Below are positions 1-64,000 of a DNA stretch of 64,000 nucleotides, piece by piece; position 1 is the stretch's first letter; every line of letters starts with the position of its first letter. Position numbers and translations under genes: made by a program. Source of the DNA: Pseudoalteromonas lipolytica (GTDB taxonomy: Bacteria; Pseudomonadota; Gammaproteobacteria; Enterobacterales; Alteromonadaceae); the NCBI RefSeq assembly GCF_001306915.1, contig NZ_LJTC01000010.1, positions 1-64,000 of the forward strand, in the 5' to 3' direction. The notes beneath the pieces are model-generated. The model saw only the letters and a program-made list of their open reading frames with translations, had not been told where the DNA came from and ran no database searches.

Positions 1-183
1 ATACTCTAGGTAACTAGAAACCCATTTATTCACACTACTTCTTGCAGTGTTTAGACGTTTTGCAATATCGGTTCGGCTATTACCCTCATAAAATAAAGAC
101 ACTGCGAGCAATCGCATGCGTTTTCGTGCGTTTGGTTCTTTTCGAGAAAGCGCTAAAAGCTGTTCAGATATGTTTGAATTCAA
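1..183 (-). CDS. IS630-type transposase, N-terminal part (runs off left edge)
   Basis: Reading the minus strand from a TTG at 183 gives 61 codons with no stop before the window edge. The protein begins MNSNISEQLLALSRKEPNAR and continues into a helix-turn-helix region (EGNSRTDIAKRLN, then ARSSVNKWVSSYLE). This matches the winged-helix N-terminus of IS630/Tc1-like transposases; the DDE catalytic domain would lie outside the window. An in-frame stop lies seven codons upstream of the TTG, so the start is confined to this short stretch, but no clear ribosome binding site supports the TTG. Whether the element is intact cannot be judged from here. Confidence 0.6.
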   Translation of the reverse strand, partial: MNSNISEQLLALSRKEPNARKRMRLLAVSLFYEGNSRTDIAKRLNTARSSVNKWVSSYLEY

Positions 184-460
184 TGTTATTAGCCGGTGAT
201 TTTATATAGCCTATATTAGATCAGATATTTAAGCGGAATGGTATAACTAATCAATCTGATTGTGTAGAGGTAACCATTGCAAGCGAAGCACACTTAAAAG
301 AGGTCGATTCATCACATTGTCGTTTCTAATTAGAAAACACAGGCGATGTATGCGTTTATTTCACCTTGGCTAATTGTTTATTAAACGAAGTCAGCTTTTT
401 ATTGATCACAAAGCTGTTACACTTCGTAACAATTAAAACGATTCTTATTTAGGTGAAATT
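184..460. other. Intergenic region between transposase and RND operon
   Basis: This 277-base AT-rich stretch lies between a leftward transposase start and a rightward efflux operon. It should contain one end of the insertion sequence and the promoter of the RND genes. I could not identify a terminal inverted repeat with confidence. The only clear signal is a ribosome binding site, AGGTG at 451-455, ahead of the TTG start at 461. Confidence 0.4.
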
Positions 461-1477
461 TTGACAATTGGCAAATTACATACATGGACTTTAATTGCCT
501 GTATTAGTTGTGTTTCCGTCGCTGAGGCGGCTAATGTAGTTGTAGAATCAGTGTCTGTTGAAAAGTCTAAACAACAGATAAAAGCAGTGGGTAATGCAGA
601 AGCGATTCACTCAGTCACTCTTTACCCAGCCGTTGGGGACAGAGTCACCGCTGTTTACTTTAAACCAGGTGATAACGTTGCCAAAGGTGACTTACTATTA
701 GAGCTTGATTCACGTAGACAAAAAGCAGCGTTGATCGAAGCCGAAATTACTTTAAAAGATGCTGAGCGCACCATGAAAAGGCTTGAAGAAAGCCACGCCC
801 GTGGTGCGGTGCCGCAAAGTGATTTAGATGATGCGAAAACGCTTTATGAGCTTGCAAAAGTCCAGTTAATGCAGGCGAAAACAGAGCGTGAAGACCGCGA
901 AGTTCGTGCTCCGTTCAGTGGTGTTATGGGTTTAACTGACGTCGAAGTAGGCGATAGGATCACAACCCAAACAGCCATTGCCACTATCGATGATATTTCT
1001 GAGCTTTATATCAATTTTAATGCCCCAGAAGCCGCTATCTCAGTGCTTAAACAAAAATCTTCGGTCGAAGTAGTGCCTTGGTTAGGCGATAAAGCTTACA
1101 CGGCTAAGGTGGCAGAGCTTGATTCGCGTATCAATGCGCAAACCCGCACACTCAGAACAAAAGCCAAACTTGACAATAATGCTCAGCAATTTATGCCGGG
1201 TATGAGCTTTCGTGTGCACATAAATATTCTAGGTGAAGAGCATGCTGTAGTACCTGAAGCAGCCATGATGTGGGGGGCAGCAGGCCCATACGTATGGAAG
1301 AGTGTCGATAAAAAAGCAACTCGCGTTGATGTTAAAATTGAGCAGCGTTTAGCAGGGCGTTTGTTAGTCTCTGGTGGATTAGAAGAGGGCGACTTATTGG
1401 TGACAGAGGGGGTTCAGCGCCTAAGACCTAATCAAGAGCTTAATTTCATCAATGAAGTGCAGCTAGCCAAGGAGTAA
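461..1477 (+). CDS. RND efflux periplasmic adaptor (membrane fusion protein)
   Basis: The 338-residue protein is the periplasmic adaptor that links an inner-membrane RND pump to an outer-membrane channel. It has a signal-peptide-like N-terminus (about residues 1-23, ending VAEA), a lipoyl/barrel-sandwich half (PGDNVAKGDLLLELDSR), a helical hairpin (about 80-145), the second lipoyl half (REVRAPFSGVMGLTDVEVGD) and a beta-barrel region. The TTG start is supported by AGGTG six bases upstream. The stop overlaps the ATG of the permease gene by one base (TAATG), so the two are translationally coupled. Substrate cannot be inferred, and no TolC-type gene is adjacent. Confidence 0.9.
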   Translation: MTIGKLHTWTLIACISCVSVAEAANVVVESVSVEKSKQQIKAVGNAEAIHSVTLYPAVGDRVTAVYFKPGDNVAKGDLLLELDSRRQKAALIEAEITLKDAERTMKRLEESHARGAVPQSDLDDAKTLYELAKVQLMQAKTEREDREVRAPFSGVMGLTDVEVGDRITTQTAIATIDDISELYINFNAPEAAISVLKQKSSVEVVPWLGDKAYTAKVAELDSRINAQTRTLRTKAKLDNNAQQFMPGMSFRVHINILGEEHAVVPEAAMMWGAAGPYVWKSVDKKATRVDVKIEQRLAGRLLVSGGLEEGDLLVTEGVQRLRPNQELNFINEVQLAKE

Positions 1478-4400
1478 TGATGAAACAGCAACCTATGATG
1501 GAAGACTTACCATCAATGGCGATACGTCGCCCTGTTTTAATTGTGGTACTTAACTTACTCATTATTATTGCCGGTATTGCTGCAATAGCAGGGGTTGAAG
1601 TACGTGAGCTTCCTGATGTTGATAGACCACGTATTACTGTATCAGCATCTTTCCCTGGTGGTTCACCGGAGACTGTAGATACCGAAGTAACTAGTAAACT
1701 CGAAGGGGCGGTTGCGAGGGTGAGTGGTGTAAAGTCGATTCGTGCGCAAAGTGAAGAAAACAATGCTCGTATCGTGGTTGAGTTTCGCCCTGGTGTCAAT
1801 TTAGATGATGCTGCAAACGAAACACGCGAATCGGTAGCCCGTGTGCAGCGAGAATTACCCGAAGAAGTTGAACGGGTATCAATTATTAAAGCCGATAACG
1901 ACGCCGAAGCGGTTGTATCGTTAACTGTATCAAGTGATAGCTTATCCCTTGAGGCGTTGACAGAGCGTGTTGATGTTGACTTAGCCCCGCAGTTTTTAAC
2001 CATTCCTGGTGTTGCCGATGTTCGTTTAAATGGCGATCGCGAGCGGGTTCTTAGAGTGCGCATCGACCCACTTAAGCTAAGCAGCTTTAACCTTACGGTA
2101 CCAGATATTGCCAACGTACTCCGTCAGGCTCCCTTTGATGTGCCGGCAGGTAGTTTAAAATCAAGCGATCAACAGGTGATCGTGCGTGCTGATGCAACGT
2201 CAATATCAGCAGAACAAGTAGCCGATATCATTGTACGAGACGATACCCGTATTGGCGATGTAGCAGCTGTTTATTTTGGTCCAGCTGATCCGCGTTCGTT
2301 CGTAAGGCTGAATGGTACACCTGTGATTGGCATGGAAATTATTCGTCAGGCGCAATCTAATACCATTGAAATTTCTGATGAAGTGCTAACTTTAATCGAG
2401 CGCATGAGAGTACGTTTTCCTGAAATGGAATTTACTCTAACCTCTGACGATGCGCAGTTTATCAGAAGCTCAGTTGATGAAGTTATTAACTCCTTGTTAC
2501 TAACCGTGCTGTTAGTGGTGATCACACTGTGGGTGTTTATTGGCTCATGGCGCGCAACGCTGGTTCCTGCATTTGCGATACCAGTGGCATTAATTGGCTC
2601 TTTAGCACTTATTTGGGCGCTTGGTTTCTCGATTAATATTCTTACCTTGCTTGCACTCGTGTTAGCTACTGGCCTAATTGTAGATGATGCCATTGTGGTA
2701 AGTGAAAACATCCAACGTCAGCGGGGCTTAGGTCTTGGTCGCCGTGCAGCTGCAGTGGTTGGTACCCGTGAAGTATTCTTTGCTGTTGTGGCAACAACCG
2801 CCGTATTAGCTGCGGTGTTTGTGCCTATCGCTTTTTTACCATCAACAGCAGGGCGACTATTTAGAGAGTTTGGTGGGGTATTAGCTGGCGCTGTGATCAT
2901 TTCAAGCTTTGTTGCGCTGTCTTTGGTACCTGCGCTGACATCAAAACTGAAATTAAAGCAGGGCGGTTTTCATCCATTTGCAAAAGTTGGCCATGTGTTA
3001 GCCGCTGTTTATAAACGTACAATACATGGTGTACTTGAACATGCATGGCTTACCTTTTTTGCGTGTTTGTTGGTCGCTGCAGGCTCTGGTGCACTGTATT
3101 TCAATTTAGATAACGAGCTATTACCAACAGAAGATCGCGGTAAAATTCGTATTTTTGCTCGTGGTCCTGATGGTGTTGGCTTGAACTTTATGGACAGGCA
3201 AGCGGTGCAAATGGAAGATATCTTACTGCCGTATGTTGAAAGTGGTGATATTGAGTCTATTTACACTGTGGTTGGGCAATGGGATCCAAATATTGTATTT
3301 ATTACTGTGCCGCTAAAACATTGGGACGAACGTCATTTTAGTCAGCAAGAAATTATCAATAAAATACGTGAGCCCTTAGGGAATATTCCTGGTGCGGCTG
3401 GTTACCCTGGTGGTTCAAATAGCTTGAACTTGCGTGGTCAAGGCGGTGGTATTGAGCTTGCCTTATTGGGCCAAGACTACCTCGAGATATTTAAAGCTGC
3501 GCAAGATTTCTCTGCTGAAATAGAAAAAGCAGTGCCAGAAGTGGCCCCTGTACGTATTTCATATCAGCCGTCACAGCCACAATTACGCGTTAATATTGAT
3601 AGACGTCGTGCTGAAGAGCTCGGTGTATCGCTCAGTGATATCTCTGTAACACTTCGCGCTGCAATCAATGGTGATGATATCGCCGATTTAAACATTGGTG
3701 ACCAATCAATCCCGATTATGCTGCAAGCACAAAACCAAACTATCACTAACCCAAGCGACTTAGCTAACTTGTATGTTGGTGGCCGTAATGGTCAGTTAGT
3801 GCCATTAAGTAGTGTGGCAACGATTACTGAAGAAGGTGTAGCCGCTGAGCTTGAGCGCCATGCGCAGCGCCGTGCTATTGAACTGAGCATGGAAATGCCA
3901 GAGGGCGTAACTATTGCTGAGCTGGTTACAAAAATCCGTGATATATCAGAGCAATCTCTGCCTGCGGGTATCAGCTTGGCGTTTAAAGGTGAGGCATTAA
4001 CCTTTGAGGAAACCGCCAATGAAGTATTAGTGACCTATGTTCTGGCCTTTTTAATTGTTCTTCTGGTATTGGCAGCGCAATTTGAAAGTGTGAATAGTGC
4101 AATCGTTGTTATGATCACTGTACCGTTTGGTATTACATCTGCAATTTTAGCGCTGTATCTAACAGGTACATCATTAAACATTTACTCGCAAATTGGTTTA
4201 GTGATGCTGATTGGTCTAATTGCTAAAAATGCCATCTTGCTGGTGGAGTTTGCCGACCAATTACGTGACCAAGGCCGCTCGGTTAGAGTGGCGGTAGAAG
4301 AGGCCGCACTAGTGCGCCTTCGCCCAATCGCGATGACACTGGTTTCAACTTTATTGGGTGCATTACCTCTTATTTTATCTACCGGCGCAGGGGCTGAAGC

Positions 4401-4557
4401 TCGTAACGCGATTGGTTGGGTAGTATTTGGCGGTTTAGCACTAGCGGTGTTATTTACTCTCTATTTAACGCCAGTTATTTACCTTGGTTTAGCTCGCTTT
4501 ACTAAACCAAGAGGTGATGAGTCGAAACTTCTGGCTGAAGAGTTAGAAAAGGCTTAA
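1477..4557 (+). CDS. RND efflux permease, HAE1-like family
   Basis: At 1026 residues this has the normal length of an inner-membrane RND drug/proton antiporter. A first membrane helix near residues 17-37 is followed by a large periplasmic loop, a block of helices (about 335-490), a second large loop and a final helix block (about 855-1005). The motif GLIVDDAIVVSENIQ near residues 400-414 contains the paired aspartates that carry protons in this family. It acts with the adaptor encoded just upstream and presumably recruits an outer-membrane factor encoded elsewhere. ATG codons at 1477 and 1480 are both possible; the first gives the one-base overlap with the adaptor stop. Confidence 0.93.
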   Translation: MMKQQPMMEDLPSMAIRRPVLIVVLNLLIIIAGIAAIAGVEVRELPDVDRPRITVSASFPGGSPETVDTEVTSKLEGAVARVSGVKSIRAQSEENNARIVVEFRPGVNLDDAANETRESVARVQRELPEEVERVSIIKADNDAEAVVSLTVSSDSLSLEALTERVDVDLAPQFLTIPGVADVRLNGDRERVLRVRIDPLKLSSFNLTVPDIANVLRQAPFDVPAGSLKSSDQQVIVRADATSISAEQVADIIVRDDTRIGDVAAVYFGPADPRSFVRLNGTPVIGMEIIRQAQSNTIEISDEVLTLIERMRVRFPEMEFTLTSDDAQFIRSSVDEVINSLLLTVLLVVITLWVFIGSWRATLVPAFAIPVALIGSLALIWALGFSINILTLLALVLATGLIVDDAIVVSENIQRQRGLGLGRRAAAVVGTREVFFAVVATTAVLAAVFVPIAFLPSTAGRLFREFGGVLAGAVIISSFVALSLVPALTSKLKLKQGGFHPFAKVGHVLAAVYKRTIHGVLEHAWLTFFACLLVAAGSGALYFNLDNELLPTEDRGKIRIFARGPDGVGLNFMDRQAVQMEDILLPYVESGDIESIYTVVGQWDPNIVFITVPLKHWDERHFSQQEIINKIREPLGNIPGAAGYPGGSNSLNLRGQGGGIELALLGQDYLEIFKAAQDFSAEIEKAVPEVAPVRISYQPSQPQLRVNIDRRRAEELGVSLSDISVTLRAAINGDDIADLNIGDQSIPIMLQAQNQTITNPSDLANLYVGGRNGQLVPLSSVATITEEGVAAELERHAQRRAIELSMEMPEGVTIAELVTKIRDISEQSLPAGISLAFKGEALTFEETANEVLVTYVLAFLIVLLVLAAQFESVNSAIVVMITVPFGITSAILALYLTGTSLNIYSQIGLVMLIGLIAKNAILLVEFADQLRDQGRSVRVAVEEAALVRLRPIAMTLVSTLLGALPLILSTGAGAEARNAIGWVVFGGLALAVLFTLYLTPVIYLGLARFTKPRGDESKLLAEELEKA

Positions 4558-4565
4558 TCCAACTT

Positions 4566-4600
4566 AATTGGCTATTTTTTCTTTGAAAAAATAGCCAATT
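4566..4600. terminator. Perfect 15-bp inverted repeat after the RND operon
   Basis: Arms at 4566-4580 and 4586-4600 are perfectly complementary around a five-base loop. The stem begins AATTGGC and ends in a run of six T. It sits just after the permease stop. There is no T-run after the right arm, so it is either a weak intrinsic terminator or an RNA-stabilising hairpin between the RND unit and the next gene. Confidence 0.5.
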
Positions 4601-4641
4601 ACCCTCACAATTAAATCAAATGTTTAAAACTAGGTACGCGT

Positions 4642-6540
4642 ATGCAAGCCGAACACGTCGATATCGCCCAATTTCTTTCTGATCACGCTCCCTTTGATGA
4701 TCTTCCTGAAGAGGCGGTAAATAAACTCGCATCACAAGTCGAAATCGCTTATTTTCGCGCAGGCACTGAAATACTAAATTATGGCGAGGATATCGCTGAT
4801 TTATTTGTTATTCGAACAGGTGCTGTAGAGATATATCGTCGTGATGGTGATTTATACAACCGTTTAACTATCGGCGGCATTTTTGGGCAAATGGGCCTTC
4901 TGATGAACCGCAAAGTACGCTTTCCGGCAAAGGCACTCGAAGACACCTTAGTTTATTGCATTAATGTTGAGTTGTTTAATCAATACTGCGACGAATACGA
5001 AACATTTGCAGATTTTTTTGAAGCCGATGGTAATGTGCGCCTTCACCAAGCAATTGTTGAACAGGCAGACAGCAACGATTTAACAACCGCCAAGGTTAAG
5101 TCGCTTCTTCATCGTGATGTTGTCACTGTGGCAAAAGATGCCTCAGTGCAAATGGTTGCGCAATTAATGACGCAAGAGTCGGTATCGTCTGTGCTTGTTA
5201 CTGATGCCGATAAACCAATCAGTGATGATCCTGATGATGACGACGGCCAAGTTGTTGGCATAATTACCGACCGTGACTTACGTACCAGTGTAATTGCTGA
5301 AGGGTTAAGTTACGAAGCGCCAGCCGCGCAAATAATGCAAAAAGACTTAGTATTGCTTGATAGTAACGCCTATGTGTTTGAAGCTGTACTGGCCATGCTC
5401 AGAGATAACATTCATCACCTGCCAGTGGTTGTTAAGAAAAAGCCGATTGGCGTTATTTCGTTATCGGATATTTTACGCTACGAGTCACAAAGTAGCTTAT
5501 TGTTAGTGCGCGGCATTTTAGCGCAGCAATCGGTTGAAGATTTAGCTCACTATGCAAGGCAATTACCTAATGTCTTTGTACGCATGGTGAACGAAGATGC
5601 TAACTCTCACATGATTGGTACCGCAATGGCTGTAATAGGGCGTACCTTCAAACAGCGTTTACTTGATTTAGCTGAAGAAAAGTTTGGCCCACCGCCGGTT
5701 CCTTATTGCTTCATCGCTTTAGGTTCAATGGCGCGTGATGAGCAATTAATTGTGACCGACCAAGATAACGCCATTATCCTTGATAATAGTTTTAACGAGG
5801 AGTTTCATGACGAGTACTTCCAGAATTTGGCTGATTTTGTTTGTGATGGTTTAGCTGAATGTGGCTATAAGTACTGTGAAGGTGAAATTATGGCGTCATT
5901 TAAAAAGTGGCGCTTAACACGCGAGCAGTGGAAAGAGCAATTTGCGGGTTGGATGGCCGAACCTAAACCGCAGGCTTTATTACATAGCTCGATCTTTTTT
6001 GATTTAGACGGTGTTTACGGTAAAAACAAATGGGCCGATGAGCTCAAACGCTTTATCGCAACAGAAGGACGTAAGAATAAACGTTTCTTGGCAAACCTTG
6101 CTGCGAATGCGCGTAACAGAACGCCGCCTTTAGGTTTCTTTAAAGACTTTGTGTTAGAGCATAATGGCCAACACAAGCGTTCTATGAACTTAAAACGCCG
6201 CGGTACTGCGCCTTTATCTGATGTAATACGCGTGCATGCATTAGCGATAGGCAGTCGTAAACAAAATTCATTCGAGCGTTTAGAAGATATTATCGAAGCT
6301 AAACTACTTCCTGAAGGCAAAGCACAAGATTTACGAGACGCCCTAGAGTACATTGCCATGATCAGAATTAGACACCAAGCGTGGCAAATAGAAAAGCTTG
6401 ATGAAGCGCCAGATAACGACTTAGAGCCTCATTTACTTTCTCCTTTTGAGCAGCGCAATCTTAAAGAGGCGTTTGCCATTTTAGATAAAGCGCAGAATTT
6501 CCTAAAATTCAGATACTCTGCTAACTCAGGGATGAAGTAA
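4642..6540 (+). CDS. cNMP-binding / CBS-pair / DUF294 nucleotidyltransferase-like protein
   Basis: This 632-residue cytoplasmic protein has a cyclic-nucleotide-binding-like domain (about 15-125), a pair of CBS domains (about 150-285) and a DUF294 nucleotidyltransferase-like domain carrying GSMARDEQLIVTDQDNAII near residue 361. The serine/arginine and paired aspartates recall GlnD-type uridylyltransferases. A helical DUF294 C-terminal domain (about 480-625) follows. Proteins of this layout are predicted signal-transduction enzymes that sense nucleotides; the target is unknown. The stop overlaps the ATG of the exonuclease gene (TAATG), a coupling that suggests joint function. No substrate can be assigned from sequence. 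Confidence 0.85.
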   Translation: MQAEHVDIAQFLSDHAPFDDLPEEAVNKLASQVEIAYFRAGTEILNYGEDIADLFVIRTGAVEIYRRDGDLYNRLTIGGIFGQMGLLMNRKVRFPAKALEDTLVYCINVELFNQYCDEYETFADFFEADGNVRLHQAIVEQADSNDLTTAKVKSLLHRDVVTVAKDASVQMVAQLMTQESVSSVLVTDADKPISDDPDDDDGQVVGIITDRDLRTSVIAEGLSYEAPAAQIMQKDLVLLDSNAYVFEAVLAMLRDNIHHLPVVVKKKPIGVISLSDILRYESQSSLLLVRGILAQQSVEDLAHYARQLPNVFVRMVNEDANSHMIGTAMAVIGRTFKQRLLDLAEEKFGPPPVPYCFIALGSMARDEQLIVTDQDNAIILDNSFNEEFHDEYFQNLADFVCDGLAECGYKYCEGEIMASFKKWRLTREQWKEQFAGWMAEPKPQALLHSSIFFDLDGVYGKNKWADELKRFIATEGRKNKRFLANLAANARNRTPPLGFFKDFVLEHNGQHKRSMNLKRRGTAPLSDVIRVHALAIGSRKQNSFERLEDIIEAKLLPEGKAQDLRDALEYIAMIRIRHQAWQIEKLDEAPDNDLEPHLLSPFEQRNLKEAFAILDKAQNFLKFRYSANSGMK

Positions 6541-7247
6541 TGGCAAAACAAGGCGCAAAACTTGATTGGCCGACTCGGTATCAACAGTTATTAGCACAGA
6601 GCAAACAGCCACTAATCAAAGCGTTTTATGAATCAGCTATTTGTGATTTAAACACCCCAATTAGTGATATTCCCTTAGTAGCACTTGATTTTGAAACAAC
6701 CGGTCTAAATTATCAAAATGACGATATAGTCAGTGTTGGTTTAATTCCATTTAATACCAAGCGTATTTTTTGTAAAGATAGCCAACATTGGATTGTTCAA
6801 CCAAGGCGCAAGCTTGCTGAAGAGTCGATTGTTATTCATGGTATAACTCACTCAGAAGTGAGCGATGCACCTGACTTTTCAACGATTATGGCGCCTTTGT
6901 TAGCAGCATTAAAAGGCAAAGTGATTGTGGTGCATTTTGCTCCCATTGAACGGCACTTTTTATATCAAGCGTTGCAAGCCCGTTTAGGCGAAGGGCTTGA
7001 ATTTGCCGTTATAGACACGCTTGATCTGGAAACGCGCGCACTTAAAGCAAAGCAGGGGTTACTAGGTCGACTATTTAATTCTAAGCTGGATTCTGTGCGC
7101 TTAGCTGACTCTCGCATTCGTTATTCGTTACCAGCGTATCAAAACCACAATGCACTTAATGATGCCACAGCCACCGCAGAGCTGCTACAAGCGCAAATAG
7201 CTTACCACTACCGCCCAGATACGCCACTCAGCGAATTACTAATATAG
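6540..7247 (+). CDS. DnaQ-like 3'-5' exonuclease (DEDDh)
   Basis: The 235-residue protein carries the Exo I motif LDFETTGL with catalytic D50 and E52, and an Exo III motif NHNALNDATATAELL with H203 and D208, typical of DEDDh exonucleases related to the DNA polymerase III epsilon subunit. An N-terminal extension of about 45 residues precedes the nuclease fold. It is coupled by a one-base overlap to the cNMP/CBS/DUF294 gene, an arrangement I believe is common in marine gammaproteobacteria, so it probably acts in a nucleotide or RNA/DNA turnover pathway governed by that protein rather than as the replicative proofreader. A bidirectional terminator follows. Confidence 0.88.
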   Translation: MAKQGAKLDWPTRYQQLLAQSKQPLIKAFYESAICDLNTPISDIPLVALDFETTGLNYQNDDIVSVGLIPFNTKRIFCKDSQHWIVQPRRKLAEESIVIHGITHSEVSDAPDFSTIMAPLLAALKGKVIVVHFAPIERHFLYQALQARLGEGLEFAVIDTLDLETRALKAKQGLLGRLFNSKLDSVRLADSRIRYSLPAYQNHNALNDATATAELLQAQIAYHYRPDTPLSELLI

Positions 7248-7303
7248 CGCTCGTAGCACCGACTTTATGTCGGGTATTTGAATTTGAGCAAAGCTTATCA
7301 ATA

Positions 7304-7335
7304 AAAAAAACGCCGCAAAAAATGCGGCGTTTTTT
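7304..7335. terminator. Bidirectional intrinsic terminator
   Basis: Arms around CGCCGCA (7311-7317) and TGCGGCG (7323-7329) form a GC-rich hairpin flanked by A-runs on the left and T-runs on the right. It can therefore end the exonuclease transcript on the plus strand and the BCCT transporter transcript on the minus strand. Confidence 0.9.
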
Positions 7336-7352
7336 ATTATTTCAAAGCGTAT

Positions 7353-8927
7353 TTAGTGTCTTGGTTCTGTTCGTAAACCAAGGAGTAAACTCACGCACAT
7401 TAATAACAATACAAAGGTAAACGGCAAGCCCGTAGATACGGCGCCGGCTTGTAAGGCCTCGATTGCTTGTGTGCCACCAATCCAAACAAGTGCAGCTGCA
7501 ATCGCACCCTCGATTGTAGCCCAGAAAATACGTTGTGGCACTGGCGCGTCAACTTTACCACCAGCGGTGATTGAGTCGATTACTAATGAACCTGAGTCAG
7601 ATGACGTAATAAAGAACACGAGTACTAGCACAATTGCAATGAATGAAAGCACTTGTGACATTGGCAGGGCTTCAAACATTTGGAACATAGCTAGTGGTAC
7701 ATCAGTTAAGCCTTTTTCACCTAGTACACCCACTTTATCAATCACTTGTTCAATAGCGATACCACCATAAATTGACATCCAGAAGATAGTCACAACAGTA
7801 GGAACTAGTAATACAGCAATTAAGAACTCACGAATTGTACGCCCTTCAGATACGCGTGCAATGAACATACCTACGAACGGTGACCATGAAATCCACCAAG
7901 CCCAGTAGAATACAGTCCAGCCATGCATCCATGTTTCATCTTCACGACCATGAGGATTACTCAGTGGAATAATGTTTTCAACATAACCCATTACTGTATT
8001 AGGAAGGTTGCCAAATGCTGCAGAAAACCCAACAAGTGCAACAAATACGAGTAATACAAAAGCGATAAGCATGTTTACGTTACTAAGCAGTTTTACACCG
8101 CCGTCGATACCGCGAACAACAGAAATAACAGCTAGTAACGTCACACCAATAATAACGCCTATTTCTAAGCCAATTCCGCTATCAGTACCAAATACGTGAT
8201 TAATACCAGCAGCGGCTTGTTGTGCGCCTAAACCAAGAGATGTTGCAAGGCCAAATAGAGTGGCAAGTACAGCTAGAATATCAATAAGGTGGCCAGGCCA
8301 GCCCCACGCTTTGTCACCTAAAATTGGGTAAAAAATTGAACGAATAGATAACGGCAAACCTTTGTTATAGCAAAAGAATGCGAGTGAAAGCGAAACAACC
8401 GCGTAAATTGCCCAAGGGTGTAAACCCCAGTGGAACATAGTTGCACCCATTGCAAGTTTAGCGGCTTCTGGCGTGTTTGCTTCAACACCAAGTGGTGTTT
8501 CGTACCAACCTGTAAAGTAGGCGACAGGTTCTGCGACGCCCCAAAACATTAAGCCGATACCCATACCTGCAGCAAATAACATTGCAAGCCAAGAAATACG
8601 TGAATGAGTTGGACGTGCTTCTTTACCACCAAGGCGGATATTACCGTATGGTGAAACAATTAACGCTAAGCAAAACAATACGAATAAGTTTGCTGACCAC
8701 ATAAAAAAGCCATCAAAATTATTAATAATGTCGTTTTTAATTCCATTCAGAGTTGTTTTTGCTGTTTCAGCATCTGAAATAAGTGTTGCCACTAAGAATA
8801 GGGCAATTAATCCAGCACTAATGCCAAATACAGGGTTGTGCACATCAAAACCCCATTTTTGTACATTGTCCTGTCCGACAGTGTAGTCGGTATTGTCGAT
8901 ACTGTACTTGTCATGATGTTCGCTCAT
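7353..8927 (-). CDS. BCCT-family betaine/choline/carnitine transporter
   Basis: This 524-residue inner-membrane protein has about 12 predicted helices and the family hallmarks MGIGLMFWGVAEP and the tryptophan-rich FYWAWWISWSPFVGMFIARVS segment, which forms the substrate and sodium site region in BCCT carriers. It should import a trimethylammonium compound such as glycine betaine or choline for osmoprotection, probably with sodium. The short C-terminus lacks the long regulatory tail of BetP. The start follows an AGAGG ribosome binding site (minus strand, about 8934-8938). It is a single-gene unit. Confidence 0.9.
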   Translation of the reverse strand: MSEHHDKYSIDNTDYTVGQDNVQKWGFDVHNPVFGISAGLIALFLVATLISDAETAKTTLNGIKNDIINNFDGFFMWSANLFVLFCLALIVSPYGNIRLGGKEARPTHSRISWLAMLFAAGMGIGLMFWGVAEPVAYFTGWYETPLGVEANTPEAAKLAMGATMFHWGLHPWAIYAVVSLSLAFFCYNKGLPLSIRSIFYPILGDKAWGWPGHLIDILAVLATLFGLATSLGLGAQQAAAGINHVFGTDSGIGLEIGVIIGVTLLAVISVVRGIDGGVKLLSNVNMLIAFVLLVFVALVGFSAAFGNLPNTVMGYVENIIPLSNPHGREDETWMHGWTVFYWAWWISWSPFVGMFIARVSEGRTIREFLIAVLLVPTVVTIFWMSIYGGIAIEQVIDKVGVLGEKGLTDVPLAMFQMFEALPMSQVLSFIAIVLVLVFFITSSDSGSLVIDSITAGGKVDAPVPQRIFWATIEGAIAAALVWIGGTQAIEALQAGAVSTGLPFTFVLLLMCVSLLLGLRTEPRH

Positions 8928-9225
8928 GAATACCTCTTGTTGTGATTATATTTAGCAGAGAGCTAAACGGCCGGTTGGCACAAGCTTGGTTATTACTATT
9001 TTTACGTATCAAACCCAAAAATAGTTTGTAGACTAATTAAATTTGTACCAAAGTTTAGTCTTTAGTGTAGGAGCTCGAAAAAAAATGTAAATGGTTTTGT
9101 CCCTAAACAGCCGAATAAATGCAGTTTTTTACGCTTTTTGTTGGAATTGTGAACAAATTAGGCAGCGAAGGGAATAATTTGATGACAGTATTATTTCAAA
9201 GCAAATTATTTCAATTGAGAGGAAA
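8928..9225. other. Upstream region of the BCCT transporter
   Basis: About 300 bases between the BCCT start and the asnB terminator, both genes reading leftward. It should hold the transporter promoter. I see an AT-rich sequence without an obvious operator. A 61-codon plus-strand reading frame starting at 9119 overlaps the asnB end and has no recognisable features, so I do not call it. Confidence 0.4.
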
Positions 9226-9252
9226 GTGCTGCAAACACAGGGCTTGCAGCAC
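9226..9252 (-). terminator. Terminator hairpin downstream of asnB
   Basis: Arms 9226-9234 and 9244-9252 (GTGCTGCAA with TTGCAGCAC) form a nine-pair stem with a nine-base loop just after the asnB stop. On the minus strand it is followed by TTTCCTCTC, a modest U-rich tail. Confidence 0.65.
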
Positions 9253-9259
9253 AAAGTTA

Positions 9260-10927
9260 CTACTTTTTGTAAGCGTCGTTATGAACGCCAGCAGCACGAC
9301 CTGAAGGGTCAGCATTGTTTTGGAATGATGCATCCCAAGCGAGTGCTTCAGGAGTAGAACAAGCAACAGATTTGCCATGCGGAACACATTTTGCGGCGGC
9401 ATCGCCAGGGAAGTGCTCTTCGAAAATACTACGATAGAAATACGCTTCTTTAGAATCAGGCGTATTGATCGGGTATTTGTATTTTGCATTAGCAAGGTCT
9501 TGATCGCTAACTTGTTCGTTCACATACTCTTTTAACGTATCAATCCAGTTATAGCCTACGCCATCAGAGAACTGTTCTTTTTGGCGCCAAAGCACGTCGT
9601 CTGGCAGGTAGCCGTCGAACGCTTCACGAATAATGTGTTTTTCGATTTTACCGTCTTTACACATTTTCGCTTCAGGGTTGATACGCATTGCTACGTCTAC
9701 AAATTCTTTATCTAAAAATGGCACACGCGCTTCAACGCCCCATGCAGCCATTGATTTATTCGCACGCAAGCAATCGAACATGTGTAGTTTAGAGACTTTA
9801 CGGTTAAGCTCTTCATGGAACTCTTGGGCATTTGGTGCTTTGTGGAAATAAAGGTAACCACCAAATAGCTCATCAGCTCCTTCGCCCGACAACACCATTT
9901 TAATACCCATGGCTTTAATTTGGCGCGCCATTAAGTACATCGGCGTTGAGGCACGAATAGTTGTTACGTCGTAGGTCTCGATGTGATAAATCACTTCACG
10001 TAGGGCATCAATACCTTCTTGAATAGTAAAGTGAATAGGGTGGTGAACCGTACCAATCATATCAGCTACTTTTTGCGCAGCTGCTAAATCGGGTGAACCT
10101 TCAAGACCCACAGAGAATGAATGCAGTTTTGGCCACCATGCATCAGACTCGTCATTATCTTCGATACGTTTTGCAGCAAAACGTTGTGTGATAGCTGAAA
10201 TTACCGATGAATCTAAACCGCCAGATAAAAGTACGCCATAAGGTACATCACACATTAATTGACGTTTAACAGCAGCTTCTAAGCCCTCTTTAACATCGCT
10301 CGCTTTAGCTTCGTTGTCTTTTACTGCGTCATAGCTTTGCCAATCGCGGCTGTAATACTTACGAAGTTGACCATCTTTGCTCCACAAGAAATGACCCGGA
10401 GGGAATTCTTCAATATGTTTACAAATTGGCGATAATGCTTTTAATTCTGAGGCAACATAAAAGTTACCATGTTCATCATGACCTGTATAAAGCGGAATAA
10501 TACCGATATGGTCACGACCAATTAAGTAGGCATCTTGCACTTCGTCGTATAAACAAAACGCGAAAATACCATTTAAATCGTCTAAAAACTCAGGGCCTTT
10601 TTGCTTATATAAAGCCAAAATAACTTCACAGTCTGACTGAGTTTGAAAAGTGAAATCAGTTTCTAAGCTGGCAGCGAGCTCTTTGTGGTTATAAATTTCA
10701 CCGTTAACAGCAAGGATATTTGTTCGCTCAGGGTTGTACAAAGGCTGTGCACCACTCGATACGCCAACAATCGCTAGACGTTCGTGCACTAAAATAGCTT
10801 TATCTGATGAATACACGCCAGACCAGTCTGGCCCGCGGTGCCTTAATAGTTTTGACATCTCAATTGCTTGGCTACGCAATTGAGCGGGATCAGATTTAAT
10901 ATCTAATACCCCAAAAATTGAACACAT
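9260..10927 (-). CDS. asnB: Asparagine synthase B (glutamine-hydrolysing)
   Basis: At 555 residues it matches the length of E. coli AsnB. It converts aspartate, glutamine and ATP to asparagine in the cytoplasm. The initiator Met is followed directly by Cys2 (MCSIFGVLD), the glutaminase nucleophile. The class II amidotransferase domain fills about residues 2-200, and the synthetase domain carries the PP-loop SGGLDSS near residue 233. A GAGGAG ribosome binding site precedes the start. The gene stands alone; its upstream region contains an inverted repeat and a consensus-like NtrC site, suggesting nitrogen control. Confidence 0.96.
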   Translation of the reverse strand: MCSIFGVLDIKSDPAQLRSQAIEMSKLLRHRGPDWSGVYSSDKAILVHERLAIVGVSSGAQPLYNPERTNILAVNGEIYNHKELAASLETDFTFQTQSDCEVILALYKQKGPEFLDDLNGIFAFCLYDEVQDAYLIGRDHIGIIPLYTGHDEHGNFYVASELKALSPICKHIEEFPPGHFLWSKDGQLRKYYSRDWQSYDAVKDNEAKASDVKEGLEAAVKRQLMCDVPYGVLLSGGLDSSVISAITQRFAAKRIEDNDESDAWWPKLHSFSVGLEGSPDLAAAQKVADMIGTVHHPIHFTIQEGIDALREVIYHIETYDVTTIRASTPMYLMARQIKAMGIKMVLSGEGADELFGGYLYFHKAPNAQEFHEELNRKVSKLHMFDCLRANKSMAAWGVEARVPFLDKEFVDVAMRINPEAKMCKDGKIEKHIIREAFDGYLPDDVLWRQKEQFSDGVGYNWIDTLKEYVNEQVSDQDLANAKYKYPINTPDSKEAYFYRSIFEEHFPGDAAAKCVPHGKSVACSTPEALAWDASFQNNADPSGRAAGVHNDAYKK

Positions 10928-10952
10928 AGTGACTCCTCATTCCAAATATGTG

Positions 10953-10980
10953 CGCAGTTAACAGAATTTATATAACTGCG
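10953..10980. promoter_or_regulatory. 8-bp inverted repeat in the asnB leader or promoter
   Basis: CGCAGTTA at 10953-10960 is exactly complementary to TAACTGCG at 10973-10980, with a 12-base AT-rich spacer. It lies 26-53 bases upstream of the asnB start. It could be an operator or an RNA hairpin near the ribosome binding site. Confidence 0.5.
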
Positions 10981-11174
10981 AATGTTTGTTTTAACAGAAA
11001 TAATTACCTAAGTCACACAGGTTTTTTAATTAATTGAGAATAAAATATGCACCTGCGCTAACCTATTTGCACCAGTATGGGGTAAGTGGTTAAAGGGTGA
11101 GCGGTTTAAATGCTTGATTTGTTCAAATTGGATGATAACGAGTCTGGAATAAAGGCTTTTGTTACTAAATTTTC

Positions 11175-11191
11175 TGCACAGCTTTGGTGCA
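11175..11191. promoter_or_regulatory. NtrC-type binding palindrome
   Basis: The 17-base sequence TGCACAGCTTTGGTGCA fits the enterobacterial NtrC consensus GCAC-N5-TGGTGC exactly. It lies about 250 bases upstream of asnB, a distance typical of an NtrC enhancer, and near further GCACC half-sites. The matching sigma-54 promoter was not found, so the assignment is inference. Confidence 0.45.
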
Positions 11192-11246
11192 AAGGAATGT
11201 ATAGGGTTTTTACCTTTTTAAATGTATAGACAAGCTTTAAAACAAT

Positions 11247-11276
11247 GCGAGCAAAGACTTTCTTTGCTCGCTTTTT
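11247..11276. terminator. Strong intrinsic terminator near the pxpC 3' end
   Basis: Arms GCGAGCAAAGA (11247-11257) and TCTTTGCTCGC (11261-11271) are perfectly paired around a three-base loop. The T-run (11272-11276) lies on the plus-strand side, while the minus-strand tail is ATTGTTTT. It can end the leftward pxpBC transcript, but its polarity fits a rightward transcript better. Confidence 0.75.
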
Positions 11277-11295
11277 AAACACCAATAAATTAACG

Positions 11296-12231
11296 CTATT
11301 TATTAATATAGTTTAGTGCTATCGCAAGTTGATTTAAGTGCGCAGTGAGTTTTTCTTGTGCTGCATGGGCTTCTTTAAGTGTAACAAACTTAAAGTGAAG
11401 GAAATCACCGGGTTTTAATTGTGCAAAGTGACGAAGATCGGCTTCGATCACGGTACCGAGCAAAGGGTAACCACCCGTTGTTTGCGCATCGTTTAATAGC
11501 ACTATGGGTTCACCATTTGGCGGAAGCTGAATACAGCCAGGAGCGACAGCCATAGAGGGTAATGAAACATCATGGCTGATATCACACTCATCACTTAATA
11601 GCCGTGTGCCCATGCGGTTACTATTAGGCGATACATGCCAAGAATGATTTATAAAGTTAACGATGGTGTCTTTTGGTAACAGTGCTGCATGTGGTGCAGC
11701 ATGAATACGAATTTGTGTACTTTTAGGTGGTAGCATAGCGCCTAAGCCAATTTTGGTATTGTACCTTGGCGTTATATCAAAACTATCGCCAGCCTGTAGT
11801 GCTTGACCGGTCAAGCCACCAAAACCTGCTAATATATCTGTTGAGTAAGAATCTAAAATTGGCTCAGGTAAATGCCACTCGCCGCCAATCGCAAGGTAAC
11901 TTCTAAAACCATGACGCGCCGCATTAAACTTTAATACATCGCCTTTTTTTATGTAAAAGCTCCAGCCTGGTTCAACAGCATTGCCATTCACTGTGGCTTT
12001 CATGTCTGTGCCGTGAAGTGCAATGTAGTAATCGTTATCGAACTTAATTTCGGCAAGACCCAAAGTGATTTCAATAACGGGGTTGTTGTCGTCGTTGCCA
12101 ACTAAACGGTTTGTAATAACTTGAGCATAAGGGTCAATGCACCCTGATTGTCCAATGCCTAAATGGCGAGATCCTGTGCGGCCTTGATCTTGTATAGACA
12201 TTTGCATACCAGGTTTGATGATAGTGATCAT
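11296..12231 (-). CDS. pxpC: 5-oxoprolinase subunit C (carboxyltransferase-type)
   Basis: The 311-residue protein belongs to the KipA/PxpC family, one part of the ATP-dependent three-subunit 5-oxoprolinase that opens pyroglutamate to glutamate in the cytoplasm. Family features include the start MITIIKPGMQMSIQDQGRTG with the DxGR motif and the conserved NDAQTTGGYPLLGTV region near the C-terminus. Its start overlaps the pxpB stop by four bases (ATGA), so the two form an operon. The usual third partner, pxpA (LamB/YcsF), is absent from this window. Confidence 0.9.
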   Translation of the reverse strand: MITIIKPGMQMSIQDQGRTGSRHLGIGQSGCIDPYAQVITNRLVGNDDNNPVIEITLGLAEIKFDNDYYIALHGTDMKATVNGNAVEPGWSFYIKKGDVLKFNAARHGFRSYLAIGGEWHLPEPILDSYSTDILAGFGGLTGQALQAGDSFDITPRYNTKIGLGAMLPPKSTQIRIHAAPHAALLPKDTIVNFINHSWHVSPNSNRMGTRLLSDECDISHDVSLPSMAVAPGCIQLPPNGEPIVLLNDAQTTGGYPLLGTVIEADLRHFAQLKPGDFLHFKFVTLKEAHAAQEKLTAHLNQLAIALNYINK

Positions 12232-12896
12232 TTTAACACCTCCTGAATAACAAACTCTAAAGTATCACCGGGTTCGATAGCACAAGGCGAGGCTGCATTG
12301 ATATCAAATAGACGAAAATCTGTATGACCAATAATTTGCCAGCCTCCAGGGGAGCTTTCAGGGTAAATACCGGTTTGATTGCCGCCAATAGCAACAGATC
12401 CTTTTGGAACAGAGAGCCTTGGTTCAGCATGTCGAGGTGTGAAAAGTTGTGGATTTAAACCATCTAAATAAGCAAAACCGGGTTTAAAGCCTAAAAAAAG
12501 CACGTGGTATTTGGCACTGCTGTGCATTTGAGCAACATCATCAACAGACAGATTATGATGTTTAGCAACATGTGCTATATCAGGCCCATATTCACCACCA
12601 TAACGAGTCGCAAGTTTATGATGACGTGAGTTAAAGTCAGTAGCTTTAAGTTCGTGCCATTGTTCAAGTAATCGTGGCAGCCAACCAGCAAGTTGAGCGG
12701 GCTCTTTCAGGTAAAGTGTTAAATTATTATTGGCAGGGACTACATCAACAAAGTCATCACTGCTTTGGCAATATTGTGCTAATGCCCATATTTTCTTTTG
12801 CGTAGTGAGTATGTCGCTTGCTGTTTCATAGGCATCAAAAAAGATGCTATGCGTAGTGAGCGCCATAATTTTAGGTGTACTTTTGGTTGTCGTCAT
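12228..12896 (-). CDS. pxpB: 5-oxoprolinase subunit B (KipI-like)
   Basis: This 222-residue protein is the partner of PxpC. The family motif LGFKPGFAYLDGL near residue 138 and the proline/glycine-rich SVPKGSVAIGGNQTGIYP followed by SPGGWQIIGHT are diagnostic of KipI/PxpB (cyclophilin-like fold). It pairs with PxpC to cleave 5-oxoproline using ATP. Length is normal. The start lies in a short intergenic region after the aminopeptidase terminator, and no strong ribosome binding site was evident. Confidence 0.9.
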   Translation of the reverse strand: MTTTKSTPKIMALTTHSIFFDAYETASDILTTQKKIWALAQYCQSSDDFVDVVPANNNLTLYLKEPAQLAGWLPRLLEQWHELKATDFNSRHHKLATRYGGEYGPDIAHVAKHHNLSVDDVAQMHSSAKYHVLFLGFKPGFAYLDGLNPQLFTPRHAEPRLSVPKGSVAIGGNQTGIYPESSPGGWQIIGHTDFRLFDINAASPCAIEPGDTLEFVIQEVLK

Positions 12897-13000
12897 TGCG
12901 TATCAATCTTATTATTATCCCTTAATGCTTATTAGCATATAGGCTGTTTGTTGATGATGTAAATGTGTCTTTAGTGTTAATTAGAAAAACTCAAGACAAT

Positions 13001-13030
13001 CAAGTGGCTATAATAGTTTATAACCACTTG
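13001..13030 (-). terminator. Hairpin downstream of the aminopeptidase
   Basis: Twelve-base arms at 13001-13012 and 13019-13030 (CAAGTGGCTATA with TATAACCACTTG) pair with one G-U position. It follows the aminopeptidase stop on the minus strand. The U-tract is displaced by about 10 bases, so it is a probable rather than canonical terminator. Confidence 0.55.
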
Positions 13031-13048
13031 ATAAAGTGCAATGTCTAA

Positions 13049-14572
13049 TTACTGTGCGTTATTTATTAACCAATTAGACAGTAAACGTACGCCATAGCCT
13101 GTACCGCCTTCAGCTAGTTCATCTTTTGCTTTAGAGTTTAGCGCGTTACCTGCAATATCAATGTGAACCCAACGTGTGTCACCGGCAAAGTTTTGTAAGA
13201 AACTCGCTGCTGTAGTAGCACCTGGGCCATGTGAACCGATGTTTTTAAGATCAGCAATGTCTGACTTTAATGCATCTTCATAACCTAGAGGTAAACGCCA
13301 TAGGTTTTCATTTACTTGCTTACCCGCAACAGTTAGTTGCTCAACAAGAGTATCATCATCAGAGAAAACCGCCGCGTATTCATTACCTACAGCACGAATT
13401 TTAGACCCGGTTAGGGTCGCAACATCTACCATAATACTTGGTTTGTATTTGTCACGGGCATACCACATTGCATCACTCAGTACTAAGCGACCTTCAGCAT
13501 CTGTATTAACAATTTCAACACTTAAACCTTCGGCTGTTCTTACAACATCGCCAGGCGCAACAGCAAATTGCGATACCATATTGGCAGCCATGCCCATTAC
13601 AGCAACAACGTTTGTGTCGGCTTTAGCAAGTGCCATTGCTTTAACAGTACCCAGTACTGCAGCTGCCCCTGCCATGTCTGATTTCATGCGGGCAATTGAC
13701 GCGCCTGTTTTAAGGCTGTAGCCACCTGAATCAAAGGTAATACCTTTACCCACTAACGCGATAGGGGTGTTTTTATTACCTTGATAATGAGCAACCACTA
13801 AACGTGCACCTTCTTCGCTACCACGACCAACTGCTTCAAGTGCACCCATGCCTAGCTTTTTAATTTGCTTAGGTTCTAAAACTGTAATTTTAACACCTAA
13901 CTTTTTAAGCTCTTTTGCCGCTTTAGCAAAATCAACCGGTGTCATTTCTGTTGCAACTTCAGAGGTTAAGTCACGTGCTAAAAATACACCTTGTTCAATG
14001 CTTTGTAGTAATTTATGGGTTTTGACCGCTTGGTCTAAATTTTCAACATCTAATGTGTAGTTAACAACGTGGCTGTCTTGTTCTTTTTTGTATTGCTCAA
14101 AACGGTGGTCACGTAAATTTGCGCCATGTGCAAATTCTGCTGCATATTTAGCATTGATTGCGCTGTCTTTAAGCTCTGAAAAATCAAGGCTAACATTTGC
14201 TTGTTTAGCCGACTGCAATTTAGCGTGAACGTTACCACCTAGTTTTGCCATTTTTGCTGCATCTAGTTTTGGCTGCTCTCCTAAGCCAACAAGTAAGATG
14301 CGTTGATGGTCGCTACCGTTTGGTGCGATAACTTCTAACGTTTTTCCATAACCTGCTTTAAAGTCGCTAAATTCAATGACTTTATTTAGGTGAGTTTGGG
14401 TTTCTGGCTTTAAATAATTAAAATTAGCAACTTGGCTATCTGTATCTAAAAATAAAACTAGTGTGTTGTCGTTCGGTTTAATTGATTTTGCAAAAGTGAA
14501 CTCTGCGGCATTCACTTGCGTAGCAAGTGTTAATCCTAATGCAATAGCAGATAAGCTGTGTGCAATTTTCAT
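13049..14572 (-). CDS. Exported leucyl aminopeptidase, family M17
   Basis: The 507-residue protein has a typical signal peptide (MKIAHSLSAIALGLTLATQVNA, cleavage near residue 22), so it acts in the periplasm or outside the cell, unlike cytoplasmic PepA. The C-terminal catalytic half shows the M17 signature NTDAEGRL at 356-363 and the metal-binding GKGITFDSGGYSLK and MKSDMAGAAA segments. It removes N-terminal residues from peptides using two metal ions, in line with a protein-degrading marine lifestyle. It is a single-gene unit, divergent from the methionine sulfoxide reductase gene. Confidence 0.92.
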   Translation of the reverse strand: MKIAHSLSAIALGLTLATQVNAAEFTFAKSIKPNDNTLVLFLDTDSQVANFNYLKPETQTHLNKVIEFSDFKAGYGKTLEVIAPNGSDHQRILLVGLGEQPKLDAAKMAKLGGNVHAKLQSAKQANVSLDFSELKDSAINAKYAAEFAHGANLRDHRFEQYKKEQDSHVVNYTLDVENLDQAVKTHKLLQSIEQGVFLARDLTSEVATEMTPVDFAKAAKELKKLGVKITVLEPKQIKKLGMGALEAVGRGSEEGARLVVAHYQGNKNTPIALVGKGITFDSGGYSLKTGASIARMKSDMAGAAAVLGTVKAMALAKADTNVVAVMGMAANMVSQFAVAPGDVVRTAEGLSVEIVNTDAEGRLVLSDAMWYARDKYKPSIMVDVATLTGSKIRAVGNEYAAVFSDDDTLVEQLTVAGKQVNENLWRLPLGYEDALKSDIADLKNIGSHGPGATTAASFLQNFAGDTRWVHIDIAGNALNSKAKDELAEGGTGYGVRLLSNWLINNAQ

Positions 14573-14729
14573 TTTTTAATATCCCAATGTTAAAAAGCTG
14601 TGTTTTACCGTAAATAAGGTTAAGAGTTAAATTGTTAGCGGTGAATCGCTGTTTGCATGCGTTTAAGTTGAAATTATTAATACCTATACGCGGTCTGTCT
14701 TAAATACAGGCTTTTAAGAGGAAATTAGT
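14573..14729. promoter_or_regulatory. Divergent promoter region, aminopeptidase and Msr fusion
   Basis: This 157-base AT-rich region separates two divergently transcribed genes for exported enzymes and must contain both promoters. An AGAGG ribosome binding site lies at about 14717-14721 for the Msr gene. No operator-like palindrome was evident. Confidence 0.5.
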
Positions 14730-16007
14730 ATGACAATTAAGTCGATGTTACTGACACTATTCACTTGCAGTGCCATTTTTACCACCAGCCCAATTAAAGC
14801 TGAAACAATGCCAGATAACGCAACAGGGCATATTGAAACCATTGTGCTAGGTTCAGGTTGTTTTTGGGGAGCAGAAAAACGTTACGAAGCACTTGATGGC
14901 GTGTTGGATGCGGTATCTGGCTATGCCGATGGGCATGGTTTTAAAGCGACCTACAAGAACATAACACGTAGCTCGCGACGCTTTGATAAAAACAATTATG
15001 CAGAAGTTGTTAAAGTGACATACAACAGCAACGAGTTAACAACACAATCACTGTTAATGCATTATTTTGAAAATCATGATCCAACCCAGCTAAATCGCCA
15101 AGGTAATGATATTGGCACTCAATACCGCTCAACAATTTTGGTAAGTAATAATGAGCAACTCGAGGTTGCTAATACACTTAAAGATGAATACCAAAGTAAA
15201 TTAACCGCAGCAGGCTACGGCAAGATTGTGACTGTGATAAAACCGCTTGACGCATTTTATTCTGCAGAGGATTATCACCAAGATTATTTAAAGAAAAACC
15301 CGAATGGCTATTGCCCTGATCATTCAACGGGCGTTGTATTCACACCAGTCGAAAAACAGCAGGTTGATAACACAGCCTTATTGGCAGGTAAGCAAATTGT
15401 AGTGATAGATGCTAAAGGTTATTGCCCATACTGTGAAAAGTTTAAAAAAGAGGTCGCTAATGAGTACATGGGGACAATTCCTATGACTTTCCGACATGCT
15501 GATCAACTTGATGGTTTAACGATTAAAACGCCGACTTGGGCAACACCCACGTTATTATTTATAGAAAATGGCGAAGAGGTTTATGGTCGCCAAGGCTATG
15601 TCAGTAAAGGTGAGTTTTACAAAGCCTTAGGCGCATTTAAACTAGGTGACAGTGAAGCCTTTAGAGTTGCATTTCATGCCAGAACTGACAGCCCATTTTG
15701 TAAGCAGTACGATATCTTTAAAAATACACCCGACGGTATTTTTATTGATAAGCTAAGTGGAGCGCCGCTTTTTGATACCCGAGATAGATTTAACTCAGGC
15801 ACTGGCTGGCTTTCATTTACACATCCAGTTAAAGACAGTGTAACTATGCATGAAGACAACAGTTATGGCATGCAGCGTATTGAGCTTAAATCAAAAAGCT
15901 CTGGTATTCATTTAGGTCATTTGTTCCCTGGTGAAGGGCCAAGAGGTAAAGACAGGTACTGCATTAATGCAACAGTGCTTGATTTTGTGCCAAGAGATGA
16001 AACTTAA
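14730..16007 (+). CDS. Exported MsrA-thioredoxin-MsrB fusion
   Basis: This 425-residue protein repairs oxidised methionine in exported proteins. A signal peptide (about 1-24) is followed by MsrA with GCFWGAEKRYEAL (catalytic Cys44). A thioredoxin/glutaredoxin-like domain carries CPYC at 232-235, and MsrB carries FNSGTGWLSF and RYCIN (catalytic Cys411). MsrA reduces S-sulfoxides and MsrB reduces R-sulfoxides; the central domain probably supplies electrons. The MsrB part lacks the two CxxC zinc pairs common in MsrB (positions read IDKLSGAPLF and KSSGIHLGH). The order A-Trx-B differs from neisserial PilB (Trx-A-B). It stands alone, ended by a terminator at 16027-16050. Confidence 0.93.
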   Translation: MTIKSMLLTLFTCSAIFTTSPIKAETMPDNATGHIETIVLGSGCFWGAEKRYEALDGVLDAVSGYADGHGFKATYKNITRSSRRFDKNNYAEVVKVTYNSNELTTQSLLMHYFENHDPTQLNRQGNDIGTQYRSTILVSNNEQLEVANTLKDEYQSKLTAAGYGKIVTVIKPLDAFYSAEDYHQDYLKKNPNGYCPDHSTGVVFTPVEKQQVDNTALLAGKQIVVIDAKGYCPYCEKFKKEVANEYMGTIPMTFRHADQLDGLTIKTPTWATPTLLFIENGEEVYGRQGYVSKGEFYKALGAFKLGDSEAFRVAFHARTDSPFCKQYDIFKNTPDGIFIDKLSGAPLFDTRDRFNSGTGWLSFTHPVKDSVTMHEDNSYGMQRIELKSKSSGIHLGHLFPGEGPRGKDRYCINATVLDFVPRDET

Positions 16008-16026
16008 TAAGTTAGAACTTATTTAT

Positions 16027-16050
16027 AGCCAGCTTTCAGAGCTGGCTTTT
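16027..16050 (+). terminator. Intrinsic terminator after the Msr fusion
   Basis: Arms AGCCAGCT (16027-16034) and AGCTGGCT (16040-16047) enclose a five-base loop and are followed by TTTATATT. It sits 20 bases after the stop codon. Confidence 0.8.
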
Positions 16051-16283
16051 ATATTAAAAGCTACCTCATACAATTCTTTATTAACATAAAGTTTATATTT
16101 CAATTAATAACAATAAAATATTATTTTAAATATAGATTTCAATCATACCTTCTTATTTTTATAAGCTATTGACTAGTTAATTTAAACCATAAATTACCAG
16201 TTATATGAAAAGTCTGATCGTACCTTATATAAAAACAGTTTAGAATGCGGTATGAATACAATAGTTCATTTCATGGAGGGTAA

Positions 16284-17690
16284 ATGAATAAACAGCAATT
16301 AAATGATATTTCGTTACAAAAAATTTGGATTGGTGAGCTTAAGGATATTGATTTTTTAGTTTACGGACACGAATTCACAGTATTTAACGACGTAGAGCAC
16401 TTTTTTTCCGGTTTTGAAGCTCAATCTCATTTTCCACTTATTGTTTTTGCTGACAACATTGTAAACCAAGGCGAAGCGCTCAAGAAAATCCGTAAGCACG
16501 AACTGTTATGGCAAAGCTGTATTTTGGTAAATACGCCTTGTTATTTATCAGAAGCTCTTGCAAATGGTCTTTTTAATAAACAAAGTGATGATTTTTATAA
16601 CTCCGTAATGACGCGCGCAACTAGTTTAAATCTAAGTCTTAATTTAGTCGACTCAGCTTTAACTAAGCTTTTGTCTTTTATGTGGATTTATAAAGATAAT
16701 AGCTTGTTACCTGTTCATGATTTAAGCATTAATAGTGTTTATTATTATCCGCTTTTAGAGTGTTTCGGGGTTAACACTAAAGATGCGATGTCATGGTTGT
16801 CGAGTATCCATAGAAGAAAACTCTTACAGACAGATAAGTTAATCGACCGTGTTCGCTACTGTAGACACTGCCAATCAGGGCACTTAAATTATGTTGATTC
16901 ATGCCCAAGTTGTCAAAGTATTGATATTGCTAACGTATCTAGTTTGCACTGTTTTAACTGTGGTCATGTAAATGGCGAATCTAAATTTAAAGAGGGTATC
17001 GGGCTAAGCTGCCCTAATTGCCATACAAAATTGAGACACATTGGCGTTGACTATGATCGCCCAATAGAAAATCAGAAATGTAACCAATGCCATACTAGCT
17101 TTGTAGATGCTGACGTTATTGCTAAATGCTTCCACTGTCAGACCAGTAATCAAGTTGATGAGTTAATAGTACAGAACATTCATAGTTACAACATATCAAT
17201 GGAAGGTAAAAGTTTAATTAGACTTGGTGAGCGTTTTGACAATTTTAATTTAACCAGCACTGACTCTATTAACTATTCACATTTCGAATGGGTGGTTAAG
17301 TGGCAAAACCAACTTGCCGTAAGGCACCAGCAAACACACTCAATAGTTAAGATAGAGTTAAAAAACCTCGCGCAATTTATTGCAGAAAATGGTGAAGCAC
17401 GTGCTATTCAATTAATAGACGAATTTGAGAGCAGAATTAACGAGAGTATCAGGACCACGGATATTTGCTGTTTAGCAGGAGAGCATACATTACTTTTAAT
17501 GTTACCTAATACAACAATTGAACATTTATCCTTTGTTTATCAAAAATTAAAAGGGATTTCTTTACTCAATAAAAATAGCGATTTCTCACTTTCGATTAAA
17601 GGCATTCCACTTCCATCAAAAGAAATGCCAGATGAAATAGGTGTTTGGCTTGAGCAACAATTTGCAGCTCAGCAGGAGAGTGTTTTATGA
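16284..17690 (+). CDS. TackOD1-like zinc-ribbon regulator with degenerate GGDEF domain
   Basis: The 468-residue cytoplasmic protein has three parts. An N-terminal alpha/beta region (about 1-125) resembles a receiver or pseudo-receiver. A cysteine-rich block (about 130-290) contains repeated CxxC pairs starting at Cys193 (RYCRHCQSGHLNYVD, CPSCQS, CFNCGHV, CPNCHTKLRHIGVDYDRP, CNQC, CFHC), matching the TackOD1-type output domain as I remember it. The C-terminal part (about 330-468) has the frame of a GGDEF domain, but the signature reads AGEHT at 398-402, so diguanylate cyclase activity is unlikely. A GGAGGG ribosome binding site precedes the ATG. The stop overlaps the GT2 start by four bases, implying direct control of that synthase. 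Confidence 0.72.
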   Translation: MNKQQLNDISLQKIWIGELKDIDFLVYGHEFTVFNDVEHFFSGFEAQSHFPLIVFADNIVNQGEALKKIRKHELLWQSCILVNTPCYLSEALANGLFNKQSDDFYNSVMTRATSLNLSLNLVDSALTKLLSFMWIYKDNSLLPVHDLSINSVYYYPLLECFGVNTKDAMSWLSSIHRRKLLQTDKLIDRVRYCRHCQSGHLNYVDSCPSCQSIDIANVSSLHCFNCGHVNGESKFKEGIGLSCPNCHTKLRHIGVDYDRPIENQKCNQCHTSFVDADVIAKCFHCQTSNQVDELIVQNIHSYNISMEGKSLIRLGERFDNFNLTSTDSINYSHFEWVVKWQNQLAVRHQQTHSIVKIELKNLAQFIAENGEARAIQLIDEFESRINESIRTTDICCLAGEHTLLLMLPNTTIEHLSFVYQKLKGISLLNKNSDFSLSIKGIPLPSKEMPDEIGVWLEQQFAAQQESVL

Positions 17691-19015
17691 GTACACTAAG
17701 CACCTTAATACATATTACTGAACAAATTATGTTTTATGTACAAAGTAATATATTAGTTCTAGTAAAATTTATTCCTTTATACCTTATCTATGAGTTGCCG
17801 CTATTTTTAATAATCACGTTTGGCATAATTAAATGGACTAGAGAAAAGACACGTATAAACAATACCAAATTATTTTATTTACCAAAAGTTAGCTGTGTTA
17901 TTACTTGTTATGCAGAAGGGGATGCAGTTAAAGAAACCATTCAGTCACTCGTTGAACAAACTTACCCAGGTAAAATTGAAATTATTGCTGTAATAGATGG
18001 TGCTGTTCAAAATAACCACACTTACCATGTAGCTAAAGAATGTAAGCAGTTATTTAAACGCAAAAATCGTGAGATTGTTTTATTGCCAAAATGGCAGCGG
18101 GGAGGGCGAGTTTCAACTTTAAACGCAGGCTTATCCTATGCTAAAGGTGAAATTATCGTCAATGTTGATGCGGATACTTCATTTGACAATGATATGATGG
18201 CAAATTTAGTCAGGTTATTTGAAGACCCTAATGTACCTGCTGTGGGAGGTGCTTTAAGAGTTCGTAATGTAAATAAAACTTTATGGACTAGGATGCAAGC
18301 AATCGAATACTTAATATCGATGCAGGGTGGTAAAACTGGCTTAGCTCAATGTAATTTAATTAACAACATTTCAGGTGCATTTGGTGCATTTAGACGTGAT
18401 TTCTTAAAACAAATAGGAGGTTGGGATACTCATACTGCAGAAGACTTAGATCTAACAGTTCGTATCAAACAGTATTTTAAACGCTACCCTAATTTAAAAA
18501 TACCTTACGCGACTGCGTCGATTGCACATACAGACGCACCTCAATCATTTAAAGAGCTAGTCTTGCAAAGATTACGTTGGGACGGGGACTTGCTGTTTTT
18601 ATATTTGCGTAAACATTGGCCAGCTTTTTCACCTAAGCTTTTAGGTTGGAAGAATTTTTTGTTTACACTTTTTTATGGTTACTTGCAAAACGTTATGTTG
18701 CCATTTGTCATTTTTGTGTATTTTGTTGGGGTTGCTATTATTTATCCTTGGCAATTCTCACTAGCATTAATATTCGTCATTTATGCCTTATACCTTCTAA
18801 CTATCGGCTATTTTTATTTGTTAGTTTTAGTTAGTGTTTCAGAAAGGCCTAAGCAAGATTTTACACTATTCCTCTGGTTACCTCTCTATCCCATCTATGC
18901 ATTTATAATGCGCCTAGTATGTTGCTTTGCGCTGGTTAATGAAGTATTTCGGCGGTCGCATGAAGAGTCTAGTATGGCACCTTGGTGGGTGCTTAAACGT
19001 GGTCAAAAATTTTAG
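17687..19015 (+). CDS. Processive GT2 glycosyltransferase (BcsA/hyaluronan-synthase-like)
   Basis: The 442-residue membrane enzyme has N-terminal helix segments (about 18-48), a cytosolic GT-A domain and three to four C-terminal helices (about 315-420). Motifs of processive beta-glycan synthases are present: VIDGA, VDADTSFD near residue 160, TAEDLDL near 252 with the catalytic aspartate, and QRLRWDG near 294 (QxxRW). It should polymerise a sugar nucleotide and pass the chain through the inner membrane. No PilZ domain is present, so any c-di-GMP-type control must come from a partner. It overlaps the upstream regulator (ATGA) and is followed 14 bases later by the HlyD-type gene. Confidence 0.88.
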   Translation: MSTLSTLIHITEQIMFYVQSNILVLVKFIPLYLIYELPLFLIITFGIIKWTREKTRINNTKLFYLPKVSCVITCYAEGDAVKETIQSLVEQTYPGKIEIIAVIDGAVQNNHTYHVAKECKQLFKRKNREIVLLPKWQRGGRVSTLNAGLSYAKGEIIVNVDADTSFDNDMMANLVRLFEDPNVPAVGGALRVRNVNKTLWTRMQAIEYLISMQGGKTGLAQCNLINNISGAFGAFRRDFLKQIGGWDTHTAEDLDLTVRIKQYFKRYPNLKIPYATASIAHTDAPQSFKELVLQRLRWDGDLLFLYLRKHWPAFSPKLLGWKNFLFTLFYGYLQNVMLPFVIFVYFVGVAIIYPWQFSLALIFVIYALYLLTIGYFYLLVLVSVSERPKQDFTLFLWLPLYPIYAFIMRLVCCFALVNEVFRRSHEESSMAPWWVLKRGQKF

Positions 19016-19029
19016 ATTAAGGGAATAAT

Positions 19030-20118
19030 ATGAAATTGCATTTTAATAGCACTGCAAAGGTCAACAATCCGAACGAAGAAAAAGGAATTAAAGTTCCATA
19101 TGCTGGAGCAAAAAGAACATCACATAAATTACGCTGGTACTTTTTAATTCTGATTGCATTGAGCCCTATTTGTATTGTCGCATGGATTTATTTAGTGCCA
19201 CAACTTAAGGTTGAAGCTGTTGGTATCATTACGACTGAACCGCTTCTGATTAAAGCTCCAAGTAAAGGAACTATTGAATTTGTTGACGTTAACCTTGGTG
19301 ATTCTGTGATGAAAGATGAAATATTGCTCACATTATATAACCCTGAATTGACAGGGCAGTATCAAGAAGTTGACCGACAAATATTAAATCTAACTCAACA
19401 ACAGATACCATTTAGCAAAACAATTATGACGCAGCTAGAACAAAGAAAGCGAGTCGCAAAAGAAGGCGTTGAAAGGCAGCAAGAATTGCTTAATACGTAT
19501 AAAGATTATAAAAGCCGCGGAATAGTCCCCGTTTCTGATTTAGCAAGCGCAATAGCTGCTTTTAACAGTGCTCAATTAAGTTACGAACAGACAAAAGTTG
19601 ATATCTTGCGTGAGAAAGAGCGGCAAGAAATGGAACGCTTGTATGGATTAAAGGGGCAACGCTATCAAGATCTTTCAATTGAATTTGCAAAGTTGTCTGC
19701 ACTGCAACAAAACCTTGTTGTTAAAACTCCGTTTTCGGGAAATATTAACGATATCTTTGTGCAAGATGGTCAGTTTGTAGATCAAAACTCACCATTATTT
19801 TCAGTAGATACCGGCAGAGAACTAAGAGTTCATGCTTATCTTGCACCAAAATTTTTGGAGTATTCAAAAATAGGCCAAAAAGCGACTGTAAAACTTCCAA
19901 ATGGTAAAAAATTTGATGCTGTAATTAATGAATATACAGAGCTTACAAGTAAGATACCCCCGCAGCTTTCAGGTCCATTCGAAGGCGAAAAAGCCGCTTT
20001 AAAACTTATTTTGCAAGTAGATATTCCAGCAGAATACCATATAGAAGGATTACCTGTAGAAATTCAATTTGATCGCATCACAATGAAGGGGATGTCAGAT
20101 TTATTTGCCAAACATTAA
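19030..20118 (+). CDS. HlyD-type membrane fusion protein of the GT2 cluster
   Basis: The 362-residue protein has one N-terminal membrane helix (about 37-58) and a periplasmic part with two lipoyl halves (VNLGDSVMKDEILLTLYNPE and VVKTPFSGNINDIFVQDGQFV) separated by a coiled-coil hairpin (about 105-230), then a beta-barrel. It resembles the periplasmic part of alginate Alg44 and other adaptors paired with processive synthases, but lacks a PilZ domain. Its position directly after the synthase suggests it carries the polymer across the periplasm. No outer-membrane porin is encoded next to it. A terminator follows. Confidence 0.85.
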   Translation: MKLHFNSTAKVNNPNEEKGIKVPYAGAKRTSHKLRWYFLILIALSPICIVAWIYLVPQLKVEAVGIITTEPLLIKAPSKGTIEFVDVNLGDSVMKDEILLTLYNPELTGQYQEVDRQILNLTQQQIPFSKTIMTQLEQRKRVAKEGVERQQELLNTYKDYKSRGIVPVSDLASAIAAFNSAQLSYEQTKVDILREKERQEMERLYGLKGQRYQDLSIEFAKLSALQQNLVVKTPFSGNINDIFVQDGQFVDQNSPLFSVDTGRELRVHAYLAPKFLEYSKIGQKATVKLPNGKKFDAVINEYTELTSKIPPQLSGPFEGEKAALKLILQVDIPAEYHIEGLPVEIQFDRITMKGMSDLFAKH

Positions 20119-20124
20119 ATAAAA

Positions 20125-20158
20125 AAAGCCCGGTCAGAACACACAAGAACCGGGCTTT
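20125..20158. terminator. Bidirectional terminator between the HlyD-like gene and the small exported protein
   Basis: Arms AAAGCCCGGT (20125-20134) and ACCGGGCTTT (20149-20158) pair perfectly. The left flank is a run of A, giving a strong U-tract on the minus strand for the gene ending at 20186. The plus-strand tail (TTTCGACA) is weaker. Confidence 0.85.
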
Positions 20159-20185
20159 CGACAACAATTTGGTTGGGGGGAACTG

Positions 20186-20605
20186 TTACAGCGCTAGGTT
20201 TTGTTTTGCGCGACTTAAGTTGTGATTAACAAGTTCATTTTTTGAAATTTGCACCGCTTCATAAAAGTCAGAAAGTGCAGCAGTATCTTTTTCAGACATG
20301 ATGCGGGCAACACCACGGTTACTAAGTGCAAACGAAGTTAATTCGCGGCGTTTGTAACCAGGTACCTTACTTGTACTTAGAAGAGAAATTGCTTGTGTAC
20401 ACAGGCTTTCCGCTTCTGAAAAATTCTTTTCTTTAACGCTTAATGCACAGCGGTTGAAGGCAGTTTCGTATTGGCTAGTTGCATTATCGTTCGTTTGAGC
20501 TTGCTCAATAACCATCAGTTTATAATCAGCTTGTTTGGCTACTGCCATCGCTGAGCAAGTTAATAAAGAGCTAAGTGCAATAGTGGTTACAAGTGTTTTT
20601 AACAT
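20186..20605 (-). CDS. Small exported helical (TPR-like) protein, paralog 1
   Basis: This 139-residue protein of unknown function has a signal peptide (about 1-23, ending SAMAVA). The mature part is helical and repeat-like (YETAFNRCALSVKEKNFSEAESLCTQAISLL), with two cysteines (in NRCAL and SLCTQ) that could form a disulfide. It closely resembles the gene at 23172-23594: SFALSNRGVARIMSE and DTAALSDFYEAVQIS are identical in both. An AGAGGA ribosome binding site supports the start. Upstream at 20698-20720 lies an element shared with the paralog at nearly the same distance. The function may be cell-envelope related; I cannot assign it. Confidence 0.8.
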   Translation of the reverse strand: MLKTLVTTIALSSLLTCSAMAVAKQADYKLMVIEQAQTNDNATSQYETAFNRCALSVKEKNFSEAESLCTQAISLLSTSKVPGYKRRELTSFALSNRGVARIMSEKDTAALSDFYEAVQISKNELVNHNLSRAKQNLAL

Positions 20606-20697
20606 GATAGTTTTCCTCTGAATAAGTTGGTGTTTCTTACCAACGAGTGAACTTTAAAATATTCCCATAAGCTAAACAAACGATTAAATTAAAACTG

Positions 20698-20720
20698 ATA
20701 GATGAAGAAATTTAATCTAT
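20698..20720. promoter_or_regulatory. Upstream element shared by the two paralogs, copy 1
   Basis: ATAGAT and ATCTAT form an inverted repeat around an 11-base core GAAGAAATTTA. The same element, with one changed base (ACCTAT), lies at 23686-23708. Both copies end about 92 bases from the start codon of a paralogous gene, so this is a candidate operator or core promoter. Confidence 0.55.
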
Positions 20721-20771
20721 AGAGTAATTACTCAGGATTCGAAATTTTACTGTGATGTAGAGGAGGTGAAG

Positions 20772-20927
20772 TTGTTTTATTCCTGTATTGAAAGTTACAA
20801 ATTAGCTGAGTTGAGTGCTGATAAATTTAATGCTGTCTCTTATATAGAAATGTTATTTGGGTCCGTAAATTGTGGTTTTAAAATATATTTAGGTCAAAGG
20901 GGCACAGTCTTAATATTTGGACATTAG
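20772..20927 (+). CDS. Possible short protein, 51 residues
   Basis: A TTG at 20772 lies five bases after AGGAGG (20761-20766, within AGGAGGTGA), an almost ideal complement to the 16S rRNA end. The frame runs 51 codons (MFYSCIESYKLAELSADKFN onward) to a TAG. The product has no recognised domain. The strong ribosome binding site argues for translation; the rare start codon and unknown product argue for caution. It could be a leader peptide or a decayed gene. Confidence 0.33.
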   Translation: MFYSCIESYKLAELSADKFNAVSYIEMLFGSVNCGFKIYLGQRGTVLIFGH

Positions 20928-21042
20928 CAATTGGTTAGTAACTTTGTTAAAACTAAACATCTTTAATAACAAGAGTTTATTGTGGTACGCAGACTAGCAA
21001 TAAATTCATAATTATCATGATAAACCGTAAGAAGGAATACTG

Positions 21043-21477
21043 GTGCAAGGATATAGAATTAGCACAAATAAAACTGATCTCGATTTTGAAGTAATTTACG
21101 GTTTTATTTCAAAAAGCTACTGGGCGTCCGGAATACCAAAGCAGACGCTAGAAACGGCCATTTCAAACTCTTTTTGTTTTGGAGTCTATGACAGCTATGA
21201 TTCTCAAGTAGGTTTTGCCCGCCTTATAATAGATAAAGCAACATTTGCTTATCTTTCCGATGTATTCATAGTAGAAAGCCATCGAGGTAAAGGTTTGAGC
21301 AAGTGGCTTGTTGAGAGCATAGTATCTCACCCCGAGCTTCAAGGTTTGAGACGTATGGTATTGGCAACAAAAGATGCGCATGGTTTGTACGCGCAATATG
21401 GTTTTCAACCAATTGAAAATCCAGAGATGTTTATGCAAATTTGGAATCCAAATGTTTATCATGAGCTAGAGAAATAA
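21043..21477 (+). CDS. GNAT-family N-acetyltransferase
   Basis: The 144-residue protein has the GNAT fold signatures: AYLSDVFIVESHRGKGLSKWLVESI near residues 68-93 contains the acetyl-CoA-binding R/Q-x-x-G-x-G/A loop (HRGKGLS), and LYAQYGFQPIENPEMFMQIW marks the C-terminal strand. It transfers an acetyl group from acetyl-CoA to an unknown amine. The GTG start is supported by AAGGA at 21032-21036. It stands in an accessory patch with other short genes and has no obvious operon partner. Confidence 0.85.
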   Translation: MQGYRISTNKTDLDFEVIYGFISKSYWASGIPKQTLETAISNSFCFGVYDSYDSQVGFARLIIDKATFAYLSDVFIVESHRGKGLSKWLVESIVSHPELQGLRRMVLATKDAHGLYAQYGFQPIENPEMFMQIWNPNVYHELEK

Positions 21478-21584
21478 CAACAATTTAAAGGTTACATGGA
21501 ACCAACTACTTTTATTTTGTAGTGAACTTGCGTTTGATTGCAGTGTTATCTTATACAGGCATTAGCAAATTTAAGGACAGAATT

Positions 21585-22109
21585 ATGAAAACAGGACTCT
21601 TATCAATCGGGTTTTTAATTATATCAAATGTAAGCTTTGCTGACTGTAAAGTTGAGCTTGAAGAAAGGTTAAAAGACGATTTGAGCCTAACATACCAACA
21701 ATTTGATCAGACGTACGATGCCGGTTTTAGATTGTTAGAAAAATCAGGTTGCCATGCTGAAGCTGCCATTCTGATAAAAAGTTATATCTCTCATAATAAT
21801 TCAAATGAAAGCTCATTAACTTGGCATTTAGCTCAAATGGAAGGGTTAGCGGGTGACTATCAACAAGCGGTTTTTCACGCTAAAAAAGTATTGCATCCCG
21901 ATGAAAAGCTAAGTGGTTCAAAAATGTATTGGAATGACTTTGTACTAGGAAACATCGCTTTTTGGAATAAAGACAAAGCAAAACTAAAACAACACATAGC
22001 AAATATTGAAAAGGGGCAAAGCTTTAAACCTAACCAGATAAATCTGAACTACTTGAATCAGTTACTCAAACATTTTGATTTAAGTTACAAACAGGCATTG
22101 TCTGAGTAA
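21585..22109 (+). CDS. Exported helical-repeat protein of unknown function
   Basis: Starting at the ATG at 21585, which follows AAGGA, gives 174 residues with a signal peptide (MKTGLLSIGFLIISNVSFA). A longer frame opens at 21522 but adds an unlikely N-terminus. The mature part is helical, with TPR-like pairs (AEAAILIKSYISHNN, WHLAQMEGLAGDYQQAVFHAKKVL) and two cysteines (in DCKVE and SGCHA). No enzymatic motif is seen. It may act in the periplasm; the function is unknown. Confidence 0.7.
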   Translation: MKTGLLSIGFLIISNVSFADCKVELEERLKDDLSLTYQQFDQTYDAGFRLLEKSGCHAEAAILIKSYISHNNSNESSLTWHLAQMEGLAGDYQQAVFHAKKVLHPDEKLSGSKMYWNDFVLGNIAFWNKDKAKLKQHIANIEKGQSFKPNQINLNYLNQLLKHFDLSYKQALSE

Positions 22110-22184
22110 CCAACCACTTAGACATGAATTATCGAATCTTCAACATATTCGACTTTAACCTAACAAATAATTCTGACTATAATT

Positions 22185-23102
22185 ATGCAAATATTCTCTA
22201 AATTTCTTCTACTCTCTATCTTCATATTTGGTGTGCTTTCATTTAATGCGCTTGCTAACAAGCAGTCAGATGATTTTGAAGTCATTAATCTCGCTGATGA
22301 TTTTTATACTTTATATCAGTCAAGCAAGACGTTGACTGCAGAAAATAGAGCAGAGCAGTTTTCTCAACATTTCACCTCTCAATTTGCGCCTTTTTATAGT
22401 GATAAAAGCTTTGTTAAAGCTATTGAGGGTTTTAGTGGAATAGAAGAAGTATATTTTTCAAAAAATAGACGTTTATCTAAAGAGTTAAACAGCAGTATGG
22501 AATCATTTATTGCTACTTTCCCTGATTTCAAATCTGAAACCCCCATTTACATGCTTCACTCATTAGGAAGGTTCAATGGGGCAACGCGAGAGTTAAATGG
22601 TAAGACTTACTTAATGTTTGGTGTAGACCTTATGACCAAGTATCATACCTGGAAAAACGATACGCCATTCTTTCATCACGAGTTATTTCACGTTTATCAT
22701 GAAAAATTATTTCAATGTAAGGATGAGCTATGGTGCTCTATTTGGACTGAGGGATTAGCTACTTACGTTTCACATAAATTAACTCCGTCAGCCAGTGATG
22801 ATGAATTGATGCTAAACATACCTAGCAATTTGGTGAAAAAGATTCGAGCAAGGCAGCTCGATTCTTTCGTTGACCTTAAGAAAAAGTTTTACTCAAAAAA
22901 AACTGAAATATATTCTTCATTTTTCAACTTCGCAAAGGACGAGACAAAGCTGCCATACCGAAGAGGTTATTACCTAGGTTATATTTTAGCTAAAGAAATT
23001 GGCAAGAATTACAGCTTAGAGCAATTGGCTAAAATGGATAAAAAGACAGTAGAGAGCCTATTGCTAAAAGAACTTGATTTATTGATAAAAGCGGAAGACT
23101 AA
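22185..23102 (+). CDS. Predicted exported zinc metallopeptidase (gluzincin-like)
   Basis: The 305-residue protein has a signal peptide (about 1-24, ending NALA). A zinc-binding HELFH motif (HExxH) lies at 165-169, and a glutamate in WTEGLATYVSH lies at 189, 20 residues after the second histidine, as in gluzincin peptidases. I do not recognise the family with certainty; it recalls DUF2268-type predicted proteases. Upstream residues (about 40-130) are helical. No clear ribosome binding site precedes the ATG. It converges on the small exported paralog through a shared terminator. Confidence 0.65.
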   Translation: MQIFSKFLLLSIFIFGVLSFNALANKQSDDFEVINLADDFYTLYQSSKTLTAENRAEQFSQHFTSQFAPFYSDKSFVKAIEGFSGIEEVYFSKNRRLSKELNSSMESFIATFPDFKSETPIYMLHSLGRFNGATRELNGKTYLMFGVDLMTKYHTWKNDTPFFHHELFHVYHEKLFQCKDELWCSIWTEGLATYVSHKLTPSASDDELMLNIPSNLVKKIRARQLDSFVDLKKKFYSKKTEIYSSFFNFAKDETKLPYRRGYYLGYILAKEIGKNYSLEQLAKMDKKTVESLLLKELDLLIKAED

Positions 23103-23121
23103 AAAACGAAACACCTAAACG

Positions 23122-23149
23122 ACAAAACCCAGCCGAAGCTGGGTTTTGT
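23122..23149. terminator. Bidirectional intrinsic terminator
   Basis: Perfect 12-base arms (23122-23133 and 23138-23149) with GC-rich centre CCCAGC/GCTGGG and a CGAA tetraloop. It serves the peptidase gene on the plus strand and the paralog gene on the minus strand. Confidence 0.9.
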
Positions 23150-23171
23150 GACAACACAATTTTGTGAAAAC

Positions 23172-23594
23172 TTATAATGCTAAGTTCTTTTTCGCACGCG
23201 TTAAGTTGTGCTCTACTAGCTCGTTACCTGAAATTTGTACTGCTTCGTAAAAGTCAGACAATGCAGCAGTGTCGTTTTCAGACATGATTCGAGCTACACC
23301 GCGGTTGCTTAATGCAAATGAGGTTAATTCACGACGTTTATAAGCAGGTACCTTGCTCTTGCTTAGTAAGCTGATTGCTTTAGAGCAAAGTGTTTCAGCT
23401 TCTTTAAAATTCTTTGCTTGAACACTTAATGCGCATTGGTTAAATGCTAGTTCGTATTGGCGATTTGTTTCTACTGTTGCTTGTGTAGATTGATCAATAA
23501 CCATTAATTTGTAGTCACTTTGATCAGCCACTGCCATAGCTGAACAAGTTAATAATGAGCTAACTGCAACGCGTTTCATAAGTGTACTAAACAT
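23172..23594 (-). CDS. Small exported helical (TPR-like) protein, paralog 2
   Basis: Starting at the ATG at 23594, seven bases after an AGAGGA ribosome binding site, gives 140 residues; a longer frame to 23624 lacks a site. A signal peptide (about 1-24, ending SAMAVA) precedes a helical domain almost identical in layout to paralog 1, including paired cysteines (in QCALS and TLCSK) and the shared SFALSNRGVARIMSE. The upstream element at 23686-23708 matches that of paralog 1 at the same distance. The function is unknown. The pair brackets three unrelated genes, which suggests duplication followed by insertion or rearrangement. Confidence 0.8.
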   Translation of the reverse strand: MFSTLMKRVAVSSLLTCSAMAVADQSDYKLMVIDQSTQATVETNRQYELAFNQCALSVQAKNFKEAETLCSKAISLLSKSKVPAYKRRELTSFALSNRGVARIMSENDTAALSDFYEAVQISGNELVEHNLTRAKKNLAL

Positions 23595-23685
23595 AATCAT
23601 TTCCTCTATTTGAGTCGGTATCAATCGCCGACAAATGAACTTTAATTGAACACTGCAAATTCAACAAACGATAAAAAATGACCTA

Positions 23686-23708
23686 ATAGATGAAGAAATT
23701 TAACCTAT
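23686..23708. promoter_or_regulatory. Upstream element shared by the two paralogs, copy 2
   Basis: ATAGAT, core GAAGAAATTTA, then ACCTAT: identical to copy 1 at 20698-20720 apart from one base. It lies 91 bases before the start at 23594. Confidence 0.55.
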
Positions 23709-23741
23709 AGACTTTAGTCTAATGTAATGAGTTAGTCTTAT

Positions 23742-23797
23742 AGCTATCAGCTATCAGCTATCAGCTATCAGCTATCAGCTATCAGCTGTCAGCTGTC
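23742..23797. repeat. Tandem 7-bp repeat, eight units
   Basis: Six copies of AGCTATC are followed by two copies of AGCTGTC with no gaps. There are no spacers, so this is a simple tandem repeat and not a CRISPR. Copy number is likely to vary between strains by replication slippage. Confidence 0.95.
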
Positions 23798-23804
23798 TGA
23801 TCTG

Positions 23805-23830
23805 TGATCTGACCCCGATAAAGTAGACAC
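23805..23830. repeat. Possible solitary IS3/IS150-like terminal repeat
   Basis: The 26 bases start TG, contain CTGACCCCGATAAAGTAGAC and resemble ends of IS150-group elements as I remember them. No transposase frame or partner repeat is nearby, so this would be a solo end or remnant. Confidence 0.25.
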
Positions 23831-23980
23831 AGGGTTTAAATAGGTAATGTTTACGATAAAGAACAATATAGGAGTAGAGTACGCAAAACAAACAAATTGT
23901 TGTTAATTAAAAATAAAATCGGTACTTTATGATGGTATGTATAGTTGATGACTTAATTTATTCAGAATAAGCGTATAACC

Positions 23981-24433
23981 ATGAAACTGATATTTGCGTT
24001 GTTACTTTTAGGGCCTGTTATTGCCAATGCAGCTGAAGATAAAGTCGCTGTTTATCTTAATTTTGAGCAGGCTTATTTGAGCAATGATGTATCTTTGTTT
24101 ACGCCATTATTAAGTAAAAACTATACGATTAGACAAACAGTGCATATTCCAGGCATAGGGTCAGATACTGTGCCTGTTACTAAAGCTCAGTTACTTGAAG
24201 GCATGAAGCAAAATCCTAAGCCTAGTTCATTACCGCGCTCAAAAGCTGAATCAGTTAAAATAGAAACAATTTCAAAACAGCATTTCTGTGCACGTTCACA
24301 AACTCTAGATCAAGTCGTCGTGGTAGGTAAAAACTACGAAGAGAAGGAACTAAGAAAAGCGTGTTTTAAACACGAAAATAACAGCTATGAAGCTATATCA
24401 CATACCATTGATGTGTATTATCGAGAGCTTTGA
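23981..24433 (+). CDS. Exported protein of unknown function, 150 residues
   Basis: A signal peptide (MKLIFALLLLGPVIANA) precedes a domain beginning DKVAVYLNFEQAYLSNDVSLFTPLLSKNY, whose layout (helix, helix, sheet) recalls SnoaL/NTF2-like folds. Two cysteines (in HFCAR and KACFK) may form a disulfide. I cannot name the family. A ribosome binding site is not obvious. It is followed 98 bases later by another small exported gene. Confidence 0.65.
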   Translation: MKLIFALLLLGPVIANAAEDKVAVYLNFEQAYLSNDVSLFTPLLSKNYTIRQTVHIPGIGSDTVPVTKAQLLEGMKQNPKPSSLPRSKAESVKIETISKQHFCARSQTLDQVVVVGKNYEEKELRKACFKHENNSYEAISHTIDVYYREL

Positions 24434-24531
24434 TAGAGAAAGTTAACATTCTGAAGTTTCCGTGTATCAAATAAACGTACTAACTGATATTAATTACGGA
24501 CAAACCCTATAAATGAGATAAGGAAATAAAT

Positions 24532-24879
24532 ATGAAAAAACAGTTAGGTTTAGTAGCAGGCGTATTTTTAGCATCAACAAGTTGTTTCGCAGCTGATAGT
24601 TTTCAAGTTGAAACATCTGTTTATAAAGCGAATGAGCTACTAGCATCGCCAGTAATGCTGGTGGAAGAAAAACAACCTGCGACCATCTCTATAGGTGAGG
24701 GGTTTAGTTATGAAGTTAAAGTTACACCACAACAAAATAATACGGCAGCTGTAGAAACATCAATCACACTCGCTGGCAGCTATTTTACACCTTCTTTTGT
24801 TGTGGAATATGGTAAACAAGCGTCTTTCGAAATTGGTGAAAACAAAGTGAGTATTTTAGTAACCAAGTCGAAAAGTTAA
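24532..24879 (+). CDS. Small exported beta-rich protein, 115 residues
   Basis: A signal peptide (about 1-20, ending SCFA) precedes a sheet-rich domain. The pattern ELLASPVMLVEEKQPATISIGEGF followed by SYEVKVTP recalls short periplasmic domains found near secretin or BlaR-type proteins, but this link is weak. AAGGA with good spacing precedes the ATG. The function is unknown. A bidirectional terminator separates it from the LysR gene. Confidence 0.65.
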   Translation: MKKQLGLVAGVFLASTSCFAADSFQVETSVYKANELLASPVMLVEEKQPATISIGEGFSYEVKVTPQQNNTAAVETSITLAGSYFTPSFVVEYGKQASFEIGENKVSILVTKSKS

Positions 24880-24890
24880 ATTAGCAATAT

Positions 24891-24917
24891 AAGACCCTCA
24901 ACAAAATTGAGGGTCTT
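24891..24917. terminator. Bidirectional intrinsic terminator
   Basis: Arms AAGACCCTCAA (24891-24901) and TTGAGGGTCTT (24907-24917) pair perfectly with a five-base loop. It lies between converging genes. Confidence 0.88.
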
Positions 24918-24924
24918 TAATCTA

Positions 24925-25803
24925 TTATTTTAGATGTTTGAAAGTATCAAGCATCCATTTTATAAATAGCTCTAATTGTGCATTAGTTTCACTAGGATCG
25001 TGTTGAACTAAGTAATATTTATCTTTCGTTTTTAATGGCATATCGGTGAAATTAAATAACCATTGCTCATCAAACCAAGTCTGACTGATAGGCAAGGGGA
25101 TTAGGGCAATACCCATACCCTGTTGCGCGGCACGTGCCACACCAAACATACTATCAACCTGAATAATTTGTTTTGGTGCAAAGTCATCAATACCAGCATG
25201 CTCTGCCCATTGGTGCCAAGCCCAAGGACGCGCTTTATGAAGTATAAGAGGAACTTCATTTAAAGCCTGAAACGGGTTTTCTTGCCATGCTTGCCAGTTT
25301 TCTTTATTGCAAGCTGGTGTATACGATAGCGAAAATAGCTCATGTACAACGCCTTCGTGCGGTTTAGATGAAGACAATACAATCGACAAATCGCTTTGCT
25401 TAGTCAGCTCTTTACGCGTTTTTAAGGTATTAAGCTGTAAGTTTGTATTTGGGTGCTCACTGGTCCATTCGCTCAGTTTTGGCATTAAAAGCTCACTGGC
25501 AAAAAACTCAGGTAACGTAATACTGATCGTAACGTTCTCTTGTAACTGACTAAACTCATTAATGGTTTTTTCTAGCGCTTTAATAAGCGGTGATACAGAG
25601 TCATAAAAATTCTTACCAGCCGCTGTTAGGCGAATTGAACGGGTTTGACGTTCAAATAGTTCAATACCCAATTGTTCTTCTAATTGTTTGATCTGATGGC
25701 TTACGGCAGACGGTGTAAGGTAAAGCTGGTTTGCTGCATCTTTAAAGCTAAGGGTACGTGCAGCAAAACAAAATGAGCGTAGGCCACGAATAGGTGTTTG
25801 CAT
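24925..25803 (-). CDS. LysR-family transcriptional regulator
   Basis: The 292-residue protein has the LysR winged-helix domain (about 1-65) with FCFAARTLSFKDAANQLYLT and SAVSHQIKQLEEQLGIELFER, and a C-terminal effector-binding domain. It resembles the GcvA-like branch (PIRGLRSFCFAARTLSF start). The target is unknown. The nearest neighbours are the CoA-transferase end of the liu operon, from which it is separated by a terminator, and small exported genes, so it is probably monocistronic. The upstream region has a palindrome that could be its own binding site. Confidence 0.9.
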   Translation of the reverse strand: MQTPIRGLRSFCFAARTLSFKDAANQLYLTPSAVSHQIKQLEEQLGIELFERQTRSIRLTAAGKNFYDSVSPLIKALEKTINEFSQLQENVTISITLPEFFASELLMPKLSEWTSEHPNTNLQLNTLKTRKELTKQSDLSIVLSSSKPHEGVVHELFSLSYTPACNKENWQAWQENPFQALNEVPLILHKARPWAWHQWAEHAGIDDFAPKQIIQVDSMFGVARAAQQGMGIALIPLPISQTWFDEQWLFNFTDMPLKTKDKYYLVQHDPSETNAQLELFIKWMLDTFKHLK

Positions 25804-26110
25804 AGTTAATTTCAGTAAGTCTCAATAGCGCTTGTTAGTTAATTAACTGCTAAGCAATTATTATCCCAAAATGTAAAAAAATAGAGAGTAAAGAATGAAT
25901 ATAGCTAACTCTTGCCATATTGTATAAAAAACAGCCTTTAATCGCTCGTTTAATCTATGTTTAGGCAAATGTTTAGTAAAAAAGTGATCTTAGCAGTTTT
26001 AGCTATTTCGTCATAGTCTCAGTATTAGATACTGCCAATTCACTAAAGCAGGGCATTTTATACTATTTATGTGACAAAATGGTGCGGCGAAACGTGAACG
26101 CTAGATAAAA
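25804..26110. other. Upstream region of the LysR gene
   Basis: About 300 bases before the liu-operon terminator. A perfect 12-base palindrome AGTTAATTAACT lies at 25837-25848, about 35 bases before the LysR start, a plausible autoregulatory site. The rest is AT-rich with no recognised feature. Confidence 0.45.
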
Positions 26111-26134
26111 AAAATCCCTCTTGCGAGGGATTTT
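26111..26134 (-). terminator. Terminator of the liu operon
   Basis: Ten-base arms (26111-26120 and 26125-26134, CCCTC/GAGGG core) with a TTGC loop are followed on the minus strand by eight T. This is a strong intrinsic terminator after the CoA-transferase genes. Confidence 0.92.
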
Positions 26135-26191
26135 GGGTAACTCAGCGCCATTGGCACTGGGAATGAGGTCGGTACATGGGATGTGAGTGGT

Positions 26192-26848
26192 TTAAAAAAC
26201 CATCTCTGGAACATCACCTTCAACAAGCAATTTGCCTGCCGTTTTGCTAATAATTTCATCTACCGACACGCCTGGAGCGCGTTCGATTAGATGAAATGCG
26301 CCGTCTTTAACTTCTAATACGGCTAAATCAGTTACGATTTTCTTTACACAGTTAACCCCAGTTAGCGGTAAAGTGCAACTTTCTAATAACTTAGAGTCGC
26401 CATGCTTGCTTGCATGAGTCATCGTAACAATAATATTCTTCGCGCCAGCAACGAGGTCCATCGCGCCACCCATGCCTTTAATTAGCTTTTTTGGGATCAT
26501 CCACGATGCGATGTTACCGTTCTGGTCAACTTCAAATGCACCTAATACTGTTAAGTCTACATGACCACCCCGTATCATGGCAAAACTATCTGCACTATTA
26601 AATATTGCTGCACCTGTGGCTGCTGTCACGGTTTCTTTACCCGCGTTGATCATATCTGCATCAACTTGGTCTTTAGTTGGGTACGCACCCATACCTAATA
26701 AGCCATTTTCCGACTGCAGCATAACTTCGATACCGTCAGGTACATAGTTAGCAACCAGAGTAGGGATACCAATACCTAGGTTTACGTAATAGCCATCTTG
26801 TAGTTCTTGTGCAACACGCATTGCAACTTGTTCACGTGATAATGCCAT
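26192..26848 (-). CDS. 3-oxoacid CoA-transferase subunit B
   Basis: The 218-residue protein is the beta subunit of a succinyl-CoA:acetoacetate-type CoA transferase. The SENGLLGMGAYP motif holds the catalytic glutamate (about residue 47), and GIGIPTLVANYVPDG is typical of the family. With subunit A, encoded 11 bases upstream, it activates the acetoacetate released by HMG-CoA lyase to acetoacetyl-CoA. It is the last gene of the liu operon, which explains its substrate better than a general ketone-body role. Confidence 0.92.
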   Translation of the reverse strand: MALSREQVAMRVAQELQDGYYVNLGIGIPTLVANYVPDGIEVMLQSENGLLGMGAYPTKDQVDADMINAGKETVTAATGAAIFNSADSFAMIRGGHVDLTVLGAFEVDQNGNIASWMIPKKLIKGMGGAMDLVAGAKNIIVTMTHASKHGDSKLLESCTLPLTGVNCVKKIVTDLAVLEVKDGAFHLIERAPGVSVDEIISKTAGKLLVEGDVPEMVF

Positions 26849-26859
26849 TTTATTGCTCC

Positions 26860-27558
26860 TTAATCGCGAGTTGTTACACGTTCAATGCGTTTTTCAAAGT
26901 CGCCTTTGATCACGCGATTAACATAAATACCTGGGGTATGAATTTGGCTTGGCTCAAGTTCACCTGGCTCAACAATCTCTTCAACTTCAGCAACGGTAAT
27001 TTTACCTGCTGTCGCGGCCATCGGGTTGAAGTTCATAGCTGTGTGGCGAAATACAAGATTACCGTAGCGGTCGGCTTTCCATGCTTTAACAATGGCAAAC
27101 TCACCTGTAATTGACTCTTCTAAGATATATGGGCGACCATCAAATTCTTTAACTTCTTTGCCTTCGGCTACAGGCGTGCCGTAACCTGTAGCTGTATAGA
27201 ACGCAGGAATACCAGCACCACCGGCGCGCATCTTCTCAGCGAGTGTACCTTGTGGTGTTAAAACAACATCAATTTCACCATCGAGTAGTTGTTTTTCGAA
27301 AAGCGCATTTTCACCCACATAAGAAGCGATGATTTTTTTAATTTGCTTGTCGTGAAGTAAAACACCTAAACCAAAATCGTCGACACCGCAGTTATTCGAA
27401 ACAACAGTTAGATTTTTAGTCTGTTTACGCTTAATTTCACTGATAAGTCCCTCAGGAATACCACACAAGCCAAAGCCACCAGCGATAATTGTATCGCCAT
27501 CTTTTAAACCTTCCATTGCAGCTTCATAACTTGAAACCACTTTATCGAAACCGGCCAT
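26860..27558 (-). CDS. 3-oxoacid CoA-transferase subunit A
   Basis: The 232-residue alpha subunit shows the CoA-transferase signature [13 protein letters not shown] near residue 27 and a second conserved block, [16 protein letters not shown]. It pairs with the B subunit just downstream. It lies 11 bases after the HMG-CoA lyase gene in the same operon, consistent with use of acetoacetate from leucine breakdown. Confidence 0.92.
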
Positions 27559-27569
27559 GAGCCTACTCC

Positions 27570-28475
27570 TTAATTATTCTGAGTGTTCTTTAGAGCAAGT
27601 GATACCTTGCTGACAGGTTGTTTATTTAGTGCACTGCAAATAGCCCAACCAGCTTTCGCCAGTCTTTCTAAATCAATTCCATGCTCTATGCCAAGTCCTT
27701 GCAGTAAGTAAACTACATCTTCAGTGGCAACATTTCCTGACGCGCCTTTGGCATAAGGGCAGCCACCAAGGCCTGCAACAGCACTGTCAACCGTTGCTAT
27801 ACCGCGGCTTAGGGCGGTGTAAATATTTGTGAGCGCTTGTCCGTAGGTGTCGTGAAAATGTACAGCGAGTTTTGATTTATCAATATGTTGCAAGAGTAAA
27901 TCTAATAACTCATCGACTTTTTTCGCCGTACCTACACCAATGGTGTCGCCAAGGCTAATTTCGTAACAACCAAGCTCGAGTAATCGCTCTGATACTTTTA
28001 ATACATCATTGTAGTCGACATCACCTTGATATGGACAACCCATGACACAGCTAACATAACCTCTAACACGAATGTTATTCGCTTTGGCAAAATCCATTAC
28101 ATCTTTAAAGCGGTCAATACTTTCATCAATAGAGCAGTTAATGTTCTTTTGACAAAACGCTTCACTTGCCGCTGTAAAGATTGCAAATTCTTGTATGCCG
28201 ACTTGTTTTGCCGCCTCTGCACCGCGTAAATTCGGGGTGAGGGCACTTAAGTTAACATTAGGCAAATTTAACGCGCTAATTACATCGCCTGAGTCAGCCA
28301 TTTGTGGCACCCATTTAGGTGACACAAAGGCGCCTGCTTCAATATCTTTAAGCCCAGCGTCTGCAAGGGCGTTGATAAGAGCGACTTTATCTTGAGTGCT
28401 AACGGCAGCTTCATTTTGCAAACCGTCTCTGGCGCCAACTTCTACAATGCGAACAAAATCAGGAAACTGTGCCAT
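27570..28475 (-). CDS. liuE: Hydroxymethylglutaryl-CoA lyase
   Basis: The 301-residue enzyme splits HMG-CoA into acetoacetate and acetyl-CoA, the last step of leucine breakdown. [11 protein letters not shown] near the N-terminus, [10 protein letters not shown] in the middle and [19 protein letters not shown] near residue 235 are the family's metal and active-site segments, with the catalytic cysteine in GGCPYA. Its ATG overlaps the stop of the liuD gene by one base (TAATG). Confidence 0.95.
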
Positions 28476-30439
28476 TACGCCTCCGGCTCTTCAACAATCG
28501 CAAGCATATCACCATGACTCACCAGTTCACCTTCAGCAAAGCAATAGCTGGTTAATACACCATCATGTGGGGCATTAAGCGTGTATTCCATTTTCATCGC
28601 TTCGATGATGACAACCGCATCACCTTTAGCGACAGTACTACCCACCTCAACTAAATGTTTAACAACAGTACCATTGAGTGGTGCAGCGAGTGGCAATGCA
28701 TCACTTTCGTGTTCACTAATATAGTGTTTATCAATCAGTTCTAGCACCGTTTGCTGTGCTTTGTACATCACTGTAATGTAAGAGTCTGATTGATTAATAT
28801 GAGCTACAACTTTTTCGCCATTAATGACTAGGTTCGTAAGGCCATTTTCAACCTTGCCCGAGGTTGTATAGTCAACCCCATCTAAGCTAATTTTAAAGCC
28901 ATCTGAGGTCTTAACCGCATGAACGTTTAAATCTACAAACGGAATTGTTGTTTTAGCATCACTGTTTAGCATAAAGCCTGTTAATTGTTGCCATGGGCTG
29001 CTGCTTTCACCTTTTAGTTGATGTGCATACGCATAGGCTGCCACAACGGTCGCAATAACAGACTGTTGCTCGTTTTTAGCAACAAGGCGCTCACCTTGGT
29101 CTTCAATAAAGTGCGTATCGGGTGCACCTGCTTGAAAAGTAGGGTGTTTAGCAAGATTATGTAAGAAATTAACGTTACAGCTAAAACCTGCAAGGTGGAA
29201 TTGCTCTAGTGCTTTTGATAAACGCCCAAGCGCTGCCTCACGGTTATCATCATGAACAATTAATTTAGCAATCATAGGATCGTAGAACGGGCTAATTTCA
29301 TCACCCGCTGCAATCCCTGTATCTATACGTACAAATTCAGATTCGTTCGGTGTGAATAGGGCGTCAATGTGGCCAGAACACGGAATAAAGTCATTACTTG
29401 GATCTTCTGCATAAATACGCGCTTCAAAGCTGTGACCTTGTAGCTGAATATCTGCTTGGCTAAGTGGTAATGCTTCACCTGCCGCAATATTGATTTGCCA
29501 ATTCACCAAATCAACACCGGTTACCATTTCTGTTACTGGGTGCTCTACTTGTAAACGGGTGTTCATTTCCATGAAGAAGAATTCATCACCGCATAATAAA
29601 AACTCAACCGTACCTGCACCGCGATAGTTAATCGCTTGGGCACAGCGTACCGCAGCTTCACCCATTTCTTTACGAAGTGCATCAGATAAACCCGGAGCAG
29701 GGGCTTCTTCAATTACTTTTTGGTGACGACGCTGTAAAGAGCAGTCACGGTCACCTAAGTACACACAGTTACCATGGCTATCGGCAAAAACTTGTACTTC
29801 AACATGGCGCGGTTTGGTGACATAGCGCTCTAACAGTACTAAATCGTTACCAAAGCCGGCTTTTGCTTCACGTTTTGCGCCTTCAAGTGCACCGATAAAG
29901 TCTTTTGCGTGTTCAACAACTCGCATGCCTTTACCACCGCCACCAAAGGCCGCTTTAATCAGTACTGGATAACCAATTTTTTCAGCTTCAGCTTGTAGGA
30001 AATCTGTATCTTGATTGTCACCATAGTAGCCTGGCACTAATGGTACATTTGCTTGGTGCATAATTTCTTTAGCGCGGGTTTTTGAACCCATGGCTTCAAT
30101 GCTGGATGCTGGCGGGCCAATAAAGGCGATATCATTTTTCTCACACGCGAGTGCAAAGTCAAAGTTTTCAGATAAAAAACCATAACCCGGGTGAATACAA
30201 TCAACACCTGCTTGTTTAGCTACATCGATTATTTTGTCTGCTACTAAGTACGAATCTTTACTTGGCGCAGGGCCAATGTGATACGCCTCATCAGCAAGCT
30301 TTACGTGCTGAGCATGTTTATCAGCATCTGAGTACACTGCAACCGTAGTTAAGCCCATTTGCTTTGCTGTACGCATAACTCGGCAGGCAATTTCACCACG
30401 GTTGGCAACGAGAATTTTTTTCAATGATTTTGTTGTCAT
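28475..30439 (-). CDS. liuD: Methylcrotonyl-CoA carboxylase, biotin-containing alpha subunit
   Basis: The 654-residue protein holds a biotin carboxylase domain (about 1-450) with ATP-grasp motif GGGGKGMRVVE and the MNTRLQVEHPVTE segment. A linker and a C-terminal biotinyl domain follow, with EAMKMEYTL, whose lysine carries biotin (about residue 618). It carboxylates biotin for the beta subunit, which converts 3-methylcrotonyl-CoA to 3-methylglutaconyl-CoA. Nine bases separate it from the liuC gene upstream. Confidence 0.95.
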   Translation of the reverse strand: MTTKSLKKILVANRGEIACRVMRTAKQMGLTTVAVYSDADKHAQHVKLADEAYHIGPAPSKDSYLVADKIIDVAKQAGVDCIHPGYGFLSENFDFALACEKNDIAFIGPPASSIEAMGSKTRAKEIMHQANVPLVPGYYGDNQDTDFLQAEAEKIGYPVLIKAAFGGGGKGMRVVEHAKDFIGALEGAKREAKAGFGNDLVLLERYVTKPRHVEVQVFADSHGNCVYLGDRDCSLQRRHQKVIEEAPAPGLSDALRKEMGEAAVRCAQAINYRGAGTVEFLLCGDEFFFMEMNTRLQVEHPVTEMVTGVDLVNWQINIAAGEALPLSQADIQLQGHSFEARIYAEDPSNDFIPCSGHIDALFTPNESEFVRIDTGIAAGDEISPFYDPMIAKLIVHDDNREAALGRLSKALEQFHLAGFSCNVNFLHNLAKHPTFQAGAPDTHFIEDQGERLVAKNEQQSVIATVVAAYAYAHQLKGESSSPWQQLTGFMLNSDAKTTIPFVDLNVHAVKTSDGFKISLDGVDYTTSGKVENGLTNLVINGEKVVAHINQSDSYITVMYKAQQTVLELIDKHYISEHESDALPLAAPLNGTVVKHLVEVGSTVAKGDAVVIIEAMKMEYTLNAPHDGVLTSYCFAEGELVSHGDMLAIVEEPEA

Positions 30440-30447
30440 AATGGTTC

Positions 30448-31218
30448 CTATTTCTGCCAGTTAGGGGCACGTTTTTCAAAAAATGCTGTCAGGCCTTCTT
30501 GGCCTTCTTCAGATACACGAATGCGTGCAATGCGTTCTGCGGTTAACTCAATCAGTGCATCATCTATTACGTTGCCAGCGACATCATTGATTAGCTGTTT
30601 TGCTGCTTTAACAGCAATAGGACCATTGTTGACAAGGTTTTGTAAGTGTTTATCGAGCGCTGTTTGTAAATCGCCGGTGATCTGGTGAATTAAACCCAGT
30701 TGCTTGGCTGTATGCGCGTCAAAAATCTCTGCCGTTAAAAAATAACGACGTGCAGCGCGCTCACCAATAGCTTTAATGACATAAGGGCTGATAACTGCAG
30801 GAATAAGACCAAGCTTTACTTCACTTAAGCAAAATTGCGCATCGTCTTGGCAAATCGCGATATCACAACACGCAATCAAGCCTAAGGCACCGCCAAATGC
30901 AGCACCTTGTACGGCACAAATTGTTGGATGTGGGCTGGTAGCAAGGACTTTCATAAGCTTTGCTAGCTGCATAGAATCCGCTAAGTTTTCTGCAAAGTCA
31001 TTGCCAGCCATCGACTTCATCCAGTTTAAATCAGCGCCAGCAGAGAAGTGCTTACCTTCGGTTTTTAAAACCAGTGCGCGCACATCACAACTGTTTGCGT
31101 GTTCAATTAAACGGATCAGCTCACTGATGACTTCTTCGTTAAATGCATTGTGTTTTTCAGGGCGACTTAGTACCAGTACAGCCACATTTGATTTTGTTAT
31201 TTCGAGTGTTACTGACAT
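30448..31218 (-). CDS. liuC: Methylglutaconyl-CoA hydratase (enoyl-CoA hydratase family)
   Basis: The start at 31218 is chosen because GGAGG lies just upstream and it falls 10 bases after the liuB stop; a longer frame to 31284 would overlap liuB. This gives 256 residues. Crotonase-fold oxyanion-hole segments are KHFSAGADLNWMK and AFGGALGLIACCDI, and SEVKLGLIPAVISPY follows. It hydrates 3-methylglutaconyl-CoA to HMG-CoA. The operon position between the two carboxylase subunits supports this over a generic fatty-acid hydratase. Confidence 0.92.
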   Translation of the reverse strand: MSVTLEITKSNVAVLVLSRPEKHNAFNEEVISELIRLIEHANSCDVRALVLKTEGKHFSAGADLNWMKSMAGNDFAENLADSMQLAKLMKVLATSPHPTICAVQGAAFGGALGLIACCDIAICQDDAQFCLSEVKLGLIPAVISPYVIKAIGERAARRYFLTAEIFDAHTAKQLGLIHQITGDLQTALDKHLQNLVNNGPIAVKAAKQLINDVAGNVIDDALIELTAERIARIRVSEEGQEGLTAFFEKRAPNWQK

Positions 31219-31228
31219 AAGGCCTCCA

Positions 31229-32836
31229 TTACATTCTAAATACGCCGAACTGCGAATCGCGCTCTGGTGCATTTTTAGCTGCACTTAAGGCAAGCCCTAA
31301 TACATTGCGAGTATCAGCAGGATCGATAATGCCATCATCCCAAAGGCGGGCACTGGCGTAATATGGATGACCTTGTTTTTCGTATTGCTCGATAATTGGC
31401 TTTTTAAACTCACTGACTTGCTCATCAGTCATGCTTTCGCCTTTTCGGGCTAAACCATCTTGTTTAATTTGTGCAAGAACGCCTGCTGCTTGTTCACCAC
31501 CCATTACAGAGATACGAGCATTTGGCCACATCCACATCATGGTAGGCTCAAACGCGCGGCCACACATACCGTAGTTACCTGCACCATATGAGCCACCAAT
31601 TAACACGGTGAATTTAGGTACATCAGCACATGACACTGCGGTTACCATTTTCGCACCATGTTTGGCGATGCCTTCGGCTTCGTATTTTTTACCAACCATA
31701 AAGCCAGTAATGTTTTGTAAAAACACCAAAGGAATTTTGCGCTGTGCACATAGCTGTATAAAGTGCGCGCCTTTTTGCGCTGATTCACTAAATAAAATGC
31801 CGTTGTTGGCAACAATACCGACAGGGTGACCAAAGATTTTTGCAAAGCCGGTTACTAGTGTTTCGCCAAAGTAGCGTTTAAATTCATCAAATGATGAATC
31901 ATCAACAACACGGGCAATTACTTCGCGTACATCAAATGGCTTTTTAAGGTCGGTACCCACAATGCCGTAAATTTCGTTAATGTCGTAACGCGGCGGTTTA
32001 ACATCATCAAGTAACGGTGCAGTAGGGCGCTGATAATTAATTCGTTCAATACATTGGCGAGCAATCGAAAGTGCATGGGCATCGTTTTCAGCATAGTGGT
32101 CAGCAACACCTGATGTTTTACAGTGAACATCAGCACCACCGAGCTCTTCAGCACTTACTTCTTCACCGGTAGCCGCTTTAACCAGTGGCGGACCAGCTAA
32201 GAAAATTGTGCCTTGCTCTTTTACAATAATACTTTCATCAGCCATCGCTGGTACATAAGCACCACCTGCAGTACATAAACCCATAACAACTGCAATTTGC
32301 GGAATGCCTTTACCAGACATACGTGCCTGATTATAGAAAATACGGCCAAAGTGTAATTTATCTGGAAATACATCATCTTGTTCAGGCAGGTTTGCACCGC
32401 CTGAATCAACTAAATAAATACACGGTAAATGACAACGCTCTGCGATATCTTGGGCACGTAGATGTTTTTTCACTGTTAGTGGAAAGTATGTACCGCCTTT
32501 TACGGTTGCATCATTGGCGATGATCATACATTCAACGCCTTTCACACGACCAATACCAGCAACAACACCGGCACAAGGAATCGCTTGTTCATACACGCCA
32601 AAGGCAGCAAATTGAGAAATCTCTAAAAATGGCGAGCCTTCATCAAGTAGCGTTTCAATACGGTCACGAACAAACAACTTACCGCGGCCTTGGTGGCGCT
32701 CAATTAGTGCAGGGCCACCACCTAAACGGATATCAGCGACTTTTTCACGTAAATCACTTACGAGCGCTGCCATGTTGTCGTGATTTTGCAAAAATTGCGG
32801 ATCGTGTGGATTTACACTCGATTTTAAAATCGTCAT
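31229..32836 (-). CDS. liuB: Methylcrotonyl-CoA carboxylase, carboxyltransferase beta subunit
   Basis: At 535 residues it has the normal length for the non-biotinylated subunit. Carboxyltransferase features include [20 protein letters not shown] near the N-terminus, [17 protein letters not shown], and [17 protein letters not shown] with the second acyl-CoA/biotin site. It transfers CO2 from biotin on LiuD to 3-methylcrotonyl-CoA. It lies 9 bases after the liuA gene. Confidence 0.95.
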
Positions 32837-32845
32837 AACAAGGTC

Positions 32846-34021
32846 CTATCGGCTTTCACTGAATAATTCGCGACCAATTAGCATGCGGCGGATTTCTGAA
32901 GTACCTGCGCCAATTTCATATAGTTTTGCATCACGTAACAAGCGACCTGTCGCATATTCGTTGATATAACCATTACCCCCTAAGATTTGGATAGCATCAA
33001 GGGCCATTTTAGTCGCCAGCTCTGCGGCATATAAAATCGCACCAGCGGCATCTTTACGCGTTGTTTCGCCGCGATCACATGCACGAGCTACCGTGTAAAC
33101 GTATGAACGAGCAGCATTCATTTGCGTGTACATATCAGCGATTTTGCCTTGAATAAGTTGGAACTGACCAATAGGGCTATCAAATTGTTTACGCTCATGA
33201 ATATAAGGAACCACAATGTCCATACATGCTTGCATAATGCCAAGCGGGCCTGCAGCTAAAACAACACGTTCATAATCTAGGCCACTCATAAGTACTTTTA
33301 CGCCTTCGTTTAAGTTACCTAGAATGTTTTCTGCTGGTACTTCGCAGTTCTCGAACACTAATTCACAGGTGTTAGAGCCACGCATACCAAGTTTGTCTAG
33401 CTTTTGCGCAGTAGAGAATCCTGGTGTGTTACGTTCAACGATGAACGCTGTGATCCCTTTAGGGCCGGCATTTAAATCTGTTTTTGCATAGATAACAAAG
33501 GTATCGGCATCTGGACCATTAGTGATCCACATCTTGTTACCGTTAAGTACAAACACATCGCCTTTTTTCTCGGCTTTTAATTTCATTGATACAACATCAG
33601 AACCCGCATTTGGCTCACTCATCGCAAGGGCACCAATGTGCTCACCACTGATAAGCTTAGGCAGGTATTTTTCTTTTTGAGCCTGTGACCCATTACGGTT
33701 AATTTGGTTAACACATAGATTTGAATGAGCACCATAACTTAAACCAATCGATGCGCTTGCACGGCTAATTTCTTCCATTGCAATAACATGCTCAAGGTAA
33801 CCAAGGCCCGCACCGCCAAATTCTTCAGGTACTGTCATACCTAATAATCCCATTTCGCCAAGCTGTGGCCAAAGTTGATTAGGGAAGGCATTGTCTACGT
33901 CTGTTTGTTCTGCAAGTGGGGCAATTTCTTGGCTCGCAAAGCTATTAACGTGATCGCGGATCATGTCTGCTGTTTCGCCAAGTCCGAAGTTCATTTCTTT
34001 GTATAGTGAAATAGTGCTCAT
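32846..34021 (-). CDS. liuA: Isovaleryl-CoA dehydrogenase
   Basis: The 391-residue flavoprotein oxidises isovaleryl-CoA to 3-methylcrotonyl-CoA. The catalytic glutamate of this subfamily is in [18 protein letters not shown] (near residue 250), an unusual position that separates isovaleryl-CoA dehydrogenases from other acyl-CoA dehydrogenases. [16 protein letters not shown] and [12 protein letters not shown] are general family signatures. It follows the liuR gene by 44 bases and heads the catabolic part of the operon. Confidence 0.95.
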
Positions 34022-34065
34022 AATGTGTGTTCCTGTGAGAGTCTGTTGACGAGATTGTTGTCAGG

Positions 34066-34500
34066 TTATTCGTCTAAATTATTAAGGGTTTCACGACAGC
34101 GGCGTTCTGCTGTAACCAATTCCATCAGTACAACTTTAATGTCGTCCATCTGTTGGCTTAGGTCTGCTTTTTTCTCTGCGATAAGGTCAAGCATAGTCAC
34201 TAGCTGTTTAGCACTTGATTTATCTGCATCGTAAAGTTCAAACAAACGGCCCGTTTCGGCCAAGGTAAAACCTAAGCGTTTACCGCGTAGAATAAGTTTT
34301 AGTCTTACTTTGTCACGTTTTGAATAAATACGGGTTTGACCATTGCGATCAGGTGAGATCAGGCCTTGGTCTTCATAAAAGCGGATAGAGCGGGTGGTAA
34401 TATCAAATTCTTTTGCTAGTTCGCTGATACTAAACGTTTGCTCATTGCTAGCAGGTTCAACTGCTGCGCTTTCAAAGTTTGTTTGATTGTCTTGTTTCAT
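34066..34500 (-). CDS. liuR: MerR-family regulator of the liu operon
   Basis: The 144-residue protein has an N-terminal extension of about 25 residues, then the MerR winged helix (SISELAKEFDITTRSIRFYEDQGLI), and a coiled-coil dimer helix at the C-terminus. Its position as first gene before liuA matches LiuR of gammaproteobacteria, a repressor of branched-chain amino-acid breakdown genes. A palindrome-like site at 34542-34557 lies just upstream, indicating autoregulation, and a better one controls the divergent operon. Confidence 0.92.
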   Translation of the reverse strand: MKQDNQTNFESAAVEPASNEQTFSISELAKEFDITTRSIRFYEDQGLISPDRNGQTRIYSKRDKVRLKLILRGKRLGFTLAETGRLFELYDADKSSAKQLVTMLDLIAEKKADLSQQMDDIKVVLMELVTAERRCRETLNNLDE

Positions 34501-34541
34501 GATTTATTTACCTCATTCGAATAACACCAATATAAGTGAAG

Positions 34542-34557
34542 TTTACGTAAAGGTAAA
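34542..34557. promoter_or_regulatory. LiuR-like operator, liuR side
   Basis: TTTACGTAAAGGTAAA is an imperfect palindrome related to the site at 34717-34738 and lies about 42 bases upstream of the liuR start. Confidence 0.6.
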
Positions 34558-34716
34558 GGGTGATTTGGGAGTTATACTTTAGACTTATAAAGATAACTGG
34601 TTGGATTTGTTGGAAAGCTTTATTTATCTAGCCTTGTAAGCAGATGTTCGATTTTTCATACAACAAAATACAGATAAGTTTACAGTTTTACCAGCCGCAG
34701 AAATGTTGATTTTAGA

Positions 34717-34738
34717 TTTACGTTGGCGTAAACGTAAA
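34717..34738. promoter_or_regulatory. LiuR-like operator, valine/isoleucine operon side
   Basis: Arms TTTACGTT (34717-34724) and AACGTAAA (34731-34738) are exactly complementary around the six-base spacer GGCGTA. The motif fits the TTTACGT/ACGTAAA pattern expected of LiuR. Confidence 0.7.
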
Positions 34739-34841
34739 TATTATGTATGCTGAATTAAATCGAAATTAAACTATAACAAATTAACTGTTTGGTTACACAT
34801 GATTTGAACACATGATGATAACCACTTACATGGAGCCAATT

Positions 34842-36023
34842 ATGACTACTGAAGCCGTTGTTATTGTTGCCGCAAAACGTACCCCTATGGGTGGTTTTAT
34901 GGGCGCACTAAGTGGTGCACACGCAACTGATTTAGGTGCTACAGCTATTAAAAGTAGCTTAGAGCAAGCCGGTTTATCTGCCGATAAGATTGACGAAGTG
35001 ATCATGGGCTGTGTATTACCAGCTGGTCTTGGTCAAGCACCTGCTCGCCAAGCAATGTTAAAAGCAGGCCTTAATCAAGGTACTGGCGCAACAACAATCA
35101 ACAAAGTATGTGGCTCTGGCTTAAAGGCTGCAATGTTTGCCCATGACTTAATTAAATCAGGCTCTATCAACTCAGCGGTTGCTGGTGGCATGGAAAGCAT
35201 GAGTAATGCCCCTTATATGTTACCAAATGCACGTTCAGGTATGCGTATGGGTCATGGTGAAGTAAAAGATCACATGATGTGTGATGGCCTTGAAGATGCT
35301 TACGACAATAAAGCAATGGGTTGTTTTGCACAAGACACTGCTGATCAGTATTCAATTGGTCGTGAACAAATGGATAACTTTGCGCTTAGCTCACTAACTA
35401 AAGCGAATAGTGCGATTGAAACCGGCGCATTTGCAAACGAGATTGCCGCGCACACTATTTCTACACGCAAAGGTGATGTGACCGTTGCGATTGATGAGCA
35501 ACCAGGCAATGCACGTCCTGATAAAATCCCGGGTTTACGTCCTGCATTCAAAAAAGACGGTACGATTACAGCTGCAAACTCGTCATCAATTTCTGATGGT
35601 GCAGCAGCGCTTGTGTTAATGCGTGAATCAGATGCTAAAGCACAAGGTTTAACACCACTGTGTCGTATTGTTGCTCACAGCACACATTCTCAAGCCCCAA
35701 GCGAATTTACTTTAGCACCTGTTGGCGCAATGCAATCGCTTTTAGAAAAAGCCGGTTGGTCTGTTAATGATGTTGATTTATGGGAAATCAACGAAGCGTT
35801 TGCCATGGTGACTATGCTTGCAATTAACGAGTTAAAACTTGATGAAAGCAAAGTAAACGTAAACGGCGGTGCCTGTGCACTTGGTCACCCTATTGGTGCA
35901 AGCGGCGCGCGTATCTTAGTTACCTTAATTCATGCATTAAAGAATCGAGGTCTTAGCAAAGGTGTTGCCTCACTGTGTATCGGTGGTGGTGAAGCTGTTG
36001 CTATGGCAGTTGAAGCTATTTAA
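34842..36023 (+). CDS. Acetyl-CoA C-acyltransferase (thiolase)
   Basis: Starting at the ATG at 34842, six bases after TGGAG, gives 393 residues; the frame is open from 34812 but without a binding site. The nucleophile cysteine is in NKVCGSGLKAAM (near residue 90), and the C-terminal catalytic His/Cys region is NGGACALGHPIGASGAR. It cleaves 2-methylacetoacetyl-CoA or acetoacetyl-CoA to acetyl-CoA plus propionyl- or acetyl-CoA. As first gene of the LiuR-linked plus-strand operon, it probably finishes isoleucine breakdown and also uses acetoacetyl-CoA from leucine. Confidence 0.93.
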   Translation: MTTEAVVIVAAKRTPMGGFMGALSGAHATDLGATAIKSSLEQAGLSADKIDEVIMGCVLPAGLGQAPARQAMLKAGLNQGTGATTINKVCGSGLKAAMFAHDLIKSGSINSAVAGGMESMSNAPYMLPNARSGMRMGHGEVKDHMMCDGLEDAYDNKAMGCFAQDTADQYSIGREQMDNFALSSLTKANSAIETGAFANEIAAHTISTRKGDVTVAIDEQPGNARPDKIPGLRPAFKKDGTITAANSSSISDGAAALVLMRESDAKAQGLTPLCRIVAHSTHSQAPSEFTLAPVGAMQSLLEKAGWSVNDVDLWEINEAFAMVTMLAINELKLDESKVNVNGGACALGHPIGASGARILVTLIHALKNRGLSKGVASLCIGGGEAVAMAVEAI

Positions 36024-36049
36024 TCGCTTTAGAATTTTAATCTCTCACA

Positions 36050-36084
36050 GCCGCAACGTATTTTAAAAACTATCATGTTGCGGC
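36050..36084 (+). other. Intercistronic hairpin, thiolase-mmsA
   Basis: GCCGCAAC (36050-36057) pairs with GTTGCGGC (36077-36084). It is followed by CTCTTTA, not a clean T-run, so it may stabilise the upstream mRNA or attenuate transcription rather than fully terminate. Confidence 0.5.
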
Positions 36085-36114
36085 CTCTTTATACCCACTG
36101 GGGAGGAGTGCCTC

Positions 36115-37605
36115 ATGCACCAAGTACCTTTATTTATCAACGGCGAATTTACCCAATCAAGTTCAACGCAGTTGATTGATGTTATCAATCCTGCAAACCA
36201 AGAAGTGTTAGCTCAAGTTCCGTGTGCAACGGATGCTGAAATGGATGCAGCCATTGCCTCTGCAAAAGAAACATTTAAAACATGGAAAGAAGTGCCTATT
36301 TCTGAGCGTGCGCGCATTATGATGAAATACGCTGCACTACTAAAAGAAAACCATGACGAGCTTGCGACGATTATTTGTCATGAGCTGGGTAAAACATTTG
36401 AAGATGCCAAAGGCGATGTTTGGCGTGGTATTGAAGTTGTTGAGCAAGCAGCAAACGCTCCATCACTAATGATGGGCGAAACAATGGAAAACGTAGCGCG
36501 TAAAATCGATACTTACTCTTACATGCAGCCACTGGGTGTCTGTGCGGGTATTACGCCATTTAACTTCCCTGCGATGATCCCTTTATGGATGTTCCCACTA
36601 GCTATTGTGTGTGGTAACACCTTTATTCTGAAACCATCAGAGCAAGATCCACTAACACCGATGCGTTTAGCTGAACTATTTGTTGAAGCGGGCGCGCCAA
36701 AAGGGGTGTTACAAGTTGTTCACGGTACAAAACCACAAGTTGACCGTTTATTAGAAGACCCAGCAGTACGTGCTATTTCATTTGTTGGTTCGTGTGGTGT
36801 AGGTGAATACATCTATTCAAAAGGCACAGCAAACCTTAAACGCGTACAAGCTTGTGTAGGTGCAAAAAACCACATGGTTATTATGCCAGATGCCAGTAAA
36901 TCGCATGTTGTAAATAACTTAGTCGGTGCGTCTGTAGGTGCTGCGGGTCAGCGCTGTATGGGTATTTCGGTAGCTGTATTTGTTGGTCAAGCAAAAGACT
37001 GGGTTGATGAAATTAAAGCTGGCTTTGAAAACGTACGCCCAGGTGTATGGGATGATGCCAACGCGGCTTACGGCCCACAAACATCAAAAGCTGCTAAAGA
37101 CCGTATTTTATCACTTATCGCAAGTGGTAAAGAACAAGGTGCAACGTGCTTAATTGATGGCTCTGACTTTACTGTTGAAGGTTACGAGCAAGGTAACTGG
37201 GTTGGTCCAACGCTATTTACTGATGTAACCACCGAGATGGATTTATACAAAGAAGAGATCTTTGGTCCTGTATTGGCTTGTATGTTCGTAGATACTCTTG
37301 AAGAGGCGATTGAGCTTATCAATAACTCGCCTTACGGTAACGGTACTTCGTTATTCACATCAAGCGGCGCTGCTGCACGTAAATTCCAACATGAAATTGA
37401 AGTAGGTCAAGTTGGTATCAACGTGCCAATTCCTGTGCCACTACCGTTTTTCTCTTTCACAGGTTGGAAAGGCTCATTCTACGGTGATCAACACACCTAT
37501 GGTAAGCAAGGTATTCGTTTTTACACAGAAACGAAAACAATTACTTCACGTTGGTTCGAGGATGATATCGCCTCAGGTCCGAACATGAGTATCAACCTTA
37601 AATAA
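36115..37605 (+). CDS. mmsA: CoA-acylating methylmalonate-semialdehyde dehydrogenase
   Basis: The 496-residue enzyme converts methylmalonate semialdehyde to propionyl-CoA with NAD and CoA. Family-specific features are [19 protein letters not shown] (near residue 141) and [11 protein letters not shown] with the catalytic cysteine (near 286). Ordinary aldehyde dehydrogenases have GQxC at this point, and the CMG form is typical of MmsA. GGGGAGG-like sequence precedes the ATG. It is the last step of valine breakdown, joined to mmsB and the hydrolase in the same operon. Confidence 0.95.
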
Positions 37606-37624
37606 GCCGTAATTAATTTACTGC

Positions 37625-37646
37625 TGAGCGAGCACATGCTCGCTCA
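37625..37646 (+). other. Intercistronic hairpin, mmsA-acyl-CoA dehydrogenase
   Basis: TGAGCGAGCA (37625-37634) and TGCTCGCTCA (37637-37646) are perfectly complementary with two bases between them. There is no T-run, so I read it as an RNA-processing or stability element within the operon. Confidence 0.5.
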
Positions 37647-37715
37647 AAGAACACACATTTAAACGACAACAATCGTTATTCACACAAGAATAAGACAACA
37701 AAATAGAGGTCTACT

Positions 37716-38873
37716 ATGGACTTTAATTTAACCGAAGATCAGCAAGCATTTGCTGAAACAGCCCGTCAGTTTGCAGAGTCTGAACTTGCTCCACATGCTG
37801 CTAAGTGGGACCAAGAACACATTTTTCCTAAAGACTCCATTAAAGCAGCCGGTGAGCTAGGCTTTTGTGGTTTATATACCCCTGAAGAAGCGGGCGGCTT
37901 AGGTTTATCTCGCCTAGATTCAAGCATTATCTTTGAGCAGCTTGCCATGGGTTGTACCGCAACAACCGCTATGTTGACCATTCATAATATGGCAACCTGG
38001 ATGATTGCAAGCTTTGGTACTGAGGAAGTAAAAGCTCAATACTGTGAACAATTAGTAATGGGTGAGTTACTTGCGTCTTACTGTTTAACAGAGCCTGGCT
38101 CTGGCTCTGATGCGGCATCGCTAAAAACCAAAGCGGTTAAAGAGGGCGATGAGTATGTGATCTCAGGCTCTAAGATGTTTATCTCGGGTGCTGGTGAAAC
38201 TGATTTACTTGTAGTTATGGCGCGCACTGGTGGTGAAGGCGCTGCCGGTATTTCGGCATTTGTTGTGCCAGCTGACGCAGCAGGTATCGAATACGGTAAA
38301 GCTGAAGAAAAAATGGGCTGGAATGCACAGCCTACACGTTTAATTAGCTTCGAAGGTGTCAGAATTCCTGCGGCTAACTTATTAGGTCAAGAAGGCGAAG
38401 GCTTTAAGTTTGCAATGCAAGGCTTAGACGGTGGTCGTATTAATATTGCTACCTGTTCATTAGGTACAGCACAAGCAGCTCTTAATACTGCGCGCGAATA
38501 CCTAAAAGAACGTGAGCAATTTGGTAAGCCTTTAGCTGCTTTCCAAGCACTGCAATTTAAGATTGCTGATATGAACACCGAGCTTGTTGCCGCTCGTCAA
38601 ATGGTACGCTTAGCCGCATTTAAACTAGATACCGGTGACAGCGAAAAAACCACCTACTGCGCGATGGCAAAACGTTTTGCTACAGATGTTGGTTTTAAAG
38701 TCTGTGACGACGCACTACAAATTCACGGCGGTTACGGTTACATCAAAGAATACCCATTAGAGCGTCATTTCAGAGACGTCCGTGTGCATCAAATTCTTGA
38801 AGGCACAAATGAAATTATGCGTGTGATTATCGCACGTCGTATCTTAGCTGAGTCAGCTGGCGACATTCTATAA
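37716..38873 (+). CDS. Acyl-CoA dehydrogenase, probable isobutyryl-CoA dehydrogenase
   Basis: The 385-residue flavoprotein has the general family blocks YCLTEPGSGSDAASLKT and QIHGGYGYIKEYP, and the catalytic glutamate in LEGTNEIMR near the C-terminus, the usual acyl-CoA dehydrogenase position, unlike the liuA product. Placed between mmsA and the hydratase, it most likely oxidises isobutyryl-CoA to methacrylyl-CoA (valine) and perhaps 2-methylbutyryl-CoA (isoleucine). Its ribosome binding site (TAGAGG) is good. It lies 10 bases before the hydratase gene. Confidence 0.88.
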   Translation: MDFNLTEDQQAFAETARQFAESELAPHAAKWDQEHIFPKDSIKAAGELGFCGLYTPEEAGGLGLSRLDSSIIFEQLAMGCTATTAMLTIHNMATWMIASFGTEEVKAQYCEQLVMGELLASYCLTEPGSGSDAASLKTKAVKEGDEYVISGSKMFISGAGETDLLVVMARTGGEGAAGISAFVVPADAAGIEYGKAEEKMGWNAQPTRLISFEGVRIPAANLLGQEGEGFKFAMQGLDGGRINIATCSLGTAQAALNTAREYLKEREQFGKPLAAFQALQFKIADMNTELVAARQMVRLAAFKLDTGDSEKTTYCAMAKRFATDVGFKVCDDALQIHGGYGYIKEYPLERHFRDVRVHQILEGTNEIMRVIIARRILAESAGDIL

Positions 38874-38883
38874 GGAGCAACCT

Positions 38884-39663
38884 ATGTCTAATCCATCGAT
38901 TGATTTAAATATTGAAGGTAACGTAGCGGTTTTAACTATGAATAACCCGCCAGCGAATACCTGGACACAAGATACATTAACCGCGCTTAAAGACACTGTA
39001 ACTGAGCTAAATGCTAACAAAAATGTCTATGCATTAGTGATTACAGGCCAAGGTGAAAAGTTCTTTAGTGCAGGTGCTGATTTAAACGTGTTTGCCAGCG
39101 GTGACAAAGGCGTTGCTGCCACTATGTCAAAAGTGTTTGGTGATGCATTTGAAGCATTAACCAATTTCCGTGGTGTATCAATCGCGGCAATTAATGGTTA
39201 TGCCATGGGTGGTGGTCTTGAAGTGGCTCTTGCTTGTGATATTCGTATAGCTGAAGAGCAAGCTCAAATGGCACTGCCTGAAGCGAAAGTTGGCTTACTG
39301 CCTTGTGCTGGCGGTACGCAAAACCTTGCGTGGCTTGTTGGTGAGGGCTGGGCAAAACGCATGATCTTATGTGGCGAGCGCCTAAAAGCAGACAAAGCTC
39401 GCGAAATTGGCCTTGTTGAAGAAGTTGTTGGCACTGGTGAGAGCTTAGCTGCAGCAATGAAACTTGCTAACCAAGTTGGCGAGCAAAGCCCAGTTGCTGT
39501 GACGGCATGTAAAGAGCTTATTCAAAAAGGTCGCACACAACCTATGGCTCATGCGTTGCCATTAGAGCGTGAGTTATTTGTACAATTGTTTGATACGAAA
39601 GACCAAAAAGAAGGCGTGAATGCGTTCTTAGAAAAGCGTAAAGCAAATTGGGTAAATGGCTAA
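38884..39663 (+). CDS. Enoyl-CoA hydratase, probable methacrylyl-CoA hydratase
   Basis: The 259-residue crotonase-fold protein carries the oxyanion-hole segments FFSAGADLNVF and GYAMGGGLEVALACDIRIA, and the catalytic glutamates near ALPEAKVGLLPCAGG. It should hydrate methacrylyl-CoA to 3-hydroxyisobutyryl-CoA and possibly tiglyl-CoA for isoleucine. AAGGAG precedes the start. Its stop overlaps the ATG of the next gene by one base (TAATG). Confidence 0.9.
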   Translation: MSNPSIDLNIEGNVAVLTMNNPPANTWTQDTLTALKDTVTELNANKNVYALVITGQGEKFFSAGADLNVFASGDKGVAATMSKVFGDAFEALTNFRGVSIAAINGYAMGGGLEVALACDIRIAEEQAQMALPEAKVGLLPCAGGTQNLAWLVGEGWAKRMILCGERLKADKAREIGLVEEVVGTGESLAAAMKLANQVGEQSPVAVTACKELIQKGRTQPMAHALPLERELFVQLFDTKDQKEGVNAFLEKRKANWVNG

Positions 39664-40805
39664 TGACTAACGTAACACTACTAAATCATCAAGATGCGCC
39701 TGTGGTGTTTGAAACTGCAGAGGCCGAGAGTGGCCTTATTGCAATTGCGACACTCAATGCACCTAAGTCGTTAAACGCTTTAAATTACGACATGATCCAA
39801 CTGCTTGAGCCTCAGCTTAGAAAATGGGCTGACGATGACGCCGTTGCCATGGTCATTCTAAAAGGGGCTGGCGAAAAAGCATTTTGTGCCGGTGGCGATG
39901 TAGTAAGCCTGCATAAAGCAATGAGCACAGGTGAGCCAGCTAACTACATTGAAGACTTTTTTACCCTTGAGTACAAATTAGACTATCTAATTCACTGCTA
40001 TGAAAAGCCAATATTACTTTGGGGTAATGGCATTGTTATGGGTGGCGGCCTTGGCTTAATGGCTGGGGCGAGTCACCGAGTGGTAACAGAAACATCGTGT
40101 ATTGCAATGCCTGAGCTAACCATTGGTTTATACCCAGATGTGGGGGGCAGTTATTTCTTACATAAAATGCCTGAGCAAGTGGGTCTATTCTTAGGGTTAA
40201 CTGCGGCGTCTATCAATGCTGAAGATGCCTTGTTTGTTAATCTTGCAGATCACTATGCAACAGCAGATAAATATGACGCTATTTTAACGGCTATCACCGC
40301 TGAAAAGTGGGGCAAAACAGCCTCATTAAACCACGAAAAGCTGACAAATATTCTAATCTCTATTGATAATATTTCAGGCCGTGTTCCTAAAGGCAATGTA
40401 AAAGATAACTTACCGGTTATTCAAAAGCTGGCTGAGTTTGATTCATTGCAGGGGAAAATTGACTACATTCAAGCTTTACAAACTGAAGACAAATGGCTTA
40501 CTCGTGCGCAAAAGTCATTAGCGCATGGTTGTCCGCTTAGTTGTGCGCTGGTAGAACGTCAATTAGCTAATTCAAAAGAGATGACGTTAGCAGATTGCTT
40601 CAAAATGGAGTTAGGCATGTCGGTTCGTTGTGGCGAAGTAGGCGAGTTCCAAGAAGGCGTTCGTGCGCTACTAATCGACAAAGACGGTGCACCTAACTGG
40701 CAGTTTAAATCGATTAGCGATATCGACGAAACAGTTGTAGATAGCTTCTTTACAGCACGCTGGGATGAGCAATCTCACCCACTAAACTCATTAACGTCAT
40801 CTTAA
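39663..40805 (+). CDS. 3-hydroxyisobutyryl-CoA hydrolase
   Basis: I start at the ATG at 39663, overlapping the previous stop (TAATG); a TTG at 39648 opens the frame but has no binding site. This gives 380 residues, longer than simple hydratases and typical of the hydrolase branch of the crotonase fold. KAFCAGGDVVSLHK, GIVMGGGLGLMAGASHRV and PELTIGLYPDVGGSYF are hallmark segments. It frees 3-hydroxyisobutyrate from CoA in valine breakdown, feeding the mmsB product encoded 17 bases downstream. Confidence 0.92.
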   Translation: MTNVTLLNHQDAPVVFETAEAESGLIAIATLNAPKSLNALNYDMIQLLEPQLRKWADDDAVAMVILKGAGEKAFCAGGDVVSLHKAMSTGEPANYIEDFFTLEYKLDYLIHCYEKPILLWGNGIVMGGGLGLMAGASHRVVTETSCIAMPELTIGLYPDVGGSYFLHKMPEQVGLFLGLTAASINAEDALFVNLADHYATADKYDAILTAITAEKWGKTASLNHEKLTNILISIDNISGRVPKGNVKDNLPVIQKLAEFDSLQGKIDYIQALQTEDKWLTRAQKSLAHGCPLSCALVERQLANSKEMTLADCFKMELGMSVRCGEVGEFQEGVRALLIDKDGAPNWQFKSISDIDETVVDSFFTARWDEQSHPLNSLTSS

Positions 40806-40822
40806 GTCCAAGGGGTAAACAA

Positions 40823-41713
40823 ATGGCTAAATTAACAATAGGATTTATTGGTTTAGGCAACATGGGTGGCCCAATGGCGGCAAACCTTGTCAATGCAGGG
40901 CATACAGTTCGTGTGTTTGACTTAAATAAAGCAGCTGTCAGTGATCTTGCCGATAAAGGTGCAATTGCTGCAAACGATGCAGCTGAGTGTGCCATTGGCG
41001 CTGATATTTTTATCAGTATGCTACCAGCAAGCAAACACGTTAAGTCTCTTTATTTAGGCGAAACAGGCCTTATCAACTTACTTGATAGCAAAACTTTAGT
41101 GATTGACTGCTCAACCATTGATGCAGAATCAGCGCGTCAAGTGGGTAGCGAGCTTGCTCAAAAAGGTATTGATTTTGTTGATGCACCAGTATCAGGTGGT
41201 GTTGCAGGTGCAACAGCGGGTACTTTAACCTTTATCGTCGGTGGTGAGCAAAGCCACTTTGAAAAAGCCAAGCTGGCTCTAGTAGATATGGGTAAAAACA
41301 TCTTCCATGCTGGTGATATTGGCGCAGGCCAAGTCGCAAAAATCTGTAACAACATGCTGCTAAGCATTTTAATGGCTGGTACTAGCGAAGCACTACAAAT
41401 GGGAATTAACAACGGGCTTGATCCAAAAGTGTTAAGTGACATTATGAGCGCAAGCTCTGGTCGTAACTGGACACTTGAGCTTTACAACCCATGCCCTGGT
41501 GTAATGGAAACGGCGCCAGCAAGTAATGATTATAAACCGGGCTTTATGGTTGATTTAATGGCGAAAGACTTAGGTCTTGCTATGGAAGCGGCTCAGCAAA
41601 GTAATTCATCTACCCCAATGGGGTCAATGGCGAAGAATCTATACACTATTCTTCAGCATCAAGGTGCGGGTAGTGATGATTTTAGTGCTATTTTTAAATT
41701 ATTCTCGAAGTAG
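40823..41713 (+). CDS. mmsB: 3-hydroxyisobutyrate dehydrogenase
   Basis: The 296-residue NAD-dependent enzyme has the Rossmann motif GFIGLGNMGGPMAANL at the N-terminus, the substrate segment DAPVSGGVAGATAGTL (near residue 117) and the catalytic lysine in GQVAKICNNMLL. It oxidises 3-hydroxyisobutyrate to methylmalonate semialdehyde, the substrate of MmsA encoded earlier in the operon. Confidence 0.95.
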   Translation: MAKLTIGFIGLGNMGGPMAANLVNAGHTVRVFDLNKAAVSDLADKGAIAANDAAECAIGADIFISMLPASKHVKSLYLGETGLINLLDSKTLVIDCSTIDAESARQVGSELAQKGIDFVDAPVSGGVAGATAGTLTFIVGGEQSHFEKAKLALVDMGKNIFHAGDIGAGQVAKICNNMLLSILMAGTSEALQMGINNGLDPKVLSDIMSASSGRNWTLELYNPCPGVMETAPASNDYKPGFMVDLMAKDLGLAMEAAQQSNSSTPMGSMAKNLYTILQHQGAGSDDFSAIFKLFSK

Positions 41714-41722
41714 GAGATTGTT

Positions 41723-42484
41723 GTGGAAATTAAAAACAACAACATCGTAATTACCGGTGGTGCGCAAGGTTTAGGCTTTGCTATGGCCGAGAAATTTGCA
41801 TCCCTTGGCGCGAACATCGCCCTTATCGATATGCAACAAGATGTACTAGATACTGCAGTATCAGCGCTTGCCAAGCATGGCACAAAAGTCATGGCGTATG
41901 CTGCTAATGTTACAGATGAAGACGCTGTAGTAGCAACGTTTAACACGATTAACAAAGACTTTGGCCATATCGGCGTGTTAATTAATAACGCAGGTATCTT
42001 ACGCGATGGTATGTTTATCAAAGCAAAAGAAGGCAAAGTGGTAGATAAAATGTCGCTGGCTCAATTTCAATCTGTGATTGATGTGAACCTAACTGGTGTA
42101 TTCTTAGCAGGACGTGAAGCTGCGAGTCACATGATTGAGTCTGGCAAAGGTGGCGTTATCGTTAATATGTCGAGTGTTGCTCGTGCAGGTAATATTGGCC
42201 AAACAAACTATGCTGCGTCTAAAGCCGGTGTTGTTGCGATGACAACGGGTTGGGCGAAAGAACTAGGTCGCTTTGGTATCCGTGTTGGTGCAATCGCACC
42301 AGGTGTTATTCGCACAGCAATGACAGATGCAATGAAACCAGAAGCAAAACAACGGATGATGGCGGTAACGCCAGTGGGTCGTTTTGGTGAAGCAGATGAA
42401 ATTGCTCAAACAGCACAATACATTGTAGAGAACGACTTTTTTACAGGTCGTGTTGTTGAAATTGATGGCGGTATCCGCCTTTAG
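41723..42484 (+). CDS. SDR dehydrogenase, probable 3-hydroxyacyl-CoA (2-methyl-3-hydroxybutyryl-CoA) dehydrogenase
   Basis: The 253-residue protein is a classical short-chain dehydrogenase: cofactor loop GGAQGLGFAMAE, NNAG motif (INNAGILRDGMF), and the catalytic Ser-Tyr-Lys in NMSSVARAGNIGQTNYAASKAG. It starts with GTG nine bases after a TAGGAG site and 9 bases after mmsB. In this operon it probably oxidises 2-methyl-3-hydroxybutyryl-CoA, linking the dehydrogenase/hydratase to the thiolase for isoleucine; a FabG-like role cannot be ruled out. Confidence 0.88.
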   Translation: MEIKNNNIVITGGAQGLGFAMAEKFASLGANIALIDMQQDVLDTAVSALAKHGTKVMAYAANVTDEDAVVATFNTINKDFGHIGVLINNAGILRDGMFIKAKEGKVVDKMSLAQFQSVIDVNLTGVFLAGREAASHMIESGKGGVIVNMSSVARAGNIGQTNYAASKAGVVAMTTGWAKELGRFGIRVGAIAPGVIRTAMTDAMKPEAKQRMMAVTPVGRFGEADEIAQTAQYIVENDFFTGRVVEIDGGIRL

Positions 42485-42519
42485 TTTGAAATGGTAACCC
42501 TTTACCCATTGAAAGTACC

Positions 42520-42549
42520 AAAACGGTAAGCATAGCTTGCCGTTTTTTT
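42520..42549 (+). terminator. Terminator of the valine/isoleucine operon
   Basis: Arms AAAACGGTAAGC (42520-42531) and GCTTGCCGTTTT (42535-42546) pair with one G-U, around a three-base loop, with T continuing to 42549. Confidence 0.9.
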
Positions 42550-42592
42550 ATTTTTAAAGTATTTTAAATTCATAATGATAAGGAGATTTGTT

Positions 42593-43081
42593 ATGAACAC
42601 TGATGGCATTACAGTATCAATGAGCAAGGGAATTAAAGCCAACTTCAAACTGGGTGAACATTTAATTGAATACTGGGGTTCTGCTTACTCAGGTAAAGAA
42701 GTTCTGAAAGTAGACGGTGAATTAATAGCAGAATCACGTAACTTTAAAACAAAATCTGTTCATGAGTTTCATGTTGATGGTAAAGCCTGCCAATTAACAA
42801 TTTCAGTGACTTTATTCAGGAAGTTTTCTTCTACCATTACATTAGAGTGTGAGGGTGAGCTAGTTCACAGTTATCAACTCACATATGGTAAAACCCGACA
42901 AATTGCTTGGTATTTAAAAGCAATCCCATTTTTATTTGCAGGGGTTTTAGGCTGGTGTTTTGCCGCTGATATTCTTACCTTATTAGAGTTGGTTATCTTT
43001 TGTTGCTTAACCTTCGCAGTATCAGAACTGGTTATGAAAGATCAAGGCTGGATCATAGAAGAGCAAAAGCCTTGTAATTAA
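42593..43081 (+). CDS. Small membrane protein of unknown function
   Basis: The ATG at 42593 follows AAGGAG (42580-42585), giving 162 residues; the frame is open from 42575, but that ATG precedes the binding site. The first 100 residues are soluble and sheet-rich (YWGSAYSGKEVLKVDGELIAESR). Two hydrophobic segments follow (IPFLFAGVLGWCFAADILTLLELV onward, about 107-148), and the tail ends KDQGWIIEEQKPCN. No family is recognised. It lies 55 bases before the kinase-like gene and probably belongs to the same unit. Confidence 0.7.
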   Translation: MNTDGITVSMSKGIKANFKLGEHLIEYWGSAYSGKEVLKVDGELIAESRNFKTKSVHEFHVDGKACQLTISVTLFRKFSSTITLECEGELVHSYQLTYGKTRQIAWYLKAIPFLFAGVLGWCFAADILTLLELVIFCCLTFAVSELVMKDQGWIIEEQKPCN

Positions 43082-43136
43082 CTGCCTAGCATTCAATAAT
43101 TAAGCGGTTAAAAGCCGCTTAACTTTGAGAGATGCA

Positions 43137-44957
43137 GTGAATCCCAAACAAATCCGCAATTTTTATATCAATGAAGAGCAGTCTGTTTATTTGCTGTCTC
43201 ACCATGATGCTAAAAAGCACCGTCAATGGCTTAACATTTGTATTAAACAGCTTACTTTGCTTGGTTACAGTTACGTTGAATTAATTGGTTCTGGTGCGTT
43301 TGGATTTGTTTTTGCCGGTGTTGATGATGAAGACCTACCTTGGGTATTTAAGTTTTCACGGATAACCCTTGCACAAAGTGTACGTGATCGTCTAGAAGAC
43401 GAAGCGTACATGCTCTCGCAAGTTAATAATCCGCTGGTGCCAAAATTTTATGCCTTTGAACGCATTAAAAAGCAAGGCATTTTAATGATGGAGCGGGCTC
43501 TAGGTGAAGACTTAGAAAAAATTTCCATCAAGCAGGGGCGTTTTAGTGCAGCAAAAGTCATGGCGCTTGCTCTTAGGCTACGTAATGTGCTGGTAGATTT
43601 ACGTGAACACAAAAATGGCTTAAGCCCACAGCCTATTGTACATGGCGATATTAAACCCTCTAACATTGTTTATGATGAACAAACTAATAAGTTGTCGTTG
43701 GTAGACTGGGGCAGTTCTGTTTATGCACAAATAGATGCTGAAGGTAATCCGGTTGCTAGCAACTTTATGGATCTTATGTCTGCTGATATAAGCACAACCA
43801 ATGCACGTATGGGTGATGTGTATTTTATTGGTGATGAGCAAATGTCGGGCGGGCAGTCATCGCCACGTTTTGATGAGCAAGGTGTTGCTTCAACTCTTTA
43901 TGCACTGGCATCTGCACAATCTTGCCGATTTGGTGCGGCGGTTATTCCGGCTACAAGCCTGAATTTACCTATGGAGCTTGCCCGGGTTATTGACGGTATG
44001 CTTTCAAAAGATAAGGCAACCAGAGATGGCGCTGGTGATTATTTTATGCGAAACATGCCTACAATGGCTAAAGCTTACCTCCCTGAGCTGCCCCGTAAAG
44101 TCATTCGCCCTTATATCCCTTATTGGTTTAGTGAGTTTGATGAACACCCAGACACGGTAGTTTATAGCTCACGTAAACAATTTTTAAGACAAGCGGACCA
44201 TAATCAACAATTACTTGATGTAAACGATGCCCAGCTCGACAGGTACTACAAAGAGTTTTTATTTGATACCGGCGACACCGAAAAAGCATTTTTGGCCTCT
44301 ATTAGCCGATTAGCAAAATATCCGGTAGTAGGGGGCCTTAGTTTTCATTGGAAAGAAAACTCACTGTTTGTTGAATCATCACTTATCCTGCATGATGAAA
44401 CACTTGGTACAGCCTTTACCGATGCCATTAACAACACGGTGATGTTAGCACAGGGGATTGAACAAAAAGGTCTCTTTAAATGTTGTTTGTTTGATGCGCG
44501 TAAGACCATTCAGCTCGAACGTGATGGCACAGGTGCGTTTAAGTTTGAGAATTTACCTGAGCTTGATTACGAAGTAATGGATGTACAAGCCTCAGACGTA
44601 ACCAGACCGCATTCGTACTTTGAAGATGGTAAAGACCCTGATGAGCAATTACAGCTCCCGAAAAAGGTTATAAAGTGCGTATTTGAGCTAAACCAAATAC
44701 ACCATACAGGCTGTATTATTTTTGAAGCCTTACCTGATAGGATGAAGATACACCATTACTATCGTCTGCTAGATGCCAGTAAAGAACCAGAATTTAAACG
44801 TTTATTAAGTAAGCTCATGCAATACGCGGTTAATATCACAGATGTGGGTGTAGCAGGATTTATGAAGCTACCTTACAAGAATACTCGTGAATTTGATTTG
44901 TGTACTAAACAGCCCGATGAGTTTTATCCGCGAGACCCAAAAAGAGCTAAATGCTAA
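43137..44957 (+). CDS. Ser/Thr protein kinase-like protein with long C-terminal domain
   Basis: The GTG at 43137 (after GAGAG) gives 606 residues; a TTG at 43125 is also possible. The N-terminal kinase domain has a glycine loop IGSGAFGFVF (near residue 50), a lysine in PWVFKFSR, catalytic loop HGDIKPSNIV (near 169) and metal motif VDWGSS (near 188) in place of DFG. The arginine of HRD is replaced, so it is a non-RD kinase. The following 300 residues have no recognised domain and no membrane helix. Its substrate and signal are unknown. It leads into RDD and lipoyl-domain genes. Confidence 0.78.
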   Translation: MNPKQIRNFYINEEQSVYLLSHHDAKKHRQWLNICIKQLTLLGYSYVELIGSGAFGFVFAGVDDEDLPWVFKFSRITLAQSVRDRLEDEAYMLSQVNNPLVPKFYAFERIKKQGILMMERALGEDLEKISIKQGRFSAAKVMALALRLRNVLVDLREHKNGLSPQPIVHGDIKPSNIVYDEQTNKLSLVDWGSSVYAQIDAEGNPVASNFMDLMSADISTTNARMGDVYFIGDEQMSGGQSSPRFDEQGVASTLYALASAQSCRFGAAVIPATSLNLPMELARVIDGMLSKDKATRDGAGDYFMRNMPTMAKAYLPELPRKVIRPYIPYWFSEFDEHPDTVVYSSRKQFLRQADHNQQLLDVNDAQLDRYYKEFLFDTGDTEKAFLASISRLAKYPVVGGLSFHWKENSLFVESSLILHDETLGTAFTDAINNTVMLAQGIEQKGLFKCCLFDARKTIQLERDGTGAFKFENLPELDYEVMDVQASDVTRPHSYFEDGKDPDEQLQLPKKVIKCVFELNQIHHTGCIIFEALPDRMKIHHYYRLLDASKEPEFKRLLSKLMQYAVNITDVGVAGFMKLPYKNTREFDLCTKQPDEFYPRDPKRAKC

Positions 44958-44995
44958 AAGCTGACTAAATTAAAGCAGTAAGGAGAATAACAAAC

Positions 44996-45667
44996 ATGGA
45001 CTACACCCCAAATTATAAAAATTATTCATTGAATGAGCTTCTAGATGCTCAAAAATATATTGATAAAGATAGCTTCCCACAAAGAGCACAAGAGTTAGAA
45101 TTAGAGATAGCAAATAAAATAAAAGACCCAGAAATAAAAGCAGAGTTTGAAGAGCTAGAAACGAGTAAAAGGTATGCTACTTTTTGGCCTCGTTTTTGGG
45201 CCGCGATTATTGATGGTTTAATATTTACAGCATTACTTTATATTGAATGCTTACTCTTTGGCGTTGAATACTCTAACCAAAACATGGTTTTACAAGCCGT
45301 TAATGGCGTTCAGTATATTGGCTACGTTGTTTTTATGCATGGGTTTTATGGCCAAACTCTTGGTAAGATGGTGATGGATGTTAAAGTCCTCGATCATGAC
45401 ACTGAAACAGATATTAATCTTAAACAATCGGTTCGCCGAGAATCTGTAAATATTGCTATTAACTCATCTTGGATACTACTACTTTTATCTATTTCAATAT
45501 CGTTACAACAACTCGGTAGCATACATGAGTTTTTAACTTATTTAATTATGGGTTTGAGTTCTTTAGCTACACTATGGGCATTGTCAGAATTTATAACCAT
45601 GCTGTTTAATGAAAAGCGTCGTGCAATACATGACTTCATAGGTAAAACGGTTGTTGTTAGGTTGTAA
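44996..45667 (+). CDS. RDD-family integral membrane protein
   Basis: The 223-residue protein has a charged N-terminal helix region (about 1-58) followed by an RDD domain: RFWAAIIDGLIFTALLYIEC (first helix), GFYGQTLGKMVMDVKVLD (conserved loop) and two more helices near 155-205, ending NEKRRAIHDFIGKTVVV. RDD proteins are inner-membrane proteins of mostly unknown role, some linked to ion transport. AAGGAG precedes the ATG, 38 bases after the kinase stop. The co-location suggests a shared membrane process. Confidence 0.82.
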   Translation: MDYTPNYKNYSLNELLDAQKYIDKDSFPQRAQELELEIANKIKDPEIKAEFEELETSKRYATFWPRFWAAIIDGLIFTALLYIECLLFGVEYSNQNMVLQAVNGVQYIGYVVFMHGFYGQTLGKMVMDVKVLDHDTETDINLKQSVRRESVNIAINSSWILLLLSISISLQQLGSIHEFLTYLIMGLSSLATLWALSEFITMLFNEKRRAIHDFIGKTVVVRL

Positions 45668-45681
45668 TAAGGAGCGCGACT

Positions 45682-46080
45682 ATGTCAATCCCAATAAAAA
45701 TACCTGAATTACCAAATGATATTGGCGATGTTAAGGTAGCAAATGTTCATGTAGATGTTGGCGATATTGTTTTAGTTAATTCCCCCCTCTTTGATATAGA
45801 AACAGATAAAACAATATTAGAAATTCAAGCGTCTGAAGCAGGTGAAATTAGTGAATTTAAGGTTAAAGCTGGGGATTATGTTACTGCTAACCAAGTAGTT
45901 GGGATGATGTTACCTGATGAAAACGCTGAAATTAGATTTGTTCACTCTACACCGAAGGAAAATGCTACTTCTAAAGTAAACACCTCAGATAAAAAGAGTA
46001 AGAACCATCAAGTTCAACATTATTGGCTGCTAGTTCTTTTTTTTGTGGCTATTGTAGGTATTATTTATACAAGTTTGTAA
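45682..46080 (+). CDS. Stand-alone lipoyl/biotinyl domain with C-terminal membrane anchor
   Basis: The 132-residue protein starts with a complete lipoyl-type domain (about 1-78: VHVDVGDIVLVNSPLFDIETDKTILEIQA by pieces) in which the ETDK turn places Lys43 where E2 subunits carry lipoate. A polar linker (about 80-108) and one hydrophobic helix (YWLLVLFFVAIVGIIYTSL) follow at the very C-terminus. It is not part of a dehydrogenase operon; its neighbours are an RDD protein and a kinase. Whether Lys43 is modified is unknown. A good AAGGAG ribosome binding site lies 15 bases after the RDD gene. Confidence 0.82.
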   Translation: MSIPIKIPELPNDIGDVKVANVHVDVGDIVLVNSPLFDIETDKTILEIQASEAGEISEFKVKAGDYVTANQVVGMMLPDENAEIRFVHSTPKENATSKVNTSDKKSKNHQVQHYWLLVLFFVAIVGIIYTSL

Positions 46081-46211
46081 CTGAGAAGATGATGTTATTT
46101 GGCTTTTAACAGGTGTATTTAAAGCTAAACAATGACCAAATGATAATTAATGGAATCTTTATTTTAAAGAGAACTCTGAGTTAATAAGTAAAACCTTAAA
46201 ATGAAAAATTC

Positions 46212-46237
46212 AATAACCTGCTAAATAGCAGGTTATT
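46212..46237 (-). terminator. Terminator after gloA
   Basis: Arms AATAACCTGCT (46212-46222) and AGCAGGTTATT (46227-46237) pair perfectly around AAAT. It lies just after the gloA stop on the minus strand. Confidence 0.8.
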
Positions 46238-46249
46238 AAAGGGGCAGCC

Positions 46250-46780
46250 TTACTTATGCTCTTCAATGATCTCAGTGATCCCTTCAGCAGAAAGTATTTC
46301 TATCCAATAACCATCTGGGTCTTTAATAAAGGCTAAGCCTTTCATTGAGCCATCGTCTGGTTTTTTGACAAACTCAACATCATATTTTGCAAAACGCTCG
46401 CATGCTGCGTACACATCTGGCACGCTAATACCGATATGACCAAAGCCTTTTGGTTCATCATTACCACTATGGTAACCTGTAAAACTGTCGTCATTTTCTG
46501 TGCCCCAATTATGTGTAAGCTCGATAAGAGCAGGGCGGCGAAATACCCACTGTGCTTTTTCTTTATCGCTGCCTGTTGGCATGTCTTGCTCATAACCTAA
46601 AAAGTACAGCGTAAACTCCATTTTAGGGAAGTCATATTTACCAAGTAACTTCATACCTAAAACATTTTGATAGAAATCTAAAGAAGGCTTTGGATCTTTA
46701 ATGCGCAACATTGTCTGTTGCATTACATAACCTTGCGTAGCGGTTGCGATTTGTTCAGGTGATTCGTTGTAGTTAGACAT
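46250..46780 (-). CDS. gloA: Lactoylglutathione lyase (glyoxalase I), long form
   Basis: I start at the ATG at 46780, five bases after AGGA; an ATG at 46786 overlaps the binding site. The 176-residue protein is longer than E. coli GloA (135) and resembles the eukaryote-type enzyme. Features include [23 protein letters not shown] by pieces, ELTHNWGTE with a metal-binding glutamate, [11 protein letters not shown] with a metal histidine, and [10 protein letters not shown] with the catalytic glutamate. It converts the glutathione-methylglyoxal hemithioacetal to S-lactoylglutathione in the cytoplasm. Confidence 0.93.
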
Positions 46781-46915
46781 ACACATCCTTTTTAGCTGAT
46801 ATTTCTGGTAATATAATTAGTCTAACATATTCACGTTACCCTTAAATTAATAACAAATATTTTTGATGTGCTAAGACAAATCTTCAGTTCTTAATTTGCT
46901 AACCCAAATAAAAAA

Positions 46916-46931
46916 CCGCCCAAACAGGCGG
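46916..46931 (-). terminator. Terminator after the VF530-type gene
   Basis: CCGCC (46916-46920) pairs with GGCGG (46927-46931). On the minus strand the hairpin is followed by six T. Confidence 0.75.
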
Positions 46932-46963
46932 CTTATTTCATCTTACAGCTCAAAGCTTAAAAA

Positions 46964-47380
46964 TCAATTACCCCAAGGATTACTCGCACTTGAACGTTGT
47001 TTTCTAGCTCGAGCAAGTTGTTTAGCTTCTTTTTTAGCGTGAATGCGTTTGGCGTCGGTAAAACTTAACTCACACGGTTCACCTGGTTTTTGATCAGCAG
47101 GGATCACGCGATCGCGTGGCGGTAATTCGTAGTTGACATTGTCTGGGCGTGGTAAGTTTTTAAGACGATACAAATAAAAGTTCTCGACTTTTTCTTGAGC
47201 CCATTGGGTTTTACGTAAAAACTTAACCGTAGATTTAACATCTGGATTATTCTTAAAGCAGTTCAACCGCATATAGGCGTGGAGTAATTCCCAGCCATAT
47301 TGTTCCACAAGCTCTGTTACGACTTGCTCAATACCAACACCTTGTAGCGGGTTATTGCTGAAAATTTCTTTATTACTCAT
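46964..47380 (-). CDS. VF530-type DNA-binding protein (DUF2132)
   Basis: The 138-residue protein starts with the VF530 fold region: NPLQGVGIEQVVTELVEQYGWELL, then LNCFKNNPDVKSTVKFLRKTQWAQEKVE. This small helical domain was defined structurally in Vibrio fischeri and is thought to bind DNA. A basic C-terminal tail (KRIHAKKEAKQLARARKQR) is present beyond the core and would favour nucleic-acid contact. The biological role is unknown. It is a single-gene unit. Confidence 0.85.
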   Translation of the reverse strand: MSNKEIFSNNPLQGVGIEQVVTELVEQYGWELLHAYMRLNCFKNNPDVKSTVKFLRKTQWAQEKVENFYLYRLKNLPRPDNVNYELPPRDRVIPADQKPGEPCELSFTDAKRIHAKKEAKQLARARKQRSSASNPWGN

Positions 47381-47563
47381 ATCATGCTCTTGTTTATTGT
47401 TTACGTAATTAGTTAATTATAATTTGAAAGATCTAATTTAGATACCGCTTATCAATTTGATATACGAACCATTTTAAAAGTTTACATGTTTACCTTATAT
47501 GGGTAATCTATGCGCTTGAATTGGCATGAGGCTAATTTATTAAATTGATTAAGGAATCTATAA

Positions 47564-48130
47564 ATGGGACTTTTTGATAAGATCAAAACACAAGCTAATA
47601 CAATTGGAACAAATATTAGTGAATCAACCTCTAAACTAACCAGTGATATCTCTACTGCGTCGAAAGAAAAATCAAAGCTTTCAGCGATTAATTCTGAAAT
47701 TACTTCAATTAACGGGCAACTAAATATTGCTTACCAAGACATTGGTAAAAAGTATGTATCTAATTTAGTCGATAATAAGGGTGAAAATGTTGAAGCTGTT
47801 CTAAAAGATACACTCGACAGAATAGAGCCTCTTTTAGAGAAAAAAATAGAGCTTGAGAAAGAAGCAGTAGAAATTGAGAAAAAATTAAAAGATCAGATAA
47901 TTCTACAAGAAAAAGCAATTTTTCAACGTGAGTTTGATGAAGAAAAAGAAAAGCTAGAGAAAGCTGTGAAACTGGATGTATTAACAGAAAAAGAGATGCA
48001 GGATAAATTAGCTAGAGCTCAGCTTAAATTGGATAATTTTGATAATATTCGTAAAGTTAAAAAACAGTACGATATGCAATTAATTTCAAAGGAAGAACTA
48101 AACGAAAAGCTTGCGGCGTTTGGTGTTTAA
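47564..48130 (+). CDS. Coiled-coil protein with SHOCT-like end, unknown function
   Basis: The 188-residue soluble protein opens with MGLFDKIKTQANTIGTNISE, an amphipathic start seen in some phage-shock and envelope-stress proteins. A long coiled coil (about 85-155, with EKKIELEKEAVEIEKKLKD) follows, and the end, VKKQYDMQLISKEELNEKLAAF, resembles a SHOCT domain. No enzymatic motif or signal peptide is seen. AAGGA lies upstream of the ATG. It may help oligomer or membrane-surface assembly; this is inference. Confidence 0.7.
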   Translation: MGLFDKIKTQANTIGTNISESTSKLTSDISTASKEKSKLSAINSEITSINGQLNIAYQDIGKKYVSNLVDNKGENVEAVLKDTLDRIEPLLEKKIELEKEAVEIEKKLKDQIILQEKAIFQREFDEEKEKLEKAVKLDVLTEKEMQDKLARAQLKLDNFDNIRKVKKQYDMQLISKEELNEKLAAFGV

Positions 48131-48143
48131 ATTCTTTTTTTAA

Positions 48144-48170
48144 AAAGGCTCTAAGGTGTTTAGAGCCTTT
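48144..48170. terminator. Bidirectional terminator
   Basis: AAAGGCTCTA (48144-48153) pairs with TAGAGCCTTT (48161-48170) between two converging genes. A-runs and T-runs flank both sides. Confidence 0.85.
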
Positions 48171-48177
48171 AAATCTA

Positions 48178-49167
48178 TTACTTACAATTAACTACTACAC
48201 GGCCGCGTATTTCACCTTTTAATAGGGCTTCTGCATTTGCAATGGCCTCAGATAGCGTAATTTCTTGTGAAATAGTATCTAGGTACTGCGCCTCAACTAA
48301 CTCACTTAAACGTTGCCATGCTTCAATTCGGTCAGCTTTAGGGCGCATTACGCTATCAATACCCATTAGGCTAATGCCACGAAGGATAAACGGCGCTACC
48401 GTTGCCGGAAAGTCCATACCTTGTGCTAAACCACAGGCTGTTACAACACCACCGTATTTAATCGATGCACACACATTTGCAAGGGTGTGGCTACCCACAG
48501 AATCAATTGCACCAGCGAATTGCTCTTTTGCCAGTGGTTTACCAGGTGCTGAGAATTCATCGCGAGATAAAACACGTTTTGCGCCTAATTTTTCAAGGTG
48601 ATCTGCTTCGTTCATACGGCCTGTTGTGGCAACAACATCAAAGCCAAGCTTATTAAGTAAATAGATAGCAAAACTGCCCACGCCGCCATTAGCACCGGTA
48701 ACAAGAATTTCGCCACTTTGGGGTGTGATACCTTGTTTTTCTAAAGCGATGATACTCAGCATTGCGGTATACCCCGCAGTACCAATTTGCATTGCTTGTT
48801 TTGGTGTTAAATTAGCGGGAAGGGGGATAAGCCAATCTGCACTCATAGACGCTTTTGAACTCAAACCACCTTGGTATTTTTCCCCAACACCAAAGCCATT
48901 TAACAGAACTTTATCACCTACTTTAAATTCATCACTTTTAGACTCAGTCACTGTGCCTGCAAGGTCAATACCTGGGATCATTGGAAATGTTCTTACCACA
49001 GGGCCTTTACCTGTAATCGCTAAAGCATCTTTGTAATTCAAAGTGCTGTAGTCAACATCAATATTTACATCGTGCTGGTGGATGCTCTCTACAGGAAAGT
49101 CTGTGTATTCGGCACGATAGCCTTGATCATCTTTGTTGATAACTACCGATTTTACTGATGTTGTCAT
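48178..49167 (-). CDS. AcuI/YhdH-type medium-chain reductase (acrylyl-CoA reductase-like)
   Basis: The 329-residue protein belongs to the zinc-free medium-chain reductase family. YSTLNYKDALAITGKG and FPMIPGIDLAGTV are typical of YhdH/AcuI, and VTGANGGVGSFAIYLL is the NADPH-binding Rossmann motif. AcuI reduces toxic acrylyl-CoA to propionyl-CoA in marine bacteria; YhdH has the same activity. The TetR-type regulator is encoded 61 bases upstream, with an operator (49179-49195) directly before this start, so the gene is probably induced by an electrophile. Confidence 0.88.
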   Translation of the reverse strand: MTTSVKSVVINKDDQGYRAEYTDFPVESIHQHDVNIDVDYSTLNYKDALAITGKGPVVRTFPMIPGIDLAGTVTESKSDEFKVGDKVLLNGFGVGEKYQGGLSSKASMSADWLIPLPANLTPKQAMQIGTAGYTAMLSIIALEKQGITPQSGEILVTGANGGVGSFAIYLLNKLGFDVVATTGRMNEADHLEKLGAKRVLSRDEFSAPGKPLAKEQFAGAIDSVGSHTLANVCASIKYGGVVTACGLAQGMDFPATVAPFILRGISLMGIDSVMRPKADRIEAWQRLSELVEAQYLDTISQEITLSEAIANAEALLKGEIRGRVVVNCK

Positions 49168-49178
49168 GTTGACTCCTT

Positions 49179-49195
49179 TTAGACCGATCGTCTTT
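49179..49195. promoter_or_regulatory. TetR-type operator upstream of the reductase gene
   Basis: TTAGACCGATCGTCTTT is centred on the palindrome CGATCG and shares TTAGACCGATCG with the site at 49872-49889. It lies 12-28 bases before the reductase start, where a bound repressor would block transcription. Confidence 0.65.
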
Positions 49196-49228
49196 TAATG
49201 GTTAAAATAAAACCGTATTAAAACGGCA

Positions 49229-49861
49229 TTATAAAATTAAGCGTAAAAATTGAGCTGTATAAAGGGTAAGCGGTTCACTTGATTTATCAAGTTTAGAGCG
49301 CATCACTGCGCCTTCCCAGCCAATCCAGAAGAACTCAGCAAGCATTTTACAATCTGATGATTGAGGTATTTGTTTTTGTTGCTTCGCGTCTATTAAGCAG
49401 TGTTCAATTAGAGCTTGCCAGCTGGTGTAAGCCTGCTTAATACGTGCAATCATTGCTTCATTAAGGTAGCTGAGCTCTTGGTTTAAATTACCAATTAAGC
49501 AGCCGCGATTAAACTCAAACTTTGCCATGCCTTGTTTAGCGTCATTAGCAAACAGTACAATCCTTTCAAGAGGGGTTGTTGCATCGTTTGCTAGGTGGCG
49601 TTTTAACTTTGCCTGAAAATAGCTGTCGTAAGCATCTATGAGTGCCAAGCCGAAATCATTTTTACTTTTAAAGTAATGATAAAAAGATCCCTTAGGTACT
49701 TGTGCTGATTTTAAGATTAAATCAATGCCGGTTGCGCTAAAGCCTTTTTCAGTTAATACGGCTAACCCTGTATTAATTAGTAGGGCACGCGTATCTGCAT
49801 TTGAACGCGCTATTTTTGGTGGCCTGCCACGACGGCTCGGCACAGAGTTATTTGTTTCCAT
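49229..49861 (-). CDS. TetR/AcrR-family repressor of the reductase gene
   Basis: From the ATG at 49861 the protein has 210 residues; an ATG at 49870 adds three residues and no better binding site. The N-terminal helix-turn-helix reads ARSNADTRALLINTGLAVLTEKG then FSATGIDLILKSAQVPKGSFYHYFKSK, the standard TetR pattern. The start RRGRPPKIA is basic, as in NemR/AcuR-like regulators. It probably represses itself and the reductase gene through the two matching palindromes. The ligand is not known. Confidence 0.88.
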   Translation of the reverse strand: METNNSVPSRRGRPPKIARSNADTRALLINTGLAVLTEKGFSATGIDLILKSAQVPKGSFYHYFKSKNDFGLALIDAYDSYFQAKLKRHLANDATTPLERIVLFANDAKQGMAKFEFNRGCLIGNLNQELSYLNEAMIARIKQAYTSWQALIEHCLIDAKQQKQIPQSSDCKMLAEFFWIGWEGAVMRSKLDKSSEPLTLYTAQFLRLIL

Positions 49862-50234
49862 GAGCACCATATTAGACCGATCGGTTTTTAATATGCAAGT
49901 AATAAATAGACTAAATTGTAATCATCACAAATTTGTCATGATTACAATTTAATTGGGAACTTTGTAGAAATAGGCTAGGTCACAAATATTGAAGCTAAAA
50001 GAGCTGTATCGTTTTTAGCTGAATTTAAGTGTATTAATAGATGGTTTTAGTTAAAGAGGTACGACCACTTAGTCATTTAAAATGTTAATTCATTTGAGCA
50101 TCAGCACGTTAGTTATTGTCAATTTATTTAATTGCTTTTTGCTATTTGAATTTAACAGTTTTATTAACTATTCATTAAATGTAGATGTCAATTTCGCTAC
50201 ATATCTATAAATATAAAAGGTGAGGATATTACCT
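49862..50234. other. Region between the TetR gene and rmf
   Basis: These 370 bases hold the TetR operator (49872-49889) and, further right, the rmf promoter and leader. AGCTAAAA at 49993-50000 and TTTTAGCT at 50013-50020 form a weak inverted repeat without a T-run. The rmf ribosome binding site (AGGTGAGG) lies near 50218-50225. Nothing else was recognised in this AT-rich stretch. Confidence 0.5.
49872..49889. promoter_or_regulatory. TetR-type operator at the regulator's own start
   Basis: The site contains the perfect 10-base palindrome ACCGATCGGT, flanked as TTAG...TTTT, and lies directly before the regulator gene. Confidence 0.7.
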
Positions 50235-50405
50235 ATGAAGAGACAGAAAAGAGATCGTTTAGAAAGAGCTCATTCTCAAGGTTATAAAGCAGGTTTGGCA
50301 GGCCGTTCCAAAGAACAATGCCCTTATCAACAAATAGACCCTAAATCAGAATGGTTAGGCGGCTGGCGAGAAGCCATTGAAAACCGAAATATGTTTAAAA
50401 CTTAA
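50235..50405 (+). CDS. rmf: Ribosome modulation factor
   Basis: The 56-residue protein MKRQKRDRLERAHSQGYKAG onward is very close to E. coli RMF (55 residues), with the conserved CPYQ, SEWLGGWREA and the basic N-terminus. RMF drives 70S ribosomes into inactive 100S dimers in stationary phase. A longer frame opens at 50220, but homology fixes the ATG at 50235. A strong terminator follows. It lies next to fabA in a converging arrangement. Confidence 0.97.
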   Translation: MKRQKRDRLERAHSQGYKAGLAGRSKEQCPYQQIDPKSEWLGGWREAIENRNMFKT

Positions 50406-50425
50406 AGTAGGCACCTTATTTACGC

Positions 50426-50452
50426 AAAAAAGCCCCACTTTGGGGCTTTTTT
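50426..50452. terminator. Bidirectional terminator between rmf and fabA
   Basis: Twelve-base perfect arms (50426-50437 and 50441-50452, core GCCCCA/TGGGGC) with a CTT loop, A-run left and T-run right. Confidence 0.93.
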
Positions 50453-50469
50453 GTATCTACAAATTAATA

Positions 50470-50985
50470 TTAGAATGCAGATGTATCTTGGAAAAGACCT
50501 ACTTTAAGATCTTTTGCTTCATAGATTACGCGGCCATCTACTTCTACAGTACCATCAGCCATACCCATGAATAATTTACGTTTAATTACACGCTTCATGT
50601 CTAAACGATAAGTTACTTTTTTAGCTGTCGGTAAGATTTGACCTGTGAATTTAACTTCACCTACACCAAGTGCACGACCAAGACCTGGACCACCAGACCA
50701 ACCTAGGAAGAAACCAACTAATTGCCACATAGCATCAAGACCAAGACAACCAGGCATTACTGGGTCACCTTTAAAGTGACAGTCGAAGAACCAAAGATCA
50801 GGGTTGATATCTAGTTCTGCAACGATTTGGCCTTTACCGTGCTCACCACCATCAGCAGTGATAGAGATAATGCGGTCCATCATTAACATGTTGTCACTTG
50901 GTAAACGACAGTTGCCTTCACCGAACATTTCACCTTGACCGCAAAGGACCAATTCTTCTTTTGTATAGCTGTTTTTAGGTTCCAT
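50470..50985 (-). CDS. fabA: 3-hydroxydecanoyl-ACP dehydratase/isomerase
   Basis: From the ATG at 50985 (after GAGAG) the protein has 171 residues, close to E. coli FabA (172); an ATG at 50994 adds three. It introduces the double bond for unsaturated fatty acids at the C10 stage. The catalytic histidine lies in [17 protein letters not shown] and the aspartate in GLDAMWQLV; the C-terminus GLFQDTSAF is identical to E. coli. A FabR-like palindrome at 51020-51043 lies upstream. It is a single-gene unit. Confidence 0.97.
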
Positions 50986-51019
50986 AACTCTCATTCATCG
51001 CTTAGAAATTGCCCCGTAC

Positions 51020-51043
51020 TTTAGCGTACACTTGTACGCTAAA
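51020..51043. promoter_or_regulatory. FabR-type palindrome upstream of fabA
   Basis: Arms TTTAGCGTAC (51020-51029) and GTACGCTAAA (51034-51043) are perfectly complementary around ACTT. The AGCGTAC/GTACGCT core matches FabR operators of E. coli fabA and fabB as I recall them. Confidence 0.8.
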
Positions 51044-51192
51044 CAACTCGGAGCAGTTAATTATTTGCTATTTTTCGCTTGTTTTATGACCATTTAATTA
51101 AACTGTCGCTGATAAAGGGAGATAAAACCGCGCATTGTGAAGTAAAAATCATTATAATTGCTGTGATTCTTTAACCAGTCTAAAGGAAATTT

Positions 51193-52050
51193 ATGATCCT
51201 TTTTGTAAACTCACTGACAGTGATTGATTTTTCTTACTTGTGTAATAAACGCGGCGCAGTTGGCGAGAGCTGGATTGTGGATTTAACTCTGCACGGTCAA
51301 TTAAATGATGAGTCGATGGTGCTTGATTTTGGCTTAGTTAAAAAGCAAATCAAGGGCATTATTGATAACTGTATCGACCATAAACTTGCTGTGCCTGCCA
51401 CACTAAACGGTTCACTAACACAGCATGCTGAGCACAGCGTGCTAGATTGTCATTTTGGTGATAATTATCACTTAGCTATGAGCGCTCCTAACCAAGCATA
51501 TTGTTTAATCGATGCTGATGTTATTGATGAAAAGTCGGTAACCGAGTTTTTAATTAAAACAATTATGCCTGAGCTACCTAGCAACATTGAAAAGATTGAA
51601 ATTAATTTATACCCAGAGCATAGCCAAAGTTTTTATTATCATTACAGCCATGGTCTTAAAAAGCACGATGGTAATTGTCAGCGTATTATTCATGGTCATC
51701 GCTCTCAGATTGGTATTAGCCTTGATGGTATGGCTATGCCTCGCTTACAAAAAGAGTGGGCAGATAAATGGGAAGACATTTATCTAGCAACAGCTGAAGA
51801 TGAAATCAATAAATCAGACCTTAAGCATGTAACTGCACAAGAGAACGATGTGTGCTTTGCTTACACATCACAGCAGGGCTATTTTGAAATGGCGATAGAC
51901 AAATCACGCTGCGACATTTTACCTTGCGATACTACGGTTGAGTGCATTGCAGACTACTTAAGTTCACAAGTTAAAAACCAATACCCTGATACAGAAGTTA
52001 AAATTACAGCTTACGAAGGGGTTGGCAAAGGGTCTATCAGTTATGCGTAA
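51193..52050 (+). CDS. 6-pyruvoyl-tetrahydropterin synthase-like protein, duplicated domain
   Basis: The 285-residue protein has two tandem PTPS/6-carboxytetrahydropterin-synthase-like halves. The first half has SYLCNKRGAVGESWIVDLTLHGQL and VLDFGLVKKQIKGII but lacks the usual zinc histidine set. The second has FYYHYSHGLKKHDGNCQRIIHGHRS, with histidines placed as in the zinc site of QueD-type enzymes. A queuosine-precursor role is possible, but the family's activity is uncertain. AAGGA precedes the ATG. The stop overlaps the M23 peptidase start by eight bases. Confidence 0.78.
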   Translation: MILFVNSLTVIDFSYLCNKRGAVGESWIVDLTLHGQLNDESMVLDFGLVKKQIKGIIDNCIDHKLAVPATLNGSLTQHAEHSVLDCHFGDNYHLAMSAPNQAYCLIDADVIDEKSVTEFLIKTIMPELPSNIEKIEINLYPEHSQSFYYHYSHGLKKHDGNCQRIIHGHRSQIGISLDGMAMPRLQKEWADKWEDIYLATAEDEINKSDLKHVTAQENDVCFAYTSQQGYFEMAIDKSRCDILPCDTTVECIADYLSSQVKNQYPDTEVKITAYEGVGKGSISYA

Positions 52051-52861
52051 AGGACTATTGTTAGCAGTATTAGCAGGGGTGTTTTCGCTTTCTGCTACTG
52101 CTGTCGAATTAAAAGGACATTTAACTCAAGGTGGCTTAGTAACAGGGCAAATCGAAGGTGCTAAAAGTGTCAGTTTCAATGGCGAGCCACTTAAACTATC
52201 TTCTCAAGGTGAGTTTGTATTTGGTTTTGGCCGTGATGCAGATACAAATCACAGCTTAAGTTGGACTGACAGCAAAGGTGTTAGCCACGAACAAGCAATT
52301 GTCATCACTAAGCGTGATTATAAAATTGACAAAATTACTGGTGTTGCACAAAAGTATGTTTCGCCACCAAAAGAAGTGTCTGAGCGTATTAGCCGTGAAG
52401 CTGTTGCTGTACGTAAAGCCCGCGAAGTTAATTCGGATTTACGATACTTTTTAGACCCTGTTTATAAGCCGGCAACTGGGCGTATCTCAGGTGTTTATGG
52501 TAGCCAGCGTTACTTTAATGGTGAGCCTCGCCGCCCGCACTTTGGATTAGACATTGCCAATAAAACGGGTAGCCCAGTGTATGCACCAGTAAGCGGTACT
52601 GTGGTGTTTGCTGATGCTGACTTATATTACTCTGGTGGTACCTTAATTCTTGATCATGGCCATGGCGTTACTTCAACTTATATTCATTTAAGCAAATTAG
52701 ATGTAAAAGTAGGGGATGAAATTAAGCGTGGCGATAAAATTGCGGAGATCGGCGCGACCGGACGCGTAACCGGCCCTCATTTAGACTGGCGTTTTAATTG
52801 GAAGAATGAACGCCTTGACCCTGCGCTAATGATGCAAGACACATTAGCTAATGAAAAGTAG
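52043..52861 (+). CDS. M23-family (LytM-type) peptidase, exported
   Basis: From the ATG at 52043 the protein has 272 residues with a signal peptide (MRKGLLLAVLAGVFSLSATA); a TTG at 52022 only adds a poor extension. The LytM domain shows HFGLDIANKTGSPVYAP (zinc His and Asp near 166 and 170) and HGHGVTSTYIHLS. The usual HxH motif reads GPHLDWRFN near 245, with Asp in place of the second histidine. It probably cuts peptidoglycan cross-bridges or regulates an amidase. It overlaps the PTPS-like gene and precedes the thioesterase gene by five bases. Confidence 0.88.
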   Translation: MRKGLLLAVLAGVFSLSATAVELKGHLTQGGLVTGQIEGAKSVSFNGEPLKLSSQGEFVFGFGRDADTNHSLSWTDSKGVSHEQAIVITKRDYKIDKITGVAQKYVSPPKEVSERISREAVAVRKAREVNSDLRYFLDPVYKPATGRISGVYGSQRYFNGEPRRPHFGLDIANKTGSPVYAPVSGTVVFADADLYYSGGTLILDHGHGVTSTYIHLSKLDVKVGDEIKRGDKIAEIGATGRVTGPHLDWRFNWKNERLDPALMMQDTLANEK

Positions 52862-52866
52862 AGACT

Positions 52867-53301
52867 ATGATACAACAAATCGATCGTGACGCTATTATTG
52901 CAAAGCGTATTGCTGATTCAACAACATCAGTTACAAAAACAGTTTTTCCTGGCCGTACTAATCACCACAATACTTTATTTGGTGGTGACGCATTAGCTTG
53001 GATGGATGAAGTAGCATTTATTGCAGCTACACGTTTTTGTCGTAAGCCACTTGTAACGATTTCGTCTGACCGTGTAGATTTTAAAGAAGCCATTCCAGCA
53101 GGTACATTTGCAGAACTTATCTCGAAAGTTGTGCATGTAGGTAATACCAGCCTTAAAGTTGATGTTGAAATCTTTTTAGAAAGAATGCACAAAGATGACA
53201 AACACTTAGCTATTTCTGGCAGTTTCACGTTTGTAGCTGTTGATGATAATCACAGGCCAACACCGGTTGTTTGCGATAAAATGATCAACGGTTTCGAATA
53301 A
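52867..53301 (+). CDS. Hotdog-fold acyl-CoA thioesterase (YciA-like)
   Basis: The 144-residue protein has the hotdog thioesterase pattern NHHNTLFGGDALAWMDEVAFIAA, with the catalytic aspartate in GGDALAWMDE, and TISSDRVDFKEAIPAGTFAEL. It hydrolyses acyl-CoA esters in the cytoplasm. It lies five bases after the M23 gene, forming a three-gene unit with the PTPS-like gene; the linkage has no clear functional logic. Confidence 0.88.
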   Translation: MIQQIDRDAIIAKRIADSTTSVTKTVFPGRTNHHNTLFGGDALAWMDEVAFIAATRFCRKPLVTISSDRVDFKEAIPAGTFAELISKVVHVGNTSLKVDVEIFLERMHKDDKHLAISGSFTFVAVDDNHRPTPVVCDKMINGFE

Positions 53302-53310
53302 AGCACGGCT

Positions 53311-53350
53311 ATACCAATTCGCAATAAAACTTAATTAAGCGAATTGGTAT
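53311..53350. repeat. Inverted repeat ATACCAATTCGC / GCGAATTGGTAT
   Basis: Perfect 12-base arms (53311-53322, 53339-53350) enclose a 16-base AT-rich loop. This palindrome resembles a dispersed intergenic repeat of Pseudoalteromonas-type genomes that I recall seeing often. It lacks a T-run, so a MITE/REP-like element is more likely than a terminator. Confidence 0.6.
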
Positions 53351-53482
53351 TAAACTTAAAAAATAAGTACCTGCGGGTATTTATTTTTACACACAAAAGA
53401 ACACATCATACTAAATTTTGTGTAAATATTATCTCAGCAAAGATTAAGAAATAAGACTATAAGTAATCAGAGGAGGGTGGCT

Positions 53483-54394
53483 ATGCGTTTACTAATTCTG
53501 GTTCTTTATGGCGTTCTTTTATTTTTAGCTTTTAATCAATTAGATTCTTATATGCTGGATTTAATCGCAGCGCTAAGAGGTCAGTTAATTTTAGTTAGCT
53601 TTTTACCTGTAGGGTTATGCTATTTTTACAGTAAAAAGATGGCATCAAGCTTACTAGTTTTAAGTACAATTTTGACTTTAGTGCACTTTAAACCTTACTC
53701 ATCTAATCAGAGGGAGGTCGGTGATATTAAGGTTACACAAATAAACCTACAATATAGTAACCCTAACTTACAACAGATTATCTATAACCAAATGATAGAA
53801 GAGAAAAATGATATCCTGGTGTTATTAGAATTTAATGATACACAGCGTCATGTTCTTGATAATCTCAACACAGAATATCATTTGTTTGGTTATGCTGAAG
53901 TTGAAGGCGCGCCTTTTGGTATAATCGTTATCTCAAAACTTCCGATTATCCAAAAACAAATTAAACGTTTTGATAATCCAAAACTAGGCTATGTAAAACT
54001 TAGTTTTTTGCATAATAACATTATGTTAAATAGCCTTGTTTTTCATCCTCCATCACCAAGAGATAGAACTCTATGGACGCAACGCAACTCTGTTTTAAGT
54101 AAAGTGCAAAACGAAATTAAAACTTTAGGAGGGAATTGGTTAATTGCAGGGGATTTTAACACGGTTCCATGGTCGCGCTATTTTATTGAAGCTGATAATA
54201 ATTGCTTTGATCGTAGTGGATTTTATGTAACTTGGCCTTCTAAAATTCAATATAATGGCTTACCAGTTTTAGGTCTTCCTATTGACCATTGTATTGCAAG
54301 TGAGAAAATTAGGCTAACTAATATTAATACTAGTTTCGTTAAAGGTAGCGACCACAGGTCGCTTACCTATGAAGTTAAACTATCTAAACAGTGA
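53483..54394 (+). CDS. Endonuclease/exonuclease/phosphatase-family protein, membrane-anchored
   Basis: The ATG at 53483 follows AGGAGG (53471-53476) by six bases, giving 303 residues. Two to three hydrophobic segments at the N-terminus (about 1-75) are followed by an EEP domain with NDILVLLEFN, WLIAGDFNTVPWSRY (catalytic Asp-Asn) and KGSDHRSLTYEV (catalytic Asp-His). It resembles YafD-type proteins: a membrane-tethered hydrolase of unknown substrate. The 3' end overlaps the converging response-regulator gene by 28 bases, with no terminator between. Confidence 0.85.
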   Translation: MRLLILVLYGVLLFLAFNQLDSYMLDLIAALRGQLILVSFLPVGLCYFYSKKMASSLLVLSTILTLVHFKPYSSNQREVGDIKVTQINLQYSNPNLQQIIYNQMIEEKNDILVLLEFNDTQRHVLDNLNTEYHLFGYAEVEGAPFGIIVISKLPIIQKQIKRFDNPKLGYVKLSFLHNNIMLNSLVFHPPSPRDRTLWTQRNSVLSKVQNEIKTLGGNWLIAGDFNTVPWSRYFIEADNNCFDRSGFYVTWPSKIQYNGLPVLGLPIDHCIASEKIRLTNINTSFVKGSDHRSLTYEVKLSKQ

Positions 54395-54771
54395 AGTTGT
54401 CTTAATTTACTATTTTCTATCAATATCTCTACTAACATACTTAATTCAAAATTATCCCAAGGCTTTGCCGTAATCATTGTTGCGACTTTATCTTTGACTG
54501 CATGCTTAGATGCTTCCATCTCTGCATAGCCAGTTAATAACATACGCGAACTGTAAGGTTTTACTGCCTTAATTTTCTCAAGTACAGCTAAACCACTCAA
54601 AGAAGGCATTAATAGATCACAAATTACCAGGTCAAGCGCATTTTGTTTCGCATATTCAATAGCTGCATAGGGATCACTGTAACAAACTACAGAATAGTTA
54701 CTAATTAGCAGCCGTTTTAATGAGCGCAAAATTGCCTCATCATCATCAATTATTAATACAGTTTCTTTCAT
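54367..54771 (-). CDS. Stand-alone response-regulator receiver domain
   Basis: The 134-residue protein is a single REC domain: acidic pocket IIDDDEAI near the start, phospho-acceptor in LVICDLLMPSLSG (near residue 53), LLTGYAE with the conserved Thr, and TAKPWDNFEL with the conserved Lys. The KPWD form is typical of receivers in RpfG or cyclase-linked systems, but no output domain follows. It starts one base inside the stop of the GT2 gene (TAATG), so it is co-transcribed with the polysaccharide locus. The kinase partner is not in view. Confidence 0.88.
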   Translation of the reverse strand: MKETVLIIDDDEAILRSLKRLLISNYSVVCYSDPYAAIEYAKQNALDLVICDLLMPSLSGLAVLEKIKAVKPYSSRMLLTGYAEMEASKHAVKDKVATMITAKPWDNFELSMLVEILIENSKLRQLHCLDSLTS

Positions 54772-55685
54772 TAGCTTGCACCCAATAAGTGTTTTAGATC
54801 ATAAAGAACATGTTTAAAATTTCGCTTATGAGGAAATAGCCAAAATGCCTTATTTGAATAGGATAGTGCTTTCGAGTAATTACCTAATTCTCTATAAAAC
54901 TCACCATAACACTCACTTAAACGTGCTTTTATTTTCTTTAATTCTCCTTTTGTAACCCCGTATTGATTCCTGCGTATAATTTCAACCATTGCGGCTAATC
55001 GATTTTCTCTATTAGCAGTTATTGAGTTTGCTCGCATCAAGTAGTGCATTGCGCACAAAGAGCTGTAAGCTACATCACCTTGCTTAGCTATTTTTAACCA
55101 ACAATCCAGATCTGTTGCGCTTGTTAATTTGTGATCAAATCCGCCTACGTCAATCAAAGCGGCACGTTTAACCATTACAGATGAAGTGCCAACAATGTTA
55201 GTTGTTATCATTTGACTTATTGGGTTTTTCAGCAAATGAAATTCTGTGTTCGTTCTATTGCTGTCGAATTCAGGCCAGTAGTCAAAACAGCTGATTATGT
55301 CTTCATTTTTTTCATTAAAGTGCATGTAGTCAGTAAAACTTAACACACAGTCTGGGTGTTTTTTATGAAATGCAAACTGTTTAGCTAGTTTATCTTTTGA
55401 CCAGTAATCGTCTGCATCTAAAAATGCAACATACTCTGAATTTGCTTGTGTGATGGCCAAGTTTCTTGCTGCCACGACACCTTTCCTATTTTGCGTAAAT
55501 AAACGTACTTCTTTATTTGTTTTAGCGAGTTGTTGTAAGTAGTCTATGCTTCCGTCAGTAGACCCATCATCAACAATAATAATTTCAAAATTAACATCAT
55601 TTTGTTGGTAAATACTGTTTATGCATGTCTCTAAATACTTGAGACAATTGTAATTAGGGATGATTACACTAACTTGAGTAGACAT
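54771..55685 (-). CDS. GT2-family glycosyltransferase
   Basis: I start at the ATG at 55685, six bases after GGAG, giving 304 residues; the frame extends to 55805, but the extra 40 residues have no family support. The N-terminus MSTQVSVIIPNYNCLKYLET, IIVDDGSTDGS (nucleotide binding) and AFLDADDYW (DxD motif) define the GT-A fold. It adds a sugar to the growing repeat unit on the cytoplasmic face. It is divergent from the main polysaccharide operon and coupled to the response regulator. Confidence 0.9.
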   Translation of the reverse strand: MSTQVSVIIPNYNCLKYLETCINSIYQQNDVNFEIIIVDDGSTDGSIDYLQQLAKTNKEVRLFTQNRKGVVAARNLAITQANSEYVAFLDADDYWSKDKLAKQFAFHKKHPDCVLSFTDYMHFNEKNEDIISCFDYWPEFDSNRTNTEFHLLKNPISQMITTNIVGTSSVMVKRAALIDVGGFDHKLTSATDLDCWLKIAKQGDVAYSSLCAMHYLMRANSITANRENRLAAMVEIIRRNQYGVTKGELKKIKARLSECYGEFYRELGNYSKALSYSNKAFWLFPHKRNFKHVLYDLKHLLGAS

Positions 55686-55905
55686 AAGATTACTCCAAAA
55701 ACTTAAACATATTATTCTTGTAGTACGCAATTTAGAAGCCACTTTTATTAGCTCGATATTGGCTATAATTCTCTGATTTTTCTTTTTGTGCGTTGCATTT
55801 TGCAATTATTTATAGATTTGACGTCTCAAATTGAGAAAAGTACCCCATAAAAAGCAGGTATGGTTATTGCCCTTGTTTCTACATATATTTTAGTAGGAGC
55901 ATTTT
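55686..55905. promoter_or_regulatory. Divergent promoter region of the polysaccharide locus
   Basis: These 220 bases lie between the leftward GT2 gene and the rightward GT4 operon and must hold both promoters. The plus-strand gene has AGGAG at 55894-55898. I see no strong palindrome. Confidence 0.5.
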
Positions 55906-57057
55906 ATGAAACACATCGCTATCTTAGTTCCGAGTTTCCCAGTTGCATCAGAAACATTTGTTGTCACAGAAATTAATGCACTTCTAGATGCTGGACATAA
56001 AGTGACGGTATTCACTTTTGAAAAAACCTCTGTGTTGATTAATTTATCAAGTGCAATAGAGGTCAAAGAGATTGAAAAGCCTGATTTTAAAAAAATACTT
56101 CCCGCAATGTTTAATGTTGTGAAACTCAGTAAAGCAATAAATACTGCAATCCAGTTTCGCTCGATATCTACACAATCTCTTATTGGCTATGGCTACAAAA
56201 TTGCTCAGTACCTTAAAGTTGCCAAAATAGATCATTTGCACTGCCATTTTATGCATGGCCCTTTAGCGTATGGCATTGTTGCTGCGAAAATGGCAAATAT
56301 CACTGTCTCTTCGATAGGGCATGGCCATGATGTTTATGTGAATAGTGCCGATTTAAACTCGAAATTAGCTTTATGTGATTTCTCTGTCGCTGTGTGTGAA
56401 GAAATGGCTATGCAGTTTAAAAAATGCGAAAAAAGTAACGTGAAATTACTTCACTGCGGTATCGATACTACAAAATTTAACCAAACGCCTTCATCATTAA
56501 GTGAATCTGTAAGGTTAATTTTTATAGGTAGGCTAGTCGAAAAGAAAGGGCTTCAATTCTTATTACCAGCTCTTAAACATATGCCTAAAGAATTTGGTAT
56601 TACTTTAGATATCGTTGGCGACGGTCCAATGATCAACGACCTAATGTATATGGCTGAAGAGCTTGGCGTAAGAAAGTCAGTCCGGTTTCTAGGTGAAAAA
56701 CCTCATGCTTGGGTAAGTGAAAACCTAGTGAATTATTCAGCTTTGATTGCCCCATTTTGTGTCGCTAAAAATGGTGACCGAGATACAGGGCCACTGGTTT
56801 TAAAAGAGGCAATGGCATGTGGTTTACCCGTTTTAACAACCACTTTAATGGGTGCGAATGAAATTGTTACGCCTAATGTTGGCATGAAATGTATGCCTAG
56901 CAGTATCTCTGGTATTAGCAAGATGCTTTATAAATTTCATCAGTTGTCACCTCATAAACGCTATTTACTCGGCCAAAATGCAAAACAACATGTTAATCAG
57001 CACTACAATGCATTTAACCAGGCTAAACAACTATCAAAGTGGGTTGAAGCTTTGTAA
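55906..57057 (+). CDS. GT4-family glycosyltransferase
   Basis: The 383-residue GT-B enzyme begins MKHIAILVPSFPVASETFVV, an N-terminus common in exopolysaccharide GT4 enzymes (WcaL/AmsK-like). The C-terminal donor domain has IFIGRLVEKKGLQFLLPAL and DGPMINDLMYMAEELGV, then GPLVLKEAMACGLPVLTT with the E-x7-E-type motif. It adds a sugar to the lipid-linked repeat unit. It is the first gene of the rightward operon, 9 bases before the flippase gene. Confidence 0.9.
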   Translation: MKHIAILVPSFPVASETFVVTEINALLDAGHKVTVFTFEKTSVLINLSSAIEVKEIEKPDFKKILPAMFNVVKLSKAINTAIQFRSISTQSLIGYGYKIAQYLKVAKIDHLHCHFMHGPLAYGIVAAKMANITVSSIGHGHDVYVNSADLNSKLALCDFSVAVCEEMAMQFKKCEKSNVKLLHCGIDTTKFNQTPSSLSESVRLIFIGRLVEKKGLQFLLPALKHMPKEFGITLDIVGDGPMINDLMYMAEELGVRKSVRFLGEKPHAWVSENLVNYSALIAPFCVAKNGDRDTGPLVLKEAMACGLPVLTTTLMGANEIVTPNVGMKCMPSSISGISKMLYKFHQLSPHKRYLLGQNAKQHVNQHYNAFNQAKQLSKWVEAL

Positions 57058-57066
57058 GGAACAGTT

Positions 57067-58482
57067 ATGAGTAATCTAAAACAAATAGGTTATTTTGCCG
57101 TCGCAGTATTATCAGTAAAAGGACTAGGCTTTTTATTGCTACCAATTAGCACACGATTTCTAAGTCAAGTAGAGTTTGGTCAGTTAAATTTTCTAGTAAC
57201 TGTTTCTGCGCTGTGTTCGCTTATTTTATCAATAGGCTTACCAGAGCTTTTACTTAAACAACAGTACAATACTCATACTGAAAAACTTGCTCTGTTTCGT
57301 GACGCGGTAATAACAACCTTTATATTTAGTTTACTCTTTGCGGGTTGTTCTTTGATTTTTTCTGAGCAAATAGCACATCAGTTACCGGCCAAAGTTGATC
57401 CTCTAGATTTAAGGCTATTAATTGTTAACCTTATACTATCGGCGCTAATTGGTATTCCGTACATTTATTACCGCTTGACTAATAATGCGAGAACATATTG
57501 TTATTTATGCATTTCTCATGCTTTAGTCCAAACAACATTAACGATTACCTTACTATTTTTAGGTTTCAGTATCACTGGAGTTATGGTGTCGGGCGTAGTG
57601 AGTAGTTTACTTATTGTATGTATTAGCTATTTTGATATTTTAAAGGTTATTAATGTAAGTTATTCAGAGTTTTCTTGGCGAATACAAGGGAAACAGACTG
57701 TTTTTATCATTTCTATTGTTATCTCTAGTTTATTTATTTATGCCGGAAACGGCGCTGAAAATTGGTTTATAGTTGCAAACTTTGATGAGACATTGTTAGC
57801 GAATTACTACGTGGCGGCGCAGTTTGCAGTATTAACTTCGTTTACGTTTGAGCCTATACGCCTTTGGTGGTTTGCTAAACGTTTTAGCCTAGTTAAAAAC
57901 AATAAATCTGAATACGAAAGTAAAGCCATTCTCTGTTTGAGTGTTGGTTTAGCGCTTTGCGTAGTGATGTCTGTTCTTGCTCCAATCACTTTAAATTTAG
58001 TGTTACCTGATAATTACCACGGCAACGAGCACTGGTTAGTATTGTTAATTGTTGTGGTTGCTATTAGGCTCCATAGCGATATTTTGAATATTGGTTGTTA
58101 TACGCATAAGAATGGGATCTGGGTACCCATTATTAATTTTTTAACTGCATTAGTCGGTCTGAGCCTTTTATATCTTCTGGTGCCAATGTTTGCAGTAGAA
58201 GGAGCGATCTTATCTTTAATTATTATGCAGAGCTTTAAACTGTTATGTTTTTACTTAACTAGCCAAAAATTTGTTCCGCTAACTTTTAAACTATCTTCAC
58301 TTGCTCCTAGTTGGCTTGCTTTATTGATCATAGCGGGTATTTCGTTTATGCCTGGCAATTTAATTCTACAAGTAGGTGTCCTGTTAACGTACATTTTTGT
58401 ATTTATTAATCAGTACAAGAGCATCATTTTACGAGTTATCAAAAAAACGGTAGAGGAGCGTAAATATGCTCAATTACTATAA
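57067..58482 (+). CDS. Wzx-type oligosaccharide flippase
   Basis: The 471-residue membrane protein has about 12-14 hydrophobic helices with the polysaccharide transporter start (YFAVAVLSVKGLGFLLLPIS, STRFLSQVEFGQLN). It should flip the undecaprenyl-linked repeat unit across the inner membrane. Its 3' end overlaps the start of the polymerase gene by 17 bases, evidence for a tight operon. Confidence 0.88.
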   Translation: MSNLKQIGYFAVAVLSVKGLGFLLLPISTRFLSQVEFGQLNFLVTVSALCSLILSIGLPELLLKQQYNTHTEKLALFRDAVITTFIFSLLFAGCSLIFSEQIAHQLPAKVDPLDLRLLIVNLILSALIGIPYIYYRLTNNARTYCYLCISHALVQTTLTITLLFLGFSITGVMVSGVVSSLLIVCISYFDILKVINVSYSEFSWRIQGKQTVFIISIVISSLFIYAGNGAENWFIVANFDETLLANYYVAAQFAVLTSFTFEPIRLWWFAKRFSLVKNNKSEYESKAILCLSVGLALCVVMSVLAPITLNLVLPDNYHGNEHWLVLLIVVVAIRLHSDILNIGCYTHKNGIWVPIINFLTALVGLSLLYLLVPMFAVEGAILSLIIMQSFKLLCFYLTSQKFVPLTFKLSSLAPSWLALLIIAGISFMPGNLILQVGVLLTYIFVFINQYKSIILRVIKKTVEERKYAQLL

Positions 58483-59830
58483 GCAAAATCAACTTGTAAT
58501 AAATGGTATTGTTGTCACCGTACTGGTTATTTCGACTTACTCGCTACTAGGTCCTATCGCCGTTTTTGCTTTATTACTACTTCCTTTTGCAGCGTTTACA
58601 GCAGTGAAAGTCAGTGTTGCATTTATTATCTTATTTATTCTTTTTAGTTATTTTAGGCTACACGAAGCATTTCCTGTTTTGATGCCATTAAAAATTCCTA
58701 AGCTCTTGGCATTAGCATCTCTTTTAGGGATTGCATGGCATCTATTTATTTCGCAGAAATTAAAGCCTCATTGGCATACAAATCACCTTATATTTTTTGC
58801 TTGGTTTATTTGGTTAACTATTTGCGTATTCAGTGCGGCTAACCGTGGTTTAGCGCTTGAGTATTGGTCAGGTGTGTTGATTAAAGTGCTCATAATGGTG
58901 TTTGCAATTTCATGGTGGATGACTTCTCTACAACATTTTAATGTTATCCGCATTGGTATTATGATTTCAGGCTCAGCCATCGCGCTTGTAGCCTTAAGTA
59001 ATAAAATGAATGGGATCGGTCTTGTTGAAGGAACTCGTGTGACTATTTCGCGAGAGCTTCGCTCACAACTCGGTGACCCGAATGATTTATCACTTGTCAT
59101 GATGTTCCCAGTGTCTTTTCTTGCAGCTGAAGTTTTTGATAGTAGCGCCCATAAAATAAGACGTTTTATAGCACTCATCTGTCTAATAGTTGCGATTAGT
59201 GGCGTTATTGCTACTCAAAGTCGTGGGGGATTACTGGGGATTGCAGCAGTATTAAGCTTTTTTATCTATCAAAAAATTAAAAATCCAATCATTGTTGGTT
59301 GTATAGGTGCTGTCGGAATGCTCGCGATGATTGTTTTTGCAGGGATATCAGATAGACAAAGTGGTGGTGCTCATGAAGATGGTGTCGATGAGTCTGCAAT
59401 GGGCCGTATCTATGCTTGGCATGCGGCAATTAACATGGCGCTGTCTAATCCATTGACTGGGGTAGGTGTAAATAATTTTGTCGCGAATTATTTTTTCTAT
59501 AGTCCACATTGGGATGGCAAGAATCATGCAGTACACAGTACATGGTTTCAAGTACTTGGCGAAACAGGCATTGTTGGGATGTTCATATTCATTGCCCTGA
59601 TCACATGTATTTACAGAAGTTTAAACCGTGTTTTCTTGATAAATAAACAGCTTAACGATGAAAAAATAGCAGTGAATGCGAAAGCACTTAAAGGCGGGCT
59701 GATAGGCTTTATGGTGTCAGGAACCTTTTTAACTCAAGCTTTTACTTGGCCTATATACATCATCTTGGCGTTAACTATTGCTCTTGAAAAGCTTGTTATA
59801 GATAAACAAAAGGAAAGGCATTATGACTGA
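58466..59830 (+). CDS. Wzy-like polysaccharide polymerase / O-antigen ligase family
   Basis: The 454-residue membrane protein has about 10-12 helices and the large periplasmic loop with [17 protein letters not shown] and [19 protein letters not shown], the conserved histidine region of the Wzy_C/WaaL superfamily. With a Wzx gene on one side and a chain-length protein downstream, a Wzy polymerase is more likely than a ligase. AGGAGCG precedes the ATG, inside the flippase gene. It overlaps the acetyltransferase gene by eight bases. Confidence 0.85.
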
Positions 59831-60533
59831 GAATTTAAAACAGTGGTTAAAATCAAGTGACAGTCCTTTTGCAAAGTCACTTTTTCAATTTGCAAAACTC
59901 ATTCGCAATCCGCAAATGTTTGTAATACCAGGTTTCCATGCATGCCTATACAAACTGCATTTACTTGTTAAAACAATTTTCAGTGAACTATTACGTATCT
60001 TCTATTATACGCCAATTTTTAAAAGCCAAATTAAAGGTTCAAAACGTAATTTATATCTTTATTCTGGTATGCCACAAATTTTAGGGCAGCTAGATATAAC
60101 GTGCCAAGATAATTCTCGTATTAGTGGTATTAGCACTTTTTGTGGTCGTAGTCATGGGTTAAACAAATCGCAACTTATCATTGGTAACAATGTCGATATT
60201 GGTTGGCAAAACTCATTCTCTGTGGCTGGTAAAATTGTTCTGCAAGATGATGTTAGGCTTGCTGGACGGGTTTTTTTAGCTGGTTTTCCAGGCCACCCTT
60301 TAAACTCGCAAAGGCGTGCTTTAGGTGAGCCTGATGATGATTCGCAAGTCGGAGACATCATTATAGAGCAAGGGGCTTGGGTTGGAACGGGGGCGACAAT
60401 CCTTGCTGGTGTAACAGTAGGAAAGGGCGCAATAGTTGCTGCAAGTAGTGTTGTTACAAAAGATGTACCTGCAAATACGATCGTGGCTGGAAACCCTGCA
60501 AAAGTTGTTAAGAAGCTGGAGTCAGAGTCATGA
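59823..60533 (+). CDS. Left-handed beta-helix acyltransferase (WcaF/LacA-like)
   Basis: The 236-residue protein has an N-terminal helical part (about 1-70) and a hexapeptide-repeat acyltransferase domain (about 105-236): [47 protein letters not shown] and [13 protein letters not shown]. It probably O-acetylates a sugar of the polymer. The start overlaps the polymerase gene and the stop overlaps the next glycosyltransferase gene by four bases. Confidence 0.9.
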
Positions 60534-61654
60534 AATTTATCGTTTTTGGTGAAGATTGGCAAAGCCATCCAAGCAGTACTCAACATATCTTTAAAGAATT
60601 AGCGAAAAGCTATGATATTGTATGGATAAATTCAATCGGTATGCGAAAGCCAACAATAAAGTTGCTTGATGTAAAAAGAGTTTTTTACAAACTAAAATCG
60701 TTAGTGTTGAAAAAGAGGCATACTGAAGAATCTGCAGACAAGCACAGCAAACTTAAAGATCATACTTTGCCGATTTTACCTTGGCATGACAATAAGCTTG
60801 TAAAAGCATTTAATAATTGGATTTTTAATAAAAAGTCTTTTGTTGATAATGAACCTATCATCTATTGGGTTAGTGTACCTACTGCCATATACCTTATTAA
60901 TTTACGTCCCATAGACAAGATCGTTTATTATTGTGGCGATGACTTTTCGGCCTTAGCGGGTGTTGATCATTTAATGGTTGCTCCACTAGAGAGAGAGCTT
61001 ATTCTTAAAGCCGACCTCATTTATGTAGTAAGTGAATTTCTTTCTAGCAAAATGCCAAAGCATAAAGTTAAGCTGTTATCTCATGGTGTTGACTTTGATT
61101 TATTTAATAATAAAAAGCAGAAGGCAGTTGAACTTAGTAATATAAATAAACCGGTTATTGGCTTTTATGGTTCTTTAAATGCGTGGCTCGACAAAGAACT
61201 TTTGCAAAAACTGGCACTTGAACGGCCTCAATACCAAATAATGTTAATTGGTAACATTATTGAAGACTTTGATTCATTATTATCCCTTAACAATGTGTCC
61301 CATGTACCCGCAGTAGAGCACCATAAACTTGCTACTTTTTCTCAACATTGGCATGTCTCGATTCTCCCATTTGTTGATAATGCGCAAATTAGAGCATGCG
61401 ATCCGCTTAAACTTAAGGAATATCTAGCGACAGGAACCCCCATTGTTTCAACTAATTTTGCTGCAGTGAGACCCTATCAAGAGGCTGTGCTGATCGCAGA
61501 CTCTATGAATGCCTTCATTGAGCGTGTGGACTATGCCATTAGCATAAGCGATGAGCAAAAGCTTAATTGGCGACAAACTCAAGCTGAATACGCAAAAAAT
61601 CACAGTTGGCAAGTTAAGGCGCTACAAATAAGTGATGAGCTAGGGCTTGGTTAA
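60530..61654 (+). CDS. Glycosyltransferase (GT-B fold)
   Basis: The 374-residue protein shows a GT-B layout. The N-terminal half has [20 protein letters not shown] and [16 protein letters not shown]; the C-terminal half has [17 protein letters not shown] and [21 protein letters not shown], a GT4/GT1 donor-site motif. It resembles enzymes of exopolysaccharide operons that transfer from UDP-sugars. It starts four bases inside the acetyltransferase gene and is followed by a terminator, closing this five-gene operon. Confidence 0.85.
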
Positions 61655-61665
61655 CTTCATCTATT

Positions 61666-61690
61666 AAAAGCTGCATTAACGCAGCTTTTT
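61666..61690 (+). terminator. Intrinsic terminator inside the polysaccharide locus
   Basis: AAAAGCTGC (61666-61674) pairs with GCAGCTTTT (61681-61689), and T continues beyond. It ends the GT4-to-GT operon, so the chain-length gene has its own promoter. Confidence 0.88.
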
Positions 61691-61755
61691 TTATTTTTGG
61701 AACAAGATCTGCAACAGAATAACTAATTGAAATTATCGCAATTTATTTTTTTCAA

Positions 61756-61792
61756 AATGCAAATATAACTGCATTTTTTTGCAAATTGCAAA
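61756..61792. promoter_or_regulatory. Two inverted repeats upstream of the chain-length gene
   Basis: TTTGCAAATTGCAAA (61778-61792) is a perfect palindrome with a one-base centre, 15 bases before the ATG at 61808. AATGCA/TGCATT (61756-61761, 61770-61775) form a second inverted repeat beside it. They look like repressor or activator sites of one regulator. Confidence 0.5.
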
Positions 61793-61807
61793 GCAATAGG
61801 TAACTCC

Positions 61808-63283
61808 ATGTTAGTTAAAGAGCAGATCAAACGATTAATATATTTAGGGCTTTATGCGCTTTACACGCGTATTAAGCTTTTTATTATTCCGTTTTGCATT
61901 GTGCCTCTTGTTGTTATTTTCATGGGGCTGACTGCTCAAAAACAATATACCAACCACGCAACCATTTTGATTGAAGAATCTGCACTTTTAAATCCGTACT
62001 TAGATGATCTGTCTTTTTCATTTCAGTTATCAGATCGTATGGCAGCACTTAGAACTTTAGTTATAAGCAGAAAAGTACTTATTGCTGTCGCTAAGGAAAC
62101 TAATTTAATCGCAGAAGATGCAACGCCAAAACAAGTTGAAGAAATTCATCAAAAGCTCTCTAAAGCTCTCTCTTTGTCATTAATCGGCGATGAATTAGTG
62201 CGTATAAACTTTATATGGCACGACCAAAGTCAAATGAAACCTGTACTTGAAAAAGTGGTAGAGAAATTTATTGAACGCTTACTTGCGCCAACTAAAGCCT
62301 CTTTAGATACGTCAGAACAATTTTTCTTTCAACAACTTGAAGGGTTACGCCAAGAGTTAGAAGTATCTGAAGAATCTCTTGCTAAATTTAAAAGCCAAAA
62401 TAGCAATACATTACCAACGGTTTTACATAGCAACCGCGAAACATTCGATAAATTATTATCGGAAAAACAGCAGAAATTAATTGCTCTTTCTGGTGCTAAA
62501 GCAAAGCTCAATGCACTAAAAAATAAAGTAGGGCAAGCTAATCCAATCCTAGGGAAGTTAGAAGAAAAAATTATTCGTACAGAATCTGAATTAAGTCTAC
62601 TGCGCACTCGTTATACAGATAAGCACAGTAAAGTTATTGAAAAAACACGTACTTTAAAAAACTTAAAAGCGCGTCAGCAGTCATTACTTGAATCAAGCGA
62701 AGATTTAGATACCTCGAATTTAGATCAACTTTGGCAAATGGTTAATACCTTGCCTTCGGGTGAAAATAAAGAATCCAGTGTATTGGTTTCTCAGCTGCTT
62801 GCCTTAGAAGAGGCTAAAAATAACCTGCTTCAACAGGAACAAGAATTTGCAATGCTAGAAGAACAGGTAAAAGAGGTAAGCGAGAGATTGTTAATTACCA
62901 GCGATGTAGAAAAACAGCTAAGAAAATTAGAACGAGATTACGAAGTTAAACAATCGTTGTACAAAGATATGTTAAGCCGATACGAAATGGCAAAAGTAAC
63001 AGGAAAACTTGTTAAATATGAAGGCCCAGACAAAGTAAAAACAATTGAACGCGCCTATAGCCCAACGCAACCAATCAATACCTCTTTAGTCATGACAATC
63101 GTGATTGGAGTTGTGCTTGGAATGTTTACAGGTGGAGCAAGTGTATTTGTTGCTTCACTTTGCGACAGCCATCTAAAAGATATTCAAACTATTGAAAAGC
63201 TTAGTAATGCACACGTAGTAACTGTCCTGCCAATTATAAACAGCAGTGCATCTAACAAGCATATTGAAGGAGAACCTTTATGA
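61808..63283 (+). CDS. Polysaccharide chain-length determinant (Wzz/GumC-like)
   Basis: The 491-residue protein has a cytoplasmic start, a first membrane helix (about 23-46), a Wzz domain, a long periplasmic coiled coil (about 155-385 with FFFQQLEGLRQELEVSEESL) and a second membrane helix near residue 420-445, preceded by the family PTQPINTSLV proline motif. It regulates polymer chain length and forms the periplasmic part of export. No tyrosine-kinase domain is fused. AATAGGTAAC lies upstream, not a strong ribosome binding site. The stop overlaps the next start (ATGA). Confidence 0.9.
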   Translation: MLVKEQIKRLIYLGLYALYTRIKLFIIPFCIVPLVVIFMGLTAQKQYTNHATILIEESALLNPYLDDLSFSFQLSDRMAALRTLVISRKVLIAVAKETNLIAEDATPKQVEEIHQKLSKALSLSLIGDELVRINFIWHDQSQMKPVLEKVVEKFIERLLAPTKASLDTSEQFFFQQLEGLRQELEVSEESLAKFKSQNSNTLPTVLHSNRETFDKLLSEKQQKLIALSGAKAKLNALKNKVGQANPILGKLEEKIIRTESELSLLRTRYTDKHSKVIEKTRTLKNLKARQQSLLESSEDLDTSNLDQLWQMVNTLPSGENKESSVLVSQLLALEEAKNNLLQQEQEFAMLEEQVKEVSERLLITSDVEKQLRKLERDYEVKQSLYKDMLSRYEMAKVTGKLVKYEGPDKVKTIERAYSPTQPINTSLVMTIVIGVVLGMFTGGASVFVASLCDSHLKDIQTIEKLSNAHVVTVLPIINSSASNKHIEGEPL

Positions 63284-64000
63284 AGGTAATGCACTTAGTA
63301 CAGCATTTAGAAGTTGGCGGCCTAGAAAAAATGGCAATTACGCTATTAAAGAATAGTCAATATAGCCAAACAACCATCATCGTCTCGTTAGAAGGTGATA
63401 AGGAGTCCGCAATCAAACAATGGCCGGAACTTAGCAATTATAAAAGCAGTGTTTTTTGTTTAAATAAAGCACCTGGCTTTAAAGGTTCGGTTATAAAAAA
63501 ATTAAAGGCGCTTATAAAAGAGCAGCAAATAGATATTATTCATAGTCATCATATAGGTCCATTACTGTACGCTGGTATTGTGTGTTCATTAACAACTAAG
63601 CGTATTCGCCATGTTTCGACTATTCATGATGCTTGGTATTTAAACAATATTAAGCAACGTTTTTTCACCAGAGCTCTTAACTTATTAACACATATTCATT
63701 GGGTAGCAGATGCAAACATCGTAGCCAATGAGTTTCAATCAAAAACGTCAATCATACCTCAACAGACAATTTTAAATGGTATTGATTGCGAGCAATTTAA
63801 AGCAATAGATAAATCATGTGCACGCCAGCAGTTAAACTTACCAGAAAATGTTCAGTTGATCGGGTGTGCAGCCCGACTAATTGAAGGTAAAGGGCATAAA
63901 GACTTAATACATGCTCTCATTTATTTGCCTGAGAATTATCACCTTGTATTTGCAGGCGATGGTGACCAGAGAGATTTACTCCACAAAGCTGTTGAAAGCT
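63280..64000 (+). CDS. GT4-family glycosyltransferase, truncated by window end
   Basis: The frame is open for 240 codons to the window edge. It starts MKVMHLVQHLEVGGLEKMAI, a GT4 N-terminus with the GGLE motif that contacts the acceptor. IIHSHHIGPLLYAG and TIHDAWYL mark the first domain, and LIGCAARLIEGKGHKDLIHALIYLP begins the donor domain. AAGGAGA precedes the ATG, which overlaps the chain-length stop. It belongs to the same polysaccharide locus, and the operon continues to the right. Confidence 0.9.
   Translation, partial: MKVMHLVQHLEVGGLEKMAITLLKNSQYSQTTIIVSLEGDKESAIKQWPELSNYKSSVFCLNKAPGFKGSVIKKLKALIKEQQIDIIHSHHIGPLLYAGIVCSLTTKRIRHVSTIHDAWYLNNIKQRFFTRALNLLTHIHWVADANIVANEFQSKTSIIPQQTILNGIDCEQFKAIDKSCARQQLNLPENVQLIGCAARLIEGKGHKDLIHALIYLPENYHLVFAGDGDQRDLLHKAVES

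Follow-up and report, generated by a model that had tools for sequence, protein, structure and literature searches.

The cluster of genes at positions 16,284 to 20,118 of the stretch analysed here (the window, 64,000 nucleotides from the beginning of a Pseudoalteromonas lipolytica contig) places a cysteine-rich regulator next to a glycosyltransferase and an HlyD-type protein, and raises the question of what such a machine produces and what controls it. The initial annotation proposed a polysaccharide synthase system with a control logic different from that of the c-di-GMP-governed synthases.

Organization of the unit

The features of the unit and its 3' flank are the following.

16275..16279, + strand: GGAGG, which probably serves the regulator gene as ribosome-binding site, from reading of the sequence
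16284..17690, + strand: MxdA-type regulator, 468 aa, with receiver-like domain, TackOD1 and degenerate GGDEF (Pfam PF18551, 217.8 bits)
16320..16622, + strand: N-terminal domain of receiver-like type (residues 13-113 or so), in which strands alternate with helices in the model
16650..17195, + strand: TackOD1 domain, covering residues 123-304; its conserved Cys and His positions are presumed zinc ligands
17274..17669, + strand: degenerate GGDEF domain, residues 331-462, with profile and fold matches to diguanylate cyclases
17451..17462, + strand: RxxD motif (R390-T-T-D393), predicted c-di-GMP site, from conservation and register with cyclases
17687..17690, + strand: ATGA, shared by the stop codon of the regulator gene and the start codon of the synthase gene
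17687..19015, + strand: MxdB-type GT2 synthase, 442 aa, from its Pfam match
19030..20118, + strand: MxdC-type HlyD periplasmic adaptor, 362 aa (Pfam HlyD_3 and HlyD_D23)
20125..20158, both strands: convergent terminator hairpin, -15.5 kcal/mol on one strand and -17.8 on the other
20605-20186, - strand: convergent TPR gene

The three open reading frames, the ATGA overlap and the 14-base gap that separates the synthase stop codon from the adaptor start codon (from the ORF list and the sequence) are as initially annotated, and the reported lack of PilZ holds for regulator, synthase and adaptor in a Pfam search at E up to 1. The unit had also been described as closed by a terminator. A stable hairpin is indeed present (z -5.8 at -15.5 kcal/mol, with none of 200 shuffles equally stable on either strand); it is absent from the output of a consensus terminator scan limited to loops of 3-8. 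Read on the + strand the hairpin is followed by a short U run, on the - strand by a long one, so that it suits the convergent TPR gene at least as well as the adaptor gene.

Correspondence to the mxd operon of Shewanella oneidensis

Judged by sequence, the three genes are homologues of mxdA, mxdB and mxdC of S. oneidensis MR-1, in the same order. The MR-1-type reference locus (L115) was identified with the published primers for the mxd promoter, of which four parts, trimmed to the gene-specific portion (15, 21, 23 and 15 bases), match exactly at 2301, 2427, 2581 and 2715 on its reverse complement. The matches lie in order upstream of a TackOD1 open reading frame (2735-4123), the last ending 5 bases before it, and this frame is followed by GT2 and then HlyD; one primer part matched one of 129 Shewanella genomes. 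These coincidences mark L115 as the mxd operon of MR-1. The window proteins are 38.7% (MxdA, over 447 residues), 64.5% (MxdB, over 442) and 40.4% (MxdC, over 349) identical to those of L115. The operon of MR-1 is named mxdABCD, and a 122-aa frame 3' of mxdC was taken here for mxdD; it differs from the window in this gene, as no tblastn match to the candidate was found at 1e-2 in the window or in any other locus compared, other Shewanella loci included, and mxdD is treated here as accessory.

The mxd genes of S. oneidensis are reported to be needed for three-dimensional biofilm and aggregation (PMC3691769). MxdA has been described as having a degenerated GGDEF domain, and as binding c-di-GMP (Gambari 2019).

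Conservation of the trio

Of 274 genomes sampled from the class, 12 (the window's own included) have a strong match, and in 11 of these this GT2 gene adjoins the TackOD1 gene, an adjacency that is more than chance. Regulator, GT2 and HlyD lie on one strand in 93 of 96 loci, 80 of these loci being the best 80 of at least 581 relatives; two of the others (L081 and L095) stop at a contig end and the third (L025) is a regulator alone. The co-conservation of the three families, put forward initially as a check, is thus borne out. The set contains near-duplicates, with identical synthases in L034/L137 and in L082/L085. Regulator residues were counted over 94 sequences (L032 and L041, with weak or split frames, were dropped) and synthase motifs over 92 (L025, L081, L032 and L059 left out). 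The synthase tree has 91 rows, L048 being omitted in addition; it was made by a quick method and gave long-branch warnings. In it the window synthase falls among the synthases of its own genus, within a starred 15-row clade that also takes in Idiomarina, Shewanella (with L115) and Rheinheimera.

Among the neighbour clusters of at least 4 loci in the 96 loci, none stood out as a fourth gene dedicated to the three-gene type. The largest cluster, found in 23 of the 96, was rejected as a conserved neighbour: it is scattered over both sides and strands and looks like a signalling-protein chain. Cyclase motifs give 12 matches in 535 kb within 3 kb of the operon versus 5 in 822 kb further off; since four close Aliivibrio loci contribute 8 of the 12, nothing firm is drawn from this.

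The regulator

TackOD1 is matched far above its cut-off (217.8 bits versus 32, residues 123-304), while GGDEF scores 21.8 bits, below its cut-off of 23.8 (residues 332-418). The AlphaFold2 model, built with 40 of the 80 named regulators after a filter at 62% identity, has a pLDDT of 86.9. Its C-terminal domain matches SadC (4wxo) by profile at 5.5e-10 and superposes on the GGDEF domain of DosC with a VIA-align Z of 15.2 (142 aligned, rmsd 2.7). For DgcR, PleD and WspR the rows run from residue 9-11 to residue 468 and 246-253 positions are aligned, the receiver-like part being covered by fewer than one fifth of the rows. In that part the phosphoacceptor is not conserved, position 56 being N in 27, D in 22, S in 16 and A in 13 of 94 regulators.

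The initial picture of a cysteine-rich regulator with a dead GGDEF domain is supported by the alignment. C196, C207, C210, H222, C226, C243, C246, C266, C269 and C282, presumably zinc ligands, are kept in all 94 regulators, and none of the 94 carries GG[DE]EF, the active diguanylate cyclase motif. The R and D of RxxD are each kept in 93 of 94, the sole exception (L028) having a broken frame; in PDB profile alignments the motif is in register with the RxxD preceding GG(D/E)EF, and the domain is most conserved at R390, D393 and R347. By its fold, its lost GG[DE]EF and its kept RxxD, the regulator is predicted to be a degenerate-GGDEF receptor that binds c-di-GMP.

Receptors of this kind are reported to act in the Pel (PelD), Bacillus subtilis Yda (YdaK) and cellulose (BcsE) systems. 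Like MxdA, all three are described as combining a GGDEF domain devoid of the catalytic motif, a retained RxxD and a polysaccharide system, and BcsE is likewise a degenerate receiver-GGDEF tandem. MxdA differs from them in the TackOD1 domain between its receiver-like and GGDEF parts; PelD and YdaK also have membrane helices, whereas the window regulator shows no hydrophobic segment at the hydropathy threshold used. The function of TackOD1 was called obscure in a 2018 paper. The archaeal proteins share the Pfam domain and the CxxC motifs; the architectures given for them in the available account are TackOD1, alone or with a receiver domain (REC-TackOD1 or REC-wHTH-TackOD1), with no GGDEF listed there, and some lie in type IV pilus loci.

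Synthase and adaptor

The proposal of a processive-type GT2 enzyme working with a periplasmic adaptor is supported. The Pfam matches of the two proteins are GT2 at 84.8 bits and HlyD_3 at 50.6 bits. The synthase has hydrophobic stretches at residues 16-34, 331-386 and 394-414, and its motifs D104, D161xD163, E252-D253 and QRxRW (294-298) are kept in 90-92 of 92 sequences. The adaptor has a single hydrophobic stretch by hydropathy, at residues 33-59. The best NCBIfam model of the synthase is PgaC/IcaA, at 144.6 bits and below the cut-off of 422.3; NodC (78.5 bits) and the glycolipid enzyme HpnI (46.6 bits) follow. Alginate synthesis by Alg8/Alg44 similarly pairs a GT2 synthase with a periplasmic membrane-fusion protein and is reported to be controlled by c-di-GMP; Alg44 carries a PilZ receptor on the adaptor, whereas in the window the presumed receptor is a separate protein.

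A candidate outer-membrane component

The initial annotation suggested a search for an outer-membrane porin in relatives. None adjoins the unit in the window, and a candidate exists elsewhere: in 28 of the 96 loci (a set that includes the best 80 of at least 581 relatives) the synthase and adaptor genes flank a further one with TolC-like and/or TIM-barrel parts. OMFGH matches in L054 and L058, separate outer-membrane proteins more than 5 kb off, were not counted. Among the named loci, those best 80 of at least 581 relatives, 26 have the barrel, usually fused to the TolC-like domain. Many folds rank closely (Cwp19, Z 18.8; GH18 chitinase, 17.4; PgaB, 17.0) and the first Foldseek rows differ (isocitrate lyase and human O-GlcNAcase), so the barrel is called only glycosidase-like. 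PgaB is thus one match among many, and the likeness to the PgaC/PgaB system of PNAG is limited by the usual fusion to TolC and by the subthreshold synthase score.

A search of 22 genomes found no unlinked copy of the barrel in the 19 of three-gene type, among them the window's own and two (G445 and G510) that may belong to one species, and recovered all three positive controls. In the tree the label changes between three-gene and fusion type about 4 times; L030 is labelled three-gene and its near relative L031 weakly matches the fusion. A 670-aa outer-membrane protein of the window's own genome was rejected as partner, since it reads as TolC-OmpA, next to what read as the ABC transporter and adaptor of a type I secretion system.

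Proposed mechanism and control

Taken as a whole, the locus is very probably an mxdABC exopolysaccharide core, in which MxdB is the synthase, MxdC the adaptor and MxdA a c-di-GMP receptor that switches the synthase. MxdB would be a processive-type enzyme of the inner membrane, and its product would be a polysaccharide. The chain would be passed by the membrane-anchored MxdC through the periplasm towards an outer-membrane channel; in the window's genome this may be another, perhaps shared, TolC-type protein, and in many relatives the fusion encoded in the operon. c-di-GMP made elsewhere would bind the RxxD of the dead GGDEF domain of cytosolic MxdA, which would then switch on or assemble the synthase, perhaps with TackOD1 as the coupling element.

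After the locus had been tied to mxd, control independent of c-di-GMP was no longer taken as the leading reading. The different control logic of the initial annotation is not upheld: the operon is homologous to a known one, its MxdA is reported to bind the nucleotide, RxxD is nearly invariant, and degenerate-GGDEF receptors are known. Given the published biofilm defects of mxd mutants and this binding, control is probably not free of c-di-GMP. One published observation counts against our explanation, namely that MxdA is reported to have an indirect effect on c-di-GMP levels (Rakshe 2011); the lack of an adjacent outer-membrane partner and of a match to the mxdD candidate in the window also counts against it.

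The main switch might instead be protein partners, CheY-like proteins or a partner cyclase driving the receiver-like and TackOD1 parts, with c-di-GMP merely stabilizing the complex. CheY3 and the cyclase PdgA are reported to interact with S. oneidensis MxdA, and biofilm was restored by just those two of the three CheY homologues that had bound MxdA; such contacts are compatible with nucleotide control rather than exclusive of it, and no more than 8 of 95 loci, including four from close Aliivibrio relatives, have a gene with an intact cyclase motif within 3 kb, so that we consider this improbable as a replacement. Marginally less probable still is that TackOD1 is the real sensor, of zinc or redox state, the GGDEF remnant being structural and c-di-GMP unnecessary. 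The ten invariant Cys/His positions and the archaeal occurrence of TackOD1 alone or with a receiver would suit such a sensor, but invariant CxxC pairs fit plain zinc ribbons, R390, D393 and R347 have stayed the most conserved of their domain while the catalytic motif was lost, and the reported nucleotide binding by MxdA speaks against it.

It seems very improbable that the GT2 protein acts non-processively as a glycolipid enzyme and that the HlyD protein serves an unrelated efflux pump. The HpnI score is consistent with it but is exceeded by those of PgaC/IcaA and NodC; QRxRW and ED are near-invariant, HlyD accompanies the pair in 93 of the 96 loci (with 80 taken as the best 80 of at least 581 relatives), and mxdB mutants of S. 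oneidensis lack three-dimensional biofilm (PMC3691769).

The three-gene machine itself is already known, being another copy of the mxd core. What appears to be new is the presence of TackOD1 in a c-di-GMP receptor and the extra TolC-like/TIM-barrel gene in part of the loci. A broader reading is offered tentatively, as less likely than not: TackOD1 may couple nucleotide binding by a dead GGDEF domain to activation of a membrane synthase, making MxdA the representative of a large and little-studied receptor class. The ancestral machine may then have had four parts, namely receptor, GT2, adaptor and a fusion of a TolC-like channel with a polymer-trimming glycosidase, and the Shewanella, Vibrio and Pseudoalteromonas form would be a reduced one that borrows a general TolC.

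The TolC-like/TIM-barrel fusion provides a candidate outer-membrane piece for the Mxd system, none having been found described in the available literature, and R390 and D393 are residues with which c-di-GMP control could be probed. TackOD1, obscure in 2018, gains a physiological context, and mxd-type operons, described in print for Shewanella, extend among the matches listed to Vibrionaceae, Aeromonas, Pseudomonas, desulfobacteria and others.

Identity of the unit as an mxd operon

The unit is an mxdABC operon, related to the mxdABCD biofilm operon of Shewanella oneidensis MR-1:

16284-17690 (+), regulator of the MxdA type, 468 aa
17687-19015 (+), family 2 glycosyltransferase (GT2) synthase of the MxdB type, 442 aa
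19030-20118 (+), HlyD adaptor of the MxdC type, 362 aa

The three open reading frames, the ATGA overlap of the regulator and synthase genes and the 14-base gap before the adaptor gene, as described in the initial annotation, agree with the coordinates and the sequence. In Pfam searches the regulator matches TackOD1 (217.8 bits) and, slightly under the cut-off, GGDEF; the second protein belongs to glycosyltransferase family 2 and the third is a HlyD-type adaptor. The three proteins contain no PilZ match at E values up to 1, as had been stated. A stable hairpin, equalled by 0 of 200 shuffles, lies 3' of the adaptor gene, but its long U run is on the minus strand; what had been described as the closing terminator of the unit is therefore most plausibly a convergent terminator that a TPR gene shares with it.

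A pair of similar small proteins, each with a signal-like start, is encoded about 3 kb apart at 20186-20605 (-) and 23172-23624 (-), the former with weak TPR matches. Just upstream of the unit, 14730-16007 (+) encodes MsrA, a thioredoxin-like domain and MsrB fused in one protein.

Since the gene arrangement resembled the mxd operon of S. oneidensis, the mxd promoter primer sequences found in the available text of PMC3691769 were sought in Shewanella genomes. One of the primer parts, sought with a tolerance of one mismatch, hit a single genome of the 129, and did so exactly; all four parts tried are exact and in order at that locus, the last stopping 5 bases short of a TackOD1 ORF, which is followed by a GT2 gene and a HlyD gene. 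The window proteins are 38.7% (regulator), 64.5% (GT2) and 40.4% (HlyD) identical to those of the MR-1 type. A quick maximum-likelihood tree built from 91 synthases places the window sequence with its own genus and next, within a starred 15-row clade, with Idiomarina, Shewanella and Rheinheimera. D104, DxD, the ED pair and QRxRW, which we take to be the motifs of processive GT2 enzymes, are kept in 90-92 of 92 synthases; PgaC/IcaA is the best NCBIfam model for the window synthase, with a score far under the cut-off. The putative mxdD ORF of MR-1 (our own assignment) has no match in any other locus compared, which suggests that mxdD lies outside the conserved core.

According to the available text of PMC3691769, aggregation is lost upon deletion of mxdA or mxdB and mxdB mutants form no three-dimensional biofilm; MxdC is described there as efflux-pump-like and MxdD as without known homology.

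Conservation and gene order

TackOD1 occurs once in the window's genome. A sample of 274 genomes from the class contains 20 with any match, 14 with one over the Pfam cut-off and 12, including the window's own, with a strong one (E below 1e-50). GT2 adjoins the TackOD1 gene in 11 of these 12; the exception, locus L004, is the same place as L025. In the window's genus TackOD1 is present in 4 of 108 genomes and is therefore patchy. The GC content of 16000-24000, comprising the unit and the next 4 kb, is 0.35, against 0.40-0.44 on both sides; 44000-64000 is also low (0.36-0.39). The low GC of 16000-24000 and the presence in 4 genus genomes could be a sign of lateral acquisition or of frequent loss.

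Scanning named genomes yielded at least 581 relatives, of which the best 80 were retained. Together with 11 loci from class genomes, 3 from genus genomes, that of the MR-1 type and the window's own, they make up the 96 loci compared. With this selection, regulator, GT2 and HlyD are all present in 93 of 96 loci (L081 and L095 run into contig ends), and the order is regulator-GT2-HlyD in 58, regulator-GT2-further gene-HlyD in 28 and variant or incomplete in 10. The conserved adjacency proposed for the three families is thus borne out.

Two mxd-type operons are present in Aliivibrio fischeri emors.2.1 (about 14 kb apart on a single contig; L061, L062), Aeromonas veronii CECT 4257 (L088, L099) and a BD1-7 bacterium (L082, L085), where the synthases are identical and the pair is perhaps an assembly duplicate. 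In a divergent form (L030, L031) the adaptor lies ahead of the regulator and the synthase sits on a very long tree branch; first in order in L031 is a 699-aa protein that weakly matches the outer-membrane/TIM-barrel fusion and has no OEP match.

The four-gene form and the export path

Of the 80 named loci, the best of at least 581, 26 have a further gene that separates synthase and adaptor; most of these are from Pseudomonas, beta-proteobacteria and desulfobacteria. Five further-gene proteins were scanned, and those of L023, L077 and L083 match OEP (TolC-like) within their first two thirds, with nothing in the last third that exceeds a Pfam cut-off. The L104 protein corresponds to the last part alone, and that of L107 is similar. 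The L104 model (20 sequences) shows the eight alternating strands and helices of a TIM barrel, with a mean pLDDT of at least 92 in every ten-residue block of residues 91-330; D195 and E197 are invariant in the 20 sequences, and the VIA-align rows are mostly glycosidases, including Cwp19, GH18 chitinases and PgaB.

A search recovered the barrel in all 3 positive controls; the 19 three-gene-type genomes searched, including that of the window, did not yield it. The TolC-like/TIM-barrel fusion of relatives is a candidate for the outer-membrane partner that was to be sought there; the search gave no counterpart of the barrel in the window's genome. OEP domains are matched 14 times in that genome, 13 of them with a score over the cut-off, and TolC-type proteins are therefore available to it; no evidence ties any of the 14 to the unit. 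Elsewhere in the genome (L131, 247-8453), an apparent type I secretion set of adaptor, ABC transporter and TolC-OmpA protein, recognized by eye, adjoins a LapD-like membrane protein.

The regulator and its putative c-di-GMP site

The AlphaFold2 model of the regulator, from 41 sequences, is confident (pLDDT 86.9, pTM 0.78) and can be read as a receiver-like domain, TackOD1 and a GGDEF-like domain. VIA-align superposes the last on DosC (Z 15.2, rmsd 2.7 over 142 aligned residues). Of its 50 rows, nine, all DgcR, PleD or WspR entries (3bre and 9g8x among them), extend from residue 9-11 to residue 468, with 246-253 residues aligned and a large rmsd of 9.7-22.4; these rows are taken as receiver plus GGDEF in a different mutual placement.

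Profile matches of the C-terminal domain include SadC (4wxo, 5.5e-10), SiaD, DgcR and PleD. In five alignments, two of them with SadC constructs, R..D of the regulator is in register with the R..D that precedes GG(D/E)EF, and the GG(D/E)EF position itself is lost. Each of R390, D393 and R347 is conserved in 93 of 94 regulators and W340 in 92, and GG[DE]EF occurs in none. R347 lies near what we take to be the place of the PleD secondary I-site arginine, a lead only. The receiver phosphoacceptor position is not conserved across the regulators; ten Cys/His positions of TackOD1 are invariant. The dead GGDEF domain in a cysteine-rich regulator is thereby corroborated. MxdA of the MR-1 type (L115, reverse complement 2735-4123) contains the letters NVDEF about 30 residues before RxxD, presumably the published modified GGDEF motif; its aligned counterpart in GGDEF domains is the DxDxFK region and not the active-site loop, and the old motif assignment may therefore be misplaced.

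A different control logic had been proposed for the unit. With GG[DE]EF lost but RxxD kept, control is probably of a known kind: in PelD, YdaK and BcsE, as far as the sources available describe them, the catalytic motif is likewise lost and the ligand motif kept. The available text of PMC3409153 assigns MxdA a degenerated GGDEF domain. In the accessible parts of PMC7666153 and PMC11395469, both citing Gambari 2019, S. oneidensis MxdA is reported to bind c-di-GMP, to contact CheY3 and the cyclase PdgA, and probably to trigger polysaccharide synthesis. The word TackOD1 is absent from PMC7666153. In the openly licensed literature, where absence is weak evidence, TackOD1 was found by name only in PMC5847659, whose available text calls its functions obscure, and its long domain name in no paper; PMC8461298, a review of c-di-GMP control of exopolysaccharides, mentions neither Mxd nor Shewanella.

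The likeliest role of the window unit is that of a synthase-dependent polysaccharide system under the control of a c-di-GMP receptor with a degenerate GGDEF domain. Two points are worth attention: the connection between TackOD1 and c-di-GMP reception, and the four-gene form that encodes the outer-membrane fusion.
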